DNA from: Chamaelirium japonicum
Taxonomy: Eukaryota; Streptophyta; Magnoliopsida; Liliales; Melanthiaceae
Assembly (NCBI GenBank): GCA_947650365.1
Contig: OX393557.1
Location: 48,932,418-48,996,417, forward strand
Length of the DNA stretch: 64,000 bases
Direction: 5' to 3'
In this document: positions 1 through 64,000 of the stretch, one piece after another
Layout of the letters: each line of letters starts with the position of its first letter
How positions within the stretch are numbered: position 1 is the stretch's first letter
Position numbers and translations under genes: made by a program
The notes under the pieces: generated by a model
Seen by the model: only the letters and a program-made list of their open reading frames with translations
Database searches by the model: none
Told to the model about the DNA's origin: nothing

Positions 1-261
1 AGCTACCCTGAAAAACCAGGAACCTTGCCCAAGCAAGGTGGCTAGGCAATCAAGCGGTTAGGGGGGCCACCCAGGCAGGCTGCCTAGGAAACACCGCCCG
101 CCTTGGGTGGCGCTGGGGGCTCCAAAACGCCTAGGCGCCTGCTTAGGCTATGTCTAGGCAGTGCTTTGACTGCACTGCTTCCCACTTGATCTCGTGGACT
201 ACACAATACAATATGAAAAGTACATGTAGTTACTCTATACTCACTTCTCTACTATTGCTTC
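1..261. other. Unassigned left edge, GC-rich repeat debris
   Basis: No coding potential seen. The first 180 bases are rich in short palindromic CCTAGGC / GCCTAGGC motifs. Similar AAAACGCCTAGGC text recurs near the end of the MITE at 43847-44275, so this may be the end of a related repeat cut by the window edge. Nothing else is supported. Confidence 0.3.
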
Positions 262-739
262 CTAAGAAGCACTGACACTGGTACGGGGACATGAGTACAA
301 CACAACACGGGTACGTTGACACGGCAAATTCTAAAAAAGAACACGGCAAAAAAATTAATATTTTTTATTTATATTTTATATATGTTTATAATTCATATGT
401 ATTTCAACAATCGAAAAAATATCATAGAAAACGACTGAAATAAAAATTTAATGCATATTGAATCGCAACCGTTAGTTACACCCAGCAGATCGATGAATCG
501 CTTACAGCCCTAAATGGTATGGAAAGAACGGATGTGTTTCAGTTTTCGCTCCAACCTATCTGAAACCTCAGAAGATCAGATAGGTTAAAGCCAAAACTGA
601 ATCGTAATCGTCCATTACAATCAGCCTGACAAGTGAATCGCACTCAGGCTCAAATGGCATGCAAAAGAACCGATGCGATTTAGTTTTGGCTTCAACCTAT
701 TTAATCCTATGAGGTTATAAACTCAGAGGATCAGATAGG

Positions 740-2171
740 CTATGCAGTCAAAGTCGGTAGTCGGCCCTAGTCGGCTAAGGGCCGACTAGGACTAGTTGGG
801 ACTAATTCGGGACTAGTCGGCCAAAACTTATTCTAACCCCTCCCCCTCTCCCTAAACATATATGATATATGAACTAGCATAAATGTTAATAAGTATATGA
901 TATTAGTCGGTTAATAACGATACATACCTTCACACTTCACAGCATGGGTATAAATATATAAGTAACAGTAACAGTCTAACATACCTTCACACTTCACAGC
1001 ATGGGTATAAATATATAAGTAACAGTCTAACAGAACACAGTTGTATTGGCTTCATGCCCACGTCCTATGCTATCAAAGTCGGAACTAGTCCCCGACTAGT
1101 CGCTGGGCGGCATTTTGCCGACCGATTTATTTTGATTTTTTCATTGCTGGGCGGTAGCCCGACTAGTCCCCGACTAGACCCGACTAGTCCCCGACTAACG
1201 ACTGCCGACTAGTCCCCAGGCAGCATTTTGCAAGCAAAATTTTTTTTGAAAGGAGTCTTTGCAAGCAATTTTGTTTGGATTTTTTTACATTGGCTCAAAG
1301 TCTTGAGTAGCAAGACTCACAACTATGGCTCTTCCCTGTAATCATCTGTTGAGCACCTGAGAATCTCCGATAAAAACATAGACAAATAATTAGTTTATTT
1401 GTTGATATTCATATAACCCTATAATCAAAATTGGGGTTGTTCACTGATTAAACATCATCAAACAAACATTGTGATGAATTCTTAGTTCTGAGTCTTTTGG
1501 CATGGGCATGAAGCCAATACAACTGTGTTCTGTTAGACTGTTACTTATGTATTTATACCCATGTTGTGAAGTGTGAAGGTATGTATTGTTATTAACCGAC
1601 TAATATCATATACTTATTGACATTTATACTAGTTCATATATCATATATGTTTAGGGACGGGGGGAGGGGTTAGAATAAGTTTTGGCCGACTAGTCCCGAA
1701 TTAGTCCCGACTAGTCCTAGTCGGCCCTTGGCCGACTAGGGCCGACTACCGACTTTGACTGCATAGCCCACGTCAAAAGACTTAGAACTAAGAATTCATC
1801 GCAATATTTGTTTGATGATGTTTAATCTGTGAACAACCCCAATTTTGATTATAGTGTTATATGGATATCAACAAATAAACTAATTATTTGTCTATGTTTT
1901 TATTTGAGATTCTCAAATGCTCAACAAATGATTACAGAGAAGAGCCATAGTTGTGAGTCTTGCGACTCAAGACTTTGAGCCAATGTAAAAAATCCAAACA
2001 AAATTGCATGCAAAGACTCCTTTCAAAAAAAAAATTTGCTTGCAGAATGCTGCCTGGGGACTAATCGGGCTAGTCGGGGACTAGTCGGGATTCCGCTTAG
2101 CAATGACAGAATCGGAATTAATCGGTCTGCAAAATGCTGCATGGGGACTAGTCTCGACTTTGATAGCATAA
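740..2171 (+). mobile_element. hAT-type MITE, family B copy 1, inserted in family A
   Basis: Starts CTATGCAGTCAAAGTCGG and ends GACTTTGATAGCATAA. It is flanked by a perfect 8-bp duplication CAGATAGG (732-739 and 2172-2179). The uninterrupted family A copy at 37338-38049 reads GATCGGATAGGTTGAAGCC at this site, confirming the empty site. Outside the nested element it closely resembles the copy at 47124-47784. A local duplication of about 60 bp (around 920-1033, TTCACACTTCACAGCATGGG) lengthens it. Confidence 0.9.
1065..1766 (-). mobile_element. hAT-type MITE, family B copy 2, inverted inside copy 1
   Basis: It begins CTATGCTATCAAAGTCGG and ends CCGACTTTGACTGCATAG, so it lies opposite to its host. 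It is flanked by a perfect 8-bp duplication CCCACGTC (1057-1064 and 1767-1774). The family B copy at 47124-47784 reads TGTCCATGTCAGAAG across the same point without interruption. Length 702 bp. Confidence 0.92.
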
Positions 2172-2404
2172 CAGATAGGTTGTGGCCAAATTTGAATCAT
2201 AATAGCTTGTGAGTTGTGACCTGACCCTATATCGAATAGTCCGTCAATCCGCCGTGTCCGTGCGTGTCCAATAAGTGTTCAGTGACTGTCCGACCGTGTC
2301 CAGCTCCCGGAAGCACGTGGGACACGGCACATGCGTGTCCGACGAGTGTTGGTGTCCAACACGGGTACGGGGGGCTTGGGGAATTGTCCGTGCTTCCTAG
2401 ATTG

Positions 2405-2810
2405 CTCCTAATTGTTTTGTTTTTCTACAGTACAATGTGAGCAATCTAACTCCTATAACTCTAGCTATTGTGAGTCTACAGGATCCTTCGTCGTACATTT
2501 CTACCGAACTACAGGTCAAGTCTCTTATATAGTCTATATCCTTTTTCACCAGCCCATCTTAGTGTTCTTAGGCCTACCTCTCCTTGCCGTATTTACTTGT
2601 ATTAATCTCTCCCTCTCCACAAGTACCGCCTCTGATGTATGATTATGACCAAGCCATCTTAATTCAGTTTTTCAAAATCCTACCGTCGATCCTACACTTA
2701 ATCTTACTTGAATTTCTTATTTCTGCTTTTATCCTTTCTAATTTTACCAGACATTTCCCTTAACATCATCATCGCTTCATCATTCATACTTTTTTATGCT
2801 TTTTTTTAAG
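2405..2810 (-). pseudogene. Decayed 3' end of an RTE-type LINE
   Basis: The minus-strand translation holds short islands typical of the C-terminal end of plant RTE LINE polyproteins: MSGKIRKDKSRN near 2760-2720, a GLVI-type remnant of the usual RWFGH motif, and RRGRPKNTK near 2590. In-frame stops and frame changes break it throughout. No reverse transcriptase core is present. Assignment rests on recall of the family motif order. Confidence 0.55.
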
Positions 2811-3137
2811 TATCCAACACTTCGATTGGTAAAACAGAGATGCCTTATAATTTTTCTTTTTCGTCGAGTTTTCCCTAGCATGTGTCTATAACCCAATTAT
2901 ATGTTGGAGCCTACACTATAGCATGTCTAATCTTATTGGAAATATCTTCAGCGATCCCTCCACTCTCTTGTAGAGTGAAAATCCAAGGCGAGGAAAATAA
3001 TCAATATGTGTTATTTCTCGCGCAATGGTTGTGATTTGTCCTCCTTTCTGCATTATATAACTTTGTTTTGGTTATCTTACTTAGTCCTTTGTTCTGCAAT
3101 AATTTTTCTGTATGCCACCAATTTAGTGTGAGCTACT

Positions 3138-3207
3138 GCTCTAGTTTGATCGACACACTACATATACAAGAAGCTCTAGTTTGATCGACACACTACATAT
3201 ACAAGAA
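3138..3207. repeat. Tandem duplication, 35-bp unit
   Basis: Two exact adjacent copies of a unit beginning GCTCTAGTTTGATCGACACA. It lies in otherwise featureless AT-rich sequence, probably upstream intron or flank of the RNA-binding-protein exons. Confidence 0.9.
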
Positions 3208-3541
3208 GCATACTCCACAAAATCTACGCTTAGGCAGCTGCAGGCAACATGCTGATGTCAGTTACACCACAAAGAGTATAAGGTTATGTTGAATGGTGGA
3301 TTAGGGCTGGACAGGGAGAATATGCTCAAAGGGTGTTTGGGTTTAAGTGAAATCGTCAATCCTTAAACTATATAATTGTTCAGTAAATTTATTTGCATTA
3401 TTTTAGTGTAAATCTTGGAAGCAACATGTCATTAAATATGCTTACTCTTGATTTTAGATTTGCTGGTCACGTGGATTTGAATCCTTTACTTTTTCCTTCA
3501 TCAACCTATGCATTCACTAGATAAACTTTTTGTTCACCAAC

Positions 3542-3722
3542 CTTTGACGGCCTTGCATCAAATAGGAAACTTAATGTTGCTGGAGACGATGATCTAGGTA
3601 AGCAGTCAGATGATAAAGGAGAGATTGTCTCTGGACTTAAATGCAAGGTCTGGGTTCAATTTGATAATCATGACGACTTCTGTAATGCAATGAAAGTGCT
3701 GTGTGGACGCTCGATGCAGAAG
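3542..3722 (+). CDS. Exon of a probable RRM-containing protein, AKAP17A/XE7-like
   Basis: The open frame ends at a good donor (CAGAAG|GTAAGA, 3722/3723). It encodes KCKVWVQFDNHDDFCNAM followed by KVLCGRSMQK, which looks like the last strand and helix of an RNA recognition motif. The K-V-L-C-G pattern followed by G-S-R-L-K in the next exon resembles plant homologues of AKAP17A (XE7), a splicing-related protein; this is from memory of the family. The exon's 5' boundary is not certain: the frame stays open to about 3520 and no clear acceptor was chosen. Earlier exons were not found, so the gene may be a 3' fragment or start left of the window. Confidence 0.5.
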
Positions 3723-4370
3723 GTAAGAAGTTGCAATGGAATATCCTTTCCTTCTTAGTGTAAGCTTGTAGTACTGTTTGCTATAATCGTTAACTACTGA
3801 TTCGGTTAGTCTTTCAATCTTTTGGGTTTACTGGGGATGTGACCTAGTATGTCCATAATCTGCAACGAGGGATTATCATTTTTGGTTGTTAGAAGTTCTA
3901 ACGAAGTCCTCATATTTTTGGTAGATGTTTGAGGTCCTTGACCCATTTTAACCATCTGCTGTCGAAAATTTACTCTTACCAAAGATGGAACAATCTACCA
4001 TCAGTTGCTTTGTTACTGTAATCCCCTGTTTTAGATTGATTACAAGTTCTTAATCTGTGACTTTCACTCTCGTTTATCTTTTTATTCATCTTACTGTAAA
4101 CTTCAAGCAAATAGTTCCAAATGCTTGACATTTTCTCTGAGGTTTTAAACACACTTCCAAATTTGTCCATTGCCCAATAACTTCATATTAACTAGAGGTG
4201 CTTGTCCTTTAGCTGCATGTTTCTCCTGGTGGTTTTGTTTCTTCCTCGTTTGTTGTCGGTGAATTTGATGTGGATGATGCGGATTTAATTATATCATAAA
4301 GTTTCCCCTTTTGTATACATTGAAGAGAAAGAGCACTGTAAGCCAACAGATGTTTTATGCTATCATGCAG

Positions 4371-4580
4371 GAAGGATCACGCCTGAAAGTAGACTATGAG
4401 GTTACTTGGGAGAGAGAGGGGTTTTTCCGGAGTGTAGAGCAACGACCGTCGAGGAGTCACATGCAAGAGAGGGGTGGCCAAATACAGGTGCTGGTCGGAA
4501 ATACAAGACATGAAGCTCGAAGACAACAGTCAGAGATTACGCGTTTCGACTCCAATAGTGCACGGCCAAGAAGGTTCAGG
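4371..4580 (+). CDS. Next exon of the AKAP17A/XE7-like protein
   Basis: Acceptor ATCATGCAG|GAAGG at 4370/4371 and donor TTCAGG|GTAAGA at 4580/4581 bound exactly 70 codons, phase 0 on both sides, in frame with the exon ending at 3722. It reads EGSRLKVDYEVTWEREGFFR, then a basic, Arg/Gln-rich tail ending ARPRRFR. Joined to the previous exon the text runs ...RSMQK|EGSRLK..., with no disruption. This is the best evidence that the locus is a spliced host gene. The basic tail fits an RNA-binding or splicing role, but function is inferred. Confidence 0.55.
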
Positions 4581-4684
4581 GTAAGATTTTCTTTGGTACC
4601 AAACACACATGGCCATCTCAACTCTGAAGTTTTTTTAAGCTCTATTTGCATTTAAATGGGGTGAAAAAATTCCATATTTCTTAA

Positions 4685-5207
4685 GGGTGTGTTTGGATGC
4701 GGTACTTTTAGGAGGAATTTGGGGTCAGGGAGAAATTTAAAATTCCGCAGAGGCCATTTTCCTTGTTGGGAAACCAAAATGGGATTTATGAAGTCCTTGA
4801 AGGGATTTACATGAGGAATTCAGCTGTTTCAATAGGCGTTTTTGATAAAATTCCTTCTAGGAGGGATTTGTGTCCTCTAAATCTACCGCCGCTGCTGCCA
4901 CCATCGCGGACACTGCATGCCGTCACCGGAGACCACTACCACTGGTGCCACCTCTCGCCAAAGCCATCGCTGGTCGCCGCCATCACCGTTGCCCACCGTC
5001 ATTGTCGCCGCTGCTAAACACGGCCATCGCCGGTCGCCACCATCACCGCCGCCACCACCACCGTGCACTGCTTGCAATTCCATAGTGACAACCTCAAGTT
5101 TGTAGCCAAAATGAAAATTTGTAAATGAAGAGTTCAAACATGTCATTTGAATTACTTTCATTTTGAATTTCCCTAGTAAAAGTACCTCATCCAAACGCAG
5201 GGGTGTG
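4685..5207. mobile_element. MITE with GTGTGTTTGGATG termini
   Basis: Imperfect inverted ends (GGGTGTGTTTGGATGCGGTA on the left; TACCTCATCCAAACGCAGGG on the right) enclose 523 bp flanked by TTAA (4681-4684, 5208-5211). A TWA-type duplication would suggest PIF/Harbinger, but the superfamily is uncertain. The middle (4885-5070) is a GC-rich block of GCC/CAC triplets, which explains several spurious open frames there. Confidence 0.6.
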
Positions 5208-5514
5208 TTAAAAACTTTAGTAACCATCATTTGTGGACTTAGTAACTTTTGTGGATAGCCATTGGAAATGTTGTTTCTATTTCAAATCTTGCCGTTGAGG
5301 CTTACTTGTATCTGAAACTTGCACACACGGAACTCGAGCTGCCTGATATCAGTGAGATAAATGTCCAAGTCAGGGCCTGCACCAATGTATCAAATGTTTG
5401 GTACTGGTTTCTGGTTACAATAGTCTGATGTCTCCTCATCTGTCGATTTGTTTGGACCTTATATGTTATTTCCTCCGAGTTATCTTCATTTACATTTATT
5501 TCAAACACATGCAG

Positions 5515-5520
5515 GATTGA
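5515..5520 (+). CDS. Proposed terminal coding segment (Asp-stop) of the same gene
   Basis: After a 934-bp intron (which holds the MITE at 4685-5207) the acceptor ACACATGCAG|GATTGA would add one Asp codon and a stop in phase 0. If right, the protein ends ...RRFRD. This is a splice-site inference; without it the frame reads on into the intron to a stop at 4655. Confidence 0.35.
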   Translation, partial: D

Positions 5521-6420
5521 GGGGGATGCATTGATATTGATGATCGAGAAGCTTTAGGGTTCAAGGTACGGGCTGGGCTAAAGTGTGCTGCAACTTGTTT
5601 TAGGCCTGCGATCTCTTTTGGTCACTTCGATTTGGCGGATCTCATGCCAACATGCTTGATAAAAGTTCCAACACCATCTATGTCGAGCCGGCCATCGAAT
5701 TCATCGTGTGGTTCGAAAACCGTATTATGACTGTTGATGGATTCCTTTTGTATATGGTCACTCACTTTGCTGATTTCAATTTTTAGAATGTAATTTATGA
5801 CAAAGGGGATTAGCATGGTTCAAAATTTCCAAACAGTGGTTGTTCAGAACTATATATATTTTGGTTGTGTTGCATGTGTTTTGATCATTAGAGAGATGTT
5901 GGAAGTATTTTACCTGGTCATTTAATCATGGAGGAGCGCCGTGAACCAATGTATCGGTGGACACCTATTTCATGTGGAGTTGTCGCTAATTCTGTAGTTT
6001 TAAGCTTAGCAATTCTTGTGAGTAGTTGAACCCAACGAGACTATCGGCTTATAATGTGTCACAGAGATGAATATAATTTTCTATATCAAATATTATCTTT
6101 TCCCTTGTCGGTGAGCCTTGGAGAGTTTAAACTGCGTAACCAATATGGTTACGCACACGCCAGTTGACCTAAGTTTCCTGCTACCTACATCTGCCAGTGC
6201 CAATCTCAGAGGAGATTGACATCAGCTTGAGAGCCGAGTCAGAAAATTCTTGTCAATCTTTTTTTGGGAGCCTATGTATTAGAACCATACTCCATACTTA
6301 ACCCATCCTAGTTGAGTTAAAACTTTGGATGGTGGAATCGGCGACACCGGTTGCACACAGGTGCCCAGAGCTGGTTCTGCAATTACACCAAATACAAAAC
6401 TATGTAAGATTATTCATTAA
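5521..6420. other. Non-coding stretch, nothing recognised
   Basis: AT-rich sequence without a supported exon, repeat end or RNA gene. It may include the 3' UTR of the gene ending near 5520. Confidence 0.4.
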
Positions 6421-6568
6421 GGGTGTGTTCTTTTCATTTCCACTCACGGAAACCAAAACAGAAATGATTTCTATTGACATAATGACATATATGATATATG
6501 TCCATTGACTTCTTTTCCTCTCCCTTATTTCTTCGAGACAAAATTAAGTGAGAAAAATATGTTTTATC

Positions 6569-6773
6569 TAGGGGTGTGCATCGGTTCGAAACCGATCTAT
6601 TTAGGCAAAACCGAAACCGATCCAACCTAGGTCGGTTTTGAGAATTTGCAATCCGATCCAAACCGATTGAGATTGGAATCCAATCCAATCCAATCCAATT
6701 AAAGTCGGTTTGGATTGGATTGGATGGTCGGTTTGGGCTTTGGCCCATTTGCTTTCCAGTTTCCAACCGGAGA

Positions 6774-6857
<84 letters not shown>

Positions 6858-7567
6858 AGAGGAGTCACAAAACTCACAATCGGAATTGGCGACCGCTAGG
6901 GTTTTCACGAAGACGCCTACCCACACGAAGAGCAGCACTTGCGAGAGATCACAGATCAGAGAAATCACGCCGCGTCGCCGTCGACTCGTCGAGGAGATAC
7001 CGATTGGCGATTGCCGAGGGCCCGAGATGCTCAGATGCCGATTGCCAAGGGCCCGAGATGCTCAGATGCCGTAGCCGTCGACTCGTCGAGGAGATGCCGA
7101 TTGCCGAGGGCCCAAGACGCGTCGCCGCGACGCCACCGACTCGTCTAGCAACAGCCGCCACGGCGCCACAGCCTCTAGGAGACTCGGAGAGTAGGAGTCT
7201 AGGGTTTTTCGTTTTTTAAGCCTCTGAGTCCTGACTCTCTAAGACTCTAAGTGCAGGCCCATCACGTGAATCACTCAACCACGTGATATATATTATATAC
7301 TATATAGTGGACCAGTGGTCCTGAGTAGTGGATACCACAGTTACCACAGTACCACTAAATTTGTAAAATATAACCGGAGTCCGGTTCGGTTCGGTTCGAT
7401 TTAGGTCGGTTTTAAATTGATAAATCCGATAACCGATCCAATCATATCGGTTTTGAGAAATCCCGATCCAATCCGATCCGTTGAGTGTGTCGAAACCGAT
7501 CAAATTCGGTCGGTTTGGTTTGGTTCGGTCGGTTTGGTCGGTTTGGTTTGGATCCTGCACACCCCTA
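6569..7567. mobile_element. hAT-type element, TAGGGGTGTGCA family, copy 1
   Basis: Perfect TAGGGGTGTGCA / TGCACACCCCTA termini are flanked by a perfect 8-bp duplication GTTTTATC (6561-6568, 7568-7575). Subterminal regions are dense in CCGATCCAA/TTGGATCGG repeats. The interior holds an 80-bp (GA)n run and a GC-rich block (6860-7210) that starts with a CTAGGGTTTTC motif, common in plant 5' leaders, and contains repeated GATGCTCAGATGCCGAT units. That block may be a captured gene fragment. No transposase is present. Confidence 0.85.
6771..6854. repeat. (GA)n microsatellite
   Basis: Over 80 bases of almost pure GA inside the hAT element. It creates artificial Arg/Glu and Leu/Ser open frames on the two strands. 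Confidence 0.95.
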
Positions 7568-7802
7568 GTTTTATCTAGTCATTTCCACTGGTTTTTTTTT
7601 GGGAGGAGGAAAATTAAGTTATCAGTTCATTTCCAACCGACTTACGAAAACGAGGTTTTCATCCAAATTTGAGAGGAAATGAAATAGACCGGGTGAGAAA
7701 ATATAGTCGATTCATTACCACCAACTGAAATGGAAAGAACAATGGAAATAGATATGAAGACAGCAGGTGAATCCATTTTCATCCTTGTTTCTGTTATAAA
7801 AT

Positions 7803-7832
7803 ACCCCCCCCCCCCCCCCCCCCCCCCCCCCC
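7803..7832. repeat. Poly-C run
   Basis: An uninterrupted run of about 30 C directly before the SINE-like element. Length is likely uncertain in any assembly. Confidence 0.9.
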
Positions 7833-7834
7833 AC

Positions 7835-8042
7835 CAGGGGATAGGAGAGTTGGCAAAGCAACTGATGCTTTGGTGATGAGGTTGTGGGTTCAACTCTTTC
7901 TCCCCTCGATTTACCTAGGAGTGAAGTGGGAATTGCCGAGTGGGTCGGGCTTCACTCCCGGAGGGATTAGTCCGAGCCTGAAGTGGGCCATTGCCCGAAA
8001 GGTTTCGGGACACCCGCCGATCTCAAAAAAAAAAAAAAAAAC
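7835..8042 (+). mobile_element. tRNA-derived SINE
   Basis: A box-like TTGGCAAAGCAACTG (7851-7865) and a B box GGGTTCAACTC (7886-7896) are spaced as in a tRNA gene. A body with two related GTGGGAATTGCC / GTGGGCCATTGCC phrases follows, and the element ends in an 18-base A run after GCCGATCTC. This is the layout of plant SINEs. The adjacent poly-C hides the left target duplication. Confidence 0.65.
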
Positions 8043-8172
8043 CCCTTAAAAAAAATAAAATATAGATAGATGATGAGCTTGAGAGTTTGGCCCCCAATCA
8101 AATCCGTCATCAACGGAGATGATTTATAATTTTTCATAAAAAGAAACAAGGGAAGTGGAGAACAAGATGCAA

Positions 8173-8823
8173 TCACCCTCTTTTTCCAATCACATGGCCG
8201 GGTTCGGATCTTGGTGAAGCCGATCCCGGCACACCACCCACCCTCTTGGCCTGCGAAGGGGGTGCAGCCACCAGATTAGGTTCTAAGATGGGCACCAGGT
8301 ACCACCATATAGAGGTGCAGCATACTGCAACCATCCTCCCAAACATCACCAAGCTCAACAATATCACAACCATCACCAATGGCCAATAGTACCTATGCCT
8401 CCACCTCCAGCCCTCAACCCACCAAGAGAGGCTCTTCTGCTCCGGTGCAGTCTCCGCTCCCCTCGCCGCTTGCACGACCGCACCGGACTTTGGTGTCGGT
8501 GGCGGCCGCCGGTTATTGGTGTTAGGCGGCTCCGCGTTTCGTTGCTGTGGATCATGGAGCCTACCGACGATCGGGATCCAGTCGTGCGAGTTGGAGTACA
8601 TGAAGTGCACCACCATGGAGACACCCCGGGAACCGGCCTTCGCCACGATCCTCTCCCTCATCGCCTCGAGCTCGGCCCGCACCGCCGAGAACTTGTCGAG
8701 CCCCAGCGTCGAATAGGGGTTCTTGCTGCGGCCACCGCGCCTCTTCTCGCCGTGCCCCTTCGGCGTCCACCGCGCCAATGGGTCCTTGTCGACACGCCGG
8801 AAACCTCCAGTCCCACAGATCAT
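8173..8823 (-). CDS. ZCF37-like plant protein with a C-terminal membrane segment
   Basis: A single-exon frame of 216 codons. The start at 8823 (MICGTGGFRRVDKDPL) is chosen because the CGTG(S/G)F N-terminus is typical of this family. Residues about 33-60 hold the diagnostic KNPYSTLGLDKFSAV plus a charged helix (ELEAMRERI), followed near residue 75 by FMYSNSHDWIPIV. This is the conserved core of Arabidopsis ZCF37 and relatives, a plant family of unknown biochemical role (recalled). Residues about 143-178 are strongly hydrophobic (WPLVMVVILLSLVMFG...) and suggest one membrane helix near the C-terminus. The final 25 residues are low-complexity and may be read-through into repeat sequence. A (CT)n tract lies just upstream (8876-8914). 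Confidence 0.75.
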   Translation of the reverse strand: MICGTGGFRRVDKDPLARWTPKGHGEKRRGGRSKNPYSTLGLDKFSAVRAELEAMRERIVAKAGSRGVSMVVHFMYSNSHDWIPIVGRLHDPQQRNAEPPNTNNRRPPPTPKSGAVVQAARGAETAPEQKSLSWWVEGWRWRHRYYWPLVMVVILLSLVMFGRMVAVCCTSIWWYLVPILEPNLVAAPPSQAKRVGGVPGSASPRSEPGHVIGKRG

Positions 8824-8872
8824 AGCTTTGGTCTGGCTATCGATACAATGTGAACCTCAAGGAAATACTTAA

Positions 8873-8875
<3 letters not shown>

Positions 8876-8917
<42 letters not shown>

Positions 8918-8950
8918 AAGACTTTGATCACATTCTCTCTCTCTCTCTGA
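8876..8950. repeat. (CT)n microsatellite with a short duplication
   Basis: CT runs separated by two copies of TGTGAAGACTTTGATCACAT-like text. It lies about 55 bp upstream of the ZCF37-like start codon, so it may sit in the 5' leader as (GA)n. Confidence 0.85.
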
Positions 8951-9075
8951 AGACTTTGATCACATGGAGGCGCTTATTCAAGATGGTGACATGAATGCCA
9001 TTCAGAGAAGCTTCTATCTATCTTGCGGCTGAATCTTGGTTGGGTGCTGTCTGTTCTGTTCGGTATATATACGTG

Positions 9076-10169
9076 AAAATCTGTTATTAGCCCCCATATC
9101 GCTATCGTTTCTCAATAACTTACTCAACAATCCTTTAGTACCAACAATACCTTTTTTTTTTTTTTTTTTACCCCAAAACCCAAAGCCCCTACTCAGCGTC
9201 TTTTGTATCCCCGACCCAACCCAAGGTTTGTTTAAACTTAGCCCAAGCCCAACCCGTCGGGTTGGCCGGGTTGTGCAAGGTGGGTTCGGGTTAACCCGCC
9301 CAAAGTCGGGTTGGGTTCGGATTGGCCCGCCCAAGTTGCAGCTAGGGGTGGCAATGGGTCGGGTTGTGTCGGGTTCGTGTCGTGTCCAAAACCCCTAGAC
9401 CCGGACCCGACCTGTTTAACTAATCGTGTCTAGATCCTAAACCCGTACCCAACTCGCTAATAAACGGGTAAACACGATAAGACCCGGTAAGACCCGTTTA
9501 CCATCCGGATCTATTAAGTTGACCCGATCCGACCCAATCCGACTCGACCCGACCTGACCCGAAAGACTCACTGGTATTATATATTATAGTATCGGATTGC
9601 TGGTAGACCCGACCCGACACGACCCGTTGAATACTAAACGGGTCTTCTCGGGTCTACCGTGTCCAGACTCTAAACCCGGACACGACCCGTTTATTAAACG
9701 GGTTTATCGTGTTGACCCGTTTACGACCCGAACCCGTTTAGCCTTGACGCATACCCGCTAACTTCGTGTCGGGTCCTGTCGGGTCGAGGAGAAATAATTC
9801 GGGTTGGGCTCGGATTAGCCCGCCAAAATTTGGGCTGGGTTTGGTTGGACTCGGGTTGGGTTCAGATTGGCCCGCCCAAGTTGCAGCTTTACTTGTGCCT
9901 TCAAGTACCAGCCAACTGCATGGGGTTTATTTAAGAGTGAGGTGTATTCAAGAGTGCATATAATTGGGGTATATTTAAGAGGGTATGTGTTTGATTGAGG
10001 TATAATCAAGTTGGGACGGGCCATTTAACTGGGGTGTATTGAAGGTGGGGTGTAAGGGGAAAGGGTATTTTTGGGATAGGAATGGGGTATGAAAAAAAAA
10101 TGGGATGTGTTCAAGTTTGTTGGAAATGGGGGCTAATTACATATTTATGGGGTATGAATAAAATTTCCC
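9076..10169 (+). mobile_element. Mutator-type MITE, family C copy 1
   Basis: Flanked by a perfect 9-bp duplication ATATACGTG (9067-9075, 10170-10178), the hallmark of Mutator-like elements. The right end reads GGGGTATGAATAAAATTTCC; about the first 20 bp of the left inverted repeat are missing, so it starts inside it (AAAATCTGTTATTAGCCCCC). A second copy in reverse orientation lies at 29550-30691. The centre contains a TAGGGGTGGCAA-type block (from 9344) dense in GGGTC/GACCC repeats, also present in the other copy, so that insertion predates the spread of both. Confidence 0.8.
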
Positions 10170-10453
10170 ATATACGTGGGGCTTCTCAACCCTCTCTACA
10201 GAAATGTTTTCGAAACTGAACTGGACATCGAACCGAAAAGGTTCCCGGGCCGATCTAGATCAGTTCAAACTGACGGCTCAGCCGGTTGAACCAGACAAAT
10301 CATAGGATCAATAGTAAGAGTCTTTCATCCATAGTTCACATGTTGGAAGCCTAGGTGGCCATAATCTGACTGTTTTTTTTATTTTTGAAAATGGTTTTAT
10401 CATATAACCAGCCGGTTCACACTTTTACCCCAGTTCAATCGGGAGGTCGGGAT
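10170..10453. other. Non-coding spacer with CCGGTT-type repeat text
   Basis: No gene seen. It contains AACCGGTTC-like phrases similar to the left end of the hAT transposon near 49330, plus AT-rich text. Confidence 0.35.
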
Positions 10454-11030
10454 TAGGGGTGGCAATCCTTGACCCGACCCGCCAACCCGACCCGAAGTTA
10501 GCGGGTTTGGGTTTGCTCTAAACGGGTTCGGGTCATAAACGGGTCGACCCGATTGACACGTTTATTTAATGGGTCGGGTTCGGGTTTGTCCTTACAACCC
10601 GATTGACCCGACTTGACCCGTTTACCAAATGGGTCGTGTCAATCCGACCAGACCCGACCCGAGCCAACCCGAACCGACCTGACCCAACTTGAACCAACCC
10701 GGCCCAATCCCACCTGTCTTGACCAAACCCAACAGGTTTACATAGGTTTTGTTGACCCAACCCGATCCAACCCGGCCCAATCCCACCCGTCTTGACCCAA
10801 CCCGACAGGTTTACATAGGTTCTCTTGACCCAACCCGACCCGACACGACCCGACCTGTTTAGTAAACGGGTTAAACGGGTCGGGTCAACACGTTATTAGG
10901 CGGGTCGGGTTCGGGTTTAAGTTTTTTACCCGTTTATTAAACGGGTTGGGTTTGGGTTGGATGTTTTGCCCTTATACCTATGTCTCAACCCGACCCGAAC
11001 CCGACCCGACCCGACCCATTGCCACCTCTA
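10454..11030. mobile_element. hAT-type MITE, TAGGGGTGGCAA family (D)
   Basis: Termini TAGGGGTGGCAA / GCCACCTCTA are flanked by an 8-bp duplication with one mismatch (GTCGGGAT 10446-10453, GTCGGGAC 11031-11038). The interior is almost wholly degenerate repeats of GACCCG / CGGGTC with AAACGGGT. No coding capacity. Confidence 0.85.
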
Positions 11031-11361
11031 GTCGGGACTATAAGCCGAGCCCATGGCAGCTACGGTTGGGACAAATGAGAATAGAGTGTTTGCTAAGATT
11101 CATACAATAAGTGCGATGCCCGGTTACTTGGGCGTGGGCTGCCCTTTGTCGATAGGGCGAGTCGGGACTCGGGAGAGATTTGGTTGGACAACTTTTTTGT
11201 GTGACGTCACCCGATCGCAATCGTCCCTCTGCCTGCCAGTGGGGGGCTGTGTGCGACTCACAAGTCAGGTTGGGTGCAAGGGACAGTTGTGATGGAGTTC
11301 CGCATCAGGGTCGGAAAAAAAAAAAAATTGAAAAACTATTGTACCAAATAGCATTTACACC
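11031..11361. other. Unassigned sequence before the TR-GAG insertion
   Basis: No exon or element end recognised. It contains an A13 run (11316-11328). The last five bases, ACACC (11357-11361), are the left target duplication of the LTR element. Confidence 0.4.
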
Positions 11362-12074
11362 TGTGGGCACCGAAATTAGCCTACAGATTGGACCCGACCC
11401 GCATGCGAACACGGCCCGCACACAACGGCCCGCATGCGAAACTCGGCCCACACACAACGGCCCGTATGCGAAAATCTGGCCCACGCACAACGGCCCGCAT
11501 GCAACTTGGCCCACACACAACGGCCCACATGCGAACCTCGGCCCATACACAACGGCCCGCATGCAAATTGGGCCCGCACACAAATGGCCCGCATGCGCAC
11601 TCGGCCCGCGTGCAAACCCAATTCGCGCATCGCGGCCCAACTCGAAGCAAACGGGTCCCACCGGACCCGCGACTCGAACACAAAGAGGGGGGCCCACCGG
11701 CCCCCCCCTCTTGAAAACCGTGCCCCCCTCATCAAGGAGAGGTGGGGCCGGCCATAAAAGAAAAAGAAAAGAAAAGAAAAAGAAAAAGAAAAGAAAAGAA
11801 AAAGAAAAGAAAAAGAAAAGAAAGGAAAAAGAAATCAAAACCGCCTCGATGCGGGGGGAGGTGGCGTGGACGTCTACGTAGCCGTAGATCCGCGACGATC
11901 CCTCGATCCAACGGACAAGATGACGTTGTGTCGCCATCCGATCCAAAAGTGCAACAAGAATAACAACTCAATCTTTAAAAGATCGAGTCACATCTAGCCC
12001 GTAACCACCCCAACTAAAAGGGAGGGGGTTGAGTTTGTTTCCCCGAATCAAGGAACAAAATCTCGATGGTTATG

Positions 12075-12121
12075 GGGGGAGATATTGGATGAAACAAAAA
12101 GATTTCAGCAATATCTCCCCC
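12075..12121. promoter_or_regulatory. Stem-loop upstream of the LTR TATA box
   Basis: GGGGGAGATATTG (12075-12087) and CAATATCTCCCCC (12109-12121) form a perfect 13-bp stem with a 21-nt loop. It ends 17 bp before TATAAATA and is conserved in all three LTRs (also near 15352-15398 and 25262-25308). It could be a promoter element or an RNA structure; role unknown. Confidence 0.7.
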
Positions 12122-12138
12122 AACCACCCACCTTTGCC

Positions 12139-12146
12139 TATAAATA
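12139..12146 (+). promoter_or_regulatory. LTR 1 TATA box
   Basis: TATAAATA followed by GAGGGGGTGGGGGAAGG, in the same context as the other two LTRs. Confidence 0.75.
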
Positions 12147-13744
12147 GAGGGGGTGGGGGAAGGCATCAAAGGTGGAAAGCTGAAGAGGAAAAGGCTCTGC
12201 AAAGACGAGCTCCAACGCTTGAAGACCGAAGGCTTCACGAGGCACGGCAAGCATATCCTACGGGAGTCCTTGGCCCTTCAAGTCCTCATCAACGTGAAGA
12301 CCTTGCACTCGAAGATCAAAGCTTCGACTCCTCGCACGAAGAAGAAAGCTTGGAGAAAAAGACCCGGAGTCGTCGTCATCCCGACTTCTCCAACGATCTT
12401 CATCAACTCCGAAGAAGCCATAAGCAAAGGCCGGAGAAGAAGATCGAAGCCGACAACACCCGTCGTCTTCAACAAAGGCGTCGACTCCTCGCACGAAGAA
12501 GAAAGCTTGGAGAAGAAGGCCTGAAGCCGGTGCTACCCCTGCCGTCTTCGTCAACAAAAGCCGACGCTACAACCGTCGTGCGGAGATCGGTGCTACCCCC
12601 ACCGTCCTCACCAACAAAGCCGACGCTATAACCGTCGTGCGGAGATCGGTGCTACCCCCGCCGTCTTCATCAACAAAGCCGACGCTACAACCGTCGTGCG
12701 GAGATCGGTGCTACCCCCGCCGTCTCCACCAACAAAGCCGACGCTACAACCGTCGCACGGAGATCGGTGCTACCACTGCCGTCTTCATCAACAAAAGCCG
12801 ATGCTACAACTGTCGCATAGAGATCGGTGCTACACCCGCCATCTCCAAAAGAAGCCTTCAACTCCAATCAAGCCAAACACGCCCGGAGAAGAAGCCGACG
12901 TCACAACCGTCGCATAGAGATCGGTGCTACACCCGCCATCTCCAAAAGAAGCCTTCAACTCCAATCAAGCCAAACATGCCCGGAGAAGAAGCCGACGTCA
13001 CAACCGTCGCCAGGTCCAAAAGCCGAAGACGAAAGAGCTTTGCAAGAGAAGCTCCAACGCTCGAAGACCGAAGGCTTCACGAGGCACGGCAAGCATATCC
13101 TACGGGAGTCCTTGGCCCTTCAAGTCCTCATCAACGTGAAGACCTTGCACTCGGAGATCAAAGCTTCGACTCCTCGCACGAAGAAGAAAGCGTGGAGAAG
13201 AAGACCCGGAGCCGTCATCACCCGATTGCTCCAACGATCTTCATCAGCTCCGAAGACGCCATAAGCAAAGGCCGGAGAAGAAGATCGAAGCCGACAACAC
13301 TCGTCGTCTTCAATCAAGGCATCGACTCCTCGCACGAAGAAGAAAGCCGGGAGAAGAAGGCCTGAAGCCGGTGCTACCCCTGCCGCCTTCGTCAACCAAA
13401 AGCCGACGCTACAACCGTCGTGCTAAAGCCGGTGCCACACCCGCCGTCTTCATCAACAAAAGCCGACGCTACAACCGTCGCACAAAGATCGGTGCTACAC
13501 CCGCCGTCTTCATCAACGAAAGTCGACGCCACAACCGTCGCACAAGCATCGGTGCTACCCCCGCCGAAAAGCTAAAACCGACGCCACAACCGTCGAGGAA
13601 GCCGAAAGAGTAAAGAAGCCTTGAAGAGGTAACGCCAGTCGTTCGAGAAGAAGATCGAGTCGACGCTAAAGTCAAAGCTGACGCAAGAAGCCAAAGCAAA
13701 CGCACCGGTAAAGCCCGCGCTAAAGCAACGCACGTGCCAAAGCC

Positions 13745-14599
13745 GGCCCCCGCGCCCGCTGCCTGCGCCGCCCGCGTACTGAGCCCGCAGCCCCGGCCTC
13801 CTCCGCGCCCTCGCGCCGCTCGCGCGCTGCGCCCGCAGCCCCGGCCGCCTCCGGCCCCCGCGCCGCCCGCACAGCCCGCTGCTGCGCCCGGCCCCCGCGC
13901 CGCCCGCACAACCCGCCGCTGCACCTGCCCGCTCGCGCCCGGCTCCGGCTCCAGCGCCCTGCGCCCGCGCCGCCGGCCCCATCGCCCTGCGCCCGCGCCG
14001 CCGGCCCCCGCAGCGTGCCGCTCCGGCCCCCGCGCCCTGCCGCACCGGCCCGCGGCCTTGGCTGCGCCCGCCGCGCCCTGCGAACCCGGCCCCGCGCTCC
14101 GAGCCCGTCTCCATCCTACGCGCCGGCCGCCATAGCAGCCCCCGGCCGCGCCCGTCGCACGCACGCAGCCCCGGCCTCCATCCCTCCCGCGCGCCGGCCA
14201 CCACAGCAGCCCCCGGCCGCGCCTCGCACCCTCCGGCCACCGCACCGGCCCACGCCCACCATGCGAAAAAAAAAAAAAAAAAAAGAAGAAGAAGAAGAAG
14301 AAGAAGAAGAAGGAGGAGGAGGAAGAAGACGCGCCTTGCTTGCGACCCTCCGCCGTCCACGGGCCGACGATCTTCCCTCCTCCAAGAACCCCATGGCGTC
14401 ACCATCTTCATCCTCCGCGGCATCGTTGCGAAGCAAGAAACCCTAGCAGAGCTCTCAACTCCAAGCCGCCGGGAATCGCCGATAATGAAGAGAAACGAAA
14501 GACAGGGGTCCTTTTAAAGACCTAATCCCACACGAATACGCGACTCAAGTCCAACCGCTACACGTTTCCCGCGGGCGCGCTCGAACTTGAGGGGGCACT
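13745..14599 (+). other. Fragment of 3' internal region between LTR 1 and LTR 2
   Basis: Very GC-rich text (CCGCGCCCTGC-like units), an A18 run (14265-14282), (GAA)n, then TTTCCCGCGGGCGCGCTCGA and a purine-rich tract (CTTGAGGGGG, 14585-14595) directly before LTR 2. The same order precedes the right LTR at 24480-24519, so this is the 3' tail and polypurine tract of an element whose remaining interior is deleted. It is homologous to, but clearly diverged from, the 22.2-24.5 kb region. The apparent long Ala/Pro/Arg frames here are base-composition artefacts. Confidence 0.75.
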
Positions 14600-15402
14600 T
14601 GTGGGCATCGAAATTAGCCCACGGGTCGAACCCGATTTTTACACAAAAAAATAAGCCCGCACCCGACGGCCTTCGGGTCAAACCCGATTTTTACAAAAAA
14701 AATGGGCCCGCACACAACGGCCCGCATGCGAAATTGGGCCCGCACACAACGGCCCGCATGCGAAACTGGGCCCGCACACAACGGCCCGCATGCGAAACTT
14801 GGGCCCGCACACAACGGCCCGCATACGAAACTCGGCCCGCGTGCAAGCTCAACCCGCGCACCATGGCCCAACTCGAAGCAAACGGGTCCCACCGGACCCG
14901 CGACTCGAACACAAAGAGGGGGGCCCACCGGCCCCCCCCCTTCTAGAAAACCGTGCCCCCCTCTTCATGGAGAGGTGGGGCCGGCCCTTCTAGAAAACCG
15001 TGCCCCCCTCTTCATGGAGAGGTAGGGCTGGCCCTAAAAGAAAAAGAAAAGAAAAAGAAAAGAAAAAGAAAAGAAAAAGAAAAGAAAGGAAAAAGAAATC
15101 AAAACCGCCTCGATGCGGGGGGAGGTGGCGTGGACGTCTACGTAGCCGTAGATCCGCGACGATCCCTCGATCCAACGGACAAGATGACGTTGTGTCGCCA
15201 TCCGATCCAAAAGTGCAACAAGAATAACAACTCAATCTTTAAAAGATCGAGTCACATCTAGCCCGTAACCGCCCCAACTAAAAGGGAGGGGGTTGAGTTT
15301 GTTTCCCCGAATCAAGGAACAAAATCTCCATGGTTATGGGGGGAGATATTGGATGAAACAAAAAGATTTCAGCAATATCTCCCCCAACCACCCACCTTTG
15401 CC

Positions 15403-15410
15403 TATAAATA
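15403..15410 (+). promoter_or_regulatory. LTR 2 TATA box
   Basis: TATAAATA, 1.3 kb upstream of the gag start and preceded by the conserved stem-loop. This is the promoter positioned to transcribe gag. Confidence 0.75.
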
Positions 15411-16605
15411 GAGGGGGTCGGGGAAGGCATGAAGCGTCGGAAAGCCGAAGACGAAAGAGCTTCGCAAGAGAAGCTCCAACGCTCGAAGACCGAAGGCTTC
15501 ACGAGGCACGGCAAGCATATCCTACGGGAGTCCTTGGCCCTTCAAGTCCTCATCAACGTGAAGACCTTGCACTCGGAGATCAAAGCTTCGACTCCTCGCA
15601 CGAAGAAGAAAGCGTGGAGAAGAAGACCCGGAGCCGTCATCACCCGATTGCTCCAACGATCTTCATCAGCTCCGAAGAAGCCATAAGCAAAGGCCGGAGA
15701 AGAAGATCGAAGCCGACAACACTCGTCGTCTTCAATCAAAGCATCGACTCCTCGCACGAAGAAGAAAGCCGGGAGAAGAAGGCCTGAAGCCGATGCTACC
15801 CCTGCCGCCTTCGTCAACCAAAAGCCGACGCTACAACCGTCGTGCTAAAGCCGGTGCCACACCCGCCGTCTTCATCAACGAAAGTCGACGCCACAACCGT
15901 CGCACAAGCATCGGTGCTACCCCCGCCGAAAAGCCAAAACCGACGCCACAACCGTCGAGGAAGCCGGAAGAGTAAAGAAGCCTTGAAGAGGTAACGCCAG
16001 TCGTTCGAGAAGAAGATCGAGTCGAAGCTAAAGTCAAAGCCGACGCAAGAAGCCAAAGCAAACGCACCGGTAAAGCCCGCGCTAAAGCAACGCACGTGCC
16101 AAAGCCAAGCAACTACGACGGTCACGAGCAAAGCACCGCACGTTCTAGCCGATACGACGCGAAGTCCGGAAGAACTAAAGCATCGCAAGTCTCTACCCGT
16201 CTACGTTCAAGCGCAAGCGCCAAAGCAAAGCAAAAGCCAGAGCCACGCCAAAGCTACGCCAAATCCGAAAGCTAAAGCCAAAGCTGACGCCAAAAACACG
16301 ATCGACGCCGCGAACCGACGATCAAGGACGCCGAGGTCGAGCAAGGATCGAGGAAGACACGAAGACCGAGGAACGAAGCCCAAAGCCTCCCTAGCCGAGA
16401 AAGCGCGAAGCACGGACGGGACAAGATCAACGGCGGAACTCCTTAGCCTCTCAAAAACCCTCACCCTGTAAAGACCTCTGTCCTGGGCAACCCCTTCAGA
16501 GCTCTCACACGAATACCACGTGGAGACGCGGATCAAAGGGACCCTCCAGAGGATCTCTCCCACAATCTCCTGATCAAAGAAAATTTGTAATCTCGTGTGA
16601 TCCGC

Positions 16606-16611
16606 AATAAA
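16606..16611 (+). terminator. LTR polyadenylation signal
   Basis: AATAAA about 30 bp before the LTR end. The same hexamer is present in LTR 3 (about 27430). Confidence 0.5.
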
Positions 16612-16647
16612 GACGACCCGAATCTTTTTTCCGCGACCACAGATTTC

Positions 16648-16665
16648 TGGCACGCCCGGTGGGAC
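16648..16665 (+). promoter_or_regulatory. Primer-binding site
   Basis: TGGCACGCCCGGTGGGAC starts six bases after the LTR ends. TGG is complementary to the CCA end of a tRNA. The tRNA species was not determined. Confidence 0.65.
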
Positions 16666-16714
16666 CATCCTCTCCTTTCATCCGTACGTTTGAAGGAGTT
16701 GCTTCAAGTTCGCA

Positions 16715-19700
16715 ATGGCCGGAACGAACGATGATACGTTTGCTCCAACAAGCCTCTCACCTATCGCCGAGTCTCCACTACTCCAACACGGCGATCCAGA
16801 AAACCCGGTGGATGACATTCCCCCGGTAGTACGCGTTTACACTCGGCGTACTCAAACTCTTGCGGACTTCTTCACGCCAGAAACTGCTGCTGAAGGTGCT
16901 CGCCAAATCACCAATGAGGCCTTGGTGCATGAAGAAACAAGCCTCAATCCTGGAACATCTGTCCAGAAGTTTGGGGAGGACCAGCCCCAACCCCGAACCC
17001 GTTCGGGTTCTCCAGCGGACTTTGCACCTCCCTTGCCGGGGGCAAACATCCGTCATCAAGCAGAAGCAAGTCAGCGTAACTACGTGTCCGACGACGATGG
17101 CGAGGGTGCGGGCATGCAACATCGAGACGTCCTGCGACATCATCCTCCGTCCGCTCTCCAGCTCCAAGTCATGCAAATGGGTGAACACATGGCTCAGCTC
17201 ACCCGACTAATGGAAGAGAAAGATCGTTACATCAACACCTTGCTTCAAAGGCTGAGTGCCAGGGATGTCGCAACATTCGGTCAACCTCCTGCTTCTCCAG
17301 TAGCTGCTCCAGCCCCGTCTCCAACTCCTGCTCTTGCAGAAGTTGGCCCGACAATACTAGCAACTACTCCTGCACTTCCCTCGGCTCCCGTGCCAGCCTC
17401 GGCGGCCGCGCAACCTTCGATGGCAGCGACGATGAATGCCCAGCAGATACAAGCACTGGTGGCAGACATGATGCGTTCCCACGGCAGTAGCCTACCTCCG
17501 ATTACGGTGGCATATTCAAAGCCTTACACCACAAGGATCCAACAGCTGCGCTTCCCTACCGGGTTCCAGCCACCAAAGTTCCAGCACTTCGACGGGAAGA
17601 GAAATCCAAGGCAACACATTGCCCACTTCGTCGAAACTTGCAACAACGCCGGCACATACGACGACGCGATGGTGAAGCAGTTCGTTCGCACCCTCAAAGG
17701 TAATGCTTTTGACTGGTATGTTGATCTTCCTCCAGGATCCATTGACAGCTGGGATCAAATGGAGAGGGAGTTCCTCAACCGCTTCTACAGTACTCGACGC
17801 ATCGTCAGCATGACCGAGCTTACTGCTACCAAGCAAAGGAAGGATGAGCCGGTGATCGACTACATTGATCGTTGGAGAAACCTTGCGCTAAACTCGCGAG
17901 ATCGCTTGTCTGAAGACTCGGCTATTGAGTTGTGCACCCAAGGCATGCACTGGGGCTTGCTCTACATCCTCAAAGGGATCAAGCCTCGGTCCTTCGAAGA
18001 ACTGGCGACTCGAGCCCACGACATGGAGCTCAGCTTAGCAAATCGCGGGGACTCAAAGGCCATAGCCTTCCAGAAGGTGGAAGAGGAGGACGAACCGGCG
18101 GCATCAAAGCAAGTTAATGTCACCGACCTCGCTTCGACTTCCAAACCACTCAAGATCGGTGGCAAGCTGGACAAAGGCAAAGGAGCCGCCATACCACCTC
18201 CTCAGCCTCAACGGCCACCAAGGATGACCCTCGAGGAGCTTGAAGCTAAGGAGTATCCCTTCCCAGACTCGGAAGTTTCCTCCATGTTTGATCAGTTGAT
18301 GCAAGAAAAGATGATCGAGCTTCCGCCACCAAAAAGGCCGGAACAAGCACATCGAGTCAACGATCCGCTCTTCTGCAAGTACCACCGGATGGTCAGCCAT
18401 CCCATCGAGAAGTGCTTTGTCTTTAAAGATAAGATCATGGCACTCGCCAAGCAAGGGATGATCGAGATCGACTCTGGTGATATCGTCGAGTCAAATATGA
18501 CGTCAATCACCTTCGATTCCTTCCCGCCAGCACTGATTGCTCCACAACGCACTTCAGCAAGGCTGCGCATCGTCTGTCAAAGATCAATGGCGAAACCAGC
18601 TCCAAGAAGACGACAACGGTATGCTCCTGCAGTGCCCAGGGCCAAATCCTCACTGCTTTGGGGGCAACCGCCTCTCGCGCAAACACTCCCTCTTCCAAAC
18701 AAAGCTACATCCCAGCATGTGCTCAAAGCAAGAAACGAGCAAAGAGACCCTGAAGTCAGCCTGCTAGGCCAGCCATCAGGTAAGTTCGACTTCTATGTCT
18801 TTTACTCCAAGCTTCCTTCAATCCCAATAAAAGAAGTCAAGCCAACCGGCTGGGGATCAGAAGATGAATCGGTAAAGCCTATAGAAGAGCAAGTCCTTCA
18901 GATCAAAGAAGAGCCTTTGATTACAACACCAATTCTTCACCCTGGCGAGAAAGATCTTCTTGATAAAAACGCATGGGCTATGACGCCTCGAAGGAGAAGG
19001 CCACGACAGTCAAGCTACAGGATAGCATGTCTGGCCAACCACGAGCAAGATCGGACGACAAGAAAACTCCCCGAAAGAAAGACCTTCAAGGAAAAGAGTG
19101 AAGCTCCAGAACGAAAGACATCCAAAGTACCTCCAGCAAGTCCGGAAAATCTTCTCCAGCAAACATACCCAGAGCTGGTGACACTCCAGGAGTTCTTTCC
19201 CAATCGCTTCCTCGAAGCTGATCAAAACTTCAAACTTTCCTGCTGCATGATGGAAGTTCACCAAGTGCTCCAGGAAGACGATAAAGAAGGCAGCACCAAT
19301 ATCGAAAGCATGGAGAGAAGCATTGCTGCCAACGACAAGCCATTCAATAAGGACGAAGCACACCTTGCTGACATCGAATTCCACCAGGTCAAAGACCCCG
19401 TTGCAGAAGTTCCTCCAGCAAAAGCTCTACGAGCCCGGAAAGTCAAAGCAGCTGCGAGGGACAAAACCTCTCCACTTGCAAAACCAGTGATATCCTCCGG
19501 CCAGACAGTGCACAAAGATAAAGAAGCATCGGCTTCAAAACGGAAAATTCACATCAACTCCAAATCAAGCTCAACGCCACACGTTCCGTTGCCTGCTCTA
19601 GATGCGACAGCCCTGTGGCTCGCGCCTCAATGGCTTCGCAAGCCAGGACGATCGCCTTCCATTCCAGCAAAGGAACTATCATCACAATTCTCCAAGGCCA

Positions 19701-20134
19701 ACTTCATCACTTTGCAAGAGATGGCACTACCGTTACATGGTCTGTTGCATGTCTCGAGCTCAACCGAGTCTTCCGAGTACACCAGCTCCGAGCAACTCGC
19801 AATCAAGCCAGGAAACACTCGGGGGCAAAACTCCACCGAATTGATGTTCAAATCCAGCCGCAACAAAGAAAGCACAGTGCATATGAGTTCACTACCCTCA
19901 GCTGCAATACCACATCGCCTGACAAAGACTCAAGCACGCCTCCGCAAAATTGGCGAACAAATTCTTCCAAATCGCCGAGACACCGGATCCAGTCAAACTC
20001 CAGCAATCATCAAAACTCCAGTCAAAAGGATCTTCACTTCTAACTACATTGAAGCGAAGAAGGCGGATGACAACTGTGAACCAGCGGCGACTCTGCCTAC
20101 CAGCGGCAAGTCCCTCAAAAGGTACTTTGCCTAG
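16715..20134 (+). CDS. gag: Large Gag polyprotein of the TR-GAG element
   Basis: Uninterrupted frame of 1139 codons starting 73 nt after LTR 2 (MAGTNDDTFAPTS). Residues ~1-270 are acidic then Ala/Pro-rich. Residues ~275-440 are the retrotransposon Gag core (FQPPKFQHFDGKRNPRQHI, FDWYVDLPPGSI, MEREFLNRFY), which builds the cytoplasmic virus-like particle in this family. A zinc-binding C-x2-H-x4-H-x4-C motif, CKYHRMVSHPIEKC, lies near residue 553, as in Tat-type Gypsy Gags. Residues ~600-1139 are a long charged tail (Lys/Ser/Glu-rich) without a recognised domain. The tail is unusually long for a Gag and no protease motif was seen in it. An intact frame suggests recent mobility. Confidence 0.88.
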   Translation: MAGTNDDTFAPTSLSPIAESPLLQHGDPENPVDDIPPVVRVYTRRTQTLADFFTPETAAEGARQITNEALVHEETSLNPGTSVQKFGEDQPQPRTRSGSPADFAPPLPGANIRHQAEASQRNYVSDDDGEGAGMQHRDVLRHHPPSALQLQVMQMGEHMAQLTRLMEEKDRYINTLLQRLSARDVATFGQPPASPVAAPAPSPTPALAEVGPTILATTPALPSAPVPASAAAQPSMAATMNAQQIQALVADMMRSHGSSLPPITVAYSKPYTTRIQQLRFPTGFQPPKFQHFDGKRNPRQHIAHFVETCNNAGTYDDAMVKQFVRTLKGNAFDWYVDLPPGSIDSWDQMEREFLNRFYSTRRIVSMTELTATKQRKDEPVIDYIDRWRNLALNSRDRLSEDSAIELCTQGMHWGLLYILKGIKPRSFEELATRAHDMELSLANRGDSKAIAFQKVEEEDEPAASKQVNVTDLASTSKPLKIGGKLDKGKGAAIPPPQPQRPPRMTLEELEAKEYPFPDSEVSSMFDQLMQEKMIELPPPKRPEQAHRVNDPLFCKYHRMVSHPIEKCFVFKDKIMALAKQGMIEIDSGDIVESNMTSITFDSFPPALIAPQRTSARLRIVCQRSMAKPAPRRRQRYAPAVPRAKSSLLWGQPPLAQTLPLPNKATSQHVLKARNEQRDPEVSLLGQPSGKFDFYVFYSKLPSIPIKEVKPTGWGSEDESVKPIEEQVLQIKEEPLITTPILHPGEKDLLDKNAWAMTPRRRRPRQSSYRIACLANHEQDRTTRKLPERKTFKEKSEAPERKTSKVPPASPENLLQQTYPELVTLQEFFPNRFLEADQNFKLSCCMMEVHQVLQEDDKEGSTNIESMERSIAANDKPFNKDEAHLADIEFHQVKDPVAEVPPAKALRARKVKAAARDKTSPLAKPVISSGQTVHKDKEASASKRKIHINSKSSSTPHVPLPALDATALWLAPQWLRKPGRSPSIPAKELSSQFSKANFITLQEMALPLHGLLHVSSSTESSEYTSSEQLAIKPGNTRGQNSTELMFKSSRNKESTVHMSSLPSAAIPHRLTKTQARLRKIGEQILPNRRDTGSSQTPAIIKTPVKRIFTSNYIEAKKADDNCEPAATLPTSGKSLKRYFA

Positions 20135-22128
20135 CGCAAGGTTACCCCCCTTGCCCCAAAAAAAAAAAAAAAAAAAAAAGTAATAAAGGAACTACGTGTG
20201 ACTTGATCCCTCTCAGTAGGGTACGTAGGCAGCCTGTAAAGGTTCAGTCCAAACAAAAAAAAGTAAACCACCATTCCAGAAAATGAGCCCAGAAAAGACG
20301 CAAGTCCCACTCCGGGGGATCGAGAAGCCGTCAGCCTCCGTCAAGCCACCAGCTCCCGCAGCTTACACGCGCTGCAACTCCAGGGGTAGAGAAACCGTCA
20401 GCTTCCGACGCGTCGCCAGTTCTGCACGTTGCTTCACAAGGTTCGCTCCGGAAGCCTTCTCGATCGCCCTGCCAGCTCAACGCGTCGCCAGCTTTGCACG
20501 CTGCTTCGCAAGGAGGGACTTCAACTTCTGAAGCGACGTGCGAGTAATCTCCACCTTCTTCTGCACCCGAACCAAGTCTGCAGTATCAAACGTGTGAAGC
20601 CCCTCCAGTCGACATCCCTCTTCCTCGGCCTTTGCCAACGCCAATGAAGTGTCCTCCTCTAGTGAAGCCCATTGCAAGCATTGAGCCTAGCTATCCGCCA
20701 AAAGGGTGCACATATGCTCCTCAAACAAGGAGCCATCCACCAGAAAACCCACCAGCTACTCAAAAGCGTCAAGACCCTCCTCCTGGAGGGGTGCGAGCGT
20801 CGCCTGGATAAACTTCCAGCACAACTTTTTCAAAAGAAGCTTAGAAAGAAGGCTCTGCGATCTACACTTTCGCTGGCAAGCATTTAAGCACGGAGACAAG
20901 GCGCAATCCTGTCCTGAAGACCCACACACGGGAGCCGCCTCCTGGACCATCCCCGTGTCGGCTGTCAAAGACGCCACAAGAACTGACAAAGAAGCTGCGG
21001 CCAAAACATCCGTGGGAGCTGACTCCTGAATGGAAACTCCGGACTCGGTCGAACGATTTGCCGTGAAGATCCCTCATCGGTGAGAATGAGCTCATCCAAC
21101 TTTCGACACACGCTTCCTGCTTCAAAGAACGGCGACAGAAGACTTGCGCAAAGGGAAACGAAGATGCGTACTCCCGTGGGAGACCGCATCGACGATCCAT
21201 CCAGAAGTCGGAAAGCTCTCGTAACGGCGGCAGAAGACTTGCGCAAAAGGGAAATAAAGATGCGTACTCCCGCGGGAGACCGCATCGACGATCCATCCAG
21301 ACGACGAAAAGCTCTCTTAACGGCCGGCCCTGAAGAAAGAAATGAAGAAAAGCACGAATCAGTCACGCATACATACACAAACAAATCAAGTCAAGGCAAA
21401 AAAAAAAAAAGGGGCCCTGAGCCAAGGACTGTATCCTTCGTGACCTCCACGAAGCCAAAAGGATTGTTGGAGCAGTCACCAAGGTCAAGATCGGCATGCA
21501 AAAGACGACCAAAGCAGGCTGCTCCTTGTCAACGCTAGTGGCTTTGTCTTGCTTCTCGTCGAACTCCAGAACGCCCGTCTCAACGTCCTTCAAGCTGATG
21601 TCACCACCAGGAAAGCTCTCTCCATAGGCCTCCAGCGACCCATGGTCGTCTAGAGGAAGATCCAGTCCACCTCACTCAGCCAGCCCAGGTGCAACCTCGC
21701 TAGTCGCTCTGCTCCCGCGATAGGCCTCCTCAATGATCCAGCCGGCCTTTAGAAAGCACTCGAAGGGACAAGTCCTGCAAGGAAACAAAAAGTCCAAGTC
21801 AAATCAAGATGCACAATCAGTTCCAGAAGAAAAGACAGATCAAGTCCAGAAGTCAAAAAAAAAAAAAAAAAGAGGGTTAAATCCGAAGAGAAAAAGGCAG
21901 TCAAAATCTGGGAAGAAAAGTCAAGACAATTAAAAAAAAAAAGGGGGTCCAAAGATCGAGAAGAAAAAGCGAGCCAAGTCCAGAGGGGATCATCAGTCAA
22001 GACCAAAAAAAAAAAAAAAAAAGAAAGAAGAAGAAGAAGAAGAAGAAATAGGGCCACAGCCTTGTAAACACGTGGAAACGGCGGGCCACAACCACAATTT
22101 CCTCAAAAAGGCCAGCACCCCCTTCTCT

Positions 22129-22180
<52 letters not shown>

Positions 22181-24519
22181 GTCCCTGTTTGCGAAAAGGT
22201 AAACTGAGAGGGGGGCCACAACAAAAAGCCGCAGCACCCCCTCTCTCCTGCTAAAACCCGGCCGAGCCCGCCTCCGGCCTGCGCCCTCCCGCGCCACCAG
22301 CCCGCGCGCCGGCCGCACCCTGCAGCCCCCGGCCGCGCCCCGTCTCCGGCTCGCGCGCCGGCCGCACACCGCAGCCCCTGGCCGCACGCCGGCCACCGTC
22401 GTTGTCGTGCCACTCGTGCCAAGCTTGGCCACGACCAGCCACTGCTGTTGCCGACACCGCAATCGCACCTCGCCCTCGCTGCAGTTGTGCCTCCTGTGCT
22501 GTTTCACGCGCGCCGCCTCCGCGCCCCAAGTCAACTACCATAGCCTCTGGACCTTTGACCGCGCGACCAAGATCCGCGGCCTCCAGGGAGGCTGAAGCCT
22601 CGACCCCGAGCCCGCCTGCGTTGCAGCCGGCGTCGACACCGCCACCGGCCCCCGCGTCTTACCAGGCCTCGACCGCATGACCTCCGGCCGGCCTTCGCGC
22701 ACCGGATGCCAGCAGCCGAACACCGCTGCCGGTCTCTGAGCCCACCCGAACCGCCGCTGGGCCACTCTGCTGCTACTGCTATCGGTTAACAAAACCCAGG
22801 GGTCACCGTCCTTAATGACAAAAGGAAAATTACATAGGGGCCGCAGCAAAAAGAGCCACTGCCCCTTCCCTCTTAAAAAAACCCACAGCCCCCAAACAGG
22901 GTTGTGGTCTTCAACCCGTGCGACTGGAGCCCGTCGACCGCGGGCCACACACCGCAGCCCCCGGCTGTGCCCCGTCTCCGGCTCGCGCGCCGGCCGCACA
23001 CTGCAGCCCCCGGCCGCGCCCCGCCTCCGACCCGCGCACCGGCCGCACCCCGCAGCCCCCGGCCGAGCCCTCCACCGCGTGACCAGCCGTCTACCCACGC
23101 CAGACACCTACAGCCCCTTTTGCAATAAGGGAAACCGAGAGGGGGCCGCAGCAAAAAAGCCGCAGCCCCCCTCTCCTGTTAAAAAAAAAAAAAAAAAAAA
23201 AAAAAGAAAGGGGTAGAACCGGAGGGGAGCCACCACCTCTCCCCTCTCTCTCCATTGAAGGCCCGAAACGGAGCCGGTGCACGCCGGCCTCCGCGCCCCG
23301 CTCGCCGGTGCGCCCCGCAGCCGCCACCCGCGCCGGCCTGACCGCTCCACGCCCGCCGCTCCGCGCCCCGCGCCAGCCGCCTCCGCGCCGTTGCTGCTCC
23401 GCTGGCCCCCGCGCCCCGCGCCGGGTCACTGCACCCTGTCCCACGCGCCGTGCCGGCCACCGCAGCCCCGCGCCCGGCCGCTGCACCCCGGCCCGCGCCG
23501 CACCGCCCGCCTGGCCTGCGCCCCGCGTGCCGCACCGCCGAGCCGCTGCCGCCTGCGCCACCCGCTGCCCCGGCACTGCACCTGGGCTCCGCCCCGCGCG
23601 CCACTCCAACCCGGCCTCGCAGTCATCACCGCCAGCCGCACGTGCCCCGCCTGCCGCACCCTGCGCCGCGCCGACCACCGGCCACCGCCCCGCGCACGAT
23701 CGCCTGTGCCGCCCGGACTCCTCACCGCACGCCACCGCTGCTGCTGAGCCGGCCACCTCAGCCCGCCCGCGCCGCAGCCCGCCTGCGTCCGGCACCTTGC
23801 CACCACCCGCCGGCCTGCGCCCCGCGCTCCGCACCACCCCAGCCCGCCCGCGCCGGCCTAAGCACGCCGCAGCCCACCTCCATTCGCGCCTGCGCCGCTG
23901 ACCCCGCGGACCCGACGGCAAAGACGAAGAAGAAGAAAAAAAATGAAATCTATTTTCCATTTAACCCCCTATATATATGCACAATCGGTTATTAGGATAG
24001 AGACGTGATCCCATGAATCTAGACGGTGGACATCCATATCCGATGTAACCACGAGAGAAAAAAAGAGAACACGAAGAAAGTGGGGCCGCACCTCGTCGAA
24101 TCTGTCTCCTCCCTGCGCTGTGCCAGACGCATAGTCATCATCACATTCGGCCACAACAATCGGCTTCCACCATTGAGCTCCCGCACCGAAGAGGGGCAAT
24201 AACCTTCCGTCGAGACGCATCGCGGCCGTCCTCACGCTCCCGTCGCCTTGCTATCCTGGGACTCCGCGCAGCGGCCGCCGTCAACATTCGCGCCATCCTC
24301 GAAGCAAAGGAAGTCCGCGACAACAAGACAGATGAACAAAACCCTAGAAGAGATTTTCGTCTCCAAACCGCCAAAGCCCTTCGTCCCCCGCGCTAGCAAA
24401 ACGATGGGGGAAACGAAATGGCGAGGGTCATTGTAAATACCTAAATTCCGAGCGAACACGCAAGTCAAGTCCAAGCGCTACGCGTTTCCCGCGGGCGCAC
24501 TCGAACTTGAAGGGGCATT
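20135..24519 (+). other. Non-coding internal region of the TR-GAG element
   Basis: No pol-like frame. A motif with GTGACTTGATCC and GGGTACGTAGGCAGC (20195-20233) resembles a phrase common after the coding region in Tat-type Gypsy elements. Several A runs (20160, 21400, 21857, 22004, 22132) are present. From 22060 to 23930, three related modules repeat: an A run or short AT text, GGGGCCGCAGCAAAAA-like text, a C-rich phrase, then a strongly GC-rich block (CGCGCCGGCCGCAC). It ends with TTTCCCGCGGGCGC and the purine tract CTTGAAGGGG (24506-24515) before LTR 3. Confidence 0.75.
21118..21322 (+). repeat. Tandem repeat, about 105-bp unit
   Basis: Two adjacent copies of GAAGACTTGCGCAAA...GGGAGACCGCATCGACGATC, in one open frame. 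They differ at a few positions. Confidence 0.8.
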
Positions 24520-27465
24520 TGTGGGCACCGAAATTAGCCTACAGATTGGACCCGACCCGCATGCGAACACGGCCCGCACACAACGGCCCGCATGCGAAAC
24601 CAGGCCCGCACACAACGGCCCGCATGCGAAACTCGGCCCACACACAACGGCCCGTATGCGAAAATCTGGCCCACGCACAACGGCCCGCATGCAACTTGGC
24701 CCACACACAATGGCCCACATGCGAACCTCGGCCCATACACAACGGCCCGCATGCAAATTGGGCCCGCACACAAATGGCCCGCATGCGCACTCGGCCCGCG
24801 TGCAAACCCAATTCGCGCATCGCGGCCCAACTCGAAGCAAACGGGTCCCACCGGACCCGCGACTCGAACACAAAGAGGGGGGCCCACCGGCCCCCCCCCC
24901 TCTTGAAAACCGTGCCCCCCTCATCAAGGAGAGGTGGGGCCGGCCATAAAAGAAAAAGAAAAGAAAAGAAAAAGAAAAGAAAAGAAAAAGAAAAGAAAAA
25001 GAAAAGAAAGGAAAAAGAAATCAAAACCGCCTCGATGCGGGGGGAGGTGGCGTGGACGTCTACGTAGCCGTAGATCCGCGACGATCCCTCGATCCAACGG
25101 ACAAGATGACGTTGTGTCGCCATCCGATCCAAAAGTGCAACAAGAATAACAACTCAATCTTTAAAAGATCGAGTCACATCTAGCCCGTAACCACCCCAAC
25201 TAAAAGGGAGGGGGTTGAGTTTGTTTCCCCGAATCAAGGAACAAAATCTCGATGGTTATGGGGGGAGATATTGGATGAAACAAAAAGATTTCAGCAATAT
25301 CTCCCCCAACCACCCACCTTTGCCTATAAATAGAGGGGGTGGGGGAAGGCATCAAAGGTGGAAAGCTGAAGAGGAAAAGGCTCTGCAAAGACGAGCTCCA
25401 ACGCTTGAAGACCGAAGGCTTCACGAGGCACGGCAAGCATATCCTACGGGAGTCCTTGGCCCTTCAAGTCCTCATCAACGTGAAGACCTTGCACTCGAAG
25501 ATCAAAGTTTCGACTCCTCGCACGAAGAAGAAAGCTTGGAGAAGAAGACTCGGAGTCGTCGTCATCCCGACTTCTCCAACGATCTTCATCAACTCCGAAG
25601 AAGCCATAAGCAAAGGCCGGAGAAGAAGATCGAAGCCGACAACACCCGTCGTCTTCAACAAAGGCGTCGACTCCTCGCACGAAGAAGAAAGCTTGGAGAA
25701 GAAGGCCTGAAGCCGGTGCTACCCCTGCCGTCTTCGTCAACAAAAGCCGACGCTACAACCATCGTGCGGAGATCGGTGCTACCCCCACCGTCCTCACCAA
25801 CAAAGCCGACGCTACAACCGTCGTGCGGAGATCGGTGCTACCCCCGCCGTCTTCATCAACAAAGCCGACGCTACAACCGTCGTGCGGAGATCGGTGCTAC
25901 CCCCGCCGTCTCCACCAACAAAGCCGACGCTACAACCGTCGCACGGAGATCGGTGCTACCACTGCCGTCTTCATCAACAAAAGCCGACGCTACAACCGTC
26001 GCATAGAGATCGGTGCTACACCCGCCATCTCCAAAAGAAGCCTTCAACTCCAATCAAGCCAAACACGCCCGGAGAAGAAGCCGACGTCACAACCGTCGCA
26101 TAGAGATCGGTGCTACACCCGCCATCTCCAAAAGAAGCCTTCAACTCCAATCAAGCCAAACACGCCCGGAGAAGAAGCCGACGTCACAACCGTCGCCAGG
26201 TCCAAAAGCCGAAGACGAAAGAGCTTCGCAAGAGAAGCTCCAACGCTCGAAGACCGAAGGCTTCACGAGGCACGGCAAGCATATCCTACGGGAGTCCTTG
26301 GCCCTTCAAGTCCTCATCAACGTGAAGACCTTGCACTCGGAGATCAAAGCTTCGACTCCTCGCACGAAGAAGAAAGCGTGGAGAAGAAGACCCGGAGCCG
26401 TCATCACCCGATTGCTCCAACGATCTTCATCAGCTCCGAAGACGCCATAAGCAAAGGCCGGAGAAGAAGATCGAAGCCGACAACACTCGTCGTCTTCAAT
26501 CAAGGCATCGACTCCTCGCACGAAGAAGAAAGCCGGGAGAAGAAGGCCTGAAGCCGGTGCTACCCCTGCCGCCTTCGTCAACCAAAAGCCGACGCTACAA
26601 CCGTCGTGCTAAAGCCGGTGCCACACCCGCCGTCTTCATCAACAAAAGCCGACGCTACAACCGTCGCACAAAGATCGGTGCTACACCCGCCGTCTTCATC
26701 AACGAAAGTCGACGCCACAACCGTCGCACAAGCATCGGTGCTACCCCCGCCGAAAAGCCAAAACCGACGTCACAACCGTCGAGGAAGCCGGAAGAGTAAA
26801 GAAGCCTTGAAGAGGTAACGCCAGTCGTTCGAGAAGAAGATCGAGTCGAAGCTAAAGTCAAAGCCGACGCAAGAAGCCAAAGCAAACGCACCGGTAAAGC
26901 CCGCGCTAAAGCAACGCACGTGCCAAAGCCAAGCAACTACGACGGTCACGAGCAAAGCACCGCACGTTCTAGCCGATACGACGCAAAGTCCGGAAGAACT
27001 AAAGCATCGCAAGTCTCTACCCGTCTACGTTCAAGCGCAAGCGCCAAAGCAAAGCAAAAGCCAGAGCCACGCCAAAGCTACGCCAAAGCCGAAAGCTAAA
27101 GCCAAAGCTGACGCCAAAAACACGATCGACGCCGCGAACCGACGATCAAGGACACCGAGGTCGAGCAAGGATCGAGGAAGACACGAAGACCGAGGAACGA
27201 AGCCCAAAGCCTCCCTAGCCGAGAAAGCGCGAAGCACGGACGGGACAAAATCAACGGCGGAAACTCCTTAGCCTCTCAAAAACCCTCACCCTGTAAAGAC
27301 CTCTGTCCTGGGCAACCCCTTCAGAGCTCTCGCACGAATACCACGTGGAGACGCGGATCAAAGGGACCCTCCAGAGGATCTCTCCCACAATCTCCTGATC
27401 AAAGAAAATTTGTAATCTCGTGTGATCCGCAATAAAGACGACCCGAATCTTTTTCCGCGACCACA
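24520..27465 (+). repeat. LTR 3 (right, complete)
   Basis: 2,946 bp from TGTGGGCACCGAAATTAGCC to GCGACCACA, followed by the target duplication ACACC. It is near-identical to LTR 1 over the shared part, with one extra ~30-bp CAGGCCCGCACACAACGG unit near 24600. Its TATA box is at 25325-25332, inside the same stem-loop context. Confidence 0.88.
25325..25332 (+). promoter_or_regulatory. LTR 3 TATA box
   Basis: TATAAATA in the same context as the other LTRs. It could drive read-through transcription to the right. Confidence 0.7.
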
Positions 27466-27505
27466 ACACCGAAGATATTCATAGACCGGTCAGACCGTTA
27501 GGAGT

Positions 27506-27693
27506 GAACGATTTTGTTCTAACCTCCTTACAGAGATTGGAGCATCCCCCTCTCTCTCATTGGTCCATTTCAAGGGCATGTATGTCATTTCACACTATTC
27601 ATCATGGTGAAATGACCAAAAGCCCTCTCAATGGACCAATGAGAGAGAGGGGAAGGCTCCAACCGCTTTAAGAAGATTGGAACAAAATCGTTC
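27506..27693. mobile_element. Fold-back MITE
   Basis: GAACGATTTTGTTC at the left and GAACAAAATCGTTC at the right end a long imperfect inverted repeat. Its inner arms also pair (CTCTCTCTCATTGGTCCATT with AATGGACCAATGAGAGAG). Target duplication not visible. Confidence 0.75.
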
Positions 27694-28038
27694 TCGTCAG
27701 AGGACGGGGTGCTAGAGCATGGGCTCAAAGAGGTCTGAAGATTGGAACGAAGATGGCAGTCACAGCACCATAAGGCTATGTTTATTAAATTTCATAATCT
27801 CATGAACATGAAACATCAACAGTTACTATTCGCACGCACAAATAAGACAACAATGGTCTTGAGGGGAATTTCGCTCCACGGTTTCCGGTATGGCAATCAA
27901 ACAGAGAGACTTGATCTCTAACATGGGAGAGAGGAAGTACCACTCGACAAGCGCCCATTGGTATGTTCATGTCCAGGGATGGATCCAGATATCGAACCTT
28001 GAGGGGGCGATGTTAGAAAAATCTTTACCTACATTGTT

Positions 28039-28303
28039 GGGTAAATTACAATTTGGCCCCTTGAAGTTTAGCTCAAAAACACTTAACCACCCAGGAGTTT
28101 ATTTTGTTCCAAAAAATCGCACCCTAAATTTTGAAATGTTAGCACAATAATACCCCCTTTAGTCAACTACTTAATTTCCTCATTTGGCAATTTTTATCTG
28201 ATCATAACTGAATTGAAGGGGGCAAAATGTAGTTTTTTTAACCATAGAGAGGTTAAGTATTTTGAGCTAAACTTCAGACAAGGGGGTGAAGTGTCATTTA
28301 CCC
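28039..28303. mobile_element. Mutator-type MITE
   Basis: GGGTAAATTACA... and ...GTGTCATTTACCC ends with longer imperfect pairing (TTTAGCTCAAAA / TTTTGAGCTAAA). Perfect 9-bp target duplication TACATTGTT (28030-28038, 28304-28312). Length 265 bp. Confidence 0.88.
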
Positions 28304-28926
28304 TACATTGTTTCATGATTCCCAACCCAATTACTACATCATGAACGCGAACTGAAGAAAATAAACCGACAATCTTAAGGCTTGCAAGGCTATGACCAGC
28401 ACTAAGATTCATTTTATCCCCTAATTGATCAATCCAAGCCGCAGGCCAAAAAGCCTGCATCACCAGCAATGAGCCCTACAAAACTTTGGTAGTTTTGAAT
28501 TTCTTCGCATTGGTCGTTCTTTGCAAGAGAACCATCAGAGACTCAGAGTAGTACTAACCTCATGACCGAGTCATCAGTGTTTATCATCATCATCATCCAA
28601 ATCTTATCGCATCAAGATGGCATCATCATTATCATTCAAGATGGCATTGGCATCCCCCAATATAGTGCTCGACTCCGCTCCAACAGCGGAATCGGGTAGT
28701 AGTGCCCAGGGGCGTGTGATGCGGACGCAGCAACCACGATGCACAAGGGCACTTTGGGCAAAAGCAGTCAGAGCGCACATCGTGGCTGCTGATTTCAGCG
28801 CACATCGAGCCCTCAATCAATGGATAATTGAGTTGGTAGCTTGTAACAATCCCACCAACAAGATCATCACACACAATGCCTATGCTTTGTAACCCAAAAA
28901 TTAGGGATTATGGGCAATCTTCAAAC
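28304..28926. other. Spacer without a supported gene
   Basis: A 91-codon frame (28617-28892, plus) has no recognisable motif and no homologue I can recall. It is left unannotated. The rest is AT-rich. Confidence 0.35.
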
Positions 28927-29050
28927 CCACGAACGATTTTGTTCCAACCTACCTAATTGGCCCATTCCAAGGGCATATATGTCATTACGCTTTATTCAAT
29001 CATGGTGAAATGACCAAAAAACCCTTGGAATGGGCCAAGGAGGTGAAACC
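28927..29050. mobile_element. Truncated relative of the 27506 fold-back MITE
   Basis: Starts AACGATTTTGTTCCAACCTA and pairs internally (GGCCCATTCCAAGGG with CCCTTGGAATGGGCC). The right end is lost. It lies just downstream of the CYSTM stop codon, so it may be part of that 3' UTR; a TTTATT (AATAAA on minus) sits at 28991-28996. Confidence 0.6.
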
Positions 29051-29268
29051 CACTTCATCAAATCCCATATAGTAGATGGAAAAAGACATTAAAATCTTCA
29101 TAAGTATCAGACTCCAATCAAGAGAAACCCACACGCTACCGACTGCCAAGCTGATTGGACGAAACACCCACAAACTTATGAGCCAAACATTTTGGTATTG
29201 AAGAGGTACGGATGACAACCGCGACGACGACGACGACCACCTCCTCCGGTGCCGGGCCGGCGAGCTTC

Positions 29269-29314
29269 TCAGAAACAGGCATCCAAGAGACAGCAACAGC
29301 AGAGGGCGGCCAAG
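29269..29314 (-). CDS. CYSTM gene exon 3 (last, 46 nt)
   Basis: Acceptor ATCTGTCAG|CTTGGCC on the minus strand. The first base completes the Cys codon split from exon 2 (TG|C), then LAALCCCCLLDACF and TGA. Other frames through this segment give unrelated text, so it is easy to miss in automatic annotation. Confidence 0.9.
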
Positions 29315-31803
29315 CTGACAGATCAGCACGAGATTAAAAATGTTTTTTTTTTGAATTCGTAAGGTAAGGTGTCCCGTGCGGTAAGGTGGCCGGACTAAGT
29401 AGTAAGTGCATCTCAGTTAGCCTTCCATCAGAGATACGGAAGGCCCTGACGAATCTGATCCGCCACTTACGGTACGGGACACCATAAGGTTATTCGGCAA
29501 ACCGGAGACATGGAGTTGTTCGCACGTCATCGACCAACGTTTTTTTAAGGGGAATTTTATTCATACCCCATAAATCTGTAATTAGCCCCCATTTCCAACA
29601 AACTTGAACACACCCCATTTTTTTTTTTCATACCCCATTCCTATCCCAAAAATACCCTTCCCCCTTACACCCACCTGCAATACACCCCAGTTAAATGGCC
29701 CGCCCCAACTTGATTATACCCCAATCAAACACATACCCCCTTAAATATACCCCAATTATATGCACTCTTGAATACACCCCACTCTTAAATAAACTCCATG
29801 CAGTTGGCTCATACTTGAAGGCACAAGTAGAGCTGCAACTTGGGCGGGTCAACCTGAACCCAACCCGAGTCCAACCCGAACCCAACCCGAATTTGGGCGG
29901 GCTAATCCGAGCCCAACCCGAATTATTTCTCCTCGACCCGGCAGGACCCGACACGAAATTAGCGGGTCTGGGACAAGGCTAAACGGGTTCGGGTCGTAAA
30001 CGGGTCGACACGATAGACCCGTTTAATAAACGGGTCGGGTCCGGGTTTAGGGTCTGGACACGATAGACTCGGGAAGACCCGTTTAGTATTCAACGGGTCG
30101 GGTCGTGTCGGGTCGGGTCGGGTCTACCAGCAATCCAATACTATAATATATAATACCAGTGGGTCTTTCGGGTCAGGTCGGGTCAAGTCGGATTGGGTCG
30201 GATCGGGTCAACTAAATAGATCCGGGTGGTAAACGGGTCTTACCGGGTCTTATCATGTCTACCTATTTATTAGCGAGTCGGGTACGGGTTTAGGATCTAG
30301 ACACGATTAGTTAAACGGGTCGGGTCCGGGTCTAGGGGTTTTGGACACGACACGAAACTAGACACGACACGAACCCGACCCGACTCGACACGACTCATTG
30401 CCACCCCTAGCTGCAACTTGGGCGGGCCAACCCGAACCCAACCCGACTTTGGGCGGGTTAACCCGAACCCACCCCGCACAACCCGGCCAACCCGACGGGT
30501 TGGGCTTGGGCTAAGTTTAAACAAACATTGGGTTGGGTTGGGGGTACAAAAGACGCTGAGCAGCGGCTTTGGGGTTTGGGGTACAAAAAAAAGGGCATTG
30601 TTGGTATTAAAGGATTGTTGAGTAAGTTATTGAGAAACGCTAGGGATAGGGGGGCTAATTACAGATTTTTGGGGTATGAATAAAATTTCCCTTTTTTAAA
30701 ATGTAAATTACACTAACACCCCTGAATTATCTGATAATTACATTAACATCCTCTCTAGTTTCTACAATTATTCTGACACCCTTATAGTTTAATTGTCTGA
30801 ATTGTCTGTATCAATTAGCCCCACTCGTTAGTCAACCGTTAGAAAAATGAATGGAGAATGCTGACATATACTGATGTCAGCCCACTTTAATTTAAAAATA
30901 CATAGTTTATCCTCACCTCTTTAAACTAGTATGCTCTTGTTTTTAAGATAAAAGATAAAGGATAGATGACAGGGGAGAGAAAGGGATTTTCGATAGGGGT
31001 GTGTAGGATCCAAACCAAACCGATTAAACCAACCAAACCTATCTGTTTCGACACACTCAATGCATCGGATTGGATTGGTCGGCGGATTTGTTAATCTAAA
31101 AGCAACCTAAACCGAACCAAGCCAACATATGTATATACATATAGTATTTTATTAAGTATACCATATGTCCTCAAATACCCTTCTACCAACAACCTTTGCA
31201 ATATTGTATGATAACTCAAAATTAGTTAAAAATCTTATTTAGGATTAATGATTTGATAACAATTATTATTTTTAAGTTGAAATTAAGTCCTAATAGAAAG
31301 GAGAAAATAAAGCCCAATAAGAGTATGGGCCAAAGCCTAAACCGACCATCGAAACCGACTTTAATTGGATCGGATCGGATTCCAACCTCATTTCGGTTTG
31401 GAACGGGTTGAAAATCCTCAAAACCGACCAAAGTTGGATCGGTTTGGGTTTTGCCTAAATAGGTTGGTTTTGAACCGCTGCACACCCCTAATTTTTGATG
31501 CTCGCATATCCAACCAACTCCATCCAGGTCCACCATCTTCCGACGATCTCTGCTCAAATCCGATAATCCTCCAGCAATCTTTGCCCAAATCCGATCGTCC
31601 TTCGGCAAGCTCTACCCAAATCCAATCATTCTCCAGCAAGCTCTACCCATTATCTGGCCATCTATTTTCCTTTCTCCCATGCTTGGCCGAAATCACCATC
31701 CCCCTTGTCCCTTCATCTTTGGCCGTACTGGTGGAGGAGTGTGGAATGTGGTGGTGGGACGAGGAGGTGGTGGCCAAAACCCCATCTCCAACCCCCCCCC
31801 CCC

Positions 31804-31874
<71 letters not shown>

Positions 31875-34820
31875 TCCTCTTCCCCTTGGCCGAAACAGTC
31901 CATTCCCCCCTTCCCCCATGCCTTGGTCGAAATTGAAGTGGGGGTTGTGGTGGTGGTGGAGGTTGAGGAAGAAATGGTGGTGTGGTGAACTGGTGATACG
32001 GTGGCCAAAATCAATGAAGATGGAGAGGTGGAGTGGTGGTGGAGAGGAGTTGGAAAGGTGGTGGAGATGGTGGCTGAATTTGATGGAGAGGGGAGGAGGA
32101 AGGGGTATATTCGGAAGGTTATATCATCTGTTACTGCTGCTTGGGAGATAAACCTGACAAGGGGTGCTAGTGTAATTTCAGAAATGAGTGGGGGTGCCAA
32201 TGTAATTGTCAGATAATCCAAGGGTGTCCGTATAATTTACCTTTTTCTTTAAGGATAAAACACGGACACCCACTCTTGTTTTTTAAATTACACTACCACC
32301 CCCTGTAAGAGTTCTCCTAAACGACGTTAACTGATGATGCAAAATTCTGAATTTACCCCCTCCTTTCTACATCAAATTCGGCCACTATCTCCACCACCCT
32401 TCCAACTCCTCTCCACCACTACTCCACTTCTCCATCTTCCTTGATTTCGACTACCATATCACTACACCAACATCTCTCCCTCAACCTCCACCACTCCCAC
32501 TATATTTTAGGCCAAAGTATAGAGGGAGGGGGGAATGAGTGATTTCGACCAAGGGGAAGAGGAAGAAGAAGAGGAGGGGGATGGGGTTTCGGCCACCACC
32601 TCCTTCTCCCACCACCACATTCCTCACTCCTCCATCATTTCGACCAAAGTTGTGGTTTCTCTCTCTCACTCTTATGTGAGGGTTTAAAGGTAAGGATAAA
32701 CTAGGCATTTCCAAATTAAAGTGGGCTGACATTAGCTTATGTCACTATTCCCCATCTATTTCTCTAACGGTTGACTAACAGGTGAGACTATCTGATACAG
32801 ACAATTAAACTATAAGGGGTGCCAGTGTAATTTAAAAAACAAGAGGGGGAGTCGGATAATCCAGGGGTTGTCAGTGTAATTTACCCCTTTTTTTTTTTAA
32901 TGAGTAATGCTATATGGAGAGAAAAACATTGACAAACCAGACCCATATACAGGTGGCGGAGCCCATGGCTCAATGCGTCAACATTGGCACCAAGCGGGCT
33001 TCGCCATTAGTCCATGGGTCTGATTTGTCAATGTTTTTGGGGGTTATTAGTGTTAGCTCCGTAAAAAGGTTTTCGTTTAACGTTATGGGTATGTACGTTA
33101 AGCCCCTGTAGCTAGACTTTGGCTAATGGGAGCTCCTTCTCCAACGCAAATGTAATAACAAAATTTTAAATGACAATTTTACCCTACAAATAAAGTTTAA
33201 CAATCATAGTAAAAAAGTAACAATCAGTAAAAAGCAAAAATTTGTTAGTTTTGACTAACGCGGGCTCCTTTTGCCGCGCCCATTTAATAACAAAATTTTT
33301 AAATGACAATTTTAGCCCTACATATAGAGAAATGCTATTCAGCCCGAAGGTTTTACCGATTTCGCCGGCTCGATTGATGTGGCAGTGCGCAACTGGTGCT
33401 GTTAAAGATTTTAAAATCGCTAATGGGTTTTAGCCACCAGTTGCAAGCTGCCACGTCAATTGGGCCGACGAAATCGGGACAAACCTTCAGGCTGAATAGC
33501 ATTTCTCCTACGTATAAAGTGTAACAATCGTAGCAAAAAAGTAACAATTAGTAAAGAGTAACAATCCGTTAACAAAGAATAACAATTTGGTATGGCAAAA
33601 TATCTTAATTGTCGATTGATTGTTACGATATTTCTACTCATTTGGTCACAATATAATTATCTTCGTAACAAAAATGCATTTAACTATGGAAAACCAAGCT
33701 AATTCTATCTCGCACATAGAGTAACAATTAGGTAAAAAAGAATAACTATTTGAGCGGTTGATAGAATATTTTTGTTTTTATCAAAATATATAAGAAAAAA
33801 AATTATTTTGTGGTTTTAAATAAAAAATATGGAGTGATTTTAAATGTTTTTCATGTAAAAAGCGCTTCCTGTTAAGTTGTTAGTAGGAAATATAAATTTA
33901 TGAACTTGGGTTCGATGCTATTATCCTTTATGAGAAATGCTATTCAGCCCGAAGGTTTTTTCGATTCCGCCGGCCCGATTGACATGGCAACATGCAACTG
34001 GTGGATGAAACCGGATGAAACCAGCTAGCGACGTTTAAATCTTTTCAGCCACCAGTTGCACGCTGCCACATCAATCGGGCTGAGCGGAATCGGAAAAACT
34101 TTCGGGCTGAATAGCATTTCTCTATCCTTTATTTCTATTTGGTTCGGTGGTATTTCAGAAGGGAGCTGTTGCAATAAAGAATTTGTAGGAGGGCTTATTG
34201 CAAGTTGATTCCTTTGTCCCTCATATTTTTCTCGATGCAGTTTGTTCAAACAGCATTGGCTTTTTTGGCTCTTTTTTAATAAAGTCATTTGACCACAGCC
34301 CAACGACCCCCACCGACGCGGACTCGGCGCACGATAGCCCTTGGGACTGCTATCGTGCGCTGGAACCGGCGGAGCAGTCGAGGCGGCCCGTCGGCTCTCC
34401 CTTGATCGCCGTGATCTAGTGTGATCGTTGACGGCCAGGTACAGTGAGTGACATACACATACAGAGCGGGAGATCTTACCATCCCTCCATGAAGGAAGGG
34501 CCGCTGCTCTGCTGCTGCTGCGGCGGAGGCTGAGCGTACTGCGGAGGGTATCCCGCCGGCGGGTATCCCTGGGGTGGGGGATACCCCTGAGCGTACCCTT
34601 GCGGCGGATACCCCGGCGGCGGATAGGCGTCCTTCGGGTACCCCTCCGGCGGATAACCTTAGATCACAACACATCCAAACACAATTACGAACCTTAGACC
34701 CGTCAGATCCCCCAATCCTAAATCAGATCGAAATCCCGGCGGAGAAAAAATTGGTCCATATCAATCCATACCTTGGGGAGGTGGGACGCCAACGGGAGGC
34801 TGCTGGTTGTAGTAACTCAT
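29269..34820 (-). CDS. CYSTM (cysteine-rich transmembrane module) protein, WIH-like; whole gene
   Basis: Three exons join to 273 nt (90 codons) with canonical GT-AG sites and matching phases: 34820-34772, 34657-34480 and 29314-29269. The protein begins MSYYNQQPPVGVPPPQ, continues with Gly-Tyr-Pro-Pro repeats (GYPPEGYPKDAYPPPGYPPQ), a Gln/Ser stretch, and ends CLAALCCCCLLDACF, the family's C-terminal Cys-rich membrane module. Family members are small membrane-associated proteins linked to stress tolerance; the Arabidopsis WIH1/WIH2 pair acts in sporogenesis (recalled). The length is typical. Intron 1 is 114 bp; intron 2 is 5,165 bp and is largely transposons. Splice sites and frame are intact, so the gene can still make protein if the long intron is removed. 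Confidence 0.9.
29350..29500. repeat. Inverted-repeat segment in CYSTM intron 2
   Basis: GGTGTCCCGTGCGGTAAGG (29369-29387) pairs imperfectly with CTTACGGTACGGGACACC (29466-29483). Probably a small MITE or element end; class unknown. Confidence 0.45.
29550..30691 (-). mobile_element. Mutator-type MITE, family C copy 2, in CYSTM intron 2
   Basis: Long inverted ends: GGGAATTTTATTCATACCCC on the left and GGGGTATGAATAAAATTTCC on the right, extended to about 43 bp. Flanked by a 9-bp duplication with one mismatch (TTTTTTAAG 29541-29549, TTTTTTAAA 30692-30700). It is a reverse copy of 9076-10169 and carries the same central GACCC-rich TAGGGGTGGCAA-type block (ending ATTGCCACCCCTA near 30409). Confidence 0.85.
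30994..31490. mobile_element. hAT-type element, TAGGGGTGTGCA family, copy 2
   Basis: TAGGGGTGTGTAGGATCC on the left and TGCACACCCCTA on the right, with an 8-bp duplication bearing one mismatch (ATTTTCGA 30986-30993, ATTTTTGA 31491-31498). Half the length of copy 1 and lacks its GC-rich insert. Confidence 0.82.
31808..31870. repeat. (CT)n microsatellite
   Basis: About 60 bases of CT after a C run, inside the fold-back element. Confidence 0.95.
32922..33039. mobile_element. Small inverted-repeat MITE
   Basis: AAAAACATTGACAAACCAGA at the left pairs with TCTGATTTGTCAATGTTTTT at the right, and GCCCATGGC lies inside. Target duplication not found. Confidence 0.6.
33121..33570. repeat. Tandem duplication with a MITE in one unit
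   Basis: The text TAATAACAAAATTTT...GACAATTTT(A)CCCTACA...AACAATC(A/G)TAG(T/C)AAAAAAGTAACAAT occurs at about 33121-33236 and again at about 33241-33570. Only the second unit contains the MITE at 33327-33507. Confidence 0.7.
33327..33507. mobile_element. Mutator-type MITE, GAGAAATGCTATTC family, copy 1
   Basis: GAGAAATGCTATTCAGCC / GGCTGAATAGCATTTCTC ends, with a 9-bp duplication bearing one mismatch (CTACATATA 33318-33326, CTACGTATA 33508-33516). 181 bp. Confidence 0.85.
33931..34122. mobile_element. Mutator-type MITE, GAGAAATGCTATTC family, copy 2
   Basis: Same termini as copy 1, with a perfect 9-bp duplication TATCCTTTA (33922-33930, 34123-34131). 192 bp. It lies in the same CYSTM intron. 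Confidence 0.88.
34123..34479. other. Exon-proximal part of CYSTM intron 2
   Basis: No element end was found here. GC-rich text near 34300-34440 includes CGCACGATAGCCCTTGGGAC, whose inverse follows within 25 bases, forming a small hairpin. Confidence 0.35.
34480..34657 (-). CDS. CYSTM gene exon 2
   Basis: Acceptor GATCTAAG|GTTATCC and donor GGGATG|GTAAGAT. 178 nt encode the Tyr-Pro-Pro-Gly repeat region, the Gln4 stretch and SSGPSFMEG. Confidence 0.9.
34772..34820 (-). CDS. CYSTM gene exon 1
   Basis: ATG at 34820-34818. It encodes MSYYNQQPPVGVPPPQ plus the first base of a Gly codon; donor CCAAG|GTATGG. Confidence 0.9.
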
Positions 34821-34833
34821 CCTCTCTTCGTCG

Positions 34834-34862
34834 GCGTCGGCGGCGGCGGCGGCGGCGGCGGT
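34834..34862. repeat. Triplet (CGG/CCG)n in the CYSTM 5' leader
   Basis: About nine GGC units between the TATA box and the start codon (CCG on the transcribed sense strand). It sits in the presumed 5' UTR, so its length could affect translation; this is inference. Confidence 0.8.
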
Positions 34863-34907
34863 TGATCGGAGAGGCGAGAGGTAGGGGACTCGGGGGGGGT
34901 AGGGCCT

Positions 34908-34914
34908 CTTTATA
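34908..34914 (-). promoter_or_regulatory. TATA box of the CYSTM gene
   Basis: TATAAAG on the minus strand, 88 nt upstream of the start codon, at the expected distance for a short leader. Confidence 0.65.
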
Positions 34915-35279
34915 GGGAAAGGGGATTAGGTGGTAGAGGGTGGAGGGAGTTCCGCTCGATCTGCTCGTTAATAGCATACGGGTGAAATGTATTGGAAAAT
35001 TAGGGAGAAGATAATTGAACATACGTGGAGACACCGAATCTGACACAGCCAATGTGGCGTGCACAAAGAATTATATTGGATTAGGATAAATTAGAGTTAG
35101 GTCCTTCTAACGGATTATATTTTGACATACATACGGATACCGATTATGATAAAGATTCCATCTTTAATCAATTAACTCATATATTTATGTCTCAGATTTA
35201 TATGTCTGGACTTACCATTATATATTCCATTATATACACATACTAATATGATTTCATTATCGCAATACCGTGATATAAC

Positions 35280-35900
35280 TGGTAAATGTGATTTCTAATT
35301 AGAAGATTTCTAATCCACTCAGCCTCCTTGCTTGTTGCAGCCAAGGCAATAAATTCTAACTCCATAGTTGAATGCGTTATGCAGATTTGTTTCTTGGATC
35401 TCCTGTTGCACCTCCTAGGATAAACATACATCTTGTAGTGGTCTTATTATCCACCGCACTCGTTATAACCTTCCAATATAGTCGAAAACTCTGAGTAATG
35501 TAGGCCTAGTCCTTTGGTTCCTTTAAGGCAACCTAGAATTCTATCAATGTCCTTCTAGTGTTTAAACCTACTTAGTTTACTTATTGCAAATGCTAAGTCG
35601 GGTCTCGTGCAATTCATGGCATACATGAGACTTTCTGTAACACTCGCATTCTCAAGTTGTGAAATGACTCTTTCACTATTAGGTTCAGTGATCCTCTTTG
35701 TGTGTCATTGTTGGCAGGTTCTGAAATTGGAGGTAGATTGGGTCTAGCATGTATATGATCTTCAAGTCAGTCAGCAAAAATTTGAGTTTGTCTTGCCAAC
35801 GTAAATTCGTGCCGTCGAATTGATTGGGCTTCACAAGATCCTAGTTCATCAACGTGATGGTGGCGAATGTTTCGGTCTCCATAAATAACGCTTTAAATTT
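35280..35900 (-). pseudogene. Ty1/Copia retrotransposon relic (Gag start joined to RNase H)
   Basis: On the minus strand, a Gag-like start (FDGTNLRWQDKLKFLL, near 35825-35780) is followed within about 150 bases by the RT C-terminus and RNase H region: SLMYAMNCTRPDLAFAISKL, LKGTKGLGLHYSEF, then HSTMELEFIALAATSKEAEW (35370-35310). Frame breaks and stops occur throughout. Protease, integrase and the catalytic RT core are missing, so a large internal deletion joined the two ends. Confidence 0.7.
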
Positions 35901-36323
35901 GTTTGGCAATTGGTGAATGAAAACCAAAGAATAGACGACCAAAAAGTGTCGAGGCTTGAAGCACGTATCACATATGTTTACTTTAAAGCATTATTCGTCA
36001 TCTCTCACAAAGTTTACTTTAAAGCATTATTTGTTCTCTCTCACAAAGTGAGGTTGCTGTAGGGTTACCGATGAATCGCTCCAGAATATGACAAGTCTTA
36101 AGCCTACTACGATTCAAGAAACATGGGGTAGTACCGTAGTAGCCCCAGCACGTGAGAGTAGTGGCCCCCGGCACTCAGAGCGTAGGCTCTGGGGCACTGG
36201 GCCCCATGGTTGTATGGCACGCAACATGTGCTGAAAATTGTCCCTTGCCCCTCCCCATGTTGCCCTCGTCCCATTGGCCGCTCCCCACTCTAAGAAACCC
36301 CCCAACCAAATCCAAGGTTTCCC

Positions 36324-36367
<44 letters not shown>

Positions 36368-36964
36368 TGTTGCACTCCAACGACGTAGCAAAAGACCCTC
36401 CAGATGATGGCACGATTCCGGCCCATTGCTGGTAAGCCCACCCCGACCGTCCAGATGATGGCTGGGCTGCACCACCAGGCCCTGCAGAGCACAGAAACGG
36501 ACCCGGGCCGTCGTAGAACCACCCCGGCGCTCTCCTGCTCCGATTCCAACATGCCAACCCATACGGGCCTCTCGGCCAACAATTCCCCCCTACCCCTGCC
36601 GCACCAGAAGAAGCCGGCGGGGTGGTGCACTGACCTCCTCACACTCTCCCTCCTCCCTTCTGTGCAACTCCGGCTGCCGAGGGTAGTTCCGGTAGAGAGT
36701 GCTGGGTGCGTCTGCTCAAGCATCATCATCATCGGTTCTCGGGTCGGGTGAAGATAGTGTGGGCACGCAACTATCGGAAGAGGAGAGTCGCCGTCGACGA
36801 CCCATGTCCAAACCGCCGAGGCCTGTGCCACCAACTGCAGTGCTTAACATGCTATTCTTGTCTTTGTTTGGTCCTTTCGGTGCATAAACAATGTCATGTG
36901 CTAGTTGGAGTTTATTCGTAAATAAGAGAACATATAGAGTGAGAAAAATAGATTCAATGATATC
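35901..36964. other. Intergenic stretch between Copia relic and NDUFS4 3' end
   Basis: Holds a duplicated GTTTACTTTAAAGCATTATT phrase (35977, 36010), a (GA)n run (36329-36365) and GC-rich text with long spurious frames. No gene or element end is supported. Confidence 0.4.
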
Positions 36965-36970
36965 TTTATT
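36965..36970 (-). terminator. Polyadenylation signal of NDUFS4
   Basis: AATAAA on the minus strand, 153 nt downstream of the stop codon. Confidence 0.5.
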
Positions 36971-37122
36971 GAATCCAACAACATTCAAGCCCTAAGTAGT
37001 AGTTGATACACAATAAGTTGGTTATAAATTTTTTTTTTATTAAAAAAAATCAAAGTCTACTGACTGCATGCATCCAAGATTAAGAAGGAACAACTTCATC
37101 GTCACATTGGAGAGTCGAGGAT

Positions 37123-37182
37123 CTAAGCTTCCTCGGACTTTGGGGGGCCCTTCCACTTGAAATTGTCGGCGTAGGCCTTGGC
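37123..37182 (-). CDS. NDUFS4: NDUFS4 exon 5
   Basis: Acceptor GATTGTGCAG|GCCAAGG; 60 nt encode [19 protein letters not shown] and TAG. Confidence 0.95.
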   Translation of the reverse strand, partial: AKAYADNFKWKGPPKSEEA

Positions 37183-40100
37183 CTGCACAATCACAAACAT
37201 CCAAATCATCAAACGCAAGCTTTAAACCTCATATAAAACCCATACTCAACTCTCCAATAAGTATCCACTCATACATGAATGTGGTTTCACATTATAATTG
37301 CTCTCTCTCTCTCTCTCTCTAAAAAATTAATTGTAAGCTAAGAAGCACTGACACTGGTACAGGGACATGGATACGACATGACACGGGTACGCCGACACGG
37401 CAAATCCTAAAAAAGAAGAACACGGGTATGACAAGGACATGACAAAATAAATTAATATATTTTTATATTCTGTGTTAATAATTTATATATATTTCAATAA
37501 CAGAAAAAACCTCATAGAAAACAACTAAAATAAAAACTTAATGCATACTGAATCGCAGCCGTTAGTTACACCCAGCCCGATCGGTGAATTCACACAACCC
37601 TAAATGATATGGAAAAGAACATATGTGTTTTAGTTTTTGGCTTTAACATATCTGAAACAGTGAAACCTCTGAGGATCAGATAGGTTAAAGCCAAAATTGA
37701 ACTGTAACCGTTGATTACAACTAGCCTGACAAGTGAATCACACTCAGGTCCAAATGGAATGCAAAAGAACGACTGCGAATCAGTATTGACTTCAACCTAT
37801 CTGATCCTCTGAGGTTATAACCTCAAAGGATCGGATAGGTTGAAGCCAAAACTAAATCACAACTGTTTGTGAGTTGTGACCCGACCCTATATCAAATAGT
37901 CCGTCAACCCGCCATGTCCGTGAGTGTCCGGACGTGTCCGGCTCCCTAAAGCACATGAGAAACAACACATGCGTGTCTGACGAGTGTCAGTGTGCGACAC
38001 GAGCCCGAAACGGGTACGGAGGGCTTGGAGAAGTGTTCGTGCTTTCTAGATCGTAAGCCTCCTATATAGACCTACGACTTCTAAGCAAATACATTTTTCC
38101 GACCTCACAGTTTTTTGTCTCTCTCTAAAAAATCGCAAGCTAGATCATATCCATCATAAGCCTATATAGACCTCCGACTTCTAAGCAAATTCGTTTTTCC
38201 TATCGCACAGTTCTGATAGCTTGCCTCCATCATACCAATGATATATCACTATATCGAAATTGATCAAAAGAAGAGAAATGGCAAGTACTGGACAAATGGA
38301 TGCACATATGAAGTAGCTGAGTCTGCCATCTCATCTGTCGCACCTATCGCCTAGAATTATATAAAGCAAGTCTACAAAGCTACATGCATGATCACAATAT
38401 AAGCAAACAAACGTTTTGAGATTTGCTTTCGACTATAAATTTAAAGCAAATAGAAGGATGTGGTCGAGAGAAGAATTACATACCTTTAAAAGAGGAGTAT
38501 GATGCTTCTTGACCTGAACAAAGGTTTCATGAAGTCACGACATCAATGTTGACATATATATACTTAATAGTATTGTGATTCAATCTAAGAAAACTAATTT
38601 AATGGCAAGAAGTTTTGTTATGTTTGTAAGAATGAAAAGGTATGCCAATTGGTGACTGCAGCGACGGAATAACCGTGCAAATTATTTTACAAGACTCAAA
38701 TTTAAATAGCTTGAGTATGAGGCAGAATTAGGTGGAGAAATGCACATCATTTGAATAAGAATTGTGAGAGGCCCTAGGGAACATCTATATCAACAAGGAT
38801 ATCGAATATTTAGGCCCAATTGTAAGATAGCTGTTGAGTTTTGTCGTAAAAGTTAGTCCTTGGGTTGCATTTTTTTCCGTAGAAGTATGATGCAATATTG
38901 AATTAATGTTGGTCTTGATGAAATTTGATAACGATAAACATGCTTAATTCAAGAGTGGACTGGAAGCATCACAATGTGTTTGCGTGCGCACGTGCCAAAG
39001 TGTGGCCCGCCGAGGTGAAGATTCTTATTACTAGATTCAACATAGAGATAGTCGCAATATGATAGTCGTATACCGAAAACATGTGTTGATTGGGATATAT
39101 GCTTTGGTTGTATATGTAATGGAGCATAAGGTAATAATTTGATGCATATAGTCACATTGCAGTAATTTGGTCAATATGGATTAGTACACCCAGTCCAGCG
39201 GTATTTCGTCATCCAGTCAGTCTGCTCATGGACTAACGTTAGTACCTGACTATTATTGTACGGACTATTGTTGGTTGCCCTAAAACATTTAACAAGAGGA
39301 AGAGGGGAATGACGGAGACTTGTAAGTCGTAACCTTTGACTCCTCTCATTCATCCCATTCTTTCTCCTCTCCCTTTTTATTTCTTACTCTCATTCTTTTC
39401 CTATTATCCTTCATTTGTTCTTTCTTCATAGGCCCTGTTTCATTACCTGATTTCTGTTGGGCATCAGTAATATATTAGATTAGTTTAACCCTTTTAAGGC
39501 CTTTCATGGTTTCGTAACAAGTCAGTGTAGTTGTAACAGAGAAGAATAATACTATTGATCAACAAAGGTTAAAAGTGAAAAAGAGCACATGGAAATGAAG
39601 TCTAATGGGTCAAAAAAGTACATTGTCATTTGTGAATTAGACATAAGAAAGTGGTGAGGACCTAAAAGAGCATGAGTGAAAGTTGCTAGAAATGAAACGG
39701 CAATGGACAGAATCAATACCTATTCTGACAAAAGGACCAAACCCTACAGTGAGAGACCATTGTGAGATGTTTTCCATTAAACAGTAATTGTTTGCTGTGA
39801 AATATCTCAATATCTTGCACTCAACAAGAATGTCAGAATGGAGTTGAGAGTGTTAATGTATATTGTAGGTTACAACATTCTTGGCTCAACAACATTCTTG
39901 GCTCAGATCAAGTAGTTGATCTGAGCCAATGTTCAGAATGAATCAACAGGAAAAATTGTAAGATCACAACATGTTACAAAAATCTCTCTAGAATAATGCA
40001 AGAAGGATCAGGTTCTAGCCTAGGACCATAGCTTCCCCTTGTAGCAGCAGCTTTGGAGACCTTGGAGGCAGCCACAAAGTTCAGTTTCTAATAGAGTCTT

Positions 40101-43100
40101 GACGGGATCCGGGGAGGCAATAGGGATGAAGATCCTTGTTGCGTCGAGCAGGGATTTGATCGAACCCAAGTTATCCAACAACTGAGGGATCGACAGGATC
40201 CACAGGCCGGTGCCAAGTAGGGATTTGGTTAGAGGATAGATGGGACCTTTGGAGTCAGGGTCGGGGGGGGGGGGGGGGGGGTGGGGAGGGGGGGGAGATG
40301 AAGCGAGAGCAGGAGAAGGAACCCATGTTATAGAGGGATGTCAGGTGGCTCAGTGGGGGAAATCATTGGGGAGGAGATGAGAGGGCGTAGGGTCTGAGAA
40401 TAAATTTTGTTGGATGGGCGCTCACACACAAGATAGCAAATATGGATCGCACGTCTAGGGAAGTAATGAAGTGTGCTGATATTTGGGTTTCTACATAATT
40501 TGATTGGATAATGAAGAGTCGCACACATCTCTACTAATAAGATTACCAACCATGTATGATCTCCTAAATGTTTGTTTATTTTCCATAATGTATGCACACA
40601 TTTATACTAATTAGATTATCAACCATGTATGAGCCCCTTTAACGCTTGTTTACTTCTCATGTTGCACATTAATTTATTTTATTTCTTACTTTCTAGTCTA
40701 TAAAAAAAAAATTATTTTTTTTTTCTTGTGAGGCCATGTGGCGAAGAGGAATGCAACATTATGCCACATGGCGGGATTGAACGTCATTTTTATATATCAG
40801 TATAGATAATCATATTGTCTTGTTAAGCCCATTTTGAGTTATACCAGATGCAACTATCTATCACCAAGTGACGGGACATATAGTGTCCCTCTCAAACATA
40901 AAATGCATGGTTCTCTATGATAGAAATGCCAAGGCCATCTGAAAAAAGTGTATATGCTAAGTAAATCGGATAAGATCAGCATCTCAACAACCCCTTTTTT
41001 TTAGCATAACCTTACCATAGCCATTACCATCAATATTTCAGGTTGAGTGTCTCAATGTCAAGATTAAGGTTACCGTTTTCTGGTTTTGGTCGTGGGATCC
41101 AACTGTCAGCATTTAGAACTCAAAGATCTTGTCTAGTTCTTACGATGTTATTTTATTGATTCTTATTTTCTAAATTCCTTTGGCGTAAAGTTATATTTTG
41201 CTGCCTTATTTATTTTTTATATGTTTTTTGTCATAATGGTGAATCTGTATTTCTAAGGGAATAAATAAAAAAATATCTGATACATCTTTTTTTTTTGCTC
41301 ACCTTCCCCTCTATTTAGGGTACCCGACCCGCTTATAAACAGGTAGACCCGATAAGACCTGTTTACAACACGGGTCTATTCAGTTGACCCGATCCGACCC
41401 AATCTGACTCGACCCGACCTGACCCAATATGACCCGCTGGTACTACATACTACAGTATCGGATTGTGGTTTGCAGGTAGGCCCGACACGACCCGTTGGGT
41501 CTACCGTGTACAAACCCTAAACCCGGACCCGACCTGTTTATTAAACGGGTCTACCATGTCAACCCGTTTAAGACCCGAACCCGTTTAACCTAGACCCAGA
41601 CCTGCTAACTTTGTGTCGGGTCGTGTCGGGTCCGGAATTGCCAGCCCTACCTTTATTCCCCAATTTGTAGCAACAACAACGACAAATAAGCAAAAAATTC
41701 TCGCTTTTATTTCCAACTGTCAGCATTTAGAACTCAAAGACCTTGTCTAGTTCTTACGATGTTATTTTATTGATTTTTATTTTCCTTTGGTGTAGAAAGT
41801 TATATTGGCTGCCTTATTTATTTTTTATATGTTTTTGATCATAATGGTGTATCTGTATTACTAAGAGAATAAATAAAAAAATCCCTAATACATTTTTTTT
41901 TGCTGGTCTTCCCCTATATTCCCCAATTTGTAGCAACAACAATGACAAATAAGAGAAAAATTCTCGCTTTTTCCCCAAGGCCACTTGGCAATACTAGCAA
42001 CGATAACGACACTTAAAACACTGGCCGTTACTAACGAAAATGTTCAACAGCTATCGGACATTCAACAATCAACTTTAGATAATTTATTACAAGTAACTAG
42101 ACAATTTACCCCATCTAGGCAGAGTAGATATTTTAACTAAATAAATTTCTATCTTTAAGTATGATATAGGTTTCCGAAACTTGTGTATGTCTAAATGTGA
42201 TTATGTAATCTCTCAAGTAAACAAGAAATATTTAAAGATTGAATGCCAACCACATGATCCCATCCATGTTTCTCAGCAAATTCCTTTGCAGCTACTTCAC
42301 TATCAAAACTAAGTGCTGATTCCCCTACATGGGCATACGGGTCCCCTGTTGATGTCCAGCCCATCAGCGGATTCTCCCACCTATATCACAATCAGATGTT
42401 AATGACAAAAGGCAACTGCATAAACCACACCCATGCTATCATTTTTAATTATCATCTCTACAGCTAGAAAAGGCAGGGAAGAAAATGGATTACGGAAAAT
42501 AGAACAGGGCAATGGAAAACTGTTCTGTGCATTTAGATTAGACAAGTATACCAAAATAATCCTAAAATAAATAATTCAGCCCATTATGTGTAAAGTTCTG
42601 CACAGATCATGCAAAGTTTAGTGCATGAAAAAATTATTATAATCTCCTGAGATTTGGACTGATACACATCAGTCTCACTTCATTTTCCCAAAACCCTTCA
42701 TATTTACATGTTCTCATGACTGACAATAGCATTTTGCATCCACAAACCGACAGTTTAATATCCCTGGTTGCATGAGCTTAAGCTGTGCAAAGAATGAGGT
42801 AGGTCTCGCTACCCACCAATTGGATTTTTCGGTCTCTTGGCCGGCCAATCTCTTAACAAAGTTCCTTTGGTTGGGTTAGGAAATCAACCTAGAGGGTTGA
42901 CCTCAGATTGACAGCCGATTGGAAAATTTCTTGCAATATTTCGTGGAGCCTTCTTAGAGTTGTGACCCATTGTTGAGCCCACCACCATAACAGGATAAGA
43001 ATGGGACGATGATAAAACAAACAATTTGATAGCTGAGGTGTAACTATAGTATTAAAATGTCATGTTCATAAAAAACCTTGTTTCTTGCCTGTTATTTTAG

Positions 43101-46100
43101 CCATATAAATGTTGATAATGCCATGTAACACAAAAGATTCTAAGTTACAAGGTGGAATACGAAATTTTGTTAGGTTACATCATTATTATTAGGTCGCCGT
43201 TTTGGATCAAAGTTGTCTGGTATTTGCAGTGGTTTAATTAAAAAATCAAAGGGGTTACATCTTAGTTGGGATAAGACTTAATGGTTATGTTAAATCTTGA
43301 AGGAAGAGATCAGCCACGCATCGTCAAAAAAAAGAACACTCACAGAGAATCATCAAGCATGTAGACAATCATCAAGAGAATCCCCAAGAAACTATCAAAG
43401 AGAAACTTGATCAGATAACAAGGAGTTCTCAACCCTCATGTGAAGAGAGATAATAAACACCTAATACCAAAAAGGAACCATAGAGAAACAAGAGAATGGT
43501 CTAAAACATGCTATCAGTCTGCTCCATGCCGTGCATCCACCATAATAGAAAGTAAGTAGTAACCACCACAAAAGTTTAGTCAAGAGCTTGTGAACCGACC
43601 CTTACAAACTTCTTTCGTTCTCTTTTATTTTATTCCCTTTGTTTCCTTATTTGTTTATGCCATCCAAAGTCCCACCTTGATCGATCGGCGTTGGGTGGCT
43701 CTGCTTGAGTGAATCAAGGGAGTCCGAATAGCGTGTCTCGGGTGACTATCTAGGGCCACTCGTGTTGGATTGGGTGTAGGTGGCCAGGCAGGGATCTTGT
43801 GAAGAGCTGGAAGGAGCAAGAAGGAAGTCAGCGTAGTGCAGAGGTCAATGTTTTAAAAAGCACTAGACGGAACTAAGGCGGTAGGGGAGTTTCAAGGCGG
43901 TAAGGCGGATGCCAAGGCAAGAGCTCAGAGATTGAGGTGCCCAAATTTTACAAAACATTTTATTTAAATTTTGAATAATTATTATGTTTATACTTTACAG
44001 TGTCATCCTTCTTCCAAGAGTTCACAATGAGTCAAGGGTGTCGTTATCATTATTCTTTCAGGTGGTCACAATGGGTCAAGGGAGCCACTACACACTAGTG
44101 TACTGGTTATAAAAGAAAAAAGAGAATTAAAATGAAGAAAATGAATAAGAAGTAGAATGGGAGAAATGAACTTTCGAATTACAACTTTTGAAGATAATTT
44201 CGATGACCTAGGCGATGCGGTCTAAGGCCCAAAACGCCTAGGCAGACATCCGAACCGCTTTTTAGAACAGTGGAAGCTCACCGTACCGGCGTAATCGGCG
44301 AGATTTTTCTATGAAGAGTTTCCTAGTAAAAATATGTGTGTATGCTGTAGTTTAAATTCTTGATGCAAACCTTGGGATGCAAACCTTGTATGCTTATGCC
44401 CTGCACCATACAAAAACCACATGATGATTTGTTTTTGCAAGAACGGGGCGAGAGAAAGAGATCTGACTGACATTAATCCACCTTGCATAAATTCACTATA
44501 TTACGTGTGTGAAGAGGGAACATAAGAGAGCTTAAATTTTAATCCATGTACATGGCCTAGTGCCTTTTGGCCAAGGCGACCCTGTGGTTTTGTTTTAGCC
44601 GGTGTTCTGCCACATTCCAGAGTTTACAATGGAGCATAGCGAATTGCTATTTTCAAAAATAACATGCCTAATCAGAGTCTTAAGGATGCAAGTCTTGCGT
44701 AGAAGAGTCAAAAAACGTATTTGAGAGTTCAAGATGCAACTAATGTCCATTATAAAGCATATTAAGTTAATTAGATATTAAATAAAGATGAAGACAAATA
44801 AAAACCTAGTTTATGTAGGCTTGCCGGTAACCAACACTTTGTGCCAATGTGTCTCTTTTTGGCCAGTGCCTAAACATTACAGTCAGTCTAAAATATTGTA
44901 ATCCACAGTACTTGCAATATTAAAACAGACTTACAATACTAAAACAGACTTTTTTATAATGAGTTATACTATACAGTGTCAGCTGACTCAAATTAAATGA
45001 AAACTTAAACCCTGCATAAAAGAATATCCGCCCAAAACTTTCATTGAACACAGAACCACCAAGTAATCACATAATATCATAATATTCACTCCTGAATGTA
45101 CAAATATGTGCACTTTAAAAGACCCTTAACCACTCGGTACATATAAGAAAAGCAGGTTGTTTGCAAAAAATAAAAATAAAAAAAACAGGAGGAACTATAA
45201 CTTTAAATGCAATTACAAAAGTTTACCCAAGGGTTGCTTCAATGAAGTTTTTCAAACCCTCGAATAAGTTGCCTAGCACTCCAATAATAATAATTATTAT
45301 TTATATTGTCCAGGCAATACATGGTGTCTTTAATCTAATCTTTTAAGGAAATTCATTATTCTCAATTCCTCACTTTGTCTTGTTGCACTGGTTATTGAAA
45401 AGCTTCATGTTCAGGGTGTAGTATCGGATCCAACTATCCAATAAACCATTTGTTCAAGAAAAATACAGGTTGCGTTATATCTCGGAACCTTTATGTTACG
45501 GGAGTAACAGTGAATATATTGCAGTAGATTAAATGTCCAAGGGTAATTGGGTAGCTATAAATAAGCTTCAAAAAGACTAGGTAGTTATCGAAACCAGTGG
45601 TGTTTGGCACCACTGAATACAATGTGAGCAATGTACTTAGCATTTTCAATGTTTATGCACATGATTAAGAATGAAGCATATTGAAAGGTACTGTATGTAC
45701 ATAATTTGAGTATGTTAGGAAGCATATGTATCCAACCAAAAATCACCTGTGTTAAGACTATAAATTATGTTAATAGAAACTTCCAGTATCCTCCAATTCA
45801 AACAAGATGCACTAATAGGTCATTAGGTCTTACTTCTGGGTGGACATGAAATTGATTTTCCACTTTCCAACTTTTCCAGAACCTTGCTGAGTTGCAGTTC
45901 GAGCTGGTGAATAGATCACGACCTGTCACGTAAAAATGTAAATGAGGTGGAACAGTATTCTTCTAGCCAACATGACAGAAATAAAGAAATTTCAACACCA
46001 CTGAAATGGTTAAATTTGCCAATTCTCTCACATTTGTATATATAGGCCTCAAAACGAAGCACAATCTCAATTACTACATGACTAAAATTTTTGTAACCTA

Positions 46101-49100
46101 AACCTTTTACACAGTTTTAACTCAAATATGACCCTTAACAAACTCACTTAGAAAATTGAGCCAAAATCCTGAAGGTTACAATGAAGGGATTCTAACCTAA
46201 CAAAAAACCCTGTCTCATTTAGGAATCATATTCTGTGCAGGATTCCTAATACCTTAAGGAAATCAATATTCAATGGGAATCCTAACTCATCAACGAGTCA
46301 TATGCAGGAATGGTCATGTGAAAAGAAAAGAAAAGAAAAGAAAAAAACTTACATCGGCTTTGGAGGTAGTAAAAAGGGATGTGACTACCGATTGTTGACG
46401 CTTTTGTTTTAAGGTAGAGGCTTCGATCGGAAAGAACTTACTAGGCTTCGATGGGAAAGAAAGAGGTCTTCGACTTCATATTGATTATGAATTCGACTTG
46501 GAATGAGTAGCAAACCTCTCCACTCAACTTCAATGTCATCACTTCAAAGATATGACTTCCTTCTCTCTGCTTCAATCATAGAGTGGACAACTGAAAATGG
46601 ATGGAAATGGATAGATTTATGTGAAAATGGATTGATTTCCACCCAAAAGAACAAACCCTCAATAAAATTCATTTTTTAAAAGAAATCTCTCTCTCTCAAT
46701 CATTTTTTTCCGTTGAATCATGATCAATAGGATCAATTGTTGTAACGTGCAGAGCATTGCCATAATGTGCAACTGAAATTTTATTGGAGAGTATTGTGGC
46801 GTAAGGCGTCTGCAGATTTTGACTCAATTTACTTTACTCTATTGGTACAGTAATCTCAAGTCAATTATTTGAATATGAGTTCATCAAGTTGTGCCACTAG
46901 CTCGAAGGCATCCTCCTCCGATGAAGAAGAGTTTTCCTCTTTGGAAATATGTGAGAAATATGGATAAGCTTAGTGAAGGATGGGCGAACCATTCTTGGCA
47001 ATGTCAATTTACCTTACCAAATCAAGAGGCGTTCCTACACAAGAGTGAGGGCTCATCTATTGAAGTTGAGTAGTTGTGGGCTTGGAGCGTGCACTAAAGT
47101 AACAACGAAGGATATCTCCTAAACTATGCAGTCAAAGTCGGTAGTTGGCCCTAGTAGGCCAAGGGCCGACTAGGACTAGTCGGAACTAATTCGGGACTAG
47201 TCGGCCAAAACTTATTCTAACCCCCCCCCTCCCTAAACATATATGATATATGAACTAGCATAAATGTCAATAAGTATATGATATTAGTTGGTTAATAACA
47301 ATACAAATCTTCACACTTCACAATATGGGTATAAATACATAAGTAACAGTCTAACAGAACACAGTTGTATTGGCTTCATGTCCATGTCAGAAGACTCAAA
47401 ACTAAGAATTCATCACAATATTTGTTTGATGATGTTTAATCTGTGAACAACCCCAATTTTGATTATAGGGTTATATGGATATCAACAAATAAACTAATTA
47501 TTTTTCTATGTTTTTATCTGAGATTCTCAGGTGCTCAACAAATGATTACAGGGAAGAACCATAGTTGTGAGTCTTGCGACTCAAGACTTTCAGCCAATGT
47601 AAAAAATCCAAACAAAATTGCTTGGAAAGACTCCTTTCAAAAAAAAATTGCTTACAGAATGCTGCTTGGGGACTAGTCGGGTCTAGTCGGGATTCCGCCC
47701 AGCAATGATTGAATCTGAATTACTCGGTCGGCAAAATGCCGCCTGGGGACTAGTCGCCGACTAGTCCTGACTTTGATAGCATAGCTCCTAAATGCAAAAA
47801 TTGGAGGAAGAATCTAAGTTGAGGTTGAAAAACAATGCTCCGTAGAGAGTACCATTGCCCTTGTCTACTATGTCATTGTCTTCATCTTCTTCTATTGGTA
47901 GTTTCAACTTTGTGCAAGAAGGATTTGAGTCAAGGAAGAAGAGAAAGTTTATTGCAAGTGGAAATGAAAATTTTATTGGAAAGGCATTTCACATGGCGGC
48001 TCGTGAGCAACTATATTCAAAGATTGCTAGAATGTTTTATTCATCAAGTTTGTCATTTCATCTAGGAAGAAACCTTTACTTTGTGAGCTCTTTAACATTC
48101 TCCGCCAACAATCAAATTAGTGGGTATGTGCCACCGGGGTATAATATGTTGAGGACTAGTTTGCTCCAAAAAGAAAAGTAAAAAATTGTGAGGTTGTTGC
48201 AACTTATTAGAGGCACGTGGAGGGAGAAAGGTGTGAGCATTATGAGTGATGGATGGAGTGACTCACAAAGGATGTATTTAATCAATTTCATAGTCGTGAC
48301 GGAGAGTGGACCTATGTTTCTTAAAGGAGTTCATTGTTCGGGTGAAGTGAAAGGCAAATACTTCATTTCTAACCTGATGAAGGAGGTAATTAATGAGGTT
48401 GGACACAAAAATGTAGTCCAAGTGATTACAAATAATGCGACAAATTGCAAAGGTGTGGGGCAAGTAATCGAGTCACAATTTTCTAGCATATTTTGGACCC
48501 CATGTGTTGTTCACACCCTCAACCTAGCCTTGAAGAATATTTGCAAGGCAACGAATGTGGAGAACAATGCTTTGACCTACGAGGAATATAGTTGGATCTC
48601 GAACATTTTCGGTGATGTTATGTTAATCAAGCACTTCATTATGAATCACTCGATAAGGTTGGTCATGTTCAATAAATTTGTGACATTAAAGTTGCTTTCC
48701 TTGGCCGAGACATTCTTTGCTTCAACGATCGTTATGCTTAAACAATTCAAGCTCATAAAATATGGTCTGCAAGCGATGGTTATAAGCGATAACTAGACTT
48801 GATATCGAGAGGATGATATCGGAAGAGCACGGTTTGTGAAAGACAAGGTTTTGGATGACATTTGGTGGGATTCCATTGAGTATATTCTCTCTTTTACCGG
48901 AAATATTTATGACATGATTAGAGCTTGTGACACGGACAAGCCGTGTCTCCACTTGGTTTAAGATATGTGAGATACAATTATTGAGAATGTTAAGTCCACA
49001 ATTTATAGGCATGAAGGAAAGAGACGTGAAGACTACTCTTCATTTTATGATGTGGTACAAAACATACTAATCGATCATTGGAACAAGAACACCCCGCTTC

Positions 49101-52100
49101 ATTGCTTGACGCACTTATTGAACTCGGGGTGATTTCTAAATTCTAAGTTCTATTATTGACAATTTGGCTCTCGTTTTTTGAATGTTAATATATTGTATAT
49201 CTTATGTTTTGTTTACATTTCTTTATTATAGACAGTATAGTGAAAAATGGCTTCATGAAGACCCAAGTCAGATTCCTCTACATAAAGATTTGGAGGTTTC
49301 AAGAAAAAAAACGATATATCTAAATTGTTAAAACCGGACCGGACCGGCCGAAACCGGTCAACCGGCAGGCTGAACGGTCCGGCTGTCCATCGGACCGCTC
49401 CAGGAACTTGAACCGGGATCGAACCGCCGGACCGGGCGGTTTTAGGCAAAAAACCGGGCGGCTGAGAGCTTGACTGAACCGGGCGGTTCAGTCAGCCTAT
49501 TAAAAGGGACTGAAAACCCTCGCGATTCATCTCACGCTGACCCGCGCCCGTGTGACGTTACGTCTCCCCGACTCTCCCGTTCCTTGGCTTCGTTCTCCCT
49601 GCCAGTGTCGGGCCTGCCGATCATCCCCCACCTTGAGGCCGACTGCAAATCAGCCGACCACCCCGCACTCCAGGACCCACTGACCCAGGTACTCCCCTCT
49701 CTCTCTCTCTCTCTCTGTTGGACCGACTGAAGTCTGAAGACTCTGAACCCTTTTTTTTTTTGGGTTCTCTCTCTCTCTCTATCTCTCTCTGTGTGTTCAT
49801 TGTGTTGGGCGGCTTGGGCCGACTGAGATCATGACTGTAGTAGGTTTTTTTTTTTTGGATTCTCTCTCTCTCTCTGTGTGTGTGTTCACTGTGTTGGGCT
49901 GACTGTGATCATGAATGTCGGATTTTTTTTTTTGGGTTCTCTCTCTCTCTGTGTGTGTGTGTGCGTGTGTGTGTGTGTTCACTGTGTTGGGCCGACTGAA
50001 ATCAGAAGTTCATATTTCAGAACTGTAGGTTTTTTTTTTTTTGGTTCTTTCTGTGTGTGTGTGTGTGTTGTGCAAAATCTGTTTTTTGGGTTCACTCTCT
50101 CTCTCTCTCTCTCAGGGAAAGCAAAAATCTGTTTTTTTTTTTTTTGGTGCAATTGATTGTAAAAAACTGTTTTTTTTTTTGGTGCAATACAAAGCTTTGG
50201 TAATTGGTACAAACTACAAAGTTTTCAGGGAAAATAAAAATCTGTTTTTTTTTGTGGAATTGATTGCACTATTGCAGAGAAACAAAACTGTAATTTTATT
50301 CCATGCATTGCTCAGTTTTTTTTTTTTTTGCAAGTTGTGTTGCAGGATTGCGAGTTGCAATATTTAGTCCTCTCCGCTTCAGGTCCTGTTCAACAAAATA
50401 CAATAAACAAGGTATATGTAAGGAGCCTCCTCTCAAGTCTCAAAGCATGTCTGAATCTGCATAATCAAAATCTAGTAAAAATACTGATCCTGCATGGGCG
50501 CATGTTAGTAAGAAGCTAGTGGGAGATAAATATGAGAATTTTTGCATATATTGTGATAAGCAGATTAAAGGCGGTGGCATACACAGGGTCAAGGAGCATT
50601 TAGCCCATGTAAAAGGGAATGTTGCTAAATGTTTGAAAGTACCTCCTAATGTGCAGCATGAAATGAAAAAAAGCATTGAGGAGCACACTACTGAAAAGAA
50701 CAGGAAAAAAGCTGTAGAAGGTGAGATTGGAAACTTCGGTGCAAGTGAAACTTGGCAAGAATATGAGAAGATAGAGAGTGATTAAGAAGACAGAAGACCT
50801 AGAAAGGGTAAGAGGGCAATGGTTGCACCAAACAATCGTATTCCTGGGGGAGGAATACCCATAAATAAATACTTCCCTTCTAGAACAACTCCTGGGTCAC
50901 AACCAACAATAAAAAGTGTGTTGGCTGGGGAAAAGGCAAAGGAAAGGGCAGACATGGCAGTTGCTCGATGGATGTACCATACTGCATTACCTTTTAATGC
51001 AGTTAATTCATTTTTTTTTCAGCCTATGTTGGATGCGGTGACATCCATTGGTGGAGGGTATAAAGGTCCTAGTTACCATGATGTAAGGACCACCTTGTTG
51101 AAGAAAAATGTTGAGGAAGTGAAGGAGTACATTGACAGTTTCAAAAGTATTTGGGCTAGCCACGGATGCTCTGTTATGGCTGATGGGTGGAAGGATAATA
51201 GAGGAAGACAATTGATAAATTTTATGGTGTATTGTTTCAAACGAACATTATTTCTGAAATCTGTGGATGCCACAGATATTATTAAAAGAGGTCAAGCTTT
51301 ATTTGAGTTGTTTAAGGATGTTGTTGAGGAGGTTGGGCCAGAGTATGTGTTGCAATTCATCACTGATAATGCGGCAAATTATGCGCTAGCGGGTAAGAAA
51401 CTGCAAGAGGCCTACCCCACAATCTTTTGGACTTCTTGTGCGGCTCACTGCATTGATTTGATGCTAGAGGAGATTGGAAAGAAGGAGGAAATAGCTTCTG
51501 TTGTATCCAAAGCTCAGAATATCACAAAATTTATCTATAACCACTCTTTTTTATTGAATTTGATGAGAAAACATACTGGTGGTAGGGAGTTGGTGAGACC
51601 AGCAGTGACTAGATTTGCAACCAACTTCCTCACAATTCAAAGTTTGCTACGACAGAAGGATTCGTTGCGGTCTATGGTGACATCTAATGCTTGGTTGCAG
51701 TCAGCATGGTCTACAAAACCTAATGGGATAGCAATGGCAGATGCCATACTAGATAGAAATTTTTGGAACTCAATGACTCATGTCTTTCACGTCAGTGAGC
51801 CTTTAGTGAAGGTGTTGAGGTTGGTGGATGGGGAGACATATCCTATCATGGGCTATATATATGAAGCTATGGATAGGGCTAAAGAGGCAATTGCAAAATC
51901 CTTGAAGAACCGAAAGAATCAATATATGCCTTATTGGGAGATCATAGATAAAAGATGGGATAAGCAACTCCACCGACCAATACATGCAGCGGCTTACTTT
52001 CTCAACCCCAAATATTTTTATGATAAAGAGAATTTCTCTACTCACTTTGAGATCAGAACTGGCTTGCATACTTTAATTGAAATGCAATTTCCAGATGTGG

Positions 52101-55100
52101 CAATACAAATTTCTTTGGGAAGGCAAATGAGTATCTATGAAAGTGGTACTGGAGAATTTGGGCGGCCATATGCTATTAACACTCGCACTGAAATTCGACC
52201 AGGTAATTCATGACATTCATGTAGCTTAGTTATGAAATTTTTAACCTGATATTTTGTTAGCTCTTGAATTATGGAATTCATATTTATTTCATAGTGACTT
52301 TATTGTTTAGCTGAATGGTGGGAGAGGTTTGGAGATCAAACTCCAGAACTTAAGAGGTTTGCTGTGCGTATCCTTAATCAGACCTGTAGTGCTAGTGGAT
52401 GTGAAAGAAATTGGAGTGTTTTCTCTCGAATACACACCGATGCTCGCAATAGGTTGAAGCACAAGAGACTTAATGATTTAGTCTTTGTGCAATACAACCT
52501 AAGTTTGAGACAAAGGTATACAATATACAACTTAATGACTTGCCATATACTTCCATAATTCCATTATTCCATTATTTGTTTAGGTTTTTCTTTCTCTTTA
52601 AAAGTTTAAAAGTGTTATTGGATTATTTACAGGATTATGCACAAGCCTATTCATAGTGATCCCATCGATTTGGACTCGATTGACATATTGAAAGAATGGG
52701 TTGTGGAGTTAGAGGAGCCGGCCCTTGAAGGGATAGAAGGGGAAATAGATAACTGGATGGAGATGGATCCATCGGTAGAAGGTAAATATTTTCTTTTGGC
52801 TATTTAGTACTTTTTTCTCTTCAATATACTTTATTTAAATTGTAAAATAATTGAATTATTGCAGGTGCAAATGATGACCAAGAGCTAGGGGAGATTGGAG
52901 AGGTGAATGAAGAGGAAGAGGATGTTGGAGAAGAGCTGGATGACTATGAAGGAGAAGATTATTGATTTCGTTTTTCTTAAGGACTCACATATATTAGAGT
53001 ATTAGACCTATTAGTTAAACTGTTGGATTTTGGACTTTGGACCTATTAGTTACTTGATAATTTTGGTTAATGTTTTAAATTTTTAATGATGTGGGAATGG
53101 TGGGATAGGTTTTTTTGGCTTTCAAATTTCAAAGTGGATGTTTCATCTTCAATAATTTGGTTAATCACTTAATCACTTAATCGTTAATGTTCCTCTTGTT
53201 GATGAACATCATGAACTTCTCTATGGTAAAGTGTAAAGTGTAAAGTGTATAGTGTAAAGTGTAAAAACTACTACTATACTATTAGTATTAGACTATTAGT
53301 CTATTGACTCTATTAGACTAACTAAATAGTAAATTACTAAATACGAACAACGGAACAAGTAACAATGTAATATACTAATATAGTAATATGTACTTTTTTA
53401 ATAACCTCTTTTTTTTTTAATAACCTCTATTTTTCATATTTTTTCCATATTTTTTCCATAATTTTTCTCTATTTAAAATAATTTTTACAATTTTCTCAAC
53501 TTAATTAAATAGTTTTATTAGTTTTAAATTTTCTCATACTTCGGTTCGGCTCTGACAACAAAGCAATACTTCCCCGCTACGGAGAATCGCACAAGGGCTA
53601 ATATACAGTATGCTAGCTTCTTAACCGGGTGGGAGAGTTTGGGGATGTTGACTCCTTCCTCGATCGATATCATATGTATCCAAAAGAGTTGGTGGGTGAT
53701 CCATGCTGCAAGTTCCTCGATGCGCCAAAGTTTAGCTCTCAAGTTACTTTTGTAACTTTCTTCTTCATCATGTAGCAAGAGGTATTGGGGTATATACTCC
53801 TTTGTGCATTTCTTGCAAAGAAACAAGAAGGCTGCTCAACGGGCGGAAGACTTGATTTTTATTTATAGCAATCTTCGTTTGCTATCAAGGACACCACAGT
53901 ACATGCAAGTAGTGACTAAGATGTGGGATATTGCCGGAGATGCCTTCGACACATTTGAAGATGTTGGGGTTCTTGAGATTGTGAATCTTCTCATCGATGA
54001 GCCAGATATGGAAACCGAGGTATTCACGGATGACAATGAGGAAGATGGCGTCGATGGTAATGATGTGGTGGCACTTGATGCTGGCCTTGATGGACGACGA
54101 TTCTATGCGTGTTCTATTTGTCTTTTTGTGTTTTGAAAGTTTGAAATTATGCACTGGAATCCTTGATGATGTAATGATGTTATTGTTGTTTGTTGGAGAC
54201 TTTGTAAGTTAACTTTTAGCTTTATGTTTGATTTTGAATCATACATATTATTGTTTATTACAATTTTTTTTTTTGAACGGTAAGTAAGATTTCATTAGGA
54301 ACCCACAAAGTGGGAAGAAGGAAAATTACAGATCCAGGCTATACTCAGTATGAGCAAGCGAAAGGCTCCCAAAGAGCTAGACTCACAGCTGTGCGCAGAC
54401 AGCTTAACACCTCTCTTACTAAAAGATCTCATCGGAATACAATCCCAAACAAGCGAGCATCATAAAACATGTGCTCCACATGGACTAGATCGGGGGTTGA
54501 TCACTTCCTCACCCCACTTCTGGTTATACGATCGCTCTCCATTGTTGACTTGAGTTGCTTAAACTGATTGGCGAGAAATCGATCGATAAGGTCCTGATGC
54601 AACTGGAAGAAGTGCAAGGGGGTATCTGGGGGCCAATTCCGGTACTTAATAGCCATCGAGCGGAGGCAATCTGCCCCCTCTTTCATTGGGTTCAACTCGT
54701 AGACGCCATCACAGGAAATTTTGTCACCAAAATCCTTCATGATTGCCGCTATAGCCAAATTGACGCTCTTGTGTTCCCTTTTGGGGATGCCTACCAAGTA
54801 ATTCCGATCGAACACAATGCCATTACCACCCGTGCTGTTTCTTACTCCATCTATGATCGAAGTTTCTTCCTCGTTATGCACGTCCTGAGTGTCTACGGTA
54901 GCGTCATTGATGCTAGAGGTAGTGGTGGGAGTCTCCAAACTTATGAGAAGGCCAATGTTCGGGTCTGCAACTGACACCCCAGCCACCCTCAGAATGCCTC
55001 GTTGGGTTGAGATAGGAATTGGGCTTCTCTGATTCCTTGCCTTCACCGTTGGGTCAAGAGACTCACCTAGTACACCTAAATGGGAGCTAGCAAAGGCATC

Positions 55101-57474
55101 AACGTCAGGCCTTCCTGCTACAACAGCACCTAGCCTTGTTGCACTAACTCCGGCCGATTCACCATTTGTTGAAATTTCAGCACCATTAACAACGACATCA
55201 GGTTCTGTGGAGGCAACCCCCTCCTCATCACTTTCATCTCCAACTCGCACCTCGTGTTCAACCCTCACCTCAGATCCATCAACCTTATACCCTGCTGCAT
55301 TTGTTTGCTCCTTGCCATCAGGTTTGCTCCCTACAGCAACTTCAACATTTGCCGCAATCCCTATATGCACCGCCTCCAAAACTCGACCGCTAGCATCCCC
55401 ATCAGCCACACCTTGGGCTAAAACAACTCTACCCTTCATCTCCGTTCTTATCGGAGCACTAATCTGCACAACACCCCTCACAACACCATCAGATTACTCA
55501 CAGCACCAACAACCAAATCAGAATTCTGTTCAATTTGAATTTCAGCAATTAGTTCAGAATCAGGTCGCACAACCCCACCTCCTCCACTTGATTGGGGTAA
55601 TCCCTAAGTGATTTAGATGGACCCTCAATTATAGTTTCTCGAGCACCTAGACCACTAGTTTGGCCGACAATCACACTTGTAGTGATCAAGTCTGCATCAA
55701 TCCTCGCAGCAACAGAGCTTCGAGCACCCAGTGTGCCCTTCTCAAAAGCATTGAGCACATGTACAACCACCTAGTCATCAGCTCTAGGCATAGATGCTTC
55801 ATTTGGATCTTCAATCACCACATCCAATGGCTGAGGAAGACCTTCTTGGCCAGCGGAATGAATAGGAGAATACATCGGTTGCACTGCTGTACCTAAAACT
55901 GTAGGTGCTGCATTCTCATCTTTCTGACAAACAAAAGTTGATGTTGTAACTCGAGAAGTTTCCATTCCTTCCTCACTGAGATTGAAGAGTACTCCATACC
56001 GTGAACCAATCACCGACTGGGCTTCAAGAGGAGTACGGTGTGAACCTGGTGGTTGAAGGTGGGATGAACGCTTCTCAATCCATTCCTTGTTCTAGACGGG
56101 GCCACCACTAGGCTGGATGATCCTAGCCTTGGATGGACAGTTGGAAGCATTGTGTCCCATGCTCTTACAAGAGGAACACGATGGTGGCCTCCAGTCATAA
56201 GTCACCGACTGCCAAAACAGAATGGTGTTATCCTCGCCCCTCACCGGCACTTTATCCAGCAGTTTGCCCTCCAAACTGATTTCCACGCAGCACCTCGCGA
56301 AATTGGTTCTATCTTGTCTTGCAGTAGGCTGATCCATATAGAGAGGGTTGCCGATGACGCTAGAAATCCTACTAAGGGAGTCCTTAGACCACCAATCCAT
56401 AGATAAATCTGGATACCGGACCCAAATGGGCAATTTATTGAACGAGTGGCGTTCGAACTTTGTGTTCTTGCTCCACTTGCGTAGCACTATCAGTTTTCCA
56501 TCGAAGTGCCACGGGCCGCCTTCTACTACCCTGAGGTAATCTACTTCCTCATCAAACCTGAATAAGTAGAATCCGTTTTCTCTTGAGAACACATCAAGTT
56601 TTCCCACTGGCTTCCACAACCTCAAGACGGCTTCATTGAAGTGTGGGAAGAAGGGTCTTCTGCCTACCACATACCCATATAGAGTATGGCACCATTTTTT
56701 CATATTTACTTGAATCTCTGAAGATGGGATGACAGCCACCTTTACACTATCAATGATCGTTGGTTCGAAGGACTTGAGCGCCACGTCAACCTTTTTCGAG
56801 ATCCCTCCTCCGCATATAGAACTCCAAGTGGCCTTGAGGGTAGCCGCAGAATGATGATCAACCTTTGAGTGATCCCCCAAAGCAGCTTGTTGTCATTGGA
56901 GACTATTAGTGAGCACCTGGTGTGCCGAGGAAGCAGTAGAGTCCCCAGCTGCAACTGAATTCACTCCCAAAGCCTGGAGACGTGGCTGGGGACTACTATC
57001 AAACACTTCATGTGCTAAGAATGCTGCAGAATTTCCAACTCATGCAGATGAGTCTGCTTTCCCATGGGGATCAGAGACTAGTGGTGGAAAACTCGTAGAT
57101 GTTTCAGTATCATAGTCTCTCGTTCTTGAAATTCCCTCTTTAAAATCCTTGGCTCCCGATCTAGAGCAGAACCCCAGATCAAATCTGGCGTTGGACCCAG
57201 AGTTAGAATCACCAAGACCACATCGTCCTCCCTTGGTTCCAGATCTGCCTCCACTTGGGCAAAATCCGGCATTGCCATGACCTTCGCTGCCATGGTTGGA
57301 GGGAATCAATCCCTTCCCACCTCCCTTGCCCTTCTTCCTAACAGCCACCTCCATAAAATCACCGAGAGATGGGTTTGGGGGAGGGCTGGAGTCATCCCAA
57401 TCTGTGGGGGCTTCCAATCCATCATCATCCTCGATCAAGGGGGGAGGATCCCCCATGGAATCAAGGAATCCCAA

Positions 57475-57519
<45 letters not shown>

Positions 57520-58736
57520 AGGCAATTAGTTTTTAGTTGTGGCCCTTCCTTTTGTTTATTACAATTATATATATGTATATAATTAAGTGTGTCCCTCAAC
57601 GTATCTGTGTCCTGATTTTTTGAAAAATATAGTGTCGGTGTATCCGTGTCGTGTCGTGTCCGTGTCCGTGCTTCTTAGGTTCGAACTTCTATATCTAAAT
57701 ATATTTTAGAATTCTACCGTTTTTTTTCTGACTTTTTCCCAATTCTTTTGAATTCTCCCCCAGACGGTTTTTTCCCAACTTCCGACTTGGTTACTATGAT
57801 TTTGACTCGTACATATATTAGAAGTACGTTTAAATAGATGCTACCAACCACTACTCTTCACAGTGTTTATGTTTCAAAAGCCTGATGCGGATTTGTTAAA
57901 TAATGTAAAAATGCCCTGAAAAACATAGTGCTAATAGATCGTTATCCAAACTTTTACCTTCCCAAAGACAAAAATTCATTCAAAACAATAAGGGATTTGA
58001 AGTTTCTAAAAGATGGCCGCTTGGTCTAACTTTGGCTCTCATCCAAACAACGACAAGGGTTCCAATTTTCTTCGCTAGCGCCATGCCGCCACCACAACAA
58101 TACTCAACCTAGTTTTTAAAACCCCTTTTTTAATACTCTAGACACCAAAGAAAATCGGCTCCAAACACTAAGATCAAAGCATCTTCGACCTAATGCCAAA
58201 ATCATGCCACGCCTCTGACCCGGAGGGAACTTTTCCAAAACATTGTGTTGCATCTACACATAGGTTGAGCACTCATAATGATCTTCAGCAAGGTCTTTGT
58301 AGATCTTGGTCAACAATGATTAACTTCTGACTAATACAAGAAAAGCTCAAGGAAACAAATTTTGTAATATTACCAAGAATATATTTCAAAGAAAATGATT
58401 TATTTACGACACGCTAACCATTCTCTCAACAAAACAAACACACATCGAGATGAAATCAATGCAAAAAAAAGAAAAAGGATTTTTTTCAGATGATGATTCT
58501 GCTTTGTATAGATTGAGTTAATTTCTGTTCCGAAAGAGGTAATTGTGCAGAACATAGAGGCACGGACGAGAGTATACCTTGCGATGGAGGTGTTCCTCAG
58601 GGATACCGGAAACGATCCCGATCTCTCCCGGCCTGACCTCGACGAGAGCGTCCGAAGAGAACGACCTCGCCGGCGAGGAGCGGGCGATGAGGAGCCGAGC
58701 AGCGGAGAGGCTCCGCTGCTGCAAAGGAGCGGCCAT
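37123..58736 (-). CDS. NDUFS4: NADH dehydrogenase (ubiquinone) iron-sulfur protein 4, mitochondrial; whole gene
   Basis: Five exons join to 468 nt (155 codons, close to the recalled 154 of Arabidopsis FRO1), all with GT-AG sites and consistent phases: 58736-58578, 45922-45834, 42380-42251, 38513-38484 and 37182-37123. The N-terminus ([20 protein letters not shown]) is Arg/Ser/Ala-rich, as in a mitochondrial presequence. [64 protein letters not shown] and [15 protein letters not shown] are conserved family blocks. The subunit is an accessory part of the matrix N-module of respiratory complex I and is needed for its assembly or activity. Introns of 12,655, 3,453, 3,737 and 1,301 bp are rich in transposons. 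The coding sequence shows no damage. Confidence 0.95.
37338..38049. mobile_element. hAT-type MITE, family A copy 2, in NDUFS4 intron 4
   Basis: CTAAGAAGCACTGACACTGG ... GTTCGTGCTTTCTAG, 712 bp, with an 8-bp duplication bearing one mismatch (ATTGTAAG 37330-37337, ATCGTAAG 38050-38057). It fills over half of intron 4 and is the uninterrupted version of the element at 262-2400. Confidence 0.87.
38051..38230. repeat. Local direct duplication
   Basis: AAGCCT(CC)TATATAGACCT(A/C)CGACTTCTAAGCAAAT...TTTTTCC...CACAGTT occurs twice about 105 bp apart within NDUFS4 intron 4. Confidence 0.75.
38484..38513 (-). CDS. NDUFS4: NDUFS4 exon 4 (30-nt micro-exon)
   Basis: TGTTCAG|GTCAAG...TTAAAG|GTATGT; it encodes exactly [10 protein letters not shown], phase 0 on both sides. 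Confidence 0.93.
38514..41097. other. Left part of NDUFS4 intron 3
   Basis: AT-rich intron sequence. Visible features: a G-run (40263-40298, with a few other bases) and a 10-bp perfect hairpin GCCATGTGGC / GCCACATGGC (40732-40773). No gene or complete element recognised. Confidence 0.4.
40263..40298. repeat. Poly-G-rich run
   Basis: Nearly pure G over about 35 bases. On the NDUFS4 transcript strand it is C-rich. Potential G-quadruplex on the plus strand; also a likely sequencing-length error site. Confidence 0.85.
41098..41977. repeat. Tandem duplication in NDUFS4 intron 3 with a MITE in the first unit
   Basis: The text TCCAACTGTCAGCATTTAGA...AAAATTCTCGCTTTT is present at 41098-41711 and 41712-41977. 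Unit 1 is longer because a hAT MITE (41316-41649) sits in its CCTCTATTCCCC sequence, which is uninterrupted in unit 2 (CCTATATTCCCC). Confidence 0.88.
41316..41649. mobile_element. hAT-type MITE, family D short copy
   Basis: TAGGGTACCCGACCC ... GAATTGCCAGCCCTA with an 8-bp duplication bearing one mismatch (CCTCTATT 41308-41315, CCTTTATT 41650-41657). GACCCG/CGGGTC-rich interior. Confidence 0.83.
42251..42380 (-). CDS. NDUFS4: NDUFS4 exon 3
   Basis: GATATAG|GTGGGAG...CATGTG|GTTGGC; 130 nt. The first base completes a Lys codon, then [20 protein letters not shown] to EKHGWDHV. Confidence 0.95.
42381..43846. other. Part of NDUFS4 intron 2, nothing recognised
   Basis: AT-rich intron text without element termini or coding blocks that I could identify. 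Confidence 0.4.
43847..44275. mobile_element. MITE with GTTTTAAAAAGC-type ends in NDUFS4 intron 2
   Basis: CAATGTTTTAAAAAGCACTA on the left pairs with CCGCTTTTTAGAACAGTG on the right; inside lie AAGGCGG and CGCCTAGGC motifs. Target duplication not detected. Confidence 0.55.
44276..45833. other. Remaining NDUFS4 intron 2
   Basis: AT-rich; (AAT)n-like text near 45282-45305. No supported feature. Confidence 0.4.
45834..45922 (-). CDS. NDUFS4: NDUFS4 exon 2
   Basis: GTGACAG|GTCGTGATC...CCCAGAA|GTAAG; 89 nt encode [20 protein letters not shown] and WKINFMSTQ plus two bases of a Lys codon. Confidence 0.95.
46600..46670. mobile_element. Isolated right end of a GTGTGTTCTTTTC-type MITE
   Basis: ATTTCCACCCAAAAGAACAA followed by ACCCTC matches the inverted end of the element at 6421. 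The left end was not found. Confidence 0.35.
46875..49325 (+). pseudogene. hAT transposon 1 transposase, N-terminal and middle part
   Basis: BED zinc finger remnants: [15 protein letters not shown]..., then [20 protein letters not shown] up to the MITE and [18 protein letters not shown] after it. DUF659: [57 protein letters not shown] (48240-48540). Further on, [20 protein letters not shown], then the short block [20 protein letters not shown] (49236-49295). A stop at 48178, others after 48795, and frame changes make it non-functional. Several DD(E)-type residues fall in intact segments, but the frame as a whole is broken. Confidence 0.8.
47124..47784 (+). mobile_element. hAT-type MITE, family B copy 3, inside the BED finger of hAT 1
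   Basis: CTATGCAGTCAAAGTCGG ... GACTTTGATAGCATAG, 661 bp, with a perfect 8-bp duplication CTCCTAAA (47116-47123, 47785-47792). Removing it restores the reading TCTCCTAAATGCAAAAATTG, in which transposase text continues on both sides. Confidence 0.93.
49690..50085. repeat. Degenerate ~105-bp tandem repeats in hAT 2 leader
   Basis: Units contain (T)10-14, GGTTCTCTCTCT, (GT)n, TTCACTGTGTTGGGC and GACTGA(A/G)ATCA. About four copies. Confidence 0.75.
50444..52965 (+). pseudogene. hAT transposon 2 transposase (near-complete, two premature stops)
   Basis: BED finger [20 protein letters not shown] (50540-50600) with its distal Cys in GNVAKC; DUF659 core ([20 protein letters not shown] near 51172; [37 protein letters not shown] near 51427); the C-terminal dimerisation region [20 protein letters not shown] (52385-52445); then an acidic tail ending EGEDY. 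Proposed introns 52203-52310, 52516-52632 and 52782-52864 have GT-AG ends and keep frame. An early TAA (50459) and a TAA at 50783-50785 interrupt an otherwise single frame, so the copy is probably inactive unless those are spliced or misread. Confidence 0.85.
53640..54136 (+). pseudogene. hAT transposon 1 transposase, C-terminal part
   Basis: [20 protein letters not shown] (53690-53750) is followed after frame changes by [20 protein letters not shown] (53819-53878) and [20 protein letters not shown], then an acidic end. These are the dimerisation motifs of the same transposase type as 46875-49325. Confidence 0.8.
54501..57474 (-). pseudogene. LINE ORF1 (DUF4283 and zinc knuckle), degenerate
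   Basis: Frame from [20 protein letters not shown] (57474). A DUF4283 domain lies at about 56700-56270 ([55 protein letters not shown]), then the knuckle [14 protein letters not shown] (56185-56140). ORF1 proteins of this type bind the LINE RNA. The segments at 57474-57040, 56880-56092, 56013-55771 and 55770-55549 share one frame separated by stops; the last part (55481-54501) is shifted. Confidence 0.8.
57479..57519. repeat. (CT)n microsatellite in the LINE leader
   Basis: About 40 bases of pure CT just upstream of the LINE ORF1 start ((GA)n on the sense strand). Confidence 0.95.
57680..58577. other. Exon-1-proximal part of NDUFS4 intron 1
   Basis: AT-rich intron sequence without a recognisable element. 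Confidence 0.4.
58578..58736 (-). CDS. NDUFS4: NDUFS4 exon 1
   Basis: ATG at 58736-58734. An upstream in-frame ATG at 58889 exists, but the family start and the presequence fit 58736. 53 codons end HLHRK at donor CGCAAG|GTATAC. Confidence 0.93.
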
Positions 58737-59477
58737 CTGATGCCGCCGACGCCGGAGAGAGGGTTGATTGAGATCCTCGCCGAGTTTCAGCGATCGGTGA
58801 GGTGTGAGGGGACGAAGGAATCCGGGAAAAATAATCACTACTTGGGCCACGGTAATTTCAAGAGCCTGAACAGAGGCGTCGCAGCCCAAGGCCCGCTATG
58901 AATGCTGGTGTTGTTATCGAAAGTGTTTTATTGCCAAATGCGTTCAGGTGTGTTTCCGCCGAAGGCGACCCGCTGCAGTGCCGATAGATGTGTTGCTGCC
59001 GAAGGCGGCCCACTGCAGTGCCGACAGGCACGGGCATGTACTATCTATATAATATTTCAGGGTTTGGTAGGGGTAGACAAACATGAAATAGACAATAGAT
59101 TTGTTTAAAAGACAAATAAATATTCTGATTTAAAGATCTAAAGGGCAAATGACTTAAAATAGTTGCCTCGAACCATGGATGGCGAATGACTTAAAATAGT
59201 CACCCCAAACCACGGAATCACCGTGGTTCGAGGTCCAGCCAACGACACATGTCCCCTACCGTTCGATCACCCGACCCTTATGATGGGAGCCCCCTGGGGT
59301 TCTCTTGGTGGCATGTAGATCTCAACAATCTGGAACCGTCCAATCAAACGGCAATAACAAGTGTCGATGGCCGAACCCTATCACTGTGGTTCGGGGTGAC
59401 TAAGTTAAGGGCTTTATTTAAAGGGGGTATGTGAATTACAAACATGCTAAAGATGGAAAGCATTCATTTTAAATCTA
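58737..59477. other. NDUFS4 promoter region and upstream spacer
   Basis: Contains the site II-like pair and two ~42-bp tandem units (GCCGAAGGCG(A/G)CCC(G/A)CTGCAGTG, 58958-59027). Near 59160-59400, repeated TTCG(A/G)GGT / ACCCCGAACC phrases form short inverted repeats that may be a MITE. No gene. Confidence 0.45.
58843..58888 (-). promoter_or_regulatory. Pair of site II-like elements upstream of NDUFS4
   Basis: TGGGCC (58843-58848, plus) and TGGGCT (minus, 58888-58883) lie 107-152 bp before the start codon. Site II motifs (TGGGCC/T) are known promoter elements of nuclear genes for plant mitochondrial respiratory proteins. Position fits; function is inferred. Confidence 0.5.
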
Positions 59478-59591
59478 ACTAGTAAGAAACCCGGGCAATG
59501 CCCGAATGTGCTTGATGCACGCTATTTGGCAAAGACGACATCGCAACTGTTCGAAGAAGTGTGAAATCTGAAGTGAGTGTGATTCACTTGT

Positions 59592-59633
<42 letters not shown>

Positions 59634-60524
59634 TTAACATCAAATGACCATTAAATGTCATTGAATGAAAATTTATCATCTTTATGGTAGGTTTTTAAAT
59701 GGATTTAAAAGAGAGCCGCGTTCACACATGGAAGAAGAATTCTAGCTCTTTAAAAGACGTATCACAACATGGGAGAGAGGCTTCCATTTTAGTATAGATA
59801 CTAGTAAGAAACCCGGGCAATGCCCGAATGTGCTTGATTCACGACATTTGGCAAAGGTGGCATCGCAACTGTTTGGAGAAGTGTGAAATCTGAAGTGAGT
59901 GTGACTCATTTGTTACAGAGAGAGAGAGATTAACATCAAATGACCATTAAATGCCACTGAATGAAAATTTATCATCTTTATGGTAGGTTTTTAAATGGAT
60001 TTAAAAGAGAGCCGCGTTCACACACAGAAGAAGAATTCTAGCTCTTTAAAAGACGTCCATGTGTCACAACACGGGAGAGAGGCTTCCATTTTAGTATATA
60101 CTAGTAAGAAACCTGGGCAATGCCCGAATGTGGTTGATACATGTCATTTGGCAAAGATGACATCGAAACTGTTCGAAGTAGTGTGAAATCTGGAGTGTGA
60201 TTCACTTGTTAGAGAGAGAGAGAGAGAGATTAACATCAAATGATCAGTAATTGCCATTGAACGAAAAGTTATCATCTTTATGGTAGGTTTTTAAATGGAT
60301 TTAAAAGAGAGCCTTGTTCACACACGGAAGAAGAATTCTAGCTTTTTAAAAGACGTCCATGTGTCACAACACCGGAGAGAGGCTTCCATTTTAGTATAGA
60401 TATATAGATACTAGTAAGAAACCCGGGCGATGCCCGGATGAGCTTGATGCACACCATTGGGCACAAACGACATTGCAACTCTTCTAAGAAGTGTGAAATC
60501 TGAAATGAGTGTGATTCACTTGTT

Positions 60525-60571
<47 letters not shown>

Positions 60572-60747
60572 TTAACATCAACTGATCATTAAAAGCCATT
60601 GAATTAGTATTTATCATCTTTATGGTAGGTTTTTCATAGGATTTAAAAGTGAATCGCGTTTACACACGGAATAATGATTCTGACTCTTTAAAAGACGTCC
60701 ACGTGTCACAACACGGGAGAGAGGCTTCCATTTTAGTATTATACTAT
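59478..60747 (-). mobile_element. Tandem array of four short non-autonomous Helitrons
   Basis: Read on the minus strand, each unit starts (A)TCTATACTAAAATGGAAGCC (5' end, TC-type) and ends with a hairpin CGGGCATTGCCCGGGTTTCT then TACTAGT (3' CTAG-T end), as in plant Helitrons. Units: 59478-59799, 59800-60099, 60100-60409, 60410-60747, about 300-340 bp each, head to tail with nearly direct junctions. Differences lie mainly in an internal (GA)n run and single bases. No Rep/helicase gene is present. Confidence 0.8.
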
Positions 60748-61035
60748 TAGATAGATAGTATTAGATATAGATCTCTTATTCCACTCTAAATCCTACACCT
60801 CAAGACATCAATGCCCATGATTGGCACTAGTGTGATCGGGCCGTGAGGTGGGCAATTTAAAGGGAATGATACGATGTTCAAGTGAGCAATCCCCACCATT
60901 CACTTAAGAGTAGGGAGCCGTTCAATCTAAACTTTTGTATGACAAGTGAGTGTTAATGCATTAGATAACATGGATTAAATATCCCCAATTACACCATCTT
61001 TGTTCACGCATGGCAAGTAAGTGTGAATACATTAG

Positions 61036-61292
61036 GGTCCATTCTTTTGATGAGTAAATTAGGTTGGACATTGATTTATCCGGATAAATTCACTTTGTGC
61101 CATTATGTTTTGTCTAATGTCCGGGGTAAATGGTTTTTCAAGATTCTATTTTTTTTTCTAATTTGGTGGCACATTAGAGTTCCACCAAAATTGATCGGAC
61201 ATTGATTGTCCACCACGAGCAAGAGATTATTTGCTAAGTTCTATTTGATCCATCAAAAATTTAGATGAATTTACCCAGCTAAAAAGAACATG
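61036..61292. mobile_element. MITE with GTTCTTTT-type ends
   Basis: GGTCCATTCTTTTGATGAGT pairs with ACCCAGCTAAAAAGAACATG. GGACATTGAT(T) is repeated near both ends. Target duplication not detected. Confidence 0.55.
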
Positions 61293-61672
61293 AGATATTT
61301 AATTTTCCGAGACATCATTCTCAAGCAAATGAAGTTATGTTCGCCACAAGAAAGGACCCTTAACCTTTTTACTACCGATCGTAATTAGACTCCTCTCAAT
61401 AAACCCCAATGTTTACCCCGTTTAACACATCATCTCATTTGGTGAGTGTGAGCGCACATCTGTCCGCATAAAGAAAATGGAACAAAATCGATACAAAAAT
61501 TTTCAACCGGACATCACCCCGTAATTTCTCTGACCATAATTGATAGTGATTTCATTGACTAAAATCACTAAAAATTTTGAGCTAAAAATTTTGTTCGAAG
61601 GAAATCAATATAGGTTTACCATTATTAAATGTCTCCCCACTCTCACCACACCATAAGCCCAAGGCCTCTTTG

Positions 61673-62297
61673 TATTCGGTCAACAAGCTAACTAGTAAAG
61701 TAAATGGATCAAAAGTTTTACTTCGTTGTTGTTTGAATCCAAAAGGTTATAGTAAGTAAATCGTAAGGGATTTGATAGTAGCCAAAAAATTTAGCTTCAG
61801 AATATCCAAGTAAAACTTTTGATTTACTAGTAGAAGGCTCCGTTGATCACGCCATCAGCCAACGACATGATTGAAAGACACACCCTCTTTTGAATGCATC
61901 TTCTTCTTCTAATTGGTGGAACAATGGGCCATGGGGGGAATGCCACCACAATCAACGTCTCCCCAACGGCCATCGCCCGCTACTGCCACCACCATCAACC
62001 GACGACCCACCACCGCAGCGACATGTGTGGCCGACGAGGTGGCCGGTGGTGGGTCATCGATGGACGATAGCGGCCAGTGGTGGGTCATCGGTGGACGGCG
62101 GTGGTGGGTGGTGGCCAATAGCCAATGGTGGGGTTGGTTTAAACCCATAGACTCGCCAATCAGGAGATACCACCTATATGTTGGTGATAGGGGTTAAAGA
62201 GCATTACTTTTCTAGTTTACTTCATTGGTCAATCCAAATAGCTATCTAGAAGTAAATGAAAATTTTTATTTACTTTACTGGTTAATACAAACAGCAA
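61673..62297. mobile_element. MITE with TTTGTATT...AGTAAAGTAAAT ends and a GC-rich core
   Basis: Left CTAACTAGTAAAGTAAAT and right ATTTACTTTACTGGTTAATA pair, and TTTGTATT pairs with AATACAAA. The core (61910-62130) is a GC-rich minisatellite with GGTGGTGGGTCATCG(A/G)TGGAC, giving spurious frames on both strands. Confidence 0.55.
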
Positions 62298-63411
62298 GAA
62301 GGAAATCAGATTTACTAGTTGATCTAGAAGATTTACTAGCCAGAGAACCAAAGGAGGAGGTGTTAGAAAAAAATAGAACGTAATTAAAGTGGATGAAATA
62401 ACTTGTATAACAATAACAGAGTAAATTTGGTTCAAGGCGTGTCAACGACACTGACTTTAAAGTGATAGATGTCGCCCTTAGTGCACAGGCCTCATGGCCA
62501 TCTAGCTTCCAAGATACAATGAACCTCTTAGACCTATCTCAATGTGCACTCGTTGATTTTGACATATAATCCGACTGTTTGTAGTTAATACCCAGATTTA
62601 GAATGAAAAAAATGAGAAAATACAAATCGTCTCAAGTTCTGTTTACTGACAGAAGATTGATGAATCCTTTAGTTGTAGAGAGCACTTGTTTCTCATTTTT
62701 TGGATATTGGATTCTCTTCAATTGTTTAACTTATACCCCTATAAAGTAGGCCTCCAAATCTGAATAACCAACAAATGGTTCCAGAAACCTCCTAGTAGTT
62801 ATAGCACTACCAAAACCGAATAACAAACAGGTGGTGGTTATAGAAACCATCAAGTAGTTATAAACTTACCAAACCGAATAACCAACCGGTGGTTATAGAA
62901 AACGTCCGGTAGATATTAAACTAAAAAATTAAAATAAAATCGTTGGAAGTAAATTCTCACAAAAAATTTAGAATTTCAATTTTTAACAACAATCCCCAAT
63001 AATTTTAAATTTTGAAAAAATATTGGGTGTCTATTTACTATGTTTTTTCGAAGAAAGGTGTCTTCCGGACTTGAACCCCCTTCTAGTACTGATAAATGCT
63101 GATCATACAAGTCTAAATGAACTATTTCTTGAACTTAAACTTTTGTGTATAGGTTTTATTCATCAGACATATAGTAAAAGTACTAAGTTGGATTCTGAAC
63201 GGGGTTGCACATTACGGCGTTGCACGGTATCTTGTTATCATAAGTGCTCTCAGGAAATGCCCACTTCACATAAACTACGGCTCCACAGTCACACTTACAT
63301 AGGTGAGTCTCCAATGATATCCTACAACTAGATATCATGCCGTATAGGTCTTGAACTCATTTAGAGCAAGTGCTTTTCCTCTTTATGTTGTAGTTGAGTA
63401 CAAGGGCGGAT
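62298..63411. other. Spacer, nothing coding recognised
   Basis: AT-rich, with the small repeat array at 62764-62925. A 102-codon frame (63023-63331) carries no motif I recognise. Confidence 0.35.
62764..62925. repeat. Imperfect ~60-bp tandem repeats
   Basis: Three units built on CCGAATAACCAAC(A/C)GGTGG followed by TTATAGAAAC and a (A/C)AGTAGTTATA phrase. Confidence 0.65.
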
Positions 63412-63660
63412 CTAATAGAGGGCTCGGCCGGGCTACAGCCCGACCGAGATTTGAGAACCTTCCAATAATATCCAATTCAGCCTAACAGGCCGCTGGTTTC
63501 AGCCCAGCTACTTAGCCCGTCCTGCCCAGCCCGTGCTCAGCTGATGTCATAATAAGAGAGTGTCCCCCATCTTTTTGTTGTACATCGTGGTCGCCTGATA
63601 CCCACGTGGCACTCATTGGATGCTGGAATTGCCGAGCCCCGTATACAGGGACCCAAAAAA
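63412..63660. mobile_element. Possible hAT element end (GGGCGGATCTA type)
   Basis: AAGGGCGGATCTAATAGAGG followed by GGGCTACAGCCC resembles the common plant hAT terminus CAGGGGCGGA(T/C)CTA. No second end is visible. Confidence 0.35.
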
Positions 63661-63680
63661 CTCACCCATATATATTCACT

Positions 63681-63870
63681 GGAATAATGCTATATAATAT
63701 AGCCAACTCGTTTGCCAACTTTTGTTGCCAACTCTACGTGAGGTGAAGTGCTAGCGGGTCCTCATTGCTTGGAACATTTTTGTGGAGGCCATGGGATGAG
63801 CCCTAGGCAAATACCACGTGAAGTTGGCAACCCAAAAGTTGGCAAAATAGTTAGCTACCTAGCATTTTCC
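63681..63870. mobile_element. Short MITE with long inverted ends
   Basis: GGAATAATGCTATATAATAT and AGCCAACT...TTTGCCAACTTTTG on the left pair with AAAAGTTGGCAAAATAGTTA and AGCATTTTCC on the right. Perfect 8-bp flanking duplication TATTCACT (63673-63680, 63871-63878). 190 bp. Confidence 0.82.
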
Positions 63871-64000
63871 TATTCACTAACACTATCACATGCATGCAGC
63901 CTTGTAGGGTGGCTGCCCTATTAGAGATAGGGATATGGTAGGTCGAGTATACCAAACTAGGGGAATTGGTCAATCATGGGTTTCAATCGATTTGTACCTC

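Follow-up and report, generated by a model that had tools for sequence, protein, structure and literature searches.

A minus-strand CYSTM gene in Chamaelirium japonicum carries a last intron of 5,165 nt, largely filled with repeats, whereas the same intron measures 190 nt in a compact paralog. The gene lies in a window of 64,000 nucleotides of contig OX393557.1 (the whole stretch of DNA that was analysed). The transposon-swollen intron is a clear and ordinary case of known intron growth; introns filled with transposable elements and their IBM2-dependent protection against early polyadenylation have been described before. The explanation we consider very probable is that of a conserved CYSTM gene present as a duplicate pair, this copy having gained a long intron 2 by insertion of DNA transposons into a short one and keeping its tail by ordinary splicing. 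A gene model, a compact paralog, repeats in the long copy only and purifying selection over the pair were all observed.

According to this explanation the ancestral phase-2 intron 2 would have been short, as it is in the sister copy, and would have reached its present length here through repeated DNA transposon insertion. The insertions most likely took place after the duplication (the alternative being a loss from the sister copy). Exon 2 is most likely spliced to the 46-nt exon 3, presumably with good efficiency, and the membrane tail would be kept. If the elements are methylated, early poly(A) sites within the intron should be kept silent by machinery of the IBM2/EDM2 type.

Gene model, paralog and selection

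The gene encodes a product of 90 amino acids in three coding exons of 49, 178 and 46 nt, all on the minus strand. The coding part of exon 1 (34772..34820) is separated by intron 1 (34658..34771, 114 nt) from exon 2 (34480..34657), which holds the GYPP-rich part. Intron 2 (29315..34479) is of phase 2 with GT-AG ends, and exon 3 (29269..29314), recovered by Pfam, acceptor scan and translation, contributes the CYSTM tail, its 46 nt including the stop codon. A preliminary description of this DNA had already placed a 46-nt exon at 5,165 nt from exon 2, and its coordinates turned out to be right to the base.

The Cys-rich tail CLAALCCCCLLDACF forms the end of the product and is read in frame across the junction between exons 2 and 3; the proline-rich (GYPP) part precedes it in the translation, as in the description of pepper Bs5. 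A Pfam profile search matches PF12734 (CYSTM) to residues 49-90 with 29.7 bits (cut-off, 25.2). We also scanned every minus-strand AG from 60 nt past the donor down to position 20000 (n=787), and the acceptor at 29314 is the sole one (1/787) that places CCC among the first 25 residues. Use of another last exon, raised earlier as the counter-case, was therefore rejected, since none of the scanned AGs except 29314 fits. Together with the equal exon lengths in the paralog, these results bear out the placement of the Cys-rich membrane module on the last exon. Known RNA families were also searched for in the window, and none reached its gathering score.

The paralog (G000:C9:29473409 onward; locus L010) is separated from this gene by 19.5 Mb of the contig. 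Its exons are likewise 49, 178 and 46 nt long (the counterpart of exon 2 was found by protein search), its introns measure 147 and 190 nt, and its tail reads CLAALCCCCVLDACF. Exon lengths, phase, protein and a palindrome in intron 2 are alike in both copies. The difference lies in intron 2, which in the paralog is without match to the elements of the window: there, only the opening bases, the palindrome and some simple repeats match the long intron. This length comparison is made with one compact copy in one species. Relatives of the MITEs described below are also found beside the paralog.

Over 87 codons, a simple Nei-Gojobori count yields a Ka of 0.038 and a Ks of 0.62 (Ka/Ks ~0.06), and in exon 3 the two copies differ at 5 of the 46 bases, with one difference altering the protein. 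Taken over the entire period since the duplication, the pair has evolved under purifying selection, though this ratio cannot show that it persisted once the elements had been inserted. A pseudogene was rejected given the intact frame and the Ka and Ks values. A related alternative is that this copy is decaying, with intron 2 no longer spliced well and the short-intron paralog doing the work. An intact-looking sister copy would indeed make such a loss tolerable, but exons, splice-site dinucleotides and frame are all intact and Ka/Ks is low over the pair, and we regard decay as extremely unlikely.

The protein search of the 1.52-Gb genome returned nine places, two belonging to this gene, two to the paralog and five being weak. 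One of the weak matches (L005 on C3) is GYPP-rich and holds one weak candidate with four Cys, the scanned stretch lacking a CCC tail; in the other four (L006-L009), the three forward frames contain nothing resembling a CYSTM motif. All five were rejected.

Repeat units filling intron 2

Seven repeat-like units together cover 3,930 of the 5,165 nt of intron 2, leaving 1,235 nt outside the delimited units. Nearest to the donor are two Mutator-type MITEs, MuMITE1 (33932..34122) and MuMITE2 (33327..33507), both described here on the minus strand like all following units. MuMITE1 has ATAAAGGATA on both sides, a duplication identical at 10/10 positions, and MuMITE2 has a duplication matching at 8/9. 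Both thus combine inverted ends with the 9-11 bp target-site duplication of Mutator-type elements; as a control, 10 of 20,000 random intervals had flanks that agreed at 8/9 positions or better. A further copy of the MITE, with TTTTGAGAG on both sides as judged by eye, is present elsewhere in the genome (L019). The earlier claim of two Mutator-type MITEs of one family is confirmed by these sister elements.

A 117-bp inverted-repeat unit, IR117, follows at 32922..33038. It has inverted ends, and no target-site duplication of 9-11 bp was found, the best at the given ends having 6 mismatches of 9. We guess that this is the unit that had been called a 'family C' Mutator MITE, a class for which we find no support (the matching of earlier names to IR117 and to the large units is a guess throughout). 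The long fold-back unit (30703..32884) has inverted arms and a candidate duplication that requires shifted ends and is confined to A-rich sequence. Nested inside it is a hAT-like element at about 30994..31490, with ends TAGGGGTGT/ACACCCCTA and flanks TCAAAAAT/TCGAAAAT delimited by eye, where an 8-bp duplication matches at 7/8; none is obtained with the scripted ends 31001-31494. TIR50 (29549..30691) is characterized by inverted ends of ~50 bp, a CCCGA-rich interior and the A-rich flanks TTAAAAAA on both sides, within which the duplication amounts to 8/8 or 8/9. The last unit, IR116 (29368..29483), is a 116-bp inverted-repeat unit adjoining exon 3, and its flanks differ at 2/9.

Relatives elsewhere were found for four of the seven units, namely both MuMITEs, the hAT-like element and TIR50, and the insertions are absent from the related 190-nt intron, which is the pattern of an intron filled by transposable elements. 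Four of the seven units are repeats, while the fold-back, IR117 and IR116 are recognized by their inverted ends only. Thus the transposon filling announced in the preliminary description holds, whereas its count of 'at least six elements' is at least one short of the seven delimited here, three of which were not found again in 20 sampled loci.

A genome search with MuMITE1 scored 40 places, itself included, from 3,702 first-look candidates. A second copy of the 1.1-kb TIR50 (90.7%) occupies 9076-10172 of the window, with ATATACGTG on either side as judged by eye, and a third lies in a sampled locus (L029), where no clear duplication was seen. The sample consisted of 20 stretches of 10 kb (200,000 bases, 5,000 N). 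The MuMITE family, the hAT-like element (partially) and TIR50 each have a relative in 1 of these 20 stretches, part of the TIR50 interior is matched in a second one, and the hAT-like element has partial relatives within the window as well. Searches with the fold-back arms, IR117 and the 3' unit IR116 (query 29350-29530) gave 0/20 sampled loci, as did those with two AT-rich parts, the unassigned stretch 34126-34279 and the intron start.

The rest of the window also holds mobile-element sequence. A long element occupies about 11400 to 27500; its frame of 1,146 aa contains a gag domain (PF03732) and lies between direct repeats of more than 2.3 kb (11395-13744 and 24584-26930), which are 98.9% identical and end ~1.8 kb from the CYSTM stop. 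Judged by these features, the element looks like a large one of the LTR type. Two frames at 48182-48793 and 50786-52210 carry DUF659, which we take to be a domain of hAT transposases. On the minus strand, a frame at 56092-56892 has DUF4283 together with a sub-threshold zinc knuckle, a combination that we presume to belong to LINE-type elements. Finally, a tandem array with a 300-bp unit in 3.1 copies is located at 59615-60543.

Donor stop, early polyadenylation and the shared palindrome

At the end of exon 2 the donor writes TGG-TAA. Because the donor itself supplies TAA, translation of an unspliced transcript would stop at once, and the read-through protein would end in FMEGW. The donor of the compact paralog writes this stop as well, so the tail-less form does not depend on intron 2 being long. 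It had been proposed that the protein would lack its membrane module after failed splicing or early polyadenylation. This much follows from the sequence, but the effect is not owed to intron length. A clean tail-less form from an unspliced or early-ended transcript is possible in either copy, with or without transposons.

An alternative is that the long intron works as a switch: early polyadenylation within the transposons would yield a 75-residue protein that ends in FMEGW and lacks the membrane tail, and stress or methylation would shift the ratio of the two forms. The immediate stop at the donor agrees with this. Early polyadenylation is possible because intron 2 contains four AATAAA words (a raw count), and early polyadenylation in heterochromatic introns has been reported for rice and Arabidopsis genes in the papers cited below. 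Given that the compact paralog has the donor stop too, we consider such a switch improbable, and growth of the intron with ordinary splicing remains our preferred explanation.

Common to both second introns is the palindrome GCGCACGATAGC-N10-GCTATCGTGCGC at 34327..34360 on the minus strand (1380-1402 in L010). Its arms, GCGCACGATAG and CTATCGTGCGC, are 12 bases long and 10 nt apart here; in the paralog the arms have 11 bases and are 1 nt apart. Each of three features arose once in 1,000 shuffles: a common word of 13 bases, a stem of 12 bases in the long intron and one of 11 bases in that of the paralog. There are nine genomic occurrences of the 13-base word GGCTATCGTGCGC, against two of its backward control. 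An exact partner arm at most 60 bases upstream is present at 2/9 of these places, which are the two paralogs. Three of the other seven have an incomplete arm, altered at one or two positions, and in one case the arm is far from the word. Two of the places (L040 and L042) show similar-looking GCACGAT-rich sequence, perhaps a repeat family.

Either an ancient element with a regulatory or structural role or an old insertion common to both copies might account for the palindrome. A more specific proposal is that the GCGCACGATAG/CTATCGTGCGC pair is conserved, acts in RNA processing or transcription and was kept near the donor as transposons took up the remainder of the intron, where with the donor stop it could switch between membrane-anchored and soluble forms; we think this very unlikely. 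Among the listed literature matches to GCGCACGATAG, CTATCGTGCGC and a 19-mer, AAV vaccine work was the only subject. A literature search for work joining a plant intronic transposable element, a tail-anchored protein and alternative polyadenylation found none.

Relation to known CYSTM genes and transposon-filled introns

The transposon-filled intron of this CYSTM gene changes no accepted idea. Its value lies in the duplicate pair, which forms a natural experiment: near-equal proteins are encoded with either a 190-nt or a 5,165-nt intron before the 46-nt exon of the membrane tail, and a transcript comparison of the pair would measure the cost of intron growth by transposons. The gene family concerned has been tied in print to stress and disease response.

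For Arabidopsis CYSTM1 (AT1G05340), exon 3 is printed as 46 nt (Table A1, PMC13205671). Read in the same phase by hand translation it gives CLAAMCCCCALDICF, with the junction splitting the codon of the first Cys. Another CYSTM gene, pepper Bs5, is reported to have three exons, with a two-leucine deletion of the membrane part in exon 3 (PMC10030403); its product is described with a proline-rich (GYPP) part before the tail. Because CYSTM1 has a third exon of the same 46 nt and Bs5 has three exons, the short final exon is most likely ancient, and not something that the long intron produced.

That the tail would place the protein in a membrane is taken from published accounts of related proteins, where the location is not uniform. 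Bs5-GFP is reported at the cell membrane. Arabidopsis PCM1-5 are given as plasma membrane proteins and PCM6-8 as located in cytoplasm and nucleus (PMC8049917), and the same paper mentions another study with a cytoplasmic signal for several Arabidopsis CYSTM proteins.

In rice, heterochromatic introns are reported in 4,227 of 37,866 gene models (~11%), and in OsIBM2-deficient plants 93 of 454 affected genes have such introns, with the downstream transcript lost by premature polyadenylation (PMC7145194). Similar results are described for Arabidopsis (PMC10241880).

Overall, the gene resembles the plant CYSTM/WIH/Bs5 genes, as far as these are described in the cited work, in its three exons, its GYPP-rich part and its Cys-rich tail, and its 46-nt phase-2 last exon is that of AT1G05340. 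It differs from them in an intron 2 of 5.2 kb filled with repeats, the sole length for comparison being that of the paralog. With the rice and Arabidopsis genes controlled by IBM2/EDM2 it shares an intron that is long mainly through transposons (PMC7145194). The reported rice cases lean to the 5' end of genes, whereas here it is the last intron that has grown.
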